NCBI GenBank assembly: GCA_002726205.1 | Contig: PBSL01000024.1 | Coordinates: 1-39,878 of the forward strand | From: Planctomycetaceae bacterium | GTDB lineage: Bacteria; Planctomycetota; Planctomycetia; Planctomycetales; Planctomycetaceae | Direction: 5' to 3' | DNA: 39,878 nt | Part shown: positions 1-39,878 of the stretch, one piece after another | Layout of the letters: each line of letters begins with the position of its first letter | Position numbering within the stretch: the first letter of the stretch is position 1 | Made by a program: the position numbers and the translations under genes | The notes under the pieces: generated by a model | Seen by the model: only the letters and a program-made list of their open reading frames with translations | What the model was told of the DNA's origin: nothing | Database searches by the model: none

Positions 1-278
<278 letters not shown>

Positions 279-299
279 CGAGCCCCCCATCGGCAAGTA

Positions 300-1658
300 T
301 CAGGCGGCCTGTGACCCGGCGCGTGCGGTCAGCAAGTGCACGGCAGCTGTCAGGCTCAGCAACGTCTGTTCAAACGCCTCCGAAGTCCTGACCGCTTCCA
401 GGTTCGCAACCATCCGTTGTTCAAGTCCAGCCAGTTCTTCCTCGCGGTCAATGACCTTCAACAACAGCTCGCCAAGGTGCTGCAATTGCCCCAGTTGATC
501 CCGGACGGCCGTGGCCGCCTGGTCCATTCCCGTCACGCACTCCCCGACGCCGCCGGCGAGAGACTCGACCACCCGGTCGGTCTGTTCGGCCAGTCCGGCA
601 GTCACACCGTTGCAGGCCGCAAGCCATTCACTTCGCAGGGTCTCGAGTTTCTGGTCGTGATCCTGGAGCGAATTGCCAAGCCCCTGGGCCAGGGCGGTCT
701 GGAAGTCGGTGGTTTGCCGTTCGAGGGTCGTGATCCATCGCTGGCGGAGTTCCTCGAGTGAATGATCCCAGAGTTCGGTTTGTCGTCGAATGGCCGCCTC
801 GGACTCGACCAGCAGCGACTCGGCCACACTGGCCTCCGCCTGGCGGAGTGCTCCTCCCACCTGGCCGGAACCAGCCGGTTCGGCCAGCATGGGTGCAACT
901 TCACGCAGACTCCACGATTCGATCCAGGCCAGCTGTGACTGTTCGATTCGCTGGATACCGTTCAAGGAAAAGACCAGCACCAGCGAGAGCGCCAGGGCCA
1001 GGGCGGTGGTGTCGAAGGCGACGGCAAGTCCCTCGGTGACATCGGTCAACGAGGTGTCGAGTTGTTCGGGTGTGACGTTGGCAATCGCCATCGTGATGCC
1101 GATCACCGTGCCAAGGAAACCCAGGATCGGCACCGCCCAGGTGATCGTACGAACCAGGGCATAACTCTCGTGCATCCGTTCAGCGGCCTGGTCAGCCAGA
1201 AACCGGCCATGGTCGGAGACACCGGTTCCGCCGCCGCGGCGAGTGACGAACCGGCACAGGTCACGCAGCCGTGTCCGTCGCCGGGAATCGCGTGACGACG
1301 CATTTGTTTCCAGCAGCGACCGGGCCCGGGCCAGGCTGCCTCCGGCAACGATCGATCCGGGCAATTCCACGGTACGGCCGTTACGGGCTTCGTACCACAG
1401 GAGAAGGGCTCGGATCGCGAGCGTGGTCATGCCAAGAAAAAAGAGTGTGGCGGTGACGTACTCGAGAGGATGAGCGGTGAAGTAACGATCCAGCATTGCC
1501 GTGGCGATCGGTGAATACGGGATCGCGGCGTAGAACGACCACGTGACCAAGCCGCCCCACAGCAGCGGCGAACTTCCAAGTCGCCCCAGCCCACTTCGTC
1601 GCCGGGGAGCCTCGCAACATTCGGAATCCATTCCGGTCGCTTCGGTCACATCTGCCAT
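300..1658 (-). CDS. MotA/TolQ/ExbB-family proton channel protein with long coiled-coil tail
   Basis: 452 residues. There are membrane segments at about 31-50 and 67-88, a cytoplasmic-type loop at about 92-170, and the family core at about 173-232. The core has the segment VPILGFLGTVIGITMAIANV, then LAVAFDTTALALALSLVLVF, which matches the paired pore helices of ExbB/TolQ/MotA proteins. Residues about 250-430 are rich in Glu, Gln and Leu and look like a long helical or coiled-coil tail, longer than in classical ExbB or TolQ. The start at 1658 has GAGGGA a few bases upstream. The next gene, 9-21 bases downstream, encodes a single-span protein and is the likely partner. Such pairs couple proton flow to work in the envelope; the work done here is unknown. 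The architecture also recalls ZorA of Zorya defence, but no other Zorya gene is visible. Confidence 0.85.
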   Translation of the reverse strand: MADVTEATGMDSECCEAPRRRSGLGRLGSSPLLWGGLVTWSFYAAIPYSPIATAMLDRYFTAHPLEYVTATLFFLGMTTLAIRALLLWYEARNGRTVELPGSIVAGGSLARARSLLETNASSRDSRRRTRLRDLCRFVTRRGGGTGVSDHGRFLADQAAERMHESYALVRTITWAVPILGFLGTVIGITMAIANVTPEQLDTSLTDVTEGLAVAFDTTALALALSLVLVFSLNGIQRIEQSQLAWIESWSLREVAPMLAEPAGSGQVGGALRQAEASVAESLLVESEAAIRRQTELWDHSLEELRQRWITTLERQTTDFQTALAQGLGNSLQDHDQKLETLRSEWLAACNGVTAGLAEQTDRVVESLAGGVGECVTGMDQAATAVRDQLGQLQHLGELLLKVIDREEELAGLEQRMVANLEAVRTSEAFEQTLLSLTAAVHLLTARAGSQAA

Positions 1659-1738
1659 CGTTCCCTCGATCTGCAGCCGCTGCTCGCAACAACACCGGCA
1701 GGCGTGCTTGCCTCAGTGCGCACACGATCCCGACGACG

Positions 1739-1756
1739 GTGGACAGATCTGTCCAC
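1739..1756. promoter_or_regulatory. 18-bp perfect palindrome, candidate operator
   Basis: GTGGACAGATCTGTCCAC equals its own reverse complement over all 18 bases, with no spacer. It lies in the 182-base gap between the Nramp-like gene and the ExbB/MotA-like gene, 81-98 bases before the ATG of the latter. A perfect even palindrome of this length in a short gap fits a binding site for a dimeric regulator. No regulator gene is adjacent, so the assignment is inference. Confidence 0.45.
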
Positions 1757-1782
1757 ACACTGCTAAAGATCGGCTCAAGCGG

Positions 1783-1812
1783 CCCCCCCGATTGAATCAA
1801 AACACCGGGGGG
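1783..1812 (-). terminator. Possible weak terminator after the Nramp-like gene
   Basis: A C-run and G-run form a stem of seven GC pairs (1784-1790 with 1806-1812) around a 15-base loop, starting 28 bases after the stop of the minus-strand transporter gene. There is no following U-tract, so this is at best a weak or factor-assisted terminator. Confidence 0.22.
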
Positions 1813-1840
1813 CGCGTGAGCCGCGCCAAGCAAACCATCG

Positions 1841-3523
1841 TCATCCGCCGGTGAGTTTCGCCAGCAGGCCGGTTGTCTGCAGGACCGAGATCGTGCCCAG
1901 CGAAAAGTAGAACATGCCGGCAAAGACCAGCGCCACCCGAATCAGGACATGGGGCCTCAACTGGGGAGGCAACAGCGTCATGTTGATCACCAGCGTGTGC
2001 CAGCAACTGACGCCCAGGGCGATGTTAAAGAACATCGTGGCGTACTTGATCAGGTCACCGGGAGGCAGCGACAACATGATGACACCGAAGATCGAGTACC
2101 CGATCAGCACGCGGAGATAGACTTTCTTGATGTGCTTGGGGTCCATCGCCCTCAACCGGGGGCTGCTGGTCCAGAAGACATCGACCCAGCGACGGATGAT
2201 CCCGTCGGCCGATGAAGACATCGTCGGAGCCAGAACAAGGAACCCGCAGAAGATGGTCATGAACCAGCAAAACTGACCAAGGCCCACGCCCGACTGGGCC
2301 GTCACGGTGTCCTGGACGCCCTTGGCTGTCATCACGGCCATCGTCCACTGGTTATCAACCTGGGTGTCGGCGGGCTGCAGGAACTGGATCGAGAGCATTG
2401 CCGGCAGTGCCAGCCCGATGAAGCAGGCCGGTAACCAGACGGCCAGTTGGTCACGGGCGACGTGTTTGTACCACGCCCGCCACCGCGGCAGCGATTCGTC
2501 GGTGACTTCGAAGACCGTTCCGACGTGAGACAGTTCAATGTCGTGACCGCCGATCGCGCTGGGGATAGCACCGACGTGGTGTCCCATGCCCCATCCCTGG
2601 TCGCGGGTGTAGTTGCTGACCGGGGTGTTCGACAGGCCTCCCGATCCGGCAATTGCTGCCAGGGCCGCGATGAAGGAGATCATCGTGAAGTCGATCTCCG
2701 GAAATCCCTGGCCGTTGGCAAGCGAGGTGAAGACATTCTGCACGTTTTCGCCCCGGACCACTTCGGCACCCGGAGCGGTCTTGATCGGCACGGTCCCGAT
2801 CTTGAAGAAGCCGGTCGTGATCTCGACCCAGGTATCCCACTTCGAATACATGAAGGCCAGGAACAACAGGAACCCGAAGACGACGATCAGTTTGAAGGTC
2901 ATCACGACCTTCAGCGATCGGTAAATCTTGCCGCCGAACAGCAGTGGGATCAGGGCGCCCAGGAAAATGGCGTACGCCAGTCCCTTCATCAACCAGAAAT
3001 CGCTTGGCACCTGTTCGGGATCGGGAACCACGCCTCCCTTCAAGAGTGTCGCCAGGGGCGTCGCCGCGTTGGCGGCGAGGTAGGGAAAGACCGAGCCAAA
3101 ATCGAATAACAGGTAGGCGACCAGCCAGAAACGGGGGCCTGGCATCGTGCGAAATTTGCCGGTAAAGATCGGCTCGCCGGTGTAAAGCGTGTAGCGGCTG
3201 ATCTCGATGTTGTAGATCACCTGTCCGAGCACGCTGAGCGTGGCCAGCCACAGCAGGGCTCCGCCGTAGACGGCCGTGACCTTCGGTCCCACCAGCCACT
3301 CGCCGCCGCCAATTGCCGATCCGCCCATGATCAGGCCGGGGCCAAGCAGTGCGAACCAGTTTCGCGAGGTGAAGACCGGTGCCTTGATCAGTTCACCGGT
3401 GTTCCATCGTGGCATTTCCGAGGAACCCGGATGCGGCGATTCATAGGAACCGGCAGCCGGATCGGAAGTGACCTCGTCGGATTCGGGAGTCATTTCGGCC
3501 GGATCGGGGGGCATTTCGGCCAT
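1841..3523 (-). CDS. Nramp-like multi-span transporter without the DPGN metal motif
   Basis: 560 residues: a hydrophilic acidic N-terminal tail of about 50 residues, then about ten to twelve membrane segments. The first span reads GPGLIMGGSAIGGGEW (about 61-76), which lines up with the start of Nramp/MntH transporters, where the family has DPGN. Later segments such as YVFGFLLFLAFM-type helices and the Gly-rich IAGSGGLSN also suit the fold, but I find no Met-Pro-His motif of the usual sixth helix. In established Nramp transporters DPGN and MPH bind Mn2+ or Fe2+, so the substrate here is probably different or unknown. The start at 3523 is supported by GGAG 8-9 bases upstream. The gene is divergent from the large gene at 3733 and is not evidently in an operon. 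Family assignment is fairly firm; function is not. Confidence 0.8.
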   Translation of the reverse strand: MAEMPPDPAEMTPESDEVTSDPAAGSYESPHPGSSEMPRWNTGELIKAPVFTSRNWFALLGPGLIMGGSAIGGGEWLVGPKVTAVYGGALLWLATLSVLGQVIYNIEISRYTLYTGEPIFTGKFRTMPGPRFWLVAYLLFDFGSVFPYLAANAATPLATLLKGGVVPDPEQVPSDFWLMKGLAYAIFLGALIPLLFGGKIYRSLKVVMTFKLIVVFGFLLFLAFMYSKWDTWVEITTGFFKIGTVPIKTAPGAEVVRGENVQNVFTSLANGQGFPEIDFTMISFIAALAAIAGSGGLSNTPVSNYTRDQGWGMGHHVGAIPSAIGGHDIELSHVGTVFEVTDESLPRWRAWYKHVARDQLAVWLPACFIGLALPAMLSIQFLQPADTQVDNQWTMAVMTAKGVQDTVTAQSGVGLGQFCWFMTIFCGFLVLAPTMSSSADGIIRRWVDVFWTSSPRLRAMDPKHIKKVYLRVLIGYSIFGVIMLSLPPGDLIKYATMFFNIALGVSCWHTLVINMTLLPPQLRPHVLIRVALVFAGMFYFSLGTISVLQTTGLLAKLTGG

Positions 3524-3689
3524 GAAAACAACTCCGGATCACAACAAAAGAGGAGAAAAATGGGGCGAAGAACCGGCCCCGAGATGTCGGGAAGAATCGC
3601 ATACAGGTGACGGGATTGCAACCGCTTTCCCAAACCGGACCGACGACGCGGCCGCGAACGGCTACGGTGTTGCTCTGGGGCCAGATCGC

Positions 3690-3695
3690 TATAGT
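3690..3695 (+). promoter_or_regulatory. Candidate -10 element (TATAGT) for the 1361-residue gene
   Basis: TATAGT lies 37 bases before the chosen ATG at 3733, matching the sigma-70 consensus at five of six positions. The nearest TTG-containing -35 candidate (TTGCTC at 3670) is only 14 bases away, too close for a good promoter, so support is modest. Confidence 0.3.
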
Positions 3696-3732
3696 CGAGC
3701 CGACAGTGCTCCGAGCCCCACGGCCAGTTTTC

Positions 3733-6700
3733 ATGACCGCCCTCGGCCCTCCCGTCCCGACTCCCGAGATTTCCTCAGCACTGCTCGAGGACATTCTTGG
3801 ATACCTGAATCTCTCCAGCGGCAACCACGATCCGGCCTTTGCCTCTCAGGTCAACACCCTCAGCGGTCATTGCGGCAGCGGCGTCGGTTGGTCGGGGATC
3901 CGGGACTTGCTCGAGGAATCGCTCACGCAATTGAGCACCAATTCCAGCGCCTTCACCGACAATCGGCAAGCGCTCAGCATCCTGGATCTCACTTTCGACG
4001 GCCTCGCTCCGCTGTATCGCCTGCACCACGCCGACCTGCTGTTCCACCTCGACGAACAGGACTGGGAGCAACCGTTCCTGCTGGTGAAGATGTTCGAGGC
4101 CGTGTTGCAACAGGGCCCACCCTGGGATGAAACCGGTCGAATTCTCGACGCTGCCCTGGACACGCTCAACGATTTCCTGGGTTACCGTCCTGTTCCAGTC
4201 CTGGAGAACGACCTGTACTGCGAACCGTATCCGCACGAACGCTATCGTCCGGTACCGGTCTACCTGGCCGGTGTGGGAGCCGCGACCGGCCCTTGCCACG
4301 ACCTGGTCGCCCGCACGATCGAGATCCTCGACCAGACACCCCCGCAACTGCTGACCATTGCCCACTTCGACCCGTCGCATCTCGATGAACTGGCGTTGGA
4401 CATCCGCGCTCACGACCACCTGCACCCGGTCAACAAGCGGACAACCTACATGTTCGGCGAGTGGGATCCCGACCACATCGACAACCGTGGCTTCTACCGT
4501 CGTTTCATTCTCCGCAAGATCATCCTCGACGCCCTGCTCGACTGGACGAGTCACAGTTACGGCGAGAGTCAAACCGAAACCGAGACACTCGAGGATGCAG
4601 CGATCGTGCTGGCCGGAACCGTGCTGATGTCCTCGGCAATCAGCGGTGCCGGCCCCGACACTCATGATTCGACCGTTTCACTGACGACGCTGCTGCCGGT
4701 CGTGGCACGCTTGCGTGACGCGTTCTACGAGTACCACATGCAACAAGCCGAAGGTCCGCGAGCGGAATTGCTGGCCAGCCTGGCCGCCAAGACCCAGCAA
4801 CCCTTCGGCCATGTCCGGCAGGAACTCAACCTTTCGCTGGCCCGCTACGGCGCCCGCCAGATCCAGCATCGGCAACTGGCCCTGCTGTATGCCCGGATGG
4901 GTTTCCCCACCGCGGCCCGGGAGCAGGCCGAGGCGATTCCGGCGGCTTCGATCCGGTTCGAATGCGAGATCCAGTGCGCGGTGACCTCGGCGGAGATCTC
5001 GGCCGAACGTGGCGACGTGTCGGAATCGATCACGTACCTCTCCAACGCTCGGGATCTTTTGACCCGCGGTGTCGATTGCGGGGCGCTGCCTGATCCCTGG
5101 AACTATCTCGGCTACCAGGCCCAGTTCCCGCTCTTCCACGCCCGGGAGGATACGATTCCCGATCCGCGGTTGGAAGATCTGCTGATGATGATGGAACGAC
5201 TGTTTTCTGGATATGGCAAGGCACTCTCCGAGGCGGCCGCGCGTGGCCAGAACGAACTGGTCGATCAACTCGACAACGACTTCCAGACACTGGCGTTGAA
5301 CTGGGACGGGTACGGAGCGTCGATCGTGATTGACCTGAATGCCGAATCAGGCGTCCGGCGCTGGTGGTCGGCATCGCAGGCGGCCCGCGTACTCGCCACC
5401 TGGCAGTCGGCCGGATCTGCACGAGGCGATGTCGCGTTCTGGGCCGAGCAGGTCGAGGATTTCTCGTCGTTCCAGGCCGGCCCGGCCTATGCGCAGATTG
5501 TCGATGCCTTGCTGGATCGTCATGACCTGCCAGCCACGATGGGCCTGCTGATGCAGTGGCTCAACCAGGCGATCCCCACCGACCTGGCCGGGGGTCCGGA
5601 GAGCATCGCCAGCCTGCTGGGTCGCTGGCTCGACCTGGCCACCGACCCGATCCACTTTCATCCTTCTCCGCAACACACTCGCCTCGTCGAACGATTTTTC
5701 GCTTTTCTCGAGGTCAACGCCGAGTCGTTCTGGTCGGTTCCGGGTCTGGACGACGGCCTGCTCGATATTTCGGGACCGACCGATGCCACGTCGATCGAGG
5801 AGATCATCTCGGGAAGTGACAGCGAAATCGAGAACGGATTCGAGGACGTCGCAGACGACGAAGACGACGAGAATGACGAGGACGCCCTGTACGCGGCGGC
5901 CTACGATGATGTCACTTTCCGCGACAGCACCGATGACGGGCTCGACGCGGAATTGCTCGACGAGGGATTCGTGCCCGGGACGAGCGAGTTCGAGGGAATC
6001 TACCGCGAACTGGAACCCCGGTTGAGATTCCTCGAGTCAGTCACCCGGTTGTGGCAACAGTTGATTGTCGGATCCTCGGTCCTGCCAGGGCTCGACCCGG
6101 ACGGGATCCAGCACTGGAGCCAACAGGCCCGGACAATGCAGGAGGAACTGCTCAACCTGCTCGACTCCATCTGGCAACACGAGATCCCCACCCCCTCGCT
6201 GGCCTCGGATGCGGGAATCGAGTTCGACATCCAGTTGCAGACAAAACACGAGTTGCTGCGACTGGTGATGTCTGTCCACGTGCAGGCTCGGCGTGCCGGG
6301 TTGATGCTGCAGGGACTGCTTCCCGTGACCACGGTCGAGGACGAAAAAAGTGATCGTCATCGCTGGCGGATGCTCAGCCAGGCGGTGATTCACGGTGACA
6401 CGGCCACGGTTCGCCGAACGCTGCCGGAAGTCCTCAGGCGGATGGTTCGACAACCGTTGTTGTACGTCCCCCTGGACGCCGGTGGTGATCCTCACCAGAT
6501 GCTGGCCGCCCGAACCCGCCACACCGACCTGCAGTTTCTGGCCGAGCACCTGCCACGAATGGGCCTGCTGCGGGAAACCGCCTACGTGTTGCGAACCGCC
6601 TACCGGATGGAGCGATCCGCACGACCCGAGGGAGCGGTGGTCACCGAGTTCGATCGGCTCTTTCGGGTCGTGTTCCGCCACATCCTGGAAGCCGTCAGCG

Positions 6701-7818
6701 ACGCGGCCATCGGCTGGAAATCCGACAGGCGGGCCCCGGACGGAACGGGACGGTGCGAGACTCCCGGTGGTCCGCCGCGCCGCCGTCGCCAGCCGCGCCG
6801 CGGCCGGCAGCGGCGACCCGATCACCGACAGCCACGGGCCGGCATCTGGCGTGACCAGAAACTTCTGCTGCTTGTCGATCAGCTGGTCGAACAGTTCCAG
6901 GTTCCCTGGCTCAGGCACAGCAGCCGCACCCGACTCTCGGCAGCGGAAGCGCTCGAGCCTTCCGACACCTGGACGGAAGCCAAGGAGTTCATCGAGGCCT
7001 ACGGAAGCGAGTTGTTTGCCGCACCCAAACTGACACTCGGACACATCCGTGCGATCCTGCATCACGGCATCGACTGGTTTCTCGACTCGCTCCAGGACGA
7101 AGCCGACCCGCTTGCCGAAAGTCGGCTGCTGGAGGACCTGGAGGACGAGTTGCTTGACCGTGACGCCGCCAATCGATTGTTGCAGCTCGTCTACCAGACC
7201 GTCATCGACCGCTACCATCGCTTCATCGAGTACAACACGACGACGACGCAGTCCGATTACGGTGAGAAAATCTACTGCCTGCTGGACTTCCTACGTCTGG
7301 AGGCGGCCTACGATCGCGATGCGTGGAATTTCACCCCGTCCGAAATTGCTCACGAGGTACTGGCCCAGGGGACCCGCCCCTGGTTGGCAACCGCCTGGGA
7401 GAGGGTCTGTGCCCCGGCGGTCCGTGACCGTGCCGACGAACATCTCGATCGGCTCGAATCGCTCGAATCGCTCTGGGGCATGCGGTTGCCGTCCCTGGCT
7501 GACCGACTCGGCGAACGGTTCCTGAGACCGCTGGCCGTCAACCGGATGCAGGCGATGATCGACGCAGCCCGCGCCGACGCCCGGGGATCGGACGAGCAGT
7601 CGGTGATCTTCGAGCAGTTGCGGGCCGAGGTCGATCGTTATCTGCAGGAGACGCACGGGTCCGGCATCGATGTCCCTTCCTGGCTGCAGAAACTCGAGCA
7701 GGCACTCCGCCGCAGACCGAGTGGCCATCGCGTTCGTTCCCGAACGGGGCTGACCCCGCGTGCCATCGAGCATCAACTGGCGACCTGGCAGCGTCCGGCC
7801 TGGCCGCGGCGGCGTTAG
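3733..7818 (+). CDS. Very large protein of unknown function (1361 aa)
   Basis: I do not recognise this protein. The frame is open from 3607, but the first 42 codons look like non-coding leader and would lie across a likely -10 element, so I place the start at the ATG at 3733 (MTALGPPVPTPEISS). No signal peptide or membrane segment is visible. It is largely alpha-helical in appearance, with many Leu, Glu and Arg residues spaced like helical repeats. A conserved-looking stretch is HPVNKRTTYMFGEWDPDHID (about 233-252). Residues about 695-745 are strongly acidic, a likely disordered linker. Residues about 997-1038 are Arg/Pro-rich and compositionally unlike the rest (see findings). The gene is on its own between a divergent transporter gene and a convergent EF-G-like gene. 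A cytoplasmic scaffold is possible but is only a guess. Confidence 0.8.
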   Translation: MTALGPPVPTPEISSALLEDILGYLNLSSGNHDPAFASQVNTLSGHCGSGVGWSGIRDLLEESLTQLSTNSSAFTDNRQALSILDLTFDGLAPLYRLHHADLLFHLDEQDWEQPFLLVKMFEAVLQQGPPWDETGRILDAALDTLNDFLGYRPVPVLENDLYCEPYPHERYRPVPVYLAGVGAATGPCHDLVARTIEILDQTPPQLLTIAHFDPSHLDELALDIRAHDHLHPVNKRTTYMFGEWDPDHIDNRGFYRRFILRKIILDALLDWTSHSYGESQTETETLEDAAIVLAGTVLMSSAISGAGPDTHDSTVSLTTLLPVVARLRDAFYEYHMQQAEGPRAELLASLAAKTQQPFGHVRQELNLSLARYGARQIQHRQLALLYARMGFPTAAREQAEAIPAASIRFECEIQCAVTSAEISAERGDVSESITYLSNARDLLTRGVDCGALPDPWNYLGYQAQFPLFHAREDTIPDPRLEDLLMMMERLFSGYGKALSEAAARGQNELVDQLDNDFQTLALNWDGYGASIVIDLNAESGVRRWWSASQAARVLATWQSAGSARGDVAFWAEQVEDFSSFQAGPAYAQIVDALLDRHDLPATMGLLMQWLNQAIPTDLAGGPESIASLLGRWLDLATDPIHFHPSPQHTRLVERFFAFLEVNAESFWSVPGLDDGLLDISGPTDATSIEEIISGSDSEIENGFEDVADDEDDENDEDALYAAAYDDVTFRDSTDDGLDAELLDEGFVPGTSEFEGIYRELEPRLRFLESVTRLWQQLIVGSSVLPGLDPDGIQHWSQQARTMQEELLNLLDSIWQHEIPTPSLASDAGIEFDIQLQTKHELLRLVMSVHVQARRAGLMLQGLLPVTTVEDEKSDRHRWRMLSQAVIHGDTATVRRTLPEVLRRMVRQPLLYVPLDAGGDPHQMLAARTRHTDLQFLAEHLPRMGLLRETAYVLRTAYRMERSARPEGAVVTEFDRLFRVVFRHILEAVSDAAIGWKSDRRAPDGTGRCETPGGPPRRRRQPRRGRQRRPDHRQPRAGIWRDQKLLLLVDQLVEQFQVPWLRHSSRTRLSAAEALEPSDTWTEAKEFIEAYGSELFAAPKLTLGHIRAILHHGIDWFLDSLQDEADPLAESRLLEDLEDELLDRDAANRLLQLVYQTVIDRYHRFIEYNTTTTQSDYGEKIYCLLDFLRLEAAYDRDAWNFTPSEIAHEVLAQGTRPWLATAWERVCAPAVRDRADEHLDRLESLESLWGMRLPSLADRLGERFLRPLAVNRMQAMIDAARADARGSDEQSVIFEQLRAEVDRYLQETHGSGIDVPSWLQKLEQALRRRPSGHRVRSRTGLTPRAIEHQLATWQRPAWPRRR

Positions 7819-7836
7819 CCGCCATCCGAACCGGGC

Positions 7837-9948
7837 TTACGCGTCCTCAACCACGGTCCGCTTCGATGCGGCAACGACCCGAGTCTGCTCCTGCGGCGGC
7901 ATCGGTTCGTAGTGACTGATCTCGTAGCTGAAAGACCCCTGGCCGCCGGTCATGCTCGAAAGCGATCGCGAGTAGTTGATCACTTCCGACAGCGGGGCCT
8001 TGGCCTTGACGACCTGCAGGCCACTTCCGGCATTGTCCATGCCTTCCATGCGGCCTCGGCGTGTATTCAAGTCGCTGGTAATGTCTCCCAGCTTCTCGTC
8101 AGGAACGGTGATCTCCATCTGTACGATCGGCTCAAGCAAGACCGGATTGGCCTGCTTGAACACCTCGCTGAAACACCGGTTCGCCGCGGTCTTGAAAGCC
8201 GTCTCGTTGCTGTCAACCGGATGATCCTTGCCGAAGAACAACTCGCACGCACAATCCTGTACCTGGTAACCGGCAATCACGCCCTGCTCCATCCGCTCGC
8301 GGATCCCCTTTTCGACAGCGGGAATGAAGTTATTAGGCACCGAGCCGCCGGTAACACGATCGATGAAGGCGTAATTGGTCTTCGGGTCATAGTGAAACGA
8401 TCGCATGCCCTCGAAACGACTCTTCGTGAAGTACTCCTCGGGATCACCCAGTTCCTGAGGCAGGCCAGAAACCCGGAAGTGCACCTCGGCGAACTGCCCG
8501 GCACCGCCGGTCTGCTTCTTGTGACGGTAACTGCCCTCGTGAGCTCCGTTGACCGTTTCGCGATACGGGATCTTGGGTTCGTGGGTGACGACTTCCACCT
8601 TGTCACGACTCGACAACCGTGCCTCGATCACCTGCAGGTGCAGCTCGCTCATGCCCATCATGACCATCTCCTTGGTCTGGGCTTCGCGGTTGATCAGGAA
8701 GGTGGGATCCTCGTCCTCGATCTTCTGCAGGGCTCCCGAGATCTTCGTCTGGTCGGCTTGGCTCTTGGGTTCGACGGCCAATCCAACCATCGGCCGCGGG
8801 AACTCGATAGCCGGCAACGAAACGTCGGAATCGGCGGCAAGCGTGTCACCAACCTTCAGGTCTTCCATTTTCACCAGGGCCACGATCCGCCCGGCGACCG
8901 CCTCATCGACACCCTCCTGCTCGGCACCGTTGACGGAAATCAACTGGCCAATCTTCACGGCCTTGCCCAGCCGCGGAACCTGTACCGACGAGTCTTTCTT
9001 CAGTGTCCCCGAGAAGACGCGGATGAAACTCATCTTCGACACAAACGGGTCGATCCGGGTCTTGAAGACCTGGGCCACGAGGCTGTCGTCGGCGGGATCG
9101 ATCGCAACCTCATCGTCCTCGGCAGCGGTCATGGTCCGGGACAGATCGGATGGTGCGAGTGCGCAGTTGACCATCACTTCCAGGAATTCATCGACACCGA
9201 CACCGGTCTTGGAACTGGCGGAGAGGATCGGGATCAGCGTCCCCGCGGCAATCGCCTTGCCGACTCCCTTGGAGAGTTCAGCCGTCGAGAGTTCCTCGCC
9301 TTCGAGATATCTCTCCATCAATTCCTCGTCGGCATCGACGATCGCGTCCATCAGCGCCTGGTTGACATCGGTCGGATCGATCTCGACCCCGTCGGGAATG
9401 CTGTCGGGCACTTCCAGTGTGCTGACCACACCGTTGAAGCTGTCTCCGGTTCCAACCGGCACGTTCAGGGGGACACAACCCCGCCCGAACACCTTCTGGA
9501 TCTCTTCGACCAGCGAATCAAACTGCACGTTGTCCATGTCGCACTTGTTGATCAGGATCATCCGCCCCAGCCCGGCCGTCCCCGCGGCGTCGAAAGCTCG
9601 CCGCGTGTTGACCTCGATCCCGGCCCCGGCGCTGATGACCACCACGGCCGTTTCGGTCGCCGCCAGGGCCCCGATCATCTGGCCGATGAAGTCGGGGAAA
9701 CCGGGCGTGTCGAACAACTGAACATGCTTGCCGCCGTGATCAAACTGCACCAGCGACGACGAGACGGTGGATTGGCGGGCTTTTTCCTCATCGTCGGTAT
9801 CCAGCAGGCTGCTGCCGTCATCGACCGAACCGGCTCGCGTGGCAACACCGGTCTTGAAAAGCAGCAGATCGGCCAGCGTGGTCTTTCCCGCGGCACCGTG
9901 CCCGACCAGTGCCACGTTACGGATGTTCTCTGTCGTCAGGTTGGCCAT
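7837..9948 (-). CDS. Elongation factor G-like translational GTPase (EF-G2-type paralog)
   Basis: 703 residues, the usual EF-G size. The frame extends upstream, but MANLTTENIRNVALVGHGAA is the natural start (9948), with AAAGAG upstream. GTPase motifs: P-loop GHGAAGKT (16-23), DTPGF (80-84) and NKCD (134-137). EF-G domains II to V follow; IV and V include GGSVPNNFIPAVEKGIRERM and the C-terminal Tyr/Pro stretch SYEISHYEPMPPQ. Canonical EF-G has AHIDAGKT and DTPGH; here the switch II His is Phe. The non-canonical P-loop and switch II are typical of the EF-G-like second paralogs found in actinobacteria and planctomycetes, so this is probably not the main ribosomal translocase. It may act in ribosome recycling or another GTP-dependent ribosome step. 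A likely promoter lies at 10049-10077. Confidence 0.93.
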   Translation of the reverse strand: MANLTTENIRNVALVGHGAAGKTTLADLLLFKTGVATRAGSVDDGSSLLDTDDEEKARQSTVSSSLVQFDHGGKHVQLFDTPGFPDFIGQMIGALAATETAVVVISAGAGIEVNTRRAFDAAGTAGLGRMILINKCDMDNVQFDSLVEEIQKVFGRGCVPLNVPVGTGDSFNGVVSTLEVPDSIPDGVEIDPTDVNQALMDAIVDADEELMERYLEGEELSTAELSKGVGKAIAAGTLIPILSASSKTGVGVDEFLEVMVNCALAPSDLSRTMTAAEDDEVAIDPADDSLVAQVFKTRIDPFVSKMSFIRVFSGTLKKDSSVQVPRLGKAVKIGQLISVNGAEQEGVDEAVAGRIVALVKMEDLKVGDTLAADSDVSLPAIEFPRPMVGLAVEPKSQADQTKISGALQKIEDEDPTFLINREAQTKEMVMMGMSELHLQVIEARLSSRDKVEVVTHEPKIPYRETVNGAHEGSYRHKKQTGGAGQFAEVHFRVSGLPQELGDPEEYFTKSRFEGMRSFHYDPKTNYAFIDRVTGGSVPNNFIPAVEKGIRERMEQGVIAGYQVQDCACELFFGKDHPVDSNETAFKTAANRCFSEVFKQANPVLLEPIVQMEITVPDEKLGDITSDLNTRRGRMEGMDNAGSGLQVVKAKAPLSEVINYSRSLSSMTGGQGSFSYEISHYEPMPPQEQTRVVAASKRTVVEDA

Positions 9949-10026
9949 CGCTGTCAACTCTTTGAATTCAACTGGGAGAGCGGGAACACACCCGGATCGG
10001 CCACAACGCCCGAGAGACGCCGTACC

Positions 10027-10041
10027 CGGCGGAAACCGCCG
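10027..10041. other. Perfect 6-bp hairpin in the EF-G-like gene's leader
   Basis: CGGCGGAAACCGCCG forms six GC pairs around a three-base loop. It sits at the expected transcription start of the EF-G-like gene, about 80 bases before its ATG. It could stabilise the 5' end of the message or be an operator half-site pair; nothing distinguishes these. Confidence 0.4.
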
Positions 10042-10048
10042 ATAGTAA

Positions 10049-10077
10049 ATAATCCCCGCCGGCTTCGCCACGATCAA
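10049..10077 (-). promoter_or_regulatory. Sigma-70-type promoter for the EF-G-like gene
   Basis: On the minus strand TTGATC (10077-10072) and GATTAT (10054-10049) are separated by 17 bases. The -35 matches consensus at four of six positions, and so does the -10, inside an AT-rich patch that stands out in GC-rich DNA. The predicted transcript starts near 10042 with a leader of about 95 bases. Confidence 0.4.
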
Positions 10078-10113
10078 GCCGTTTCAACAGCGAACGCTCG
10101 ACAGTCGGTCGAC

Positions 10114-11376
10114 CTAGAACGGGACCGGGAACAGGAACAGGTGGTGTTCGAAAAGGACCCGCTTGCCGTGTTCGCCAAGAAACTGGGTAAAGAAAAGCAG
10201 GAACACATAGATGCTCAACAGCGGAATCACCAACACCCGCCACAACCAGTGCCATGCCCAGTGTGTCCGACGGGATCGGTTGGCGGCGTGATGGTAGGCC
10301 CAGCCGGTCATCGCCCGGGCCGGATAGATCGTCATGATGAAGACCAGCGTGGTCAGCCACATCGCGTCCTGGGGGAGCAGGTAGATCTTGAAGAGGTACA
10401 GTGGCAACGACAGCACCGAGGTGACCAGCAACGTCAGGAACCAGCGGAAAGGCGAGCGACAGAACAGCTCCCGAATCGCTCGCCATTCAAAAACTGCCGC
10501 CAGCCGATTCTCGATTGCCAGCCGTGCCTGCAGAAAGGGCAACCAGCCAAGAACCAGGACCAGCAGCAGGCCGCCCCCGATGGTCACGACCAACTGCCCA
10601 CCCTGGTCGGCCTGGCTGTAGACCGCGTACAACCCACTGGGCAGGGCCAGCCACGCCAGGCCACCGATGATTCCTCTCAATCCAAGCCAGAAATGGTGAG
10701 GGATCCTCATCGCGGCAACAAATGTCCGCACATGCGTTTCGGCCCTGGCCACATAGCTCCCCTGACGCAGTTGTCCAACCAGCCAGGTCAGATTCTTCAA
10801 CGGTCTCAGGAAACAGCCAAGGCTGCCCCCACGGGCCAATGCCAGCAACAGGTGAATCGTCACCAGCACCACGGCCAGGGAGTGAATTTTCTCCAGCTGC
10901 AACGTCACCGGACTCGCCGGAGCGATCAGTTGGTAGTCAGCCAGCACCGCGGTCAGGAACCAGAGAGGCGTCAACCAGCCGGCCAATCCGAACACGATCG
11001 CCCCGAAACGTGGGGCGATCTCCAGCAGGGGAAATACGTACCGCCACTGGCCGGTCCGTCCCATCCTGCCCTCGACTTCCAACAGGTACCCCATCGCCAG
11101 CAGGTTGACGAGCGGAATGGCGGCGATCACCGCCAACAGCAACGTGAGGCTTGCCAGTCCGAACAATGTTCGGATCCCCCATGCCAAGGCGCGAAGGGGA
11201 TGCCGCAACGGGTGCGGAAAATGCGGCACGGCCCCGATCGTGTCAGCCGGCAGCAACACCAGGCCATCGACCGTCGGACTCTCAACGGCCGGCAGCGGCT
11301 CGGGAGCAGGCGCTGGTGGGTCGTGTGATGTCACGCGATCGATCCGACTGGAACACAAAGCATGCCCGGTTCCCAC
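10114..11376 (-). CDS. Multi-span membrane protein (DUF4013-like)
   Basis: Up to 420 residues with a hydrophilic Pro/Asp-rich N-terminus of about 60 residues, then six or more hydrophobic segments: around residues 80-105, 130-160, 175-195, 240-265, 270-300, 320-350 and 380-405. The motif LLAMGYLLEVEGRM after the first span and later WLPFLQARLAIENR are of the kind seen in planctomycete DUF4013-like proteins, but no catalytic or transport motif is visible. The first start is GTG at 11376, with GAGAAAGAG about 10 bases upstream; a GTG at 11334 would remove 14 residues and is possible. The gene is 165 bases upstream of the EF-G-like gene on the same strand, but that gene has its own likely promoter. 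It is divergent from the DUF1549 gene. Function unknown. Confidence 0.75.
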   Translation of the reverse strand: MGTGHALCSSRIDRVTSHDPPAPAPEPLPAVESPTVDGLVLLPADTIGAVPHFPHPLRHPLRALAWGIRTLFGLASLTLLLAVIAAIPLVNLLAMGYLLEVEGRMGRTGQWRYVFPLLEIAPRFGAIVFGLAGWLTPLWFLTAVLADYQLIAPASPVTLQLEKIHSLAVVLVTIHLLLALARGGSLGCFLRPLKNLTWLVGQLRQGSYVARAETHVRTFVAAMRIPHHFWLGLRGIIGGLAWLALPSGLYAVYSQADQGGQLVVTIGGGLLLVLVLGWLPFLQARLAIENRLAAVFEWRAIRELFCRSPFRWFLTLLVTSVLSLPLYLFKIYLLPQDAMWLTTLVFIMTIYPARAMTGWAYHHAANRSRRTHWAWHWLWRVLVIPLLSIYVFLLFFTQFLGEHGKRVLFEHHLFLFPVPF

Positions 11377-11434
11377 CCCGGTTCTACTCTTTCTCCGGAC
11401 TTCCCTTCCAGACCAGTCACGACAACAGACCCTC

Positions 11435-11463
11435 TTGCCAGTTTTGGGTGCTGACCGGAGAAT
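11435..11463 (+). promoter_or_regulatory. Candidate promoter for the DUF1549/DUF1501 operon
   Basis: TTGCCA (11435-11440) and GAGAAT (11458-11463) are 17 bases apart, matching consensus at five and four of six positions. The expected start of transcription falls on or next to the ATG at 11470, which would make the message leaderless or nearly so. A GGAG 9 bases before the ATG argues for ordinary ribosome binding, in which case this promoter is not the one used. Confidence 0.3.
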
Positions 11464-11469
11464 AGGGGC

Positions 11470-13089
11470 ATGGCTTCACTGCGTCGCATTGTCCCGTTGC
11501 TGCTGGTCGCCCTGGGTTTGCTGGTCCTGGTCCGGTCGATTGCCAGCCGCCCCATCGGTGACGTGACGACTCCGCAACACGTGCCGAGCCGGTTCCAGGA
11601 CAATGCCGGCGTGAACCGGGTCAACCAATGGATCGAGAATCGCTGGCGGATCGAACAGGTGACACCGGTCAAACCTGCCGAGGAGATCAACATTCTCAGG
11701 CGGCTGTCGCTGGCTCTCCACGGGACGGTTCCATCCCTGGAGGAACTGCGGCAGTTCGAAACTGACCGGCAACCGGACCGACTGAAACGCTGGACCCAGC
11801 GAATGCTCGGTGATGACCGGTTCCCGACCTACTTCGCCGAACGATTGTCGCGGGCGCTGGTCGGCACCGAGGTCGGACCGTTCCTCGCCTTCCGGCGAGA
11901 CCGGTTCCGCGCATGGCTCGACAAGCAACTTGCCTCCGACCGTCCCTGGGACCAGATCGTCACCGAACTGGTCAGCGCCAGCGGGCTGCCGACCGGGCGG
12001 CCGGCGACGAATTTCATCACGATCACCATGGTCGACGGGGATGTCGATCAGGAGAAACTCGCCGGTCGGTCGATCCGAGCGTTCCTGGGTCAGCGGATCG
12101 ACTGTGCTCAGTGCCATGACCATCCATTTGATCCGCGGTGGAAACAGCCTCACTTCCAGGGCCTGGCGGCATTTTTTGGTGCTGCCCGCGTCACGGCCCT
12201 GGGTGTCGATGACGCTCCCGGTCGCATCTACGAGGTCACCGACCCTGGTGCCGAGCGGCCGCGAGAAATCGTGCCCGCGGTCCCTTTCGGCAGCGATTGG
12301 CTGCCCGGCGACGGGAACTCGCGGCAGCGACTGGCGGCGTGGTTGACGCACAGGGAGAACGACCGTTTCGATCGGGCGATCGTCAACCGCATCTGGGGGC
12401 TGTTGTTCGGCCAGCCGTTTTTCTCACCGGTCGATGACCTGCCCGATCCCGGAGACCCGGACACCGAACTGCTGAGCGTCCTGGCACGGGATTTCCAGGA
12501 CCACGGCCGTGACCTGAAATGGCTGATTCACACCATCGCCGCCAGCCGACCGTTCGGTCTTGGCTCGCAGGCCGACGATGCGACCATCGACGAGTTGAAT
12601 CGTCTCGAAGCACAGTGGGCGATTTTCCCGCTGGTTCGACTGCGTCCCGAACAGGTCATCGGATCGATGCTGCAGGCAGCCTCGATCAAGACCGTCGATC
12701 GCAATTCTCACCTGCTGATCCGCACGGTTCGTTTTTTCCGTGAAAATGATTTCGTGCAGGAATACGGTGACCTTGGTGACGAGGAACTCGCCAAGCAAAC
12801 GGGCACGATTCCCCAGGCGCTGCTACGGATGAACGGACGGCTTGGGCGCGACTTGATCGAGTCGAATGCCTTCAGTGCCAGTGCACACATCGCCCGCGTG
12901 ACCGAAGGCGATGATGCGACTTGCCTGGCCAGCAGTTTCCTGGTCTGCCTGGGTCGTCGCCCACTCGAGAGTGAATCCCGGTTCTTCAGGAAATGGCTGA
13001 CCGAAACCAGGGGCGACCGGCGGGTGGAAGTCGTCGAGGACATCTTCTGGGCATTGTTCAATTCCCCCGAGTTCTCCTGGAACCACTGA
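11470..13089 (+). CDS. DUF1549/DUF1553 domain protein with one CxxCH site
   Basis: 539 residues. A hydrophobic N-terminus (about 6-22) is a signal anchor. A DUF1549 region follows (about 70-250; LRRLSLALHGTVPSLEEL, then the motif CAQCHDHPFD at 212-221), then a DUF1553 region (about 285-530; RLAAWLTHRENDRFDRAIVN onward, with LGRRPLESE near the end). CAQCH (Cys212, Cys215, His216) is a c-type heme-binding pattern, as is usual at this place in the family. The protein is shorter than the many planctomycete relatives of 800-1000 residues because it lacks the N-terminal cytochrome domain and other insertions. It is followed after 4 bases by the DUF1501 gene, the standard pairing in this phylum. The two are presumed to work together in the periplasm, possibly on polysaccharide or redox chemistry; the reaction is not established. 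Confidence 0.92.
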   Translation: MASLRRIVPLLLVALGLLVLVRSIASRPIGDVTTPQHVPSRFQDNAGVNRVNQWIENRWRIEQVTPVKPAEEINILRRLSLALHGTVPSLEELRQFETDRQPDRLKRWTQRMLGDDRFPTYFAERLSRALVGTEVGPFLAFRRDRFRAWLDKQLASDRPWDQIVTELVSASGLPTGRPATNFITITMVDGDVDQEKLAGRSIRAFLGQRIDCAQCHDHPFDPRWKQPHFQGLAAFFGAARVTALGVDDAPGRIYEVTDPGAERPREIVPAVPFGSDWLPGDGNSRQRLAAWLTHRENDRFDRAIVNRIWGLLFGQPFFSPVDDLPDPGDPDTELLSVLARDFQDHGRDLKWLIHTIAASRPFGLGSQADDATIDELNRLEAQWAIFPLVRLRPEQVIGSMLQAASIKTVDRNSHLLIRTVRFFRENDFVQEYGDLGDEELAKQTGTIPQALLRMNGRLGRDLIESNAFSASAHIARVTEGDDATCLASSFLVCLGRRPLESESRFFRKWLTETRGDRRVEVVEDIFWALFNSPEFSWNH

Positions 13090-13093
13090 TCGC

Positions 13094-14368
13094 ATGGACA
13101 ATTCCGTCACAGCAGCCACGCTCGACCGCCGGCAGTTGCTCGAGCGAACTCTCTCGGCAGTTGGTCTCTCGCTGGCCCTCCCCGGTCTGGACTGCCTCCG
13201 GGCAGACCTCCGCGGCCCCCGGCGTCCGACGTCGCTGATCACGCTGTCGCTGGCGGGTGGTCCCAGCCAACTGGAGACCTGGGATCCTCATCCGGGGTCC
13301 CGCATCGGCGGACCGACCAAGGCGATCAAGACACGGCAGCCGGACCTGAAGATCGCCGCCGACTATCCTCGAACCGCCGAAGTGATCCACGAACTCTCGG
13401 TGATCCGGTCTCTGGTTTCCCTTGAAGGAGACCACGCCCGTGGCAGCTACCTGGTCAAGACCGGGTACCGCCCCGACCAGACGCTTCAGCATCCCTCCCT
13501 GGGCGCCATCCTGGCCAGGGAGCGTTGGGACACTTCGATCGAGATCCCTCAGCATGTCACGCTCGGCGGTGGCCCGGCGCCGTCGCGGGGCGGCTTCCTG
13601 GGCGCACAGTACGATGCATTCAAGATTTTCGATCCCGGCCGTCGCCTGAGTAACCTCGAGCCACGCGTCGCTCCACCTCGCCAGAGTCGACGTCTCGAAG
13701 GACTCGAGTTCGTCACCGGGATCTTCCGTCGCGGTCGCAAGGTGGCAACCGACAGGACCCAGCACCAACTGACCGTCACACGGGCCCTGGCGATGATGAA
13801 CTCGACACAACTGAAAGCCTTCCGGATCGACCTGGACAACGAGTCGGCGTCGACGATCGCAGCGTATGGTGATTCCCCGTTCGGCCGCGGCTGCCTGGTT
13901 GCCAGACGGCTTGTCCAGGCCGGAATCCGCGCCATCGAGGTCACGCTTCCGGGATGGGACACGCACACGAACAACTTCGGAGGTCACCAGCAGCAGGCCC
14001 GGATACTCGACCCGGCCCTGGCCGCACTCGTCAAGGACCTGAAGCAACACGACCTGTTGGATTCCACGATTGTGCTGGTCCTGGGAGAATTCGGCCGCAC
14101 ACCGACGGTCAATCCGCTCGATGGACGTGATCACTGGCCGACGGGTTTCAGTTGCCTGGTCGGGGGCGGAGGCCTGCCGGCGGGGCGAATCCTGGGCGGC
14201 ACCGATCCGACGGGCCGGAAACAGCAACCAACCCAACCCGTCTCGATCGCCGACCTCTTCGCCACAATTCTGCGACGAATGGGCGTCGAACACGACAAGG
14301 AGGTCATGACTCCTGTCGGGCGGCCGATGGCCTATTGCGAGGGCAAGCCGGTTCCCGGTCTGCTCTGA
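13094..14368 (+). CDS. DUF1501 domain protein
   Basis: 424 residues. The N-terminus carries a signal-like stretch (LSAVGLSLALPGLDCLRA, about 17-34); in many relatives this is a Tat signal, but here the twin-arginine pattern is degenerate (DRRQLLERTL). Family motifs are clear: LAGGPSQLETWDPHPG (about 53-68), GYRPDQ (about 123-128), GWDTHTNNFG (287-296), GEFGRTP (331-337) and GRDHWP shortly after. DUF1501 proteins belong to the alkaline-phosphatase/sulfatase-like fold group, and the Asp/His motifs are consistent with a metal site. The gene starts 4 bases after the DUF1549/DUF1553 stop, so the two are co-transcribed and probably translationally coupled. Exported location is inferred from the family. 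Confidence 0.92.
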   Translation: MDNSVTAATLDRRQLLERTLSAVGLSLALPGLDCLRADLRGPRRPTSLITLSLAGGPSQLETWDPHPGSRIGGPTKAIKTRQPDLKIAADYPRTAEVIHELSVIRSLVSLEGDHARGSYLVKTGYRPDQTLQHPSLGAILARERWDTSIEIPQHVTLGGGPAPSRGGFLGAQYDAFKIFDPGRRLSNLEPRVAPPRQSRRLEGLEFVTGIFRRGRKVATDRTQHQLTVTRALAMMNSTQLKAFRIDLDNESASTIAAYGDSPFGRGCLVARRLVQAGIRAIEVTLPGWDTHTNNFGGHQQQARILDPALAALVKDLKQHDLLDSTIVLVLGEFGRTPTVNPLDGRDHWPTGFSCLVGGGGLPAGRILGGTDPTGRKQQPTQPVSIADLFATILRRMGVEHDKEVMTPVGRPMAYCEGKPVPGLL

Positions 14369-14452
14369 TGGCAACCGGCGGTGCTGTCACCGGTGGACCG
14401 AGTTGGTTAGGATCCCGGATGTCCTGGAGACTCTCCCCCTGGTCCTGCACCG

Positions 14453-15319
14453 ATGAACGAAGCCGCCACGCCACCGGATCCGGCGATCCAGACTCTCGCG
14501 ATCGTTGGCGTGGGCCTGATCGGCGGGTCGATTGCCGCGGCCGCACGTCAGCGACAGGTGGTTTCGCGGGTGATCGGCATCGGCCGTTCCCAGTCGAGAC
14601 TTGAGGACGCCGCCAGGGCCGGGCTGATCGATGAGGGCTCGACCGACTTCGCGGCGGCGGCCTCGGCCGAATTGTCGATCGTCTGCACTCCCGTCGACCG
14701 CATTGCCAATGATGTCCGCTCGCTGGCGGCGGTCGTTCCCCGGGAATCGCTGCTGACCGACGCCGGCAGCACAAAACGACTGCTGTGTGAAGAACTCGCG
14801 GATCTCGATGGGCAACAGGGCCCCGTCTTTCTCGGTTCGCATCCACTCGCCGGATCCGAACGACAGGGCTTTGAAAACGCCAACGCCGACCTTTTCGTCG
14901 ATCGTGTCTGCGTGCTGACCCCGCTGGAAACCACACCGGCCGCATCGCTCGCAAAACTCGAGACATTCTGGCAGTCGCTGGGAGCACGAGTCGTTCAACG
15001 TTCGCCGATCGATCACGATCGAGGTCTGGCTCACACCAGCCATCTTCCTCATCTGCTCGCCGCCGCCCTGGCCGGGATGCTGGCAGAGAACGAGAAAGAA
15101 CTGGCGGCAACGGGATTTCGTGATACGACCCGAATCGCCGCGGGTGACCCGGGCCTGTGGGTTCCGATTCTCCGCCACAACGCCACAGCCGTCATCGAAG
15201 CGTTGGCCACACTCGATGGCCGACTCGAAAAATTCTCCCGCAGTCTCGAACAAGATGATACCGAGACCTTGCAAAAGCTGCTCGAAGAAGCCAAAAGGAA
15301 ACGCGAGGGACTGGGTTGA
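14453..15319 (+). CDS. tyrA: Prephenate dehydrogenase (TyrA)
   Basis: 288 residues, the usual size for a single-domain TyrA. It converts prephenate (or arogenate) with NAD(P)+ on the tyrosine branch of aromatic amino-acid synthesis in the cytoplasm. The Rossmann motif GVGLIGGS is at 19-26. GSHPLAGSE (128-136) contains the His that abstracts the proton, and HTSHLPH (194-200) is the second family signature in the helical dimerisation domain. No ACT domain or fused chorismate mutase is present, so direct tyrosine feedback through an ACT domain is not expected. The gene follows the DUF1501 gene after 84 bases and precedes purL by 48; a shared function is not implied. Whether prephenate or arogenate is preferred cannot be told from sequence alone. 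Confidence 0.93.
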   Translation: MNEAATPPDPAIQTLAIVGVGLIGGSIAAAARQRQVVSRVIGIGRSQSRLEDAARAGLIDEGSTDFAAAASAELSIVCTPVDRIANDVRSLAAVVPRESLLTDAGSTKRLLCEELADLDGQQGPVFLGSHPLAGSERQGFENANADLFVDRVCVLTPLETTPAASLAKLETFWQSLGARVVQRSPIDHDRGLAHTSHLPHLLAAALAGMLAENEKELAATGFRDTTRIAAGDPGLWVPILRHNATAVIEALATLDGRLEKFSRSLEQDDTETLQKLLEEAKRKREGLG

Positions 15320-15321
15320 AT

Positions 15322-15336
15322 CGGGAGGCGCTCCCG
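15322..15336. other. Perfect 6-bp hairpin just after tyrA
   Basis: CGGGAGGCGCTCCCG begins two bases after the tyrA stop: six pairs, three-base loop. The bases after it are C-rich with no T-tract, so it is not a canonical intrinsic terminator. It may protect the 3' end of the tyrA message or separate tyrA from purL expression. Confidence 0.4.
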
Positions 15337-15367
15337 CCCCGTAGTCCCTCATGGTTGTGACCGGTCC

Positions 15368-18298
15368 ATGGATGGCATGCTCTGGGAAATTGAAGTCCAA
15401 CCCGCCCCCCGGGAAATCGATCGCGAAGCGGCCCGCGTCCTGGCCGCCAGCCGTGACCTGGGGATCACGACGGTCCGCGATATCCGTGCTGCCCGCAGTT
15501 TCCTGATCGAAACCGATGCCGCCGCGGAACAGGTCGCCGAGGCCGCCAGGGCCTTGCTGGTCGATCCGATCGTCGAGGAACACGCGATCCGCTCGCTGGG
15601 GAGCCCACCCGCTACGACAGGGTCGACCGACCAGGACCGACTGCTCAACGTCCTGTTCAAACCGGGAGTCACTGACAACGTCGCTAACAGCACACAAAAG
15701 GCGTTGGGCGAACTGGGATTGGACGTCGCCGCGGTCGCCACCTGTCGCAAGTACCGGGTGAACGTCGATGTCGATGTGGCCGACCTGGCCCGACTGGCCG
15801 AACGGGTGCTCTCCAACGAGGCTATCGAACACGTCGTCGAGGGTCCCCTGGCGATGGCCTCGATCGGCCTGGGCAGTGAATACCGGTTCAACCTGGAAAC
15901 GGTGCCGCTGAGACAGATGGACGACGAGGCTTTGTTGCGGCAAAGCCGTGAAGGACAGTTGTACCTCTCGCTGGAGGAAATGCAGACGATCCGCGATCAC
16001 TTCGCATCGCTTGATCGTGACCCGACCGATATCGAATTGGAAACCGTGGCACAGACCTGGAGTGAACACTGTTCCCATAAAACGCTGGCCGGTCGGATTC
16101 ACTATCGCGATGAATCGATCGATCGCCACTTCGAGAACATGTTGCGGGAGACGATCTTTGACGCGACGGCCTCGATTCGTGAAAAGCTGGGCGAGGCCGA
16201 CTGGTGCGTCAGTGTCTTCCGGGACAACGCCGGGGTGGTCACCTTCCACGACACGCTGGACGTCTGTTTCAAGGTCGAGACCCACAATCATCCCTCGGCA
16301 CTTGAACCTTACGGGGGCGCGAACACCGGAATCGGTGGCGTGATCCGTGATCCGCTGGGAACAGGACTGGGTGCGCGGCCGATCTGCAACACCGACGTTT
16401 TCTGCTTCGCTCCCCCCACGACCCCCGTCGAAGAACTGCCGCCCGGCGTCCTGCACCCCCGGGTGGTCACCCGGGGCGTCGTCTCCGGAGTCCGGGACTA
16501 CGGCAACCGCATGGGGATTCCCACCGTCAACGGGGCCATCTGTTTCGACCAACGCTACCTGGGCAATCCGCTGGTTTTCTGCGGCAACGTGGCGATGATC
16601 CCCATCGGACTCTCCGAGAAAGCGGCGCGACCAGGCGATCTGGTGGTTGCCGTCGGCGGCCGCACCGGTCGAGACGGCATCCACGGGGCCACCTTCTCGT
16701 CAGCGGAACTGACCGACGAAAGCGAGGAACTCTCGGGAGGCGCGGTGCAGATCGGCAACGCGATCACCGAGAAAATGGTCGTCGATGTCATTCTCGAGGC
16801 CCGCGACCGGAAACTCTATACCGCCATCACCGACTGTGGAGCCGGCGGCTTCAGCAGTGCCGTGGGTGAAATGGGCGAGGAATTGGGCGTCGAGGTCTGG
16901 TTGGATCGGGCACCGTTGAAATACGAGGGACTCTCCTACACCGAGATCTGGATTTCCGAGGCCCAGGAACGGATGGTCCTCGCCGTGCCACCCCAGCACT
17001 GGGAAGAATTCGAGGCGTTGTCCGCGTCCGAGGGTGTCGAGGCCGCGGTGATCGGCGAGTTCCAGGACACCGGCCGGCTCGTTCTGAAATACAACGATGT
17101 CCAGGTCGCCGACCTCGCGATGCAGTTCCTGCACGACGGCCGCCCCCCGGTCATCCGAGAAGCCGTCTACACACCACCGCGGTCACGGCCAATGCAATTG
17201 CCGGCCAAGGATCGCTGGGACGACGACCTGCGGGCCATCCTGGGTTCACTGAACGTCTGCAGCAAGGAATGGGTCATTCGGCAGTACGACCACGAGGTCC
17301 AGGCCGGAAGTGTCTTGAAGCCGCTCGTCGGCGCCGCCGACGATGGACCATCCGACGCCGCCGTCGTTCGGCCGGACCTGTCGTCCTCGCGGGGCCTGGT
17401 CGTCTCCTGTGGAATCAATCCTCATTACGGCGATCATGACCCCTACTGGATGGCGATCGCGGCCATCGACGAGGCCCTGCGAAACTGTGTCGCGACCGGT
17501 GCTGATCCGTCGAAAATCGCGATCCTCGACAATTTCTGCTGGGGAAACACCGATCGTCCCGAGACGCTGGGCAGCCTGGTTCGTGCAGCCCTGGGATGCC
17601 ATGACGCCGCCTTGGCCTTCGCGACGCCGTTTATCAGCGGCAAGGACAGTCTCAACAACGAATTCGCCTGGGACGACGACGAGCACAACCGCCAGAGTGT
17701 CGCCATCCCCTCGACATTGCTGATCAGTGCACTCGGCCAGATCGATGACATCACCCAGGTCGTCTCGATGGACCTCAAGCAACCCGGCAGCTGCCTGTTG
17801 CTGGTCGGCGAGACACGCGACGAGATGGGTGGCAGCCACCTCGGGCTGGTCAACGACCTCGACGGCGGAGACGTGCCCCGGGTCGATCTCGAGACCGCAC
17901 CAGCCATTCTTGCCCGGCTGCACGCGTCAATTGTCGCGGGGACCGTCCTGAGTTGTCATGATCTGAGCGAGGGAGGCCTGGCGGTCGCGGCGGCCGAGAT
18001 GGCCTTCGCCGGCCACTACGGAGCCTCGCTGGATCTCACCGAACTGGCCGCGAGCAGCCAGCTTGCCGATCCGGCCGTACTGCTGTTCTCGGAAAGTCCC
18101 ACGCGATTTCTGGTCGAGGTGGATCCCGCGGCCACGGCCGCGTTCCTGGACACGATGGCCGGTCAACCGGTTGTCGTGGTCGGATCGACCGACAGCGGTG
18201 ATCGACTCCAGGTCACCGCCGGCGACGGCCGGACACTCGTCGATGCCGACCTCGGAGACCTCAAGGCATGCTGGCAGGCCCCGCTGCAGTGGGACTGA
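15368..18298 (+). CDS. purL: Phosphoribosylformylglycinamidine synthase, PurS-dimer/PurL fusion without glutaminase
   Basis: 976 residues. This enzyme makes FGAM from FGAR, ATP and ammonia, the fourth step of purine synthesis. The N-terminus holds two PurS-like halves: about 5-75 ([18 protein letters not shown]) and about 95-165 ([20 protein letters not shown]). The catalytic core follows: TWSEHCSHK (230-238), [20 protein letters not shown] (302-321), then the second AIR-synthase-like half with [18 protein letters not shown] and SCHDLSEGG. The chain ends at [10 protein letters not shown], where full-length PurL enzymes such as that of E. coli continue into the glutaminase domain. Ammonia must therefore come from a separate PurQ, which is not in this window. 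Start at 15368; an in-frame ATG three codons later is equally possible. Family certain; architecture inferred from visible motifs. Confidence 0.95.
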
Positions 18299-18312
18299 CC
18301 GCAAGCCCTCGG

Positions 18313-18570
18313 TCAGGAATCCTCGTCGGAAGTTTCCTTGCCGGGTCGCTCCCCGCGGGACGAAACAATGCCGACCAGGACCAGCAGCAGGGCCGCATCA
18401 ACCAGCACGGCCAGCAGCGCGGCCAGCGAGATCACCCGCATGACGGTCGCAGCCGACTTGTCGTCAACGGCCGAGAGCACGCTTGCCAGCCCGGCAGCCA
18501 TCAGCATCGTCGCCAGGAAGATCCCACCCAGCCCCAGGCAACGCCGGATGGCTCGTTGCAGCCCACACAT
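18313..18570 (-). CDS. Small two-span membrane protein (85 aa)
   Basis: An 85-residue protein with two hydrophobic segments (about 13-33 and 45-69) separated by a short charged loop (VDDKSAATVMR), and an acidic hydrophilic C-terminus. A strong ribosome site (GGGAAGGGAG) lies just upstream of the ATG at 18570, which argues that this short frame is real. It converges on purL with 14 bases between the stops and is divergent from the Gfo/Idh gene. No family is recognised; it could be a small accessory membrane protein. Confidence 0.65.
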   Translation of the reverse strand: MCGLQRAIRRCLGLGGIFLATMLMAAGLASVLSAVDDKSAATVMRVISLAALLAVLVDAALLLVLVGIVSSRGERPGKETSDEDS

Positions 18571-18620
18571 GTTCTCGACTCCCTTCCCCTGTCATCGGTC
18601 CCGGTAGCCGGACCTGGACT

Positions 18621-18642
18621 CATCGCCGATCTCTCGGCGATG
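18621..18642. promoter_or_regulatory. 9-bp perfect inverted repeat with 4-base loop in a divergent gap
   Basis: CATCGCCGA and TCGGCGATG are exact reverse complements separated by TCTC. The repeat lies between the small membrane-protein gene and the Gfo/Idh gene, which point away from each other, so it is not at the end of either message. That position favours an operator or a 5'-leader hairpin over a terminator. TGTAAT overlaps its right end. Confidence 0.4.
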
Positions 18643-18730
18643 TAATGTCACAACACACCTGCGGGGTGTCAATAGCCGCCTGGACGATCGCCACTGGCGA
18701 CGGCCAATACGGCGTTGCTACACTGGAGAG

Positions 18731-20026
18731 ATGTCCAGCACGATCTCACCCACTCCCGGTGATCTGAGTCGCCGCGACTTTCTCGGTCGCAGTGCCAAGA
18801 ACGCCGCCGGCGTCGCGGCGGGCATGGTGGTGTTGGCGCCTTCCCGGGTCTCAAGTTCACCCAACGAGCGAGTGGCCGTCGGTGTTATCGGCGTCCACCG
18901 TCGCGGCCGCGAACTGGCCGGCGCGCTGGCCTCCCGCAGCGATGTCGATGTCCCGCTGCTGTGTGATGTTGATCCGGTTGTCCTGGGCCGGGCCGGCGAC
19001 ACAATCAGCGAGGTCCAGGGCTTTGCACCCGAACACGTCGTGGACTTTCGTCGAATGCTGGATCGGGTCGACCTGGATGCGGTCGTCGTGGCAACACCTG
19101 ATCACTGGCACGCGACGATGGTCGAACTGGCCTGCCAGGCCGGCAAGGACGTCTACGTGGAATCCCCGGTCTCGCGGACGATCGGCGAGGCCCACCGGAT
19201 GGTCGAGACGGCTGCGACAACCGGACGGGTGATCCAGTGCGGTCTGCAGCAGCGAAGCGGTCGCCATTTCCAGGAAGCCATCGCGCTGTTGCATGCCGGG
19301 GGCATCGGCCGTGTGCGACTCGCCCGGGCCTGGACGGTCCATCGCGGCAAGTCGATCGGCGTCCGGCCAGAGAAGACGGCACCGGCCGGGGTCGACTACG
19401 CATCGTGGCTGGGTCCGGCGGGGGCCCGCCCGTTCCACCCGGCAAGATTTCACGACCACTGGCGCTGGTTCTGGGACTTCGGAGGCGGCGCCCTGGGACG
19501 TTTCGGCGTCCACACGCTGGATGTGGCACGTTGGGGCCTGGGACTGGGGCTGCCCACGCGGGTCTCGGCCAGTGGCGGAATCTACCATTTCGGTGACGAG
19601 CGACAGACTCCGGACACGCTTTGCGTGCAATACGACTATCCCGAAGCGACGCTCATGTGGGAACACCGGCTCTGGAGCACCCGGGGCCCGGAAGGCCGCA
19701 GTGCTGGCACGGCTTTCTACGGCGAACTGGGAACACTGGTCATCGATCGTGGAGGCTTCAAGGTCTATGATCGTCTCGAGTCACCCGGACGAGACGGTAG
19801 CCGGCTTGATGCTGAACACATCGCCGAGTTCATTGACTGCCTGCGGTCGCGAAGAACCCCCAATGCCGACATCACCACCGGTGCCACCAGCAGCACCCTG
19901 TGTCACCTCGGCAATGTCGCCTACCGCCTGAAACGTGAGGTCGACTGGGATCCACGGACCGGGGATTTTGGAGCCGACACCGAGGCGACTGCGCTGGCGG
20001 AGACCGGGCATGACGCCAGCGTATGA
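18731..20026 (+). CDS. Tat-exported Gfo/Idh/MocA-family protein lacking the catalytic Lys
   Basis: 431 residues. A Tat signal is plain: LSRRDFLGRSA (about 13-23), then a hydrophobic stretch ending near residue 43. The NAD(P)-binding domain starts with VAVGVIGVHRRGRE, an imperfect version of the usual GxGxxG. ATPDHWHATMVELACQAGKD matches the family closely. The next motif, normally VYVEKP, reads VYVESP (Ser145), so the lysine that serves in catalysis is absent. The C-terminal domain has GGGALGRFGVHTLDVARWGL with His261 and Asp264 kept. The enzyme is probably exported folded with cofactor, as in other planctomycete members. A TACACT -10-like element lies just before the ATG. The next gene overlaps its end by 17 bases. 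Substrate unknown; loss of normal dehydrogenase activity is inferred. Confidence 0.92.
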   Translation: MSSTISPTPGDLSRRDFLGRSAKNAAGVAAGMVVLAPSRVSSSPNERVAVGVIGVHRRGRELAGALASRSDVDVPLLCDVDPVVLGRAGDTISEVQGFAPEHVVDFRRMLDRVDLDAVVVATPDHWHATMVELACQAGKDVYVESPVSRTIGEAHRMVETAATTGRVIQCGLQQRSGRHFQEAIALLHAGGIGRVRLARAWTVHRGKSIGVRPEKTAPAGVDYASWLGPAGARPFHPARFHDHWRWFWDFGGGALGRFGVHTLDVARWGLGLGLPTRVSASGGIYHFGDERQTPDTLCVQYDYPEATLMWEHRLWSTRGPEGRSAGTAFYGELGTLVIDRGGFKVYDRLESPGRDGSRLDAEHIAEFIDCLRSRRTPNADITTGATSSTLCHLGNVAYRLKREVDWDPRTGDFGADTEATALAETGHDASV

Positions 20027-21632
20027 CTGTGTGATCATCGGCGGTGGTCACAATGGCCTGGTCTGTGCCAGTGACCTTGCCGCGGCCGGCTGGCGAATCC
20101 TGGTACTCGAGAGCCGTCACCTGGTCGGCGGCGCATGCGTGACCGAGGAACTCTGGCCCGGGTACCGGGTCTCGACGGCAAGCTACGTCGTCAGCCTGTT
20201 GTTGCCGGAGATCGAAGAGGATCTGCAACTGGCCCGGCATGGCTATCGCGTGCTGCCGCGAACCCCGTCGTCGTTCACGCCAACCGAGGACGGCCGCTTC
20301 CTGTTATTGGGCCCCGACGCCGAAGCAACGCGACGGGAAATCTCGAAGTTCTCCGAGGCCGATGCCCAGGCCTACCCACGATACGAGGCACTGCTCGAAC
20401 GGGTTGCCGAGCGGCTGGAGCCGGTTCTCTCGCGGACCGCCCCCGACATCCTGCCGCTGCCCAGGGCGTGGAGGTCCCGGGGACTGGGAAAACGGCTGCG
20501 TGACACGAAAACCACCTGGTCGCTGTACAAGGCCCTGAGCCGGCTGGAGGAAGATCTGCCCGAAGCGATCGAACTGCTGACCGGGGCAGCCCGCCCGATC
20601 CTGGACCGCTGGTTCGATTCGGATGTTCTCAAGAGCACGCTGGCCACCGATGCGATCATCGGCACCTTCCAGCCAATCTCGGCCCCGGGGACCGCCTACG
20701 TACTCCTACACCACGTGATGGGATCCTCCGGAGGAGCCCGCGGCGTGTGGGGCTACGTCGAGGGAGGCATGGGCGGACTCGCCGATGCACTGGCCGCCGC
20801 CGCCATCGAACGCGGCGTTGAGATCCGCACCGAGAGCCCGGTCGAACGGATCGAGGTCGAGGGTGACCGCGTGACGGGTGTCGTCGTCGGAGGCCAGCGG
20901 ATCGCCGCCCGTCGGGTTGCCAGCAGTCTCGATGCACACCAGACCTTCCGTCGGCTCCTGCCCGATGACACACTCCCGGAAGGATTTCAACGGGCTGTCG
21001 ACCGGATCGATTACTCCAGCGCCAGCGCCAAGATCAACCTCGCCGTCAGCGAACTTCCGGACTTCCTCTGCTGCCCGGGCCACGACAGCGTCGGGCCCCA
21101 GCACCGGGGCACGATCCACATCGGCACCGGCTGCGAGTACCTCGAATCGGCCTTCGACGACGCCAGGCAGGGGCGACTGTCATCTCGTCCCATCGTCGAA
21201 ATGACGATCCCGACCTCCGTCGACAGCACGCTCGCACCCCCCGGCCACCACATCCTCTCGCTGTTCGTGCAGTACGCCCCGTATCACCTCGCCGGGGGAG
21301 CGTGGGACGAGTCCACAAAACGGACGCTTTACGAACGTTGTCTGGCCGAAATCGCTCGCCATGCTCCCAACGTCCCGGACTCGATCCTGCACCACCAGAT
21401 CCTCTCGCCGGTCGACCTCGAACACACATTCGGCCTGACCGGCGGCAACATCTTCCAGGGCGCGATGCCGTTGCATCAACTGTTCAACCTCCGGCCGGTT
21501 GCCGGCTGGAGCGACTACCGCACCCCGGTTAACGGCCTGTACCTGTGCGGCAGTGCAGCCCACCCCGGTGGGGGCGTGATGGGGGCTTGCGGTCGTAACG
21601 CGGCCAGAGAAATGCAACGGGATGGCCGCTAG
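20010..21632 (+). CDS. FAD-dependent oxidoreductase, PYROXD2/phytoene-desaturase-like
   Basis: 540 residues. I start it at the ATG at 20010 (MTPAYDCVIIGGGHNGLVCA), which has GGCGGAG upstream; the frame is open earlier but upstream codons lie inside the preceding gene. The FAD-binding motif GGGHNG is at 11-16 with the ribose-binding Glu34 (LVLES), followed by LVGGACVTEELWPGYRVS, as in the PYROXD2 branch of the amine-oxidase/phytoene-desaturase superfamily. The C-terminus has GLYLCGSAAHPGGGVMGACG, the second FAD-contact region. The central region (about 220-260) contains PGTAYVLLHHVMGSSGGARG, also typical. It overlaps the Gfo/Idh gene by 17 bases, so the two are likely translationally coupled. 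No carotenoid genes are nearby, so a carotenoid role is not supported. The substrate is unknown. Confidence 0.9.
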   Translation: MTPAYDCVIIGGGHNGLVCASDLAAAGWRILVLESRHLVGGACVTEELWPGYRVSTASYVVSLLLPEIEEDLQLARHGYRVLPRTPSSFTPTEDGRFLLLGPDAEATRREISKFSEADAQAYPRYEALLERVAERLEPVLSRTAPDILPLPRAWRSRGLGKRLRDTKTTWSLYKALSRLEEDLPEAIELLTGAARPILDRWFDSDVLKSTLATDAIIGTFQPISAPGTAYVLLHHVMGSSGGARGVWGYVEGGMGGLADALAAAAIERGVEIRTESPVERIEVEGDRVTGVVVGGQRIAARRVASSLDAHQTFRRLLPDDTLPEGFQRAVDRIDYSSASAKINLAVSELPDFLCCPGHDSVGPQHRGTIHIGTGCEYLESAFDDARQGRLSSRPIVEMTIPTSVDSTLAPPGHHILSLFVQYAPYHLAGGAWDESTKRTLYERCLAEIARHAPNVPDSILHHQILSPVDLEHTFGLTGGNIFQGAMPLHQLFNLRPVAGWSDYRTPVNGLYLCGSAAHPGGGVMGACGRNAAREMQRDGR

Positions 21633-21643
21633 CCGGGTCGGAA

Positions 21644-21673
21644 TTGCCACAGACCAACCCGAGCAGATAGACT
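21644..21673 (+). promoter_or_regulatory. Sigma-70-type promoter for the hydroxyacid dehydrogenase gene
   Basis: TTGCCA (21644-21649) and TAGACT (21668-21673) are separated by 18 bases and match consensus at five and four of six positions. They lie just after the stop of the preceding gene in a 176-base gap, giving a leader of about 130 bases before the ATG at 21809. Confidence 0.4.
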
Positions 21674-21808
21674 GAAGTGGCCCCCGCGGCATGCAGGCCG
21701 CCCCACCGGGCCGGAACGTCTCCCCTCTTTTCCCGGGACGGACCGCAGGAGACGAATGGAGTCAAGGCCCGTTCCGATCGTCCCACCTTCCTCGTGAGAT
21801 TTCCTGCA

Positions 21809-22807
21809 ATGAGTTCCGAGAACAAATCCAAGATCTTCGTCGCCCGCAACATCCCCGACGCCGGCCTCGATCTCATCCGTGGTGCCTGCGATGCCGACAT
21901 CTGGCTCGAGCCACTGCCGCCGTCACGAGATGTCCTCCTCGAGGCCATCGCCGGTTGTGAGGGTGTGATCAGCCTGCTGACCGAACGCGTCGATTCCGAG
22001 TTTTTCGAGGCGGCCGGCCAACAGTTGAAGGTCGTCAGCAACTACGCCGTCGGGTTCAACAACATCGACGTTGCCGAGGCAACCCGACGGGGGATCCGCG
22101 TCGGCAACACGCCGGGCGTCTTGACCGACGCCACCGCCGACATGGCCTTCACGCTGCTGATCGCCACGGCGCGGCGGATTGTCGAGGCGGCCGATTATGT
22201 CCGCAACGGGGAATGGAAGACCTGGGAACCCCGTGGACACATCGGCATGGACCTCTGCAACAAGACGATCGGAATTGTCGGCATGGGCCGAATCGGCTTC
22301 GCGATGGCCAAGCGGTGCCGGGGAGGATGGGGCATGGATGTTCTCTACCATGACCAGTTCCAGAACGAGGACGCCGAAACCCAGCTCGCCGCCCGCCGCG
22401 TCGACCTGGACACGTTGCTGTCGGAATCGGATTTCGTGTCGGTCCACGTCGATCTCAATGAAACCACGACCGGGATGTTCGACGCCGGCGCATTCGAGCG
22501 GATGAAATCGACCGCGATCTTCATCAATTCCGCCCGCGGCCCGTTGCACGTCGGCCAGGACCTTTTCGACGCTCTGGCTTCCGGAAAGATCTTCGCCGCC
22601 GGACTGGACGTGACCGATCCGGAACCGATCCTCGACAACGACCCGCTGCTGTCGCTCCCCAACTGCCTGGTCGTCCCCCATATCGCCAGCGGAACGGTCT
22701 CCAGCCGCAACGGTATGGCCGAGATCGCCGCGAACAACCTGCTGGCCGGCCTTGCCGATCAGCCGCTCCCCTGCTGGGTCAACCCCGAGGTTGACGGCAG
22801 CCCGTAG
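21809..22807 (+). CDS. D-2-hydroxyacid dehydrogenase, glyoxylate/hydroxypyruvate reductase type
   Basis: 332 residues from the ATG at 21809 (MSSENKSKIFVARNIPDAGL); the frame is open further upstream but that part looks like leader. NAD(P) motif GIVGMGRIG is at 155-163. Catalytic residues are in place: Arg243 in INSARG, Glu272 in DPEP and His291 in PHIASGT. The stretch VGNTPGVLTDATADMAFTLL is characteristic of the glyoxylate/hydroxypyruvate reductase subgroup. It would reduce glyoxylate or hydroxypyruvate to glycolate or glycerate with NAD(P)H in the cytoplasm. The 34-base gap to the inositol-monophosphatase-family gene suggests co-transcription. Exact substrate preference is inferred only from the subgroup. 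Confidence 0.92.
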   Translation: MSSENKSKIFVARNIPDAGLDLIRGACDADIWLEPLPPSRDVLLEAIAGCEGVISLLTERVDSEFFEAAGQQLKVVSNYAVGFNNIDVAEATRRGIRVGNTPGVLTDATADMAFTLLIATARRIVEAADYVRNGEWKTWEPRGHIGMDLCNKTIGIVGMGRIGFAMAKRCRGGWGMDVLYHDQFQNEDAETQLAARRVDLDTLLSESDFVSVHVDLNETTTGMFDAGAFERMKSTAIFINSARGPLHVGQDLFDALASGKIFAAGLDVTDPEPILDNDPLLSLPNCLVVPHIASGTVSSRNGMAEIAANNLLAGLADQPLPCWVNPEVDGSP

Positions 22808-22840
22808 TCCACGCCCGGTTGCCGGAAAGAGAACATCACA

Positions 22841-23617
22841 ATGGAAACGGACTTCCTGGCCTCGGCTATCGAGGCAGCGCGGGTGGCAGGCGAGATCCTC
22901 TTGTCGTGGCGAGACCGGTTCACCGTCAGCGAGAAGAGTCGTTCGGACCTCGTCACCGAGGCCGACATCGCCAGTCAACAGGCGATTGCCGAGTTGTTGC
23001 AGCAACGACACCCGGGCCACGCGTTGCTGGGCGAGGAAGGACTGGAGGATCCGGGAGCGGGAACCGGCTACCGCTGGATCATCGATCCGCTCGACGGGAC
23101 GGGCAATTACGTCCACGGCGTCCCCTACTTCGCCGTCTCGATCGCATTGGAGCACCAGGGAAAACTCGTCGTCGGTGTCGTACTTGATCCGACTCACGAC
23201 GAGTTGTTCACCGCCGTTCGCGGCGAGGGGGCACGGTTGAACGACCGGCCCCTTGCCGTCTCATCGGATCGCGTTTCCGATCTCCGCGAGGCGCTGGTCG
23301 TGGCCAGCCTGCCGGTCGGGGTCGAATCGGCCGATCATCCCGCGATCGCTCGCTTTCTCCGAGTACTGACCTCATCGCAACACACACAACGAACCGGATC
23401 GGCGGCCATGAACCTTGCCTACGTCGCAGCCGGTCGACTCGATGCATTTTTCTCCAGCAGCCTGAAACCCTGGGACATGGCCGCGGGGGCGTTACTGGTG
23501 ACCGAGGCGGGTGGAAAAGTAACGGCCATGGGTGGGGAAGAATTCCATGTGGAAACTCCCGATCTGCTGGCCAGCAACGGCACTGCCGTGCACGCGCAAC
23601 TGTCACTGTTGTTGTAA
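22841..23617 (+). CDS. Inositol monophosphatase-family phosphatase
   Basis: 258 residues, the usual length. The metal-site motifs are complete: GEEG (64-67), DPLDGTGNYVHG (82-93) and WDMAAGALLVTEAGG (Asp212 in the first part). Family members are Mg2+-dependent, Li+-sensitive phosphatases acting on inositol 1-phosphate, on 3'(2'),5'-bisphosphate nucleotides (CysQ) or on fructose 1,6-bisphosphate. The signature here is closest to the SuhB/IMPase group, but the substrate cannot be fixed. It lies 33 bases after the hydroxyacid dehydrogenase gene, probably in one transcript. Confidence 0.93.
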   Translation: METDFLASAIEAARVAGEILLSWRDRFTVSEKSRSDLVTEADIASQQAIAELLQQRHPGHALLGEEGLEDPGAGTGYRWIIDPLDGTGNYVHGVPYFAVSIALEHQGKLVVGVVLDPTHDELFTAVRGEGARLNDRPLAVSSDRVSDLREALVVASLPVGVESADHPAIARFLRVLTSSQHTQRTGSAAMNLAYVAAGRLDAFFSSSLKPWDMAAGALLVTEAGGKVTAMGGEEFHVETPDLLASNGTAVHAQLSLLL

Positions 23618-23729
23618 TCCGACCCATCACTGGCTCAACGATCGAGCAATGGGCCAATCGACCGGTGCCGCCGGGTTTCCTGCTTTTCGACAGCACCGAG
23701 CACAGATACCATGGAGCCAGGTAGCTTTA

Positions 23730-26700
23730 ATGCGTATCCCTTCACCACGACGTGTTCTACGTCATCCGGCCGGAGGCCTTTGGGTACTCCTGCCGACCTG
23801 TTTGATCATGCTCAGTGCCGCCTCGGCGCAGACAGTCGCCCCACCTCGGGAACGGGTGGCTCCGGGGAGGTCGCAGGCACCAGCTGCGCCCAACGTGACC
23901 CAGCCGCCATCCAAGCCTGCCACCGGCCCGGCAAAGGTTCCCCGCCCCCCTGATCCGTCCCCGACAAGAACCGGCGGTTCGTGGATTTTTCTGCCGGGAC
24001 CAAATGGAAACATCATCCCGGTTCCGGCGAACCTCTGGAAACAGTTCCTGAAGTGGCAGGCAACGCAGCAGACGCCGCCCTACCACGTCACAAGTGTCAC
24101 CCTCGACGGAACCGTCGTCGACGATCGCGCGGTACTGGATGCGCGGGTCGAGATCCGGGTGAATCGAGACGACCAGTGGGTGCCGATTGCGTTGAGAATG
24201 CGGACCGGCAACACGGTCCTGCTGACACCACCGGTCCACAAGGGCAACGGTCAGTCTCGTCCCGACACACAGCCGAACGAACCCTCGCAGGGACTGCGAT
24301 GGTGGTTGAAGGGCCGAGGGCTTCACGAGCTCTCATTCCGGCTCAGCGTTCCCGTTCTCCGCGAACACCCCCGACATCGGTTGACGCTGGCCCTGCCCAC
24401 GCCGGCAGCCGCCGGCACACGACTGCAGCTGTCGATTCCCGGAGGTCCGGTGAGAGTGACGGCGGCCGACGGCCGAGGTCACATCAGCCGTCGAACCAGC
24501 GAGAACGGAACGACTCGAATCGAGGTTCACGGGTTCGATGACCGGATCGACCTGTCCTGGCGTTCCACCGCAGCAGCCAAGTCCGGAGACGCCGTGCTGG
24601 CCTCGGCGCTGGCCGTCGTGGTCGAACCCGCCACCGAATCGATCGTGCTCAAGGCCCATCAGCGAGTCCGCATTCTCAAGGGACGGTTGGGCACGATCAC
24701 CGTTGATCTGCCCGAGGGCTTCCGGTTGGTGGATGTCCAGGGCGATGCCCTGCAGGACCCCCAGGTCGATCCGGAAGAACCCGGACGAGTCCATCTGCCG
24801 TTGACCGACCAGGAGACCGACGTCGGTAGCGACCCCATCGAAATCCGCTGGACCCTGCAGGGAGACTTTCCGACGGCTGGTCGATCACTGGTACTCGACG
24901 GTTTCAACGTCGAACGAGCTCGCTACCAGACAGGACACGTCGCCATCAACCTGCTCGACAACTACCGTAGCACAAAAAAACTTGAACGCTTCCTCCACCG
25001 GATCAACGTCGGGAGCCTGCCAAGGACACCGACACTGGCGACACTGTTTGGCAACAACGTCGCCAGCGCCTGGGAAATTCTCCGGCAACCGTTTCGACTG
25101 GAGTTGGACCTGTTGGAGATCGAACCACGGTTCGTTGCCGAGCCGCACCTGTTCCTGATGCTCTCGGAGTCCAGGGCGGAGTTGATCGTCGACGTTCCAC
25201 GGGCGCAGGTGTTTCGCGGTGCCGTTGATACGCTCGAGTTTCAGTGGCCGGATTGGACCGAACAGGGCTGGCAGATCGCCGCTGACGAATCTCCCGAGCT
25301 GCTGATCCGCTTCGACGAGAAGCGGGAGATTCTCCAGGTACGGCTCGCCACCCGTCAAACCGCCACCGACGGTCGATTCTCGGTACGGTTCAAGGCCAGA
25401 CGAGCCATCACGAGCGCAGCCACGGTTCCGGTCACGTTGCCGACAATCCAGACCCCGACACCTCCACACCCGGTCCTGGTTGTCGGCAACGCGATCAATG
25501 TCGACACCGAATTCTTGTCAAGCGACGAGGCCGACACGCGTCCGCTCTCGGCACGACTGAAGAGCATGATCACGCTGCCCGACGAATTTTCTGACAGGAT
25601 CGTCCCGGTTGACAACTACTTCCGACTCTCGGCCAACACCGGACAATTCCAGGTCCGCGTCATGCCACAACCGCGTCGAGTCCTCACATCGTCCTCGGTT
25701 GTCGCCAGTTACTCCGACCGGCAGTTGCAGGTCACGCAACAGATCGACTACCAGGTGTCGTATGCCCGGGTCGGCTCGGTCAAGCTGATGGTCCCCCGAC
25801 CATTGCAGCACGAGCGGGTCCGATTTCGGCTGCAGGCCGATTCCAACTCCGAGCCGATCCCGCTGGGGGCACGACCGGGAGTCGAGGTCGGCACCCAGCG
25901 GCAGGCCGAGATCCAACTCGACGAGGATCGCCTGGGCACCTTTCGCATTCTGATCGATTTCGATCTGCCGGTCCCCGAGGCCCTGGCGATCACGTCGGTT
26001 CCGGTCCAGGTTCCCCTGGTCCAGAGCACCGACACTGAATTCAGCTCGACACGCTTCGAACTGGTCGAGAGTGGTGGCATCCAGGCGGTCCTGCCGGAGG
26101 GGCAATGGAAGTCGGAACTGGACATCGAAAATCGGCCTGTCTGGCGAGCGGCCGGCTCGAAATCTCAGATCGACCTCACCCTGCGCCGTTCCGACCTGGC
26201 GGCCTCACACCACTTCACCGTTCCCCGGGTGGCGATCGTCCAGGTAATCGAGGACCGGGATCAAGGCATCGCACAGGCCTGGGCCTGTTTCCAGATCCGC
26301 GGTGATGTCACGACATTGGCCGTTCGATTTCCAGCAACCCCGCGGACACTCAGACCACCGTCGTTCTCCTGGGACGGCCAGATCCTCGCGCCCGATCAGT
26401 CTCGCGAAATCACGGTCACAGGTGGAGAAACCGAATTCCGTCTCGATCTTTCACGATTCACCCCCGGCCCCCAGCACCTGCTCAAGGTTGACTACCTGCT
26501 GCCTGGGGTCTGGGAAAGGGGACTTGTCGCAAGCAAACACGACCTGGTCGCCCCGCGGTTGGCCGACACGATCCATGTCGCCGAAACGCTCTGGCAGGTC
26601 CATCTCCCGATCGGTCAGCACCTGTTCAGTGGGTCCCGCGGACACACCCCACAGTTTTCCTGGCGTTGGAAATCGCTGCACTTCGGCCGTACTCCGACAA

Positions 26701-27260
26701 GCGGATTCGAGCGAGTCGACCAGTGGCTGCAATCCCCCGGGCCGGCCCCGAACCTGCCGCAGCTTCCGGCCAGCAACATCTACGCCTTCACCGGGCTGGG
26801 TCCCCCCGGAGAAATCTCGATTCGCTCGATTTCCCAGTGGGGTCTGGTCCTCCTGGGAGCCGGGCTGGCCCTGGCCGCTGGACTGATCCTGCTCTACATC
26901 CCCCGGACACGACACGTCGTCTGCTTCCTGGCCAGCGGATTCGTGGTGGCGCTGTTGGCGATCTGGTTCGCTGAACCGATCGCACTGCTGCTGCAACCGG
27001 CCTTGCTGGGACTGACACTGGCCGGGCTGGCCACGCTGATCCACAACCGCTTCGGTCGACGTCCGTCGATCGAACTGCTTCCGCTGGCCACGCCGGAAGA
27101 CCGCCTGCCGGGATCGACAGGAGAACTGCAACTGTCAGCAATTGCCGCCGGCCCGGGTCCTCCTTCGACCATCCACGGCCACTCCTCCCAGCAGCCGCTC
27201 CGCTCTCCTGCCGAGCCGGTGGAAACCTCGGCTCCCTCGGAATCGGGGGTTCAGGAATGA
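23730..27260 (+). CDS. Giant secreted/membrane beta-rich protein of unknown function (1176 aa)
   Basis: I do not recognise this family. I place the start at the ATG at 23730 (MRIPSPRRVLRHPAGG), with AGG upstream; the frame is open earlier, but that part overlaps the preceding gene. A signal peptide with a hydrophobic core ends at ASA (31-33). Then comes a Pro-rich linker (about 36-80), then about 950 residues rich in alternating Val, Leu, Arg and Thr, the look of repeated beta-sandwich domains, for example LDGTVVDDRAVLDARVEIRV. Near the C-terminus are three hydrophobic segments (about 1036-1056, 1063-1081, 1084-1104) and a hydrophilic tail. So most of it should lie outside the cytoplasmic membrane, anchored at its C-terminal end. 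It overlaps the next gene by the 4 bases ATGA and appears to share modules with it. Confidence 0.85.
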   Translation: MRIPSPRRVLRHPAGGLWVLLPTCLIMLSAASAQTVAPPRERVAPGRSQAPAAPNVTQPPSKPATGPAKVPRPPDPSPTRTGGSWIFLPGPNGNIIPVPANLWKQFLKWQATQQTPPYHVTSVTLDGTVVDDRAVLDARVEIRVNRDDQWVPIALRMRTGNTVLLTPPVHKGNGQSRPDTQPNEPSQGLRWWLKGRGLHELSFRLSVPVLREHPRHRLTLALPTPAAAGTRLQLSIPGGPVRVTAADGRGHISRRTSENGTTRIEVHGFDDRIDLSWRSTAAAKSGDAVLASALAVVVEPATESIVLKAHQRVRILKGRLGTITVDLPEGFRLVDVQGDALQDPQVDPEEPGRVHLPLTDQETDVGSDPIEIRWTLQGDFPTAGRSLVLDGFNVERARYQTGHVAINLLDNYRSTKKLERFLHRINVGSLPRTPTLATLFGNNVASAWEILRQPFRLELDLLEIEPRFVAEPHLFLMLSESRAELIVDVPRAQVFRGAVDTLEFQWPDWTEQGWQIAADESPELLIRFDEKREILQVRLATRQTATDGRFSVRFKARRAITSAATVPVTLPTIQTPTPPHPVLVVGNAINVDTEFLSSDEADTRPLSARLKSMITLPDEFSDRIVPVDNYFRLSANTGQFQVRVMPQPRRVLTSSSVVASYSDRQLQVTQQIDYQVSYARVGSVKLMVPRPLQHERVRFRLQADSNSEPIPLGARPGVEVGTQRQAEIQLDEDRLGTFRILIDFDLPVPEALAITSVPVQVPLVQSTDTEFSSTRFELVESGGIQAVLPEGQWKSELDIENRPVWRAAGSKSQIDLTLRRSDLAASHHFTVPRVAIVQVIEDRDQGIAQAWACFQIRGDVTTLAVRFPATPRTLRPPSFSWDGQILAPDQSREITVTGGETEFRLDLSRFTPGPQHLLKVDYLLPGVWERGLVASKHDLVAPRLADTIHVAETLWQVHLPIGQHLFSGSRGHTPQFSWRWKSLHFGRTPTSGFERVDQWLQSPGPAPNLPQLPASNIYAFTGLGPPGEISIRSISQWGLVLLGAGLALAAGLILLYIPRTRHVVCFLASGFVVALLAIWFAEPIALLLQPALLGLTLAGLATLIHNRFGRRPSIELLPLATPEDRLPGSTGELQLSAIAAGPGPPSTIHGHSSQQPLRSPAEPVETSAPSESGVQE

Positions 27261-30200
27261 ACCGCAGCTGGCGGCAACCGATTTCCTGGTTTTTCGCCGG
27301 GCTGATGGTGCTGGGCGGCGAGGTTTCCCATGCGGCGGAACCGGGCCACTCGCCACGAGTGCTGACAGTCAATGATTCCAACCCCGCGGCCTGGCCGGTC
27401 GGCCCCTGGCAAGCCGTCCCGCGGCGCGAATACCTGGCACTGGTCGAAGCGCAATCACGAAAACTGGCCCAGCCCAAAATGGCGTGGATCCAGCACGCGG
27501 CTTACTCGGCCCGGCTCGATGGCAGCCGCCTGCACGGCGGGGAGCTGACGCTGCAGGTATTCAACAAGTCGACCGTGCCGGTCGCGGTGTCCCTGGACCC
27601 GTTGGGTTTGGCCGTCGAAACCCTGGTTCACAAGAAACGCGAGGCTCCCTGGGGCATCACCTCCGCAGGCCACGCCGTTCTGATCGTGCCACCGGGACCC
27701 AGCACCCACACCGGCCGCTGGTCCCTGTCAGGACGCACGGTCGCCTCGCTGCGTGAATTCAGCCTCTCGGTCGCCCCTGCGATCCTGACCACCTTCACGA
27801 TCGACGCCCCTTCCGGTCTCCGGCTCGAAACTTCCGACGGCAGGATCTCGCTTCCTGCCGCACCCGCTGCGGCAACCGACCAGCAACGCCGACGCTGGCA
27901 ACTGGCCCTGGGACGTCGAACACGGTGCCGTCTGCTTGTCACCCGCGACACCAAGGTTCCCCGGCAACCAGCGAGATTGCTGGTAAGAAATCGCACCAGT
28001 TGTGAAATCGGCACCGGGGGCGCGAGGATTGTCACTGAACTGGTCCTCGAGAGCCTGGGACGGCCGGTCCAACACCTGGTCCTGGCATTGCCACTCGATG
28101 CCCGTGTCGAGTCAATTCTCTATGACGGGCTCAGTGTCGAGAGTCGAAGAATCGATTCGTCCGGGCGACAGACCTGGCACATCACGTTACCGGACCCATT
28201 GCCTCACGCGGTTTCCGGCCCCGGCCGGGTGTTGCAGGTAACGGCCGAGTCTGATTTCAACCCCGCCTCCGACTGGTCACTTCCGTCAATCACCATCGTC
28301 GACAGTCAGGTTGTTGCCGGGGACCTGAAGGCACCGCAGCCGGACCTGACGCTCAACGTACGTGAGCCACTGGAACTCAAGACGTTCCAGGCAACCGGCT
28401 TTCGCCAGACGGCCGACGCGGTCGGTGGCCGACGATTGACGTTCTCACGTTTCACCGAACATCCGTCACTTCGTCTGCGACTCGGAGTGCCCCAGCAGTC
28501 TCTCACCGCCGACGTCCTGGCACGACTCGATCGTGGCCCGACCGGTTGGACCGCCGCGACCGAAATCGCCTGGATGGCCACGTCGGGAGCCTCCTACACT
28601 ACCCGGGCCCGCTTGGCACCGGGCTGGAACATCGTCGATCTCAAGCCCGTTGATCCCGCCACTCGCCTCGAGTGGCGATCCATCCTGGTGGCTGGAAATC
28701 GCCAGGAGCTGATCGTCGAGTGGTCCGATGCCGTTGACGCCACAACGGCACGCCCATTGCTGGTGCAATTGAAACGCCCCAGTGGTGACCTGACAGCCGA
28801 TGATCTACCGCTGATAGAACCGATCGACTGCGATCAGCACCGGATGCTCGTGGCATTGGTCTCACCCCTGGCCAACAAGCAACTGATCGCCGAGAACGGT
28901 GGCTCGTTGGTCCCGATCGGTCTCGAGAGCCTCGAGGAGCCCTGGCCGACGTTTTCCAGTTTCGACGCCGTGACAGAGGACATCGACGGTGGCCTGTTCC
29001 GCTGGTCGGCCACGACGGCGGCTCCCGACTCGCCCTCCCGCCCCGTGACCGGAAACCGCTCCACCGAGGCACCGGGAACCGAACCGGAGATCCCGGCATC
29101 TCCACCACAGTCCGTTGCCTCGGAAACGGAGGTAACCGCCGGGGAACAAACCGGTGCCACAGGTGTCGGCCACGCCGTCGCCATGCATTTGCAATCGCGG
29201 CTGGCCCCGTCAGGGGCTGACAGAGACCATCACGTCGCCCGAGTGACATTTGACGGAGCCGCGTTCCGCCGCCCCTTCCGATTCTCACTCGCCTCTCCCA
29301 ACGACCTGGATGTTGTACTTGTCAACGGCCAGGTCGCGCAGTCCGAGACCGATGGAAAGCTGATCTCGATTCCCCCCCTGGAACAGGGAACATTCCGGAC
29401 GATCGAGATTCGTTATACCGCTCCGGCCTCGAACGGGTTCCTGGCCAGCCAACGGACGATCCCGGTGCCCGGAATCGACGAAGACGTCTCCTTCACCTGG
29501 ATTGTCGCCGTTGCCCCGGGCCTGCTGACCGGCGACCAACCCGGCCAGCCCGGTCAATTCGATCATTCAATCCAGAACCACTGGAGTACACGCTGGCTGG
29601 GACCACTCGGCCGTGGCGGTCACGGCCAGGTCTTCAATCCGTTCTCGTTGGCCAACTGGCAGGACCTGTTCAAAGGAGCGACCGAAAAAACAACGGGGCT
29701 GGCATTCAATGCCGGCCTACCGGCCAACTGGAGCTCCTGGCGCCGGTTCGAGACCAGTTCACCCGAGCAACTCACCCTGACCCTGATCCGCCATGATCGA
29801 TTGACAGCCCTGGCCTGGCTGGTGTTCTTGTCCCTTCTGGGGGTGGGATTGCACGCCCGTGCCACCGACCAGTGGCCTTCCCCGCGATTCAGCGCAGTCG
29901 CGGTGGCCTCGCTTGTTCTCGTCGGCTGGTGGATCCCTGCTCCCTGGACACTGCTCACCGGGGCAGGCCTGGCAGCCATCCTGCTGGTGCTTCTGCTTCC
30001 CGAATCATTGTGGTGGTTTTCCCGGCGCACCGATCCGGCCTTGACCGCCACGTCGATCGGCTCATTCGAGAATGGTCCGCTCGGTTCGACCAGGACCTTC
30101 CAGAATTTTCCCCCTGCGGGTATCGGATTGCTCCTCGCGGCCGCCTGCTTCGGCCGCGCCATGGCACAGGACCCGCCCCAGGCGACACCGCCGGCAGCGG

Positions 30201-32860
30201 AGAAAAAGGCCGCGGCTCGACCCGATGTGCTGGTCCCGATCGACCGCCAGGGTCGGCCATCGCAGGAAATCCCGTTTGCCTTCGTCAGGCCGGCGTTGCT
30301 CGATACGCTGCGGCGAAACCAGCGCCTCGATGACGTGTCCCCCGCAGCCATTCTTCGCCGTGCCGACTACACCGGGACAGTCCACGCCGACGGCCGATTG
30401 GACCTCGCCGTCCGCTTCGAAGTGGTCGTAATGAGCCGGAAAGGGACAGTCCGACTGGCGCTGCCGGTTGACGGAGCGAACCTCGGACCCGACGCGTGCC
30501 ACGTCAACGGACAAAGACATCCACTGGTTCGCAGCGACCAGGGAACGTTTGAGCTGGCATTGCCTCCGTTCGCAGCTCCCGGAAAACCAGCCATTACACC
30601 AGCACCGTCCGCGGGTCGCATCGATCTGGTTGAACTCAACCTCCGCCCCACGGTCCGCCCGGCACCCAATGGAGGATTGATCGATCTGATGATTCCCGGA
30701 GTGCTCAACAGCCACCTGCACCTGGTCGTTCCCCGAAGCACAACCCGACTGGAAGTGCCCACGGCGATAGCATTGCCCTCTGCCGAGATGCCGAAACAGC
30801 GACGATTTCATCTGCCAGGGATTCGGCGTCTGCAGATCTCCTGGAGCAACAACCAGGAAACCCCACCCACGCCTCCCCGCACGACCGCCAGCGTACAGCC
30901 GTCCTGCCTGGTCGAAGTCCATCCGCTGGAAAGTCGGATCCAGTACCGGCTTCCGATCACCGTCAGTGGCGGCGACGTTTCGTTCGTCACCTTGATGCTG
31001 CCCAAGGAACTGATGTTCCGGCCCCGTGATATCCAGTCACCAGACCTTCTCGCCGTCAGGCCGCTGCCGGCTTCGAACTCCCGCCAACGGGTGATCGTCG
31101 AATTCAAGACGCCGCAAAAAAAGAAAATCGAGTTGAAGCTGACAGGTCGACTGCCGGTCAAAGCAAGCCGGAGTCGAATCGGACTGGCCCCGGCCCTGGA
31201 GATTTCTCATGGTACGCCGCCGGTTCCCGTCGTGGCCCGGCCATGGCAGCTGGGCGTCAGCCCGGCCGCGGGTTTCCGGATCGTTGCCGTCAGCCCTCTG
31301 CCAACGGGTATCACCGCGGCAGATGTCGGTGAATTCACACGAGTCTGGCAGGGTCCAGAATCCTCGAGCCCGGTCGCAACGCTCTCCTGGACCTTTAACC
31401 GTCCGCTGACTTTGCCACTTGACATCCACCCTCTCCAGCCCCGCCGGCAGGTCCGCCTCGAACAGTTCCTCCGTATCCGACCCGATCGAATGGAATTGAC
31501 CATCACCGCTTCGGCCAAGACCACCGGCTCCTCGGTCTTCCAACACAGCCTGCTAATCGACCCCCGCCTGAAGATCAACACGATCAGGATCCGGCAACGG
31601 GACGGCGCCGAACGGCTTGCACACAGCGCCCGTATCGGCAAGCGACTGGTGCTGTACCTCAAGGATGCCAACCGCTTCCAGGAAGAAATGCAGATCGGGA
31701 TACAGAACATCACCATCCGTGGCGAGTTGCCGCTTCAATTGCCCGGCAAGGTTATTCTGCCCGGCGTGACATTTGAAGACGCCGAGATCGACGAGAACAT
31801 GCTGAGCCTGTATCACCCCCCTCAACTGGGAGTCTCGCTGAACGGGGCCGTTCCACTGACGCAGCCCAGCGAGGATTCGATCGATTCCAGCCCGGCAGTT
31901 GACGCGCAGCAAGTCCTTGCAGGCCGTTTCACGCTGCCCGACAAGGAAACCCGGGTTGAACTCGACATTCGCCGCAAACGCCTGCCGTCACCATTGCAGC
32001 TGCTGTATCGCCTGGATCACCGGCCGATGGAAACAAACTGGCGGCTGCGGCTGATCGCCAAGTCAATGCCGGGCCCACTGGAGAAGGGGCCATTACGAAT
32101 CGAAATCGAGCCCGAACTGACGACGGCCAACACGGAAGATTCTCCGTTGGAATTCTCTCCAGCACCGGACACGCAGGTTCGTGACGACGATGGACGACTG
32201 GTGGCCCGGTACGAGAGCATCGACTCGGTAACACTCGACAGCACACTGGCTGCCGCCCCCGAATCCGGTAACTGGTCGGTTCCTCTGCCCCGGCTGGTTG
32301 AACGTGTCATCCGTTCGCGTTTCCTGCTTGTTTCGGCCAACGCCGATTGGCGACCCGTCGGCGATGTGACACGTCTTCCCCAACTGCCCAAGGACCTGTT
32401 CGACAAAGAGACCGAAGTCCAATCGCATGAGATGGTCTGGAGGATTGATGGTCCGAACTGGGAACTGGCCCGCCCCAGCACCCCGACCTCATCGACATCC
32501 CCTGCTGCCAAGCCCCAGGTCGCCAAGCCGCCTCCGGCCCGCACCCCCAGGCGGATCATCCAACCGGCCAAGCCACACAATCAACGCTCGCCCTGGTGGA
32601 TCACCCTGCAGGTTCTCGTTTCGATCACGTTCGCCGGCGTTATCGCCTGGGATCTCTCCCGCCCGCAGGATGCAAGTCTGCTCACCTGGTTGCGACGCCA
32701 TGACCCGGCCGCGTGGCTGGTGATCGGTTGCTGCTGGTGGCTGGGCGGGGTCGCCGGCGGGTTGGGCCTGTTGCTGATCACGATGACCCTGGCCCTGGTG
32801 ATCAGACGCGGCCGCCGCGGACAACACCGCCCGGCAACGATCCCACCGCTTGCCGGTTGA
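27257..32860 (+). CDS. Giant membrane-anchored two-module protein of unknown function (1867 aa)
   Basis: The start codon overlaps the preceding stop (ATGA), so translation is probably coupled. A signal peptide (about 8-27, ending SHAAE) is followed by a beta-rich region of about 820 residues with a Pro/Thr/Glu-rich spacer at about 595-636. Then come hydrophobic segments at about 850-868, 883-900 and 904-925. A second signal-like hydrophobic segment (about 954-970, GIGLLLAAACFGRAMAQ) opens another beta-rich region (about 1000-1760). This ends in a Pro/Ala/Lys linker and two more membrane segments (about 1780-1798 and 1818-1850). The chain thus looks like two copies of the architecture of the 1176-residue neighbour, fused. 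No enzyme motif is visible. It converges on the HtrA-like operon with 8 bases between stops. A structural or scaffold role in the envelope is a guess. Confidence 0.88.
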   Translation: MNRSWRQPISWFFAGLMVLGGEVSHAAEPGHSPRVLTVNDSNPAAWPVGPWQAVPRREYLALVEAQSRKLAQPKMAWIQHAAYSARLDGSRLHGGELTLQVFNKSTVPVAVSLDPLGLAVETLVHKKREAPWGITSAGHAVLIVPPGPSTHTGRWSLSGRTVASLREFSLSVAPAILTTFTIDAPSGLRLETSDGRISLPAAPAAATDQQRRRWQLALGRRTRCRLLVTRDTKVPRQPARLLVRNRTSCEIGTGGARIVTELVLESLGRPVQHLVLALPLDARVESILYDGLSVESRRIDSSGRQTWHITLPDPLPHAVSGPGRVLQVTAESDFNPASDWSLPSITIVDSQVVAGDLKAPQPDLTLNVREPLELKTFQATGFRQTADAVGGRRLTFSRFTEHPSLRLRLGVPQQSLTADVLARLDRGPTGWTAATEIAWMATSGASYTTRARLAPGWNIVDLKPVDPATRLEWRSILVAGNRQELIVEWSDAVDATTARPLLVQLKRPSGDLTADDLPLIEPIDCDQHRMLVALVSPLANKQLIAENGGSLVPIGLESLEEPWPTFSSFDAVTEDIDGGLFRWSATTAAPDSPSRPVTGNRSTEAPGTEPEIPASPPQSVASETEVTAGEQTGATGVGHAVAMHLQSRLAPSGADRDHHVARVTFDGAAFRRPFRFSLASPNDLDVVLVNGQVAQSETDGKLISIPPLEQGTFRTIEIRYTAPASNGFLASQRTIPVPGIDEDVSFTWIVAVAPGLLTGDQPGQPGQFDHSIQNHWSTRWLGPLGRGGHGQVFNPFSLANWQDLFKGATEKTTGLAFNAGLPANWSSWRRFETSSPEQLTLTLIRHDRLTALAWLVFLSLLGVGLHARATDQWPSPRFSAVAVASLVLVGWWIPAPWTLLTGAGLAAILLVLLLPESLWWFSRRTDPALTATSIGSFENGPLGSTRTFQNFPPAGIGLLLAAACFGRAMAQDPPQATPPAAEKKAAARPDVLVPIDRQGRPSQEIPFAFVRPALLDTLRRNQRLDDVSPAAILRRADYTGTVHADGRLDLAVRFEVVVMSRKGTVRLALPVDGANLGPDACHVNGQRHPLVRSDQGTFELALPPFAAPGKPAITPAPSAGRIDLVELNLRPTVRPAPNGGLIDLMIPGVLNSHLHLVVPRSTTRLEVPTAIALPSAEMPKQRRFHLPGIRRLQISWSNNQETPPTPPRTTASVQPSCLVEVHPLESRIQYRLPITVSGGDVSFVTLMLPKELMFRPRDIQSPDLLAVRPLPASNSRQRVIVEFKTPQKKKIELKLTGRLPVKASRSRIGLAPALEISHGTPPVPVVARPWQLGVSPAAGFRIVAVSPLPTGITAADVGEFTRVWQGPESSSPVATLSWTFNRPLTLPLDIHPLQPRRQVRLEQFLRIRPDRMELTITASAKTTGSSVFQHSLLIDPRLKINTIRIRQRDGAERLAHSARIGKRLVLYLKDANRFQEEMQIGIQNITIRGELPLQLPGKVILPGVTFEDAEIDENMLSLYHPPQLGVSLNGAVPLTQPSEDSIDSSPAVDAQQVLAGRFTLPDKETRVELDIRRKRLPSPLQLLYRLDHRPMETNWRLRLIAKSMPGPLEKGPLRIEIEPELTTANTEDSPLEFSPAPDTQVRDDDGRLVARYESIDSVTLDSTLAAAPESGNWSVPLPRLVERVIRSRFLLVSANADWRPVGDVTRLPQLPKDLFDKETEVQSHEMVWRIDGPNWELARPSTPTSSTSPAAKPQVAKPPPARTPRRIIQPAKPHNQRSPWWITLQVLVSITFAGVIAWDLSRPQDASLLTWLRRHDPAAWLVIGCCWWLGGVAGGLGLLLITMTLALVIRRGRRGQHRPATIPPLAG

Positions 32861-32868
32861 TCGACGGT

Positions 32869-34851
32869 CTAGATGCGATCGAGCAGATCGATCCAACGAC
32901 CCATCGCATCGATCACCGGCACCGGTGGATAATTGTGTCCGTCACCGGCCACCGGCGTCAGGGTCACCGGGTACTTCATCGTCTCCAGGCGAGCCCGACT
33001 CTTCTGGACCAGGCCGAAGAGGTTGTCCTTGTCGCCGCACGAGAGAAAGAATTGCAGACGAAGCTCCGGTCGATTCTCCGGTGGTGACAACCTCAATGGT
33101 TCCGACGAGACCGCGACACCGCGGAACAGCGAGCGATATCTGAAGGCCAGGTGGTAGCCGAAGCGGGCACCATCGGAATAGCTGTGCAGCACGATCCGTC
33201 GACCGTCGATCCGGTACCGCTTCTGCATCTCCTGGACCAGCGCCTCGACAAACCCTGCCTCACCCAGGTTCCAACCGCTGACCTTCTTTGCCCGGGGGCC
33301 GACCAGGATCAGGCCCCGTTCCTCACAAATCGGCTTCCACAGGTCGTGGATGTCAGCCTCCATCGTATCCCCTCCCGGATGAATCCAGACGACCAGGCCA
33401 TAACCATGTGCCGGGTTGTAGGTCTCGGGGACGTAGGCCCAGAAATTGTGGTTGTGTCCGGCAAGATCTTCGCTGATTCGCCCTGTCCCGGGCAGGTTGG
33501 CCGGCTTCGGTTCCGGTGCCGCGATGATCGCTGACTCGATAATCGCCGGCACGGTCGGGGGGATTCCCGACAGCGTCGCCGTCAACGTCTGCCGCGCCTC
33601 ACGTCGTTCCACCTGCACCTTCACCGTTTCGCCGATCCTGTGGCGACTGATGATGTCCAACAGACCGGCGACATCGGCAACGGCCGTCCCGTCCACTCGC
33701 ACCACTCGATCACCGGGCAGTAATTTGGCCTGCGACGCTGGACTTTCAGGAAGAATTCCCCGCACGGTGACTCCCACGGTCTTGTCACCCACGAGACGCC
33801 GACGGGGAAGGATCCCCAGATAGGCTGGAGCGTAGGGTTCAAGTTTTCCGACAAGCTGGATCTGCTGATCGACTTTCTTGTCACCTCGCCGCACGACGAC
33901 CTTGATCGTCTCACCCGCGTACTTGTTTCCCAACGCGTGGCGAACCTGGACCAACCGAGAAATCTCGCGACCATCGATTGAAGCGATCACGTCGCCAGGC
34001 TTCATCCCGGACTTTTCCGCGGGCGAGTTGAAGCGGACTCGATCGATCACCGCGGCGACCGCGTAGACGTCACCCCTCTTCAACGTGATCCCCATCAAAC
34101 CGGGCAGAAGATCCTCTCCCGTCTTCAGACGTGGCAGTGTCGAGAGAATATCGACCATCGGAATCGCAAATCCTATTCCCGAGTCATACCATTCCACTCC
34201 GGCAGTCTGCCCCGACTGGCGCTGTGAAAGTGGCACGAGAACGCCGATCACTCGTCCTTGAATATCGACGAGGGGTCCACCGTAATTCGCCGGTGAGATC
34301 TTGGCGTCGGTCTGAACGGCACGGCCCCAGACCCGGTCCAGTGCACTGAGGATCCCGACCGAGAGATTCGGGAGCGGGCTGTCGTAGGTGCGTCCCAGCG
34401 CGATCGCCCATTGTCCCACCCGGAAGTTCTTCCGCGGTACCGGCGAAACCGTCGACAGTCCGTCGGCGGCGATCTTCAGCAAGGTCAACATCCGGGCTCG
34501 ATCGTTGGCAACGATCTTCGCCGGGAATCGACGTCCATCCGCGAGGGTCACGAGCACCGAAGCCGGCTTGGAGATGAAATTGAACGCGCTGGAAATGACA
34601 AATCCATCCGCCGACACGACCAGACCGGTCGTGGCTCCGGTCCCAGTCAGCGTGCGGCCGACACGGTCAAGACCACCAACCGTCTGGATCCGAACCACCG
34701 ACGGGGCCACGTTGACTGCCGCTGCCTTGAACGCCTGTTCTTCCTTCGTTTCGAGATCGGCAGGGGCCTGGCCGTGAACCACCGCCCCGCCCACCGCCAG
34801 CACGACCAGCATCGTCCCGATCCGCCGTGCCATGCTCTGGCTCCAGGTCAT
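32869..34851 (-). CDS. Pseudoprotease HtrA-like domain, two PDZ domains and C-terminal esterase
   Basis: 660 residues with a signal peptide (about 10-28). Residues about 35-240 align with the trypsin-like fold of HtrA/DegP, but all three catalytic positions are changed. Where active HtrA has His the segment ADGFVISSAFNF has Phe90, where it has Asp NDRARMLTLLKI has Met121, and where it has Ser SPANYGGPL has Tyr190. PDZ-like domains follow at about 245-325 (SPAEKSGMKPGDVIASIDGR) and 335-415 (SPASQAKLLPGDRVVRVDGT). The last 220 residues are an alpha/beta hydrolase of the esterase/PHB-depolymerase kind: IHPGGDT oxyanion region, LHSYSDGARFG nucleophile region, CGDKDN and GDGHNYP for the Asp and His. 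The protease part is then a folded, non-cleaving module delivering an esterase. Start and preceding stop overlap (ATGA). Confidence 0.88.
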   Translation of the reverse strand: MTWSQSMARRIGTMLVVLAVGGAVVHGQAPADLETKEEQAFKAAAVNVAPSVVRIQTVGGLDRVGRTLTGTGATTGLVVSADGFVISSAFNFISKPASVLVTLADGRRFPAKIVANDRARMLTLLKIAADGLSTVSPVPRKNFRVGQWAIALGRTYDSPLPNLSVGILSALDRVWGRAVQTDAKISPANYGGPLVDIQGRVIGVLVPLSQRQSGQTAGVEWYDSGIGFAIPMVDILSTLPRLKTGEDLLPGLMGITLKRGDVYAVAAVIDRVRFNSPAEKSGMKPGDVIASIDGREISRLVQVRHALGNKYAGETIKVVVRRGDKKVDQQIQLVGKLEPYAPAYLGILPRRRLVGDKTVGVTVRGILPESPASQAKLLPGDRVVRVDGTAVADVAGLLDIISRHRIGETVKVQVERREARQTLTATLSGIPPTVPAIIESAIIAAPEPKPANLPGTGRISEDLAGHNHNFWAYVPETYNPAHGYGLVVWIHPGGDTMEADIHDLWKPICEERGLILVGPRAKKVSGWNLGEAGFVEALVQEMQKRYRIDGRRIVLHSYSDGARFGYHLAFRYRSLFRGVAVSSEPLRLSPPENRPELRLQFFLSCGDKDNLFGLVQKSRARLETMKYPVTLTPVAGDGHNYPPVPVIDAMGRWIDLLDRI

Positions 34852-35903
34852 CGTGACTTCTCTCCGGATGGTGTTGAACTTTTTGCGGGAACAGGAAGTT
34901 CCGCCGGGACGAGCCGGTCGCCACGCCGGACGGTCAATTTCAGAACCCCGCCGGCCTCCAACCGTCCCAGCCGCTGTTTGAGTACACGACAGGACTGGAT
35001 CAGGTCCCCGTTGACGAACAACACCAGGTCGTCGGGTTGCAGTCCGGCCCGAGCCGCGGCGGATCCAGGTTGCACGCGATCGACAAACGCGGGTGTCCGA
35101 AACAACACATCGGGAACGAGGACCAACCCGAAATCCAGCGGCCGAAATCGAGCCACCTCGTCAACTCCCTCGGGTTCCCGCTGACGCGCCCGGTACCGCC
35201 CGGCGATAATTTCCTCGATCGGTTTCCTGATCTCGGAAATCGGCACGGCATAATTGACCCAGGTATTGGTTTCGGCGTTGCGAAGTTCCTTGCCGATCAT
35301 CCCCAGCAAACGGCCTCCACGAGTCGTCAAAACACCACCACCGGCACCCGGGTTGTTGGTCACCGCATCCACGATGAACGCGGTCCCCTCGTAGGCAGTC
35401 TCGAACGATCCCCGGCGAGTTGCCAGGGGGGCCTTCGTTGCCACCACGCCGTGCAACACCGAGACCTTTTCATCGCCGGTGGCGACCTTGAACATGTTGC
35501 TGAATCCCAGGACACGGGTTCCCGGGCCGGCATCGCCGCTGTCGCTGGCAAGATTCCAGGCGGGGAGCTCGAGACCATCGGCCTTCAACTGCAGGACGGC
35601 GAGATCCAGTTGTGGTTCGGCGCCCAGGACCTTGGCGGAAATCCTGCGACCGTCGGCAAGCACGACGGTCAACTCATCGGTGTCAAGCACATGGCTCCAG
35701 ACAGTCGCCACATGACCGGTCGGTGAAACCAGGAATCCGGTGCTGTAGGCATGCAAGCGTCGGATTCCACCGGCACCAAAGACCTTGACCATCCGTGACT
35801 GGACGCGTTGGATCGTCGAGTGGATCGACTGTGCCACCGCGGCACCCGGACCGGTCAATTCCAGCAAGGCCAGGCCGAACAGAACCAGGATTCTCACTCT
35901 CAC
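34848..35903 (-). CDS. HtrA-like protein with PDZ domain, catalytic Ser replaced
   Basis: 351 residues with a signal peptide ending near AVAQ (22-25). The trypsin-like domain (about 30-230) keeps the His (His71 in VWSHVLD) and the Asp (Asp100 in PQLDLAVLQL). The Ser loop, NPGNSGGPL in active enzymes, reads NPGAGGGVL, putting Gly188 at the nucleophile. One PDZ-like domain follows (about 255-335; GSAAARAGLQPDDLVLFVNG). The GTG start at 35903 has AGGAG 8 bases upstream and overlaps the previous stop as GTGA. The protein should be periplasmic and unable to cleave peptides by the usual mechanism; it may bind substrates or regulate the active homolog encoded just before it. Family assignment is firm, inactivity is inferred from the residue change. 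Confidence 0.9.
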   Translation of the reverse strand: MRVRILVLFGLALLELTGPGAAVAQSIHSTIQRVQSRMVKVFGAGGIRRLHAYSTGFLVSPTGHVATVWSHVLDTDELTVVLADGRRISAKVLGAEPQLDLAVLQLKADGLELPAWNLASDSGDAGPGTRVLGFSNMFKVATGDEKVSVLHGVVATKAPLATRRGSFETAYEGTAFIVDAVTNNPGAGGGVLTTRGGRLLGMIGKELRNAETNTWVNYAVPISEIRKPIEEIIAGRYRARQREPEGVDEVARFRPLDFGLVLVPDVLFRTPAFVDRVQPGSAAARAGLQPDDLVLFVNGDLIQSCRVLKQRLGRLEAGGVLKLTVRRGDRLVPAELPVPAKSSTPSGEKSR

Positions 35904-37654
35904 CGGGTAGTCTCCTGTTTCATCTGGACCGACTCGATGCGGAAAACGCCAATCGGTCGGCCCGCAGAGCTGACCTGGATCGTCTTCGGCCAGTGCCTGC
36001 CGTCCCGAACCACATCTCCCTGGAACCGCAACTCACATTCGTCGGTGTCTTCCTCGCGCTGGAAATCGAATCCCAGCAACTGTCCGTCTTTTTGACCGAA
36101 GTACCAGCGGCAACGGGCATTGCCCAATTCCGTGATCATCACATCAACCCGGTTCCCCGTCCCGTCGAGCGGTTCGCTGCCAAGATAATGGAACGTGCCG
36201 AAACCCTTTTCACGCTTCACCAGAAACGTCTTCCACTGGTGAACGGCGTACAAGAGACCGCCACTCCCGGACGGTTCGTCAACCGGGTCTCCCTTGTCGA
36301 GGGGTTGAAAGAACGCCTTGTCTTTCCAGTCCAGGCCGGCTCCGCTCTTGCCCAGCGTGAACTGGTAGGGCTCACCGGCGACCGTCTTGCCCGCCAGCAC
36401 CCATTTTTCCGCCAGGCCGGAAAAATCACCCAGCCGGGCCAGGCCGACCAGTGTCCGTTTCTGCTGCTGCAGGTTGAAGTAGTAGTTGGCAAACCCGGGT
36501 TTCTTGACATGAAGGTGCTTGTACTTCTCGGGTGGCTTGGCCGTGGGAGCCTTGCGGCTGGGCCTGCGTTTTGGAGACCCGGGCCGGGGCTTGGGTCTTG
36601 GGGAGCCCGGCCGCGGCCTGGCCTTGGGAGTTCCGGTCAACTCGCTGTCACGGTGCAGGCCCCTCAGACGCAGCAGGGCCGTGGTCCGCACCTGGTCCCT
36701 GCGAAAGACGAGCGGCAGTTTCCAGCCCTTGGGATAAATCCCCAGGATGTTCTTGAACTGGTTGACGCTGCGAATTGGACGACCGGCCAACGAGACGATT
36801 TCATCTCCTTTACGAAGCCCCCGCCGGAAGGCCTCCGAGGCATCCAGGATCCCATCCACGACAACGGCACCGTCTTCCCGGGTGGAAACAGTCGCCCCCA
36901 GGGTCGCATGATCGACGATCCGACCGCTGCGAAGATGATCCATGAAGAGCTTGATCTGATTGATCGAGATGGCATATCCGGCACCCGAGTTGACTCGACC
37001 ACGCTTCTCGAATGATCCACGGCCATTGATGCCGACAAGCAACCCCGTGCCGGAGAACAGGGGACCACCGGAATTCCCGGGATTGATCGAGGCATCGACC
37101 TGGATGCAATCGGTGTACTCGAGAATGGTCCCGGCGGGGTACTGGTAACGATGAAGTCCGCTGACGATCCCGTAGGTCACCGTCGGATGAAAGTCGGTTG
37201 CCAGCAGGAACGGGTTGCCCATGGCAAACGTCCAGTCACCGACCCGCAACGCGTCACTGTTTCCGAGTGTTGCATGGGGAAAGTCGTCGCGTCCGAGGAG
37301 CTTGATCAACGCAACGTCGCCGGTCGGATCATTCCCCACGATCACGGCATCGTAGAGACGACCGTCGTTGAGCCCGCACTTCATGAACGTGCCAGCCCCA
37401 CGCGTCACGTGGAAGTTCGTCAACGCGTAGCCATCGGCGGTGATCAGAACACCTGACCCGCCCCCACGGCCCCCCCGAGCAAAAATTGCCACCACCGTCG
37501 GCGCAACACGCGAAACAACAGCGACACGGGCCTGTTCGGCAGCGAGCACGGCAGGATCAACCGCCCCGGCCGGCCGGGCTATCCAGGTCGTCGCCAGCAG
37601 TACCAGCAGCAGCCCCCGGCCCAGGCCGTGATTGCTCCCGTTTCCCAGACTCAC
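35900..37654 (-). CDS. HtrA/DegP-like serine protease with PDZ and extra C-terminal domain
   Basis: 584 residues with a signal peptide (about 13-31). The catalytic triad is complete: His82 (LTNFHVT), Asp113 (PTGDVALIKL) and Ser195 (NPGNSGGPL). A PDZ domain follows (about 255-330; LRKGDEIVSLAGRPI). A basic Pro/Arg/Ser linker (about 345-385) leads to a C-terminal domain of about 200 residues (NYYFNLQQQKRTLVGLARLG onward) that I do not recognise; it resembles no second PDZ. The GTG start at 37654 has AGGAGAGG upstream. It is 11 bases after the NPCBM gene and overlaps the next HtrA-like gene by GTGA. It is the only HtrA of the three with an intact active site, so it is the likely working protease of the group, in the periplasm. 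Confidence 0.93.
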   Translation of the reverse strand: MSLGNGSNHGLGRGLLLVLLATTWIARPAGAVDPAVLAAEQARVAVVSRVAPTVVAIFARGGRGGGSGVLITADGYALTNFHVTRGAGTFMKCGLNDGRLYDAVIVGNDPTGDVALIKLLGRDDFPHATLGNSDALRVGDWTFAMGNPFLLATDFHPTVTYGIVSGLHRYQYPAGTILEYTDCIQVDASINPGNSGGPLFSGTGLLVGINGRGSFEKRGRVNSGAGYAISINQIKLFMDHLRSGRIVDHATLGATVSTREDGAVVVDGILDASEAFRRGLRKGDEIVSLAGRPIRSVNQFKNILGIYPKGWKLPLVFRRDQVRTTALLRLRGLHRDSELTGTPKARPRPGSPRPKPRPGSPKRRPSRKAPTAKPPEKYKHLHVKKPGFANYYFNLQQQKRTLVGLARLGDFSGLAEKWVLAGKTVAGEPYQFTLGKSGAGLDWKDKAFFQPLDKGDPVDEPSGSGGLLYAVHQWKTFLVKREKGFGTFHYLGSEPLDGTGNRVDVMITELGNARCRWYFGQKDGQLLGFDFQREEDTDECELRFQGDVVRDGRHWPKTIQVSSAGRPIGVFRIESVQMKQETTR

Positions 37655-37665
37655 GGTTCCTCTCC

Positions 37666-38904
37666 TTACCGGACCAACTTGGCGTCGGCCAAGTCAAGAT
37701 GATCGGCGATGTCCAAGTCGCCCCCGTAATCAACAAGAATCTGCAGCTCCCTGAGGCCCGTTACGTCGAGATCGACCAGCCGAGGTTTCTCGGTGCCCTT
37801 CACGTCGGCTTCAAGAAGTTTCTTACCATCGGCAGAGATCACGACGTGGACATTGCCCCGCCGTCCAACCAACGCGTCGATGCCCATCCAGGCCTGGAAC
37901 CGGCGATGGCGACGGGCCAGTGAGTAAACCAAACGGGTCTTCGAATGCAGGGCAAGCCCCCGTGCAAACGTCTTTCCGTTCACCCGAAGTGGCCCACCAT
38001 CGAGGTTGGTGTCACGACGGTATTTCCAGGTGACATCGAAATACGGGGTGTACTCGATGTCACGCGGGACGAGCGCCGAGAGATATACAACACGGCTGGC
38101 GGCAAAATCCAACCTCTCCAGACGTGCGAACGGCAGTTTCACCTGTTGACCGCCTTCCAGCGTGGCCTGACATATGGCCGCTCGCATCGAGACCGCGGAC
38201 AAAGCCAGCGTGTCACCGCCCCGCAGAACCGCCTGGCAGGCGGCGGGCTTCGACCTGGCGACATTCCTGAAGAACAGGATCCCAAAGACACGTTCACGTG
38301 GTACCGGAAGTTCGTCGCCATCAAGCAGGAACTTGACGACCTTCGCATCGATCTCGCCAACCACACCGTCGAGATGATCCAGGACATTGCCCTTGCGGAT
38401 CACCAACCGATCCCGCTTGATCTCACGGCCACGCAATTCATTCCACGCATCGGCAACCGCCGCATCGAGGGTCCCGAGACGAACCGTCGCCACACGACCG
38501 GCCGGCAGCGTGACATCGCCAAGGTGCTGCGTCTGGACCTGAACCTGACGAGGAGTCGCCGTCAGCGTCCGGCAACTGATTCGGCCACCATCGACAAGCC
38601 TCACCCAGGCCCTGGTCTTGACCACCGGCGTCTTCGGGTTTTGCACCGGGGTCTTCGCCGCCGGAAACCGAACATCCAACAGATCGGCCGCACGAATCTC
38701 GATCGGTCCTTTCGGTCCCTGGAGAGTCACACCCGACTCACTGAGACTCACCAACTGGCCGGTGATCCGTCGACCAGCCAGAACATGGCCACCGCTGGTA
38801 GCTACCGGTTGCGGTTGCCCCTGCAGCGTCAATACTTCGACCGTTCCCTCCGCCGAACCAACGCCAGTCAGAACCAGCGTCAACAGCAATGCCAATCGTC
38901 GCAT
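37666..38904 (-). CDS. NPCBM-domain exported protein
   Basis: 412 residues with a signal peptide (about 1-20, ending GSAEG). The middle consists of short beta-rich repeats that each begin like LVDGGRISCRTLTATPRQVQ and CQAVLRGGDTLALSAVSM, resembling repeated small barrels. The C-terminal 130 residues match the NPCBM (novel putative carbohydrate-binding module) family: DGGPLRVNGKTFARGLALHS, then a region ending GGDLDIADHLDLADAKLV. NPCBM domains bind sugars in glycosidases; no glycosidase domain is present here. A GGAG site lies upstream of the ATG at 38904. The gene is 35 bases after the coiled-coil gene and 11 before the active HtrA gene, so it belongs to the operon. It may tether the system to an envelope polysaccharide; that is inference. 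Confidence 0.9.
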   Translation of the reverse strand: MRRLALLLTLVLTGVGSAEGTVEVLTLQGQPQPVATSGGHVLAGRRITGQLVSLSESGVTLQGPKGPIEIRAADLLDVRFPAAKTPVQNPKTPVVKTRAWVRLVDGGRISCRTLTATPRQVQVQTQHLGDVTLPAGRVATVRLGTLDAAVADAWNELRGREIKRDRLVIRKGNVLDHLDGVVGEIDAKVVKFLLDGDELPVPRERVFGILFFRNVARSKPAACQAVLRGGDTLALSAVSMRAAICQATLEGGQQVKLPFARLERLDFAASRVVYLSALVPRDIEYTPYFDVTWKYRRDTNLDGGPLRVNGKTFARGLALHSKTRLVYSLARRHRRFQAWMGIDALVGRRGNVHVVISADGKKLLEADVKGTEKPRLVDLDVTGLRELQILVDYGGDLDIADHLDLADAKLVR

Positions 38905-38939
38905 GATCTCCGTGCCCCCGTACCCTTCCGCTTTCGTTC

Positions 38940-39878
38940 TCAGCGATTACGTCCAGTGGCCAGATCGCGTGCCGCACGCTGGATGCGTGACTGCCGACGC
39001 GACAACTCCCTCAATTGCGACAACACTTCCCGGTCGCGAGCCTGCTCACCATCGATCAGCCGAGCAAGCCGCCGGGTCCGTCGGTTGATCCGCAACTGGA
39101 GTGCCCTCAGCATCTTCAGCTCAGACAACTGATCGACCAGCGGCGGCTCCTGCTGTTGTTGCTGCTGCTGCTGCTGTTGCTGTTGCTGCTGTTGCTGCTT
39201 GTCCTCGGACTTCTCCAGCTCCTTCTGCAACGCCTCGATCATCTCCTCGAGGGCCTCGATGATGTCCTTCTCGATCGCCCGCGTCAGCTGACCGACCTTC
39301 GACTGCTCCAGACGTCTCGACACCGTCAACATGTCTTCACGCAGTTCAATGACTGCCTCGGGGAATGCCACCGACGAACCTTCTTCCTTCAGCAGCGTCA
39401 GGCTCTTCACCGCCTCGACGGCAATCTCCTCCTCGTCGCGCGCCAACTTGATCGACTGAGTCGTATGGCGACCAATCCAATTGTCCTCGGAAACCTGACC
39501 AAGAGTGATCGTGCTCTGATAAACCGCCAACTGCATGGCCAACATCTTCTGAAATCTCGCCTCCAGGGCCGCAAGCATCAACTTGCGTTCCTCTTCCCGA
39601 AGCTGTCGAAGAATCTCCTCGAGTTTCTCCTTCGCCTTGATCAGGTTCTTCAACGCCTCGTCCTGATGGTCTGACGCCTTGTCCCGTGATTTCTTCTTCA
39701 ACTCCTCAATCGCACGCTCCATCTCCTGACGAGCCCGCTCGATCTCGTCACGGCCTGGAGTCTTTTGTTCGTTCTGCTGGGACTGTTCCTGGCTCTTGCC
39801 GTCCTTACTCTTGCCGTCCTTGCTCTTGCCGTCCTTGCTCTTGCCGTCCTTGCTCTTGCCGTCCTTGCTCTTGCCGTC
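38940..39878 (-). CDS. Coiled-coil Gln/Lys/Glu-rich protein (partial, N-terminus missing)
   Basis: The frame has no stop up to the right edge, so the 5' end lies outside the window. The visible end, in order, is: Lys-Asp-Gly-Lys-Ser pentapeptide repeats, a Gln/Glu-rich linker, and a long charged helix (from [11 protein letters not shown] on) with the heptad pattern of a coiled coil. Next come a middle part with the segment [20 protein letters not shown], a second charged helix, 16 consecutive Gln, and a C-terminal helix ([20 protein letters not shown]). The last motif recurs in planctomycete membrane-associated coiled-coil proteins, as far as I recall. No enzymatic motif is visible. It heads the visible part of the operon with the NPCBM and HtrA-like genes and could be its scaffold. 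An N-terminal membrane anchor is possible but not seen. Confidence 0.8.
39150..39197. repeat. Trinucleotide run coding for 16 glutamines
   Basis: Sixteen consecutive CTG or TTG triplets on the plus strand read as CAG or CAA (Gln) on the minus strand within the coiled-coil gene. CAG and CAA are mixed, which lowers slippage compared with a pure run. Confidence 0.95.
39793..39878. repeat. 15-bp tandem repeat (5.7 copies), coding for Lys-Asp-Gly-Lys-Ser units
   Basis: Units of CTCTTGCCGTCCTTG starting at 39793, 39808, 39823, 39838, 39853 and 39868; the first differs by one base (A for G at its end) and the last is cut by the window edge. The array continues the open frame of the coiled-coil gene, so it encodes a repeated basic/polar pentapeptide. 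Its full length is unknown. Confidence 0.95.

Follow-up and report, generated by a model that had tools for sequence, protein, structure and literature searches.

The window, a 39,878-nt stretch of DNA comprising contig PBSL01000024.1 of assembly GCA_002726205.1 (Planctomycetaceae bacterium), encodes three consecutive HtrA-type proteins, designated H1, H2 and H3, of which the first retains a full catalytic triad and the other two lack a serine-protease site. We propose that they probably represent one envelope HtrA protease accompanied by two obligate non-catalytic paralogues that serve as regulators, adaptors or structural subunits. The bacterial HtrA pseudoproteases that we found in print are single partners in magnetotactic bacteria. 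Here two are found beside one protease in many planctomycete families, and the same Tyr replaces the nucleophile in each H3 counted.

The features of the locus are given below. The three genes and both of their 4-base overlaps (GTGA and ATGA), described earlier from the letters of the sequence, were borne out by the ORF coordinates. An NPCBM/NEW2-domain gene lies immediately upstream of H1 and is a neighbor kept in relatives, and the next gene, 'D4175', is broken off at the contig end.

35900..37654, minus strand: H1, predicted active HtrA-type protease, 584 aa, GTG start (ORF, Pfam, triad)
34848..35903, minus strand: H2, predicted HtrA-fold pseudoprotease, 351 aa, GTG start (ORF, Pfam, register)
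32869..34851, minus strand: H3, predicted HtrA-fold pseudoprotease, 660 aa, ATG start (ORF, Pfam, triad)
32872..33534, minus strand: C-terminal alpha/beta-hydrolase (feruloyl-esterase-like) domain of H3 (Pfam, AlphaFold2, Foldseek)
35900..35903, minus strand: GTGA overlap of the H1 stop and H2 start, with AGGAG 8 bases before the GTG
34848..34851, minus strand: ATGA overlap of the H2 stop and H3 start, with GGAG 10 bases before the ATG
37666..38904, minus strand: NPCBM/NEW2-domain protein (Pfam PF08305, E 4e-30; synteny)
38940..39878, minus strand: 'D4175' gene, Gln-rich protein (weak, sub-cut-off DUF4175 match, E 0.0017)

All three proteins share the Trypsin_2 plus PDZ architecture of DegP, DegQ, DegS and other HtrA (S1C) proteases. 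H1 matches Trypsin_2 with an E-value of 4.9e-29, over the cut-off, and has one PDZ domain that falls slightly below the Pfam cut-offs (25.4 vs 27 and 22 vs 23.2 bits). Its triad consists of His82, Asp113 and Ser195, as originally read. Among 96 H1 domains in a deduplicated census, Asp, Ser and Gly193 are present in all 96 and His in 95, the remaining one being unaligned at that position. On these grounds H1 is predicted to be an intact HtrA protease. H2 and H3 differ from S1C proteases in their missing sites, and are classified here as HtrA-fold pseudoproteases.

H2 matches Trypsin_2 (E 3.3e-16) and one PDZ domain, both over the cut-off, and the best PDB matches of its profile are of the DegP/DegQ type, with an E-value of 1.5e-39 for a DegP-like chain. 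The sequence-only reading had assigned H2 a retained catalytic His71 and Asp100, with Gly188 in place of Ser. The latter two assignments stand, and the first is ruled out by the alignment register. Where profile alignments to DegP-like and DegQ chains of known structure run ungapped through this region, Ser70 occupies the catalytic-His column and His71 is at +1; a combined HMM agrees, giving S-D-G for the H2 of the window. Asp100 is thus the only triad residue that H2 retains. Across the census, the nucleophile position could be read in 102 H2 domains and is Ser in none of them, and His is found in 2/103, while Gly193 is present in 102/102. With Ser70 at the His position and Gly188 at that of Ser, the numbers of triad residues lost are 0, 2 and 3 in H1, H2 and H3. 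The stepwise loss first described rested partly on a mis-registered His in H2.

H3 matches Trypsin_2 (E 5.2e-21) and two PDZ domains, all over the cut-off, and its profile is again closest to DegP/DegQ-type structures (DegP chain, E 1.4e-51). The reported Phe90, Met121 and Tyr190 were found at its triad positions, the Tyr lying within the motif QTDAKxSPxNYGG, and oxyanion position 193 is Ala. Tyr occupies the nucleophile position in 123/123 H3 domains of the census, and Gly193 is present in 0/123. Around the former nucleophile is a dense run of invariant residues, and D182, S186, N189, Y190, Y222 and D223 are invariant in H3. Such a run could indicate a new task for the former active site of H2 and/or H3, either ligand binding or a different chemistry, much as MamO was turned to metal binding (PMC4794232). 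The conserved loop positions could just as well have a structural role, however, and no match hints at a ligand or an activity; we regard repurposing of this kind as rather improbable.

The census comprised 343 deduplicated domains, with those shorter than 120 residues excluded and 21 that scored below the thresholds left uncounted (5 are H-D-S and 16 degenerate). Ten of these weaker domains score best with H3; Tyr is present in 2 and one (F-D-S) retains Asp and Ser, so that Tyr is not universal across the wider H3-like lineage. We looked for orthologous operons with three intact triads, the finding that would mark the substitutions as recent decay, and encountered no above-threshold H2 or H3 with an intact triad; the substitutions are conserved in planctomycete relatives. 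Ratios of dN/dS were 0.07-0.14 for H1 (6 pairs), 0.05-0.09 for H2 (3 pairs, the three pairs with L079 being left out on account of an N) and 0.09-0.12 for H3 (6 pairs), values that are rough since dS exceeds 1 in most pairs. In an 85-row tree reaching outside the window's class, H1, H2 and H3 each fall on one side of a branch with an SH-aLRT of 99. Outside the trio, H-D-S was found in 19 of 20 other HtrA paralogues, which were hand-picked and not random, and in 7 of 9 further trypsin-like ORFs of the window's own genome; degeneracy is rare there, then, but not absent. As for the remaining two ORFs, one reads D and S but is not aligned as far as its His, and the other is degenerate and adjoins an H-D-S ORF.

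The loss of triad residues could in itself be taken to mean that H2 and H3 are functionless, decaying duplicates of H1. Purifying selection on the two is about as strong as on H1, a single replacement is fixed in H3, and the three genes co-occur in the genomes tested and are retained in families outside the window's class. We consider functionless decay extremely improbable; recent decay in particular is ruled out by the census, the dN/dS values and co-occurrence. The substitutions in H2 and H3 are thus old and selected. Such strict preservation hints that the inactive proteins guide the active protease or make it complete.

Trio loci were collected from a scan of contigs, taking the best 80 of 560, whose titles name planctomycetes except for two given as 'bacterium' (L109 and L130). 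The H3 gene is found away from the H1-H2 pair in a number of relatives. When 15 genomes were picked because H3 had not been seen beside H1-H2, all 15 proved to carry all three genes, and among five picked for having no clear trio, four have neither H1, H2 nor H3; these genomes were hand-chosen, not random. In one genome (G036) an H2-like gene occurs with no orthologue of H1 or of H3. A single ORF combines H1 and H2 in 5 genomes from three families, and no fusion of H3 was seen among the loci scored for gene order, the fusions joining H1 with H2 only. Fusion of H1 to H2, and co-occurrence even where H3 lies apart, argue for joint function.

The same data weaken the idea that translational coupling, with near-equal synthesis through overlapping genes, is the key to the system. 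A 1- or 4-base overlap is possible at 34/88 H1-H2 and 31/89 H2-H3 junctions by a nearest-start rule that favors overlaps, in counts where deduplication may have left some loci with fewer genes. The distant position of H3 in a number of genomes weakens the case for strict coupling, and the operon does not enforce a 1:1:1 ratio. What stands of the original proposal is a set comprising an active protease and two pseudoproteases that are kept together, as indicated by the census, the fusions and co-occurrence with H3 apart; the mixed complex is something that we, too, can only infer.

The nearest precedent is the MamE/MamO pair of magnetotactic bacteria, in which an active HtrA-type protease and an HtrA-fold pseudoprotease are encoded in the same gene island; further pairs in these bacteria and the repeated evolution of active/inactive HtrA pairing are also described (PMC4794232). 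As in MamE/MamO, active and catalytically dead HtrA proteins are encoded together here. H3 further resembles MamO in its non-Gly residue at 193, which in MamO is held to prevent formation of an oxyanion hole (PMC4794232), whereas H2 has Gly throughout. MamE/MamO is a pair and the planctomycete set a trio. MamO includes a TauE-like transporter domain and binds metal at a di-His site (PMC4794232). No Pfam match to the transporter domain was obtained in H2 or H3; both have PDZ domains instead, to which H3 adds an alpha/beta-hydrolase domain. The NPCBM and MoxR/BatA-type neighbors are also unlike those of MamE/MamO. The trio is therefore best viewed as a variant of a known HtrA active/pseudoprotease pairing, three-membered and spread over many families. 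The earlier suggestion that such a coupled series had not been described needs qualifying to that extent, pairs being known already (PMC4794232) and the three-membered set being the new variant. Among the titles and abstract starts listed for open-licence PubMed Central papers, none describes such a trio or a planctomycete HtrA pseudoprotease.

MamO is needed for proteolysis by MamE, yet no physical interaction between the two could be detected (PMC4794232), which means that pseudoprotease partners need not be subunits. H2 and H3 might likewise form homo-oligomers of their own, working beside H1 and outside its oligomer as periplasmic chaperones or PDZ adaptors by holding substrates or presenting them, and the retention of PDZ domains in both, together with the occasional location of H3 elsewhere in the genome, is in keeping with this. 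The H1-H2 fusions, on the other hand, imply that at least these two work side by side, and the invariant Tyr of H3 (123/123) suggests more than a holding surface. We judge separate adaptors to be a credible but unlikely explanation.

Under the preferred reading, H1 would be an exported HtrA/Deg protease, and the other two would regulate it, act as its substrate adaptors or form structural subunits. Signal-peptide-like N-termini were recognized by eye in H1, H2 and H3. Of the two paralogues, H2 would stand closer to H1, and H3 may contribute its two PDZ domains and alpha/beta-hydrolase module for binding or sensing. HtrA proteins function as trimers, and the simplest form would then be a mixed oligomer with one cutting and two dead subunits, a stoichiometry that is itself conjectural. 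Known examples are mostly homo-oligomers of active subunits. Deg5 forms a trimer and Deg8 a hexamer (PMC3640471). More tentatively, and with some doubt on our part, we picture an asymmetric H1/H2/H3 ring with one cutting site, in which the dead paralogues fix assembly, gate the site and sense through PDZ, alpha/beta-hydrolase and LolA-like modules, the whole being coupled to MoxR/VWA machinery and inherited in many Planctomycetota families. The natural H1-H2 fusions and compact operon make these ideas directly testable. Proteases with inactive paralogous subunits are familiar from ClpP/ClpR and others, whose fold is unrelated to that of HtrA. The proposed logic of an active subunit with dead paralogues is the same, but assembly of the HtrA trio is hypothetical. 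If the three do assemble, HtrA would take its place among proteases that combine working subunits with inactive ones.

The C-terminal domains of H1 and H3, on which the sequence-only reading was silent, are to our knowledge absent from the usual HtrA architecture. In H1, the signal-peptide-like N-terminus, Trypsin_2 and PDZ domains are followed by a Pro-rich linker and a LolA/LolB-like domain (approximately residues 376-584; AlphaFold2 pLDDT 93.8). Its best Foldseek match is a LolA-superfamily domain (E 6.7e-5, TMq 0.51). Its sequence profile retrieved nothing useful from the PDB (best E 1.2), and Pfam gave scattered single-member matches (DUF4292 in 2/21, DUF6287 in 1, LolB in 1). The DegS-RseB envelope-stress module links an HtrA protease with a LolA-fold protein; H1 differs in fusing a LolA/LolB-like domain within one chain, and the likeness is one of fold only, RseB itself being a weak match (E 1e-2, TMq 0.22). 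The H3 domain (pLDDT 94.1) has a sub-cut-off Pfam match to Esterase_PHB (E 2e-4), and its best Foldseek match is 8jh8 (E 1.4e-12, TMq 0.74). A Ser-Asp-His triad is legible in the window and incomplete in most relatives: among 65 aligned members the nucleophile Ser is present in 9 and S+H+D in 7, so a conserved active esterase on H3 is unsupported. One H3 match (G020) is without the C-terminal domain.

The LolA/LolB-like domain of H1 and the MoxR/BatA-type cluster that precedes the trio in relatives may point to a role in envelope quality control or stress. The trio would also provide this planctomycete cluster with a proteolytic output. In relatives, the 'D4175' gene is preceded by p824 and often also by VWA, BatA/VWA, DUF58 and MoxR genes. 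p824 was found upstream of the trio in 12/12 genomes examined, and MoxR-DUF58-BatA-VWA in 8/12. In the window's own genome, another contig (C75) bears MoxR-DUF58-BatA-VWA-p824 at its end.

The trio occupies the minus strand of the window, its three HtrA-like genes running H1, H2, H3:

35900-37654, minus strand: H1, Trypsin_2 and PDZ (the PDZ just below the Pfam cut-off)
34848-35903, minus strand: H2, Trypsin_2 and PDZ
32869-34851, minus strand: H3, Trypsin_2 and PDZ

These coordinates bear out the back-to-back order and 4-base overlaps described in the sequence-only reading, and alignment agrees with its placing of His82, Asp113 and Ser195 in the H1 triad, Gly188 at the Ser position of H2, and Phe90, Met121 and Tyr190 at the triad positions of H3. 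Its catalytic His71 in H2 proved to be a register error. Profile alignments against solved chains (DegP-like, DegQ and Protease DO), ungapped near the site, place Ser70 in the His column, with His71 as the next residue, and a combined HMM reads the window's H2 as S-D-G. The number of triad residues lost is therefore 0 in H1, 2 in H2 and 3 in H3.

Besides the window's genome, 39 relatives were searched; six gave paralogue-level matches only, and the locus was fetched from 33 (34 stretches, two being pieces of one genome). Most stretches repeat the order D4175-NPCBM-H1-H2-H3, in which D4175 is a Gln-rich gene with a weak DUF4175 match and NPCBM an NPCBM/NEW2-domain gene. In the first alignments, window included, H1 was intact in 32/32, Ser was present in 0/34 H2 domains with a residue at the position, and H3 carried Tyr in 28/28. 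The census pooled this set with 80 named loci (the best 80 of 560 in the scan) and 35 stretches chosen from phylum-level matches, after removal of identical domains and application of score thresholds. All 96 H1 domains had Asp and Ser, and 95 had His, the other being unaligned. Among 103 H2 domains the Ser position held A (57), G (19), Q (9), P (7), F (4), Y (4), E (1), D (1) or a gap (1), the His position held S (81), N (11), G (6), H (2), Q (2) or T (1), and the triad Asp was present in 48. Every one of the 123 H3 domains had Tyr at the Ser position and Asn194, and none had Gly193. The thresholds excluded 21 of 343 domains, 5 with H-D-S and 16 degenerate; Tyr was found in 2 of the 10 below-threshold domains scoring best with H3. 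A strongly diverged H3 under the threshold (L184:5515-7665) has SSAFYGG for SPxNYGG and retains the Tyr.

In a control of 20 HtrA paralogues, hand-picked from the relatives' search matches, 19 had H-D-S. Among nine further trypsin-like ORFs in the window's own genome, seven had H-D-S, one was degenerate, and one had D and S with the His beyond the alignment. For the window and its three nearest relatives, pairwise dN/dS came to 0.07-0.14 for H1, 0.05-0.09 for H2 (from 3/6 pairs) and 0.09-0.12 for H3, with dS >1 in most pairs; the closest pair (L077-L078, dS 0.3-0.4) gave 0.07, 0.05 and 0.09. All three genes are thus under purifying selection rather than decaying. The main point of the earlier reading, an active HtrA with two dead partners, was right, and the trio is a real, old, selected system. 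A second pair of active and dead neighbours lies in the same genome (contig C72, about 13000-18500; L239, L247), where a 366-aa trypsin-like ORF with H-D-S adjoins a 389-aa ORF that shows S-D and, in a stretch apart from these, Cys at the Ser position (CGGPL).

Of the 131 loci with a counted domain, 83 were listed as 1-2-3. Four listed as 2-1-3 turned out to be H1-H2 fusions in one ORF, and the 1-3-2 listing of another arose from overlapping stop-to-stop ORFs; with these corrected, 88/131 loci run 1-2-3. The others had 3 alone (28), 1-2 (6), 2-3 (6), 2 alone (2) or 1 alone (1), some of them cut by contig ends. In five window-family genomes with no H3 seen beside H2, H3 (with Tyr) lay elsewhere, and H1 and H2 were present in all five. 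In each of ten further genomes with H3 apart, a single H1 ortholog was accompanied by a strong match to H2 (one H2 partial; one genome with a second, weak H2-profile match). Five genomes were picked for lacking a clear trio, and four had none of the genes. The fifth, G036 (L062), breaks co-occurrence: next to NPCBM and D4175 it carries an H2-like gene, and it has no orthologue of H1 or H3. Co-occurrence thus holds in 19/20 chosen genomes.

In five genomes (L173, L174, L177, L178, L186; families f89, f51, f46) H1 and H2 form a single uninterrupted ORF, with an intact H1 domain and the H2 domain 300-400 residues downstream; no H3 fusion was seen among the 131 loci. HtrA proteases work as trimers. 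PMC3640471 is consistent with this. The best-supported reading is that H1 would be the cutting protease, with H2 and H3 as obligate non-catalytic partners. The complex proposed earlier is still an inference, and its bold version, a possible mixed H1/H2/H3 ring, is favoured by the H1-H2 fusions; a serious rival would give H2 and H3 separate chaperone or adaptor roles. In PMC4794232, the pseudoprotease MamO (non-Gly at 193, as in H3) is needed for MamE-dependent proteolysis, physical contact between the two was not detected, and active/inactive HtrA pairs have several origins in magnetotactic bacteria. The trio likewise sets an active HtrA beside pseudoproteases, and what is new here is a variant of a known pairing.

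The modelled C-terminal domain of H1 (pLDDT 93.8) matched the LolA/LolB superfamily (best E 6.7e-5, TMq 0.51) and, weakly, RseB (E 1e-2, TMq 0.22). That of H3 (pLDDT 94.1) matched feruloyl esterases (E 1.4e-12, TMq 0.74). Because its Ser-Asp-His is complete in the window yet in only 7/65 members, H3 appears to be mostly a pseudoprotease and pseudo-esterase in one chain.

Across 392 genomes of the phylum, H3 matches counted by hand among those listed came from 67 genomes in 19 families, 38 with E no higher than 2.2e-116 and a further 29 at 1.2e-110 to 1.1e-78; 28 of these 29 lie outside the window's class, according to the survey table's kinship column. Of the weaker-match genomes, 21 were fetched. 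In 19 of them a single locus carried H1, H2 and H3; another locus ran into a contig end and showed H2 and H3, and the last held H3 alone. A quick tree built from 85 trypsin domains sets each of H1, H2 and H3 on one side of a branch (SH-aLRT 99); in more distant clusters the intact members fall with H1 (90), the dead ones on the side of H3 (94) or of H2 (85). This suggests an early parting of the lineages, tentatively, because support is <95 and branches are long. More distant clusters (L191, L192, L193, L195, L196, L197, L198) have two or three HtrA-like genes each, degenerate members (N-N-T, R-G-F, F-D-S, N-N-F, F-D-V, T-E-D, S-E-E, S-R-Y and others) adjoining an H-D-S one, which was not seen in L193; their fetched stretches gave no match to NPCBM, D4175 or MoxR.

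Upstream of D4175, the gene p824 had a match in 12/12 genomes examined, and MoxR, DUF58, BatA/VWA and VWA genes were present in 8/12. Pfam on one neighbour set gave AAA_3 and bpMoxR, DUF58, and BatA with VWA_2, VWA falling below cut-off and p824 having no match. In one variant (L033) MoxR-DUF58-BatA lies beside NPCBM in opposite orientation; in another (L171) MoxR and DUF58 sit between NPCBM and H1. MoxR of Riemerella anatipestifer influences both expression of the bat operon and resistance to thermal and oxidative stress (PMC11834572). The window's genome has the same MoxR/DUF58/BatA/VWA/p824 genes at the end of contig C75. Since C75 ends about 250 bases beyond p824, where a new signal-peptide-like gene starts, and the window ends within a D4175 repeat, the MoxR-to-H3 cluster is probably split by an assembly gap. 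The tandem GACGGCAAGAGCAAG repeat within D4175 at the contig end (39790-39878) is the probable cause of the break. At about 39150-39200 there is a poly-Gln tract.

Convergent with H3 is a 1867-aa protein (27257-32860, plus strand) with no Pfam match; L036 and L064 hold weak relatives of it (21-24% identity) close to H3. Two very large plus-strand ORFs, at 3607-7818 (1403 aa) and 7912-11328 (1138 aa), also gave no Pfam match. At 11470-14368 (plus strand) a DUF1549/DUF1553 gene adjoins a DUF1501 gene, a pair common among planctomycetes.
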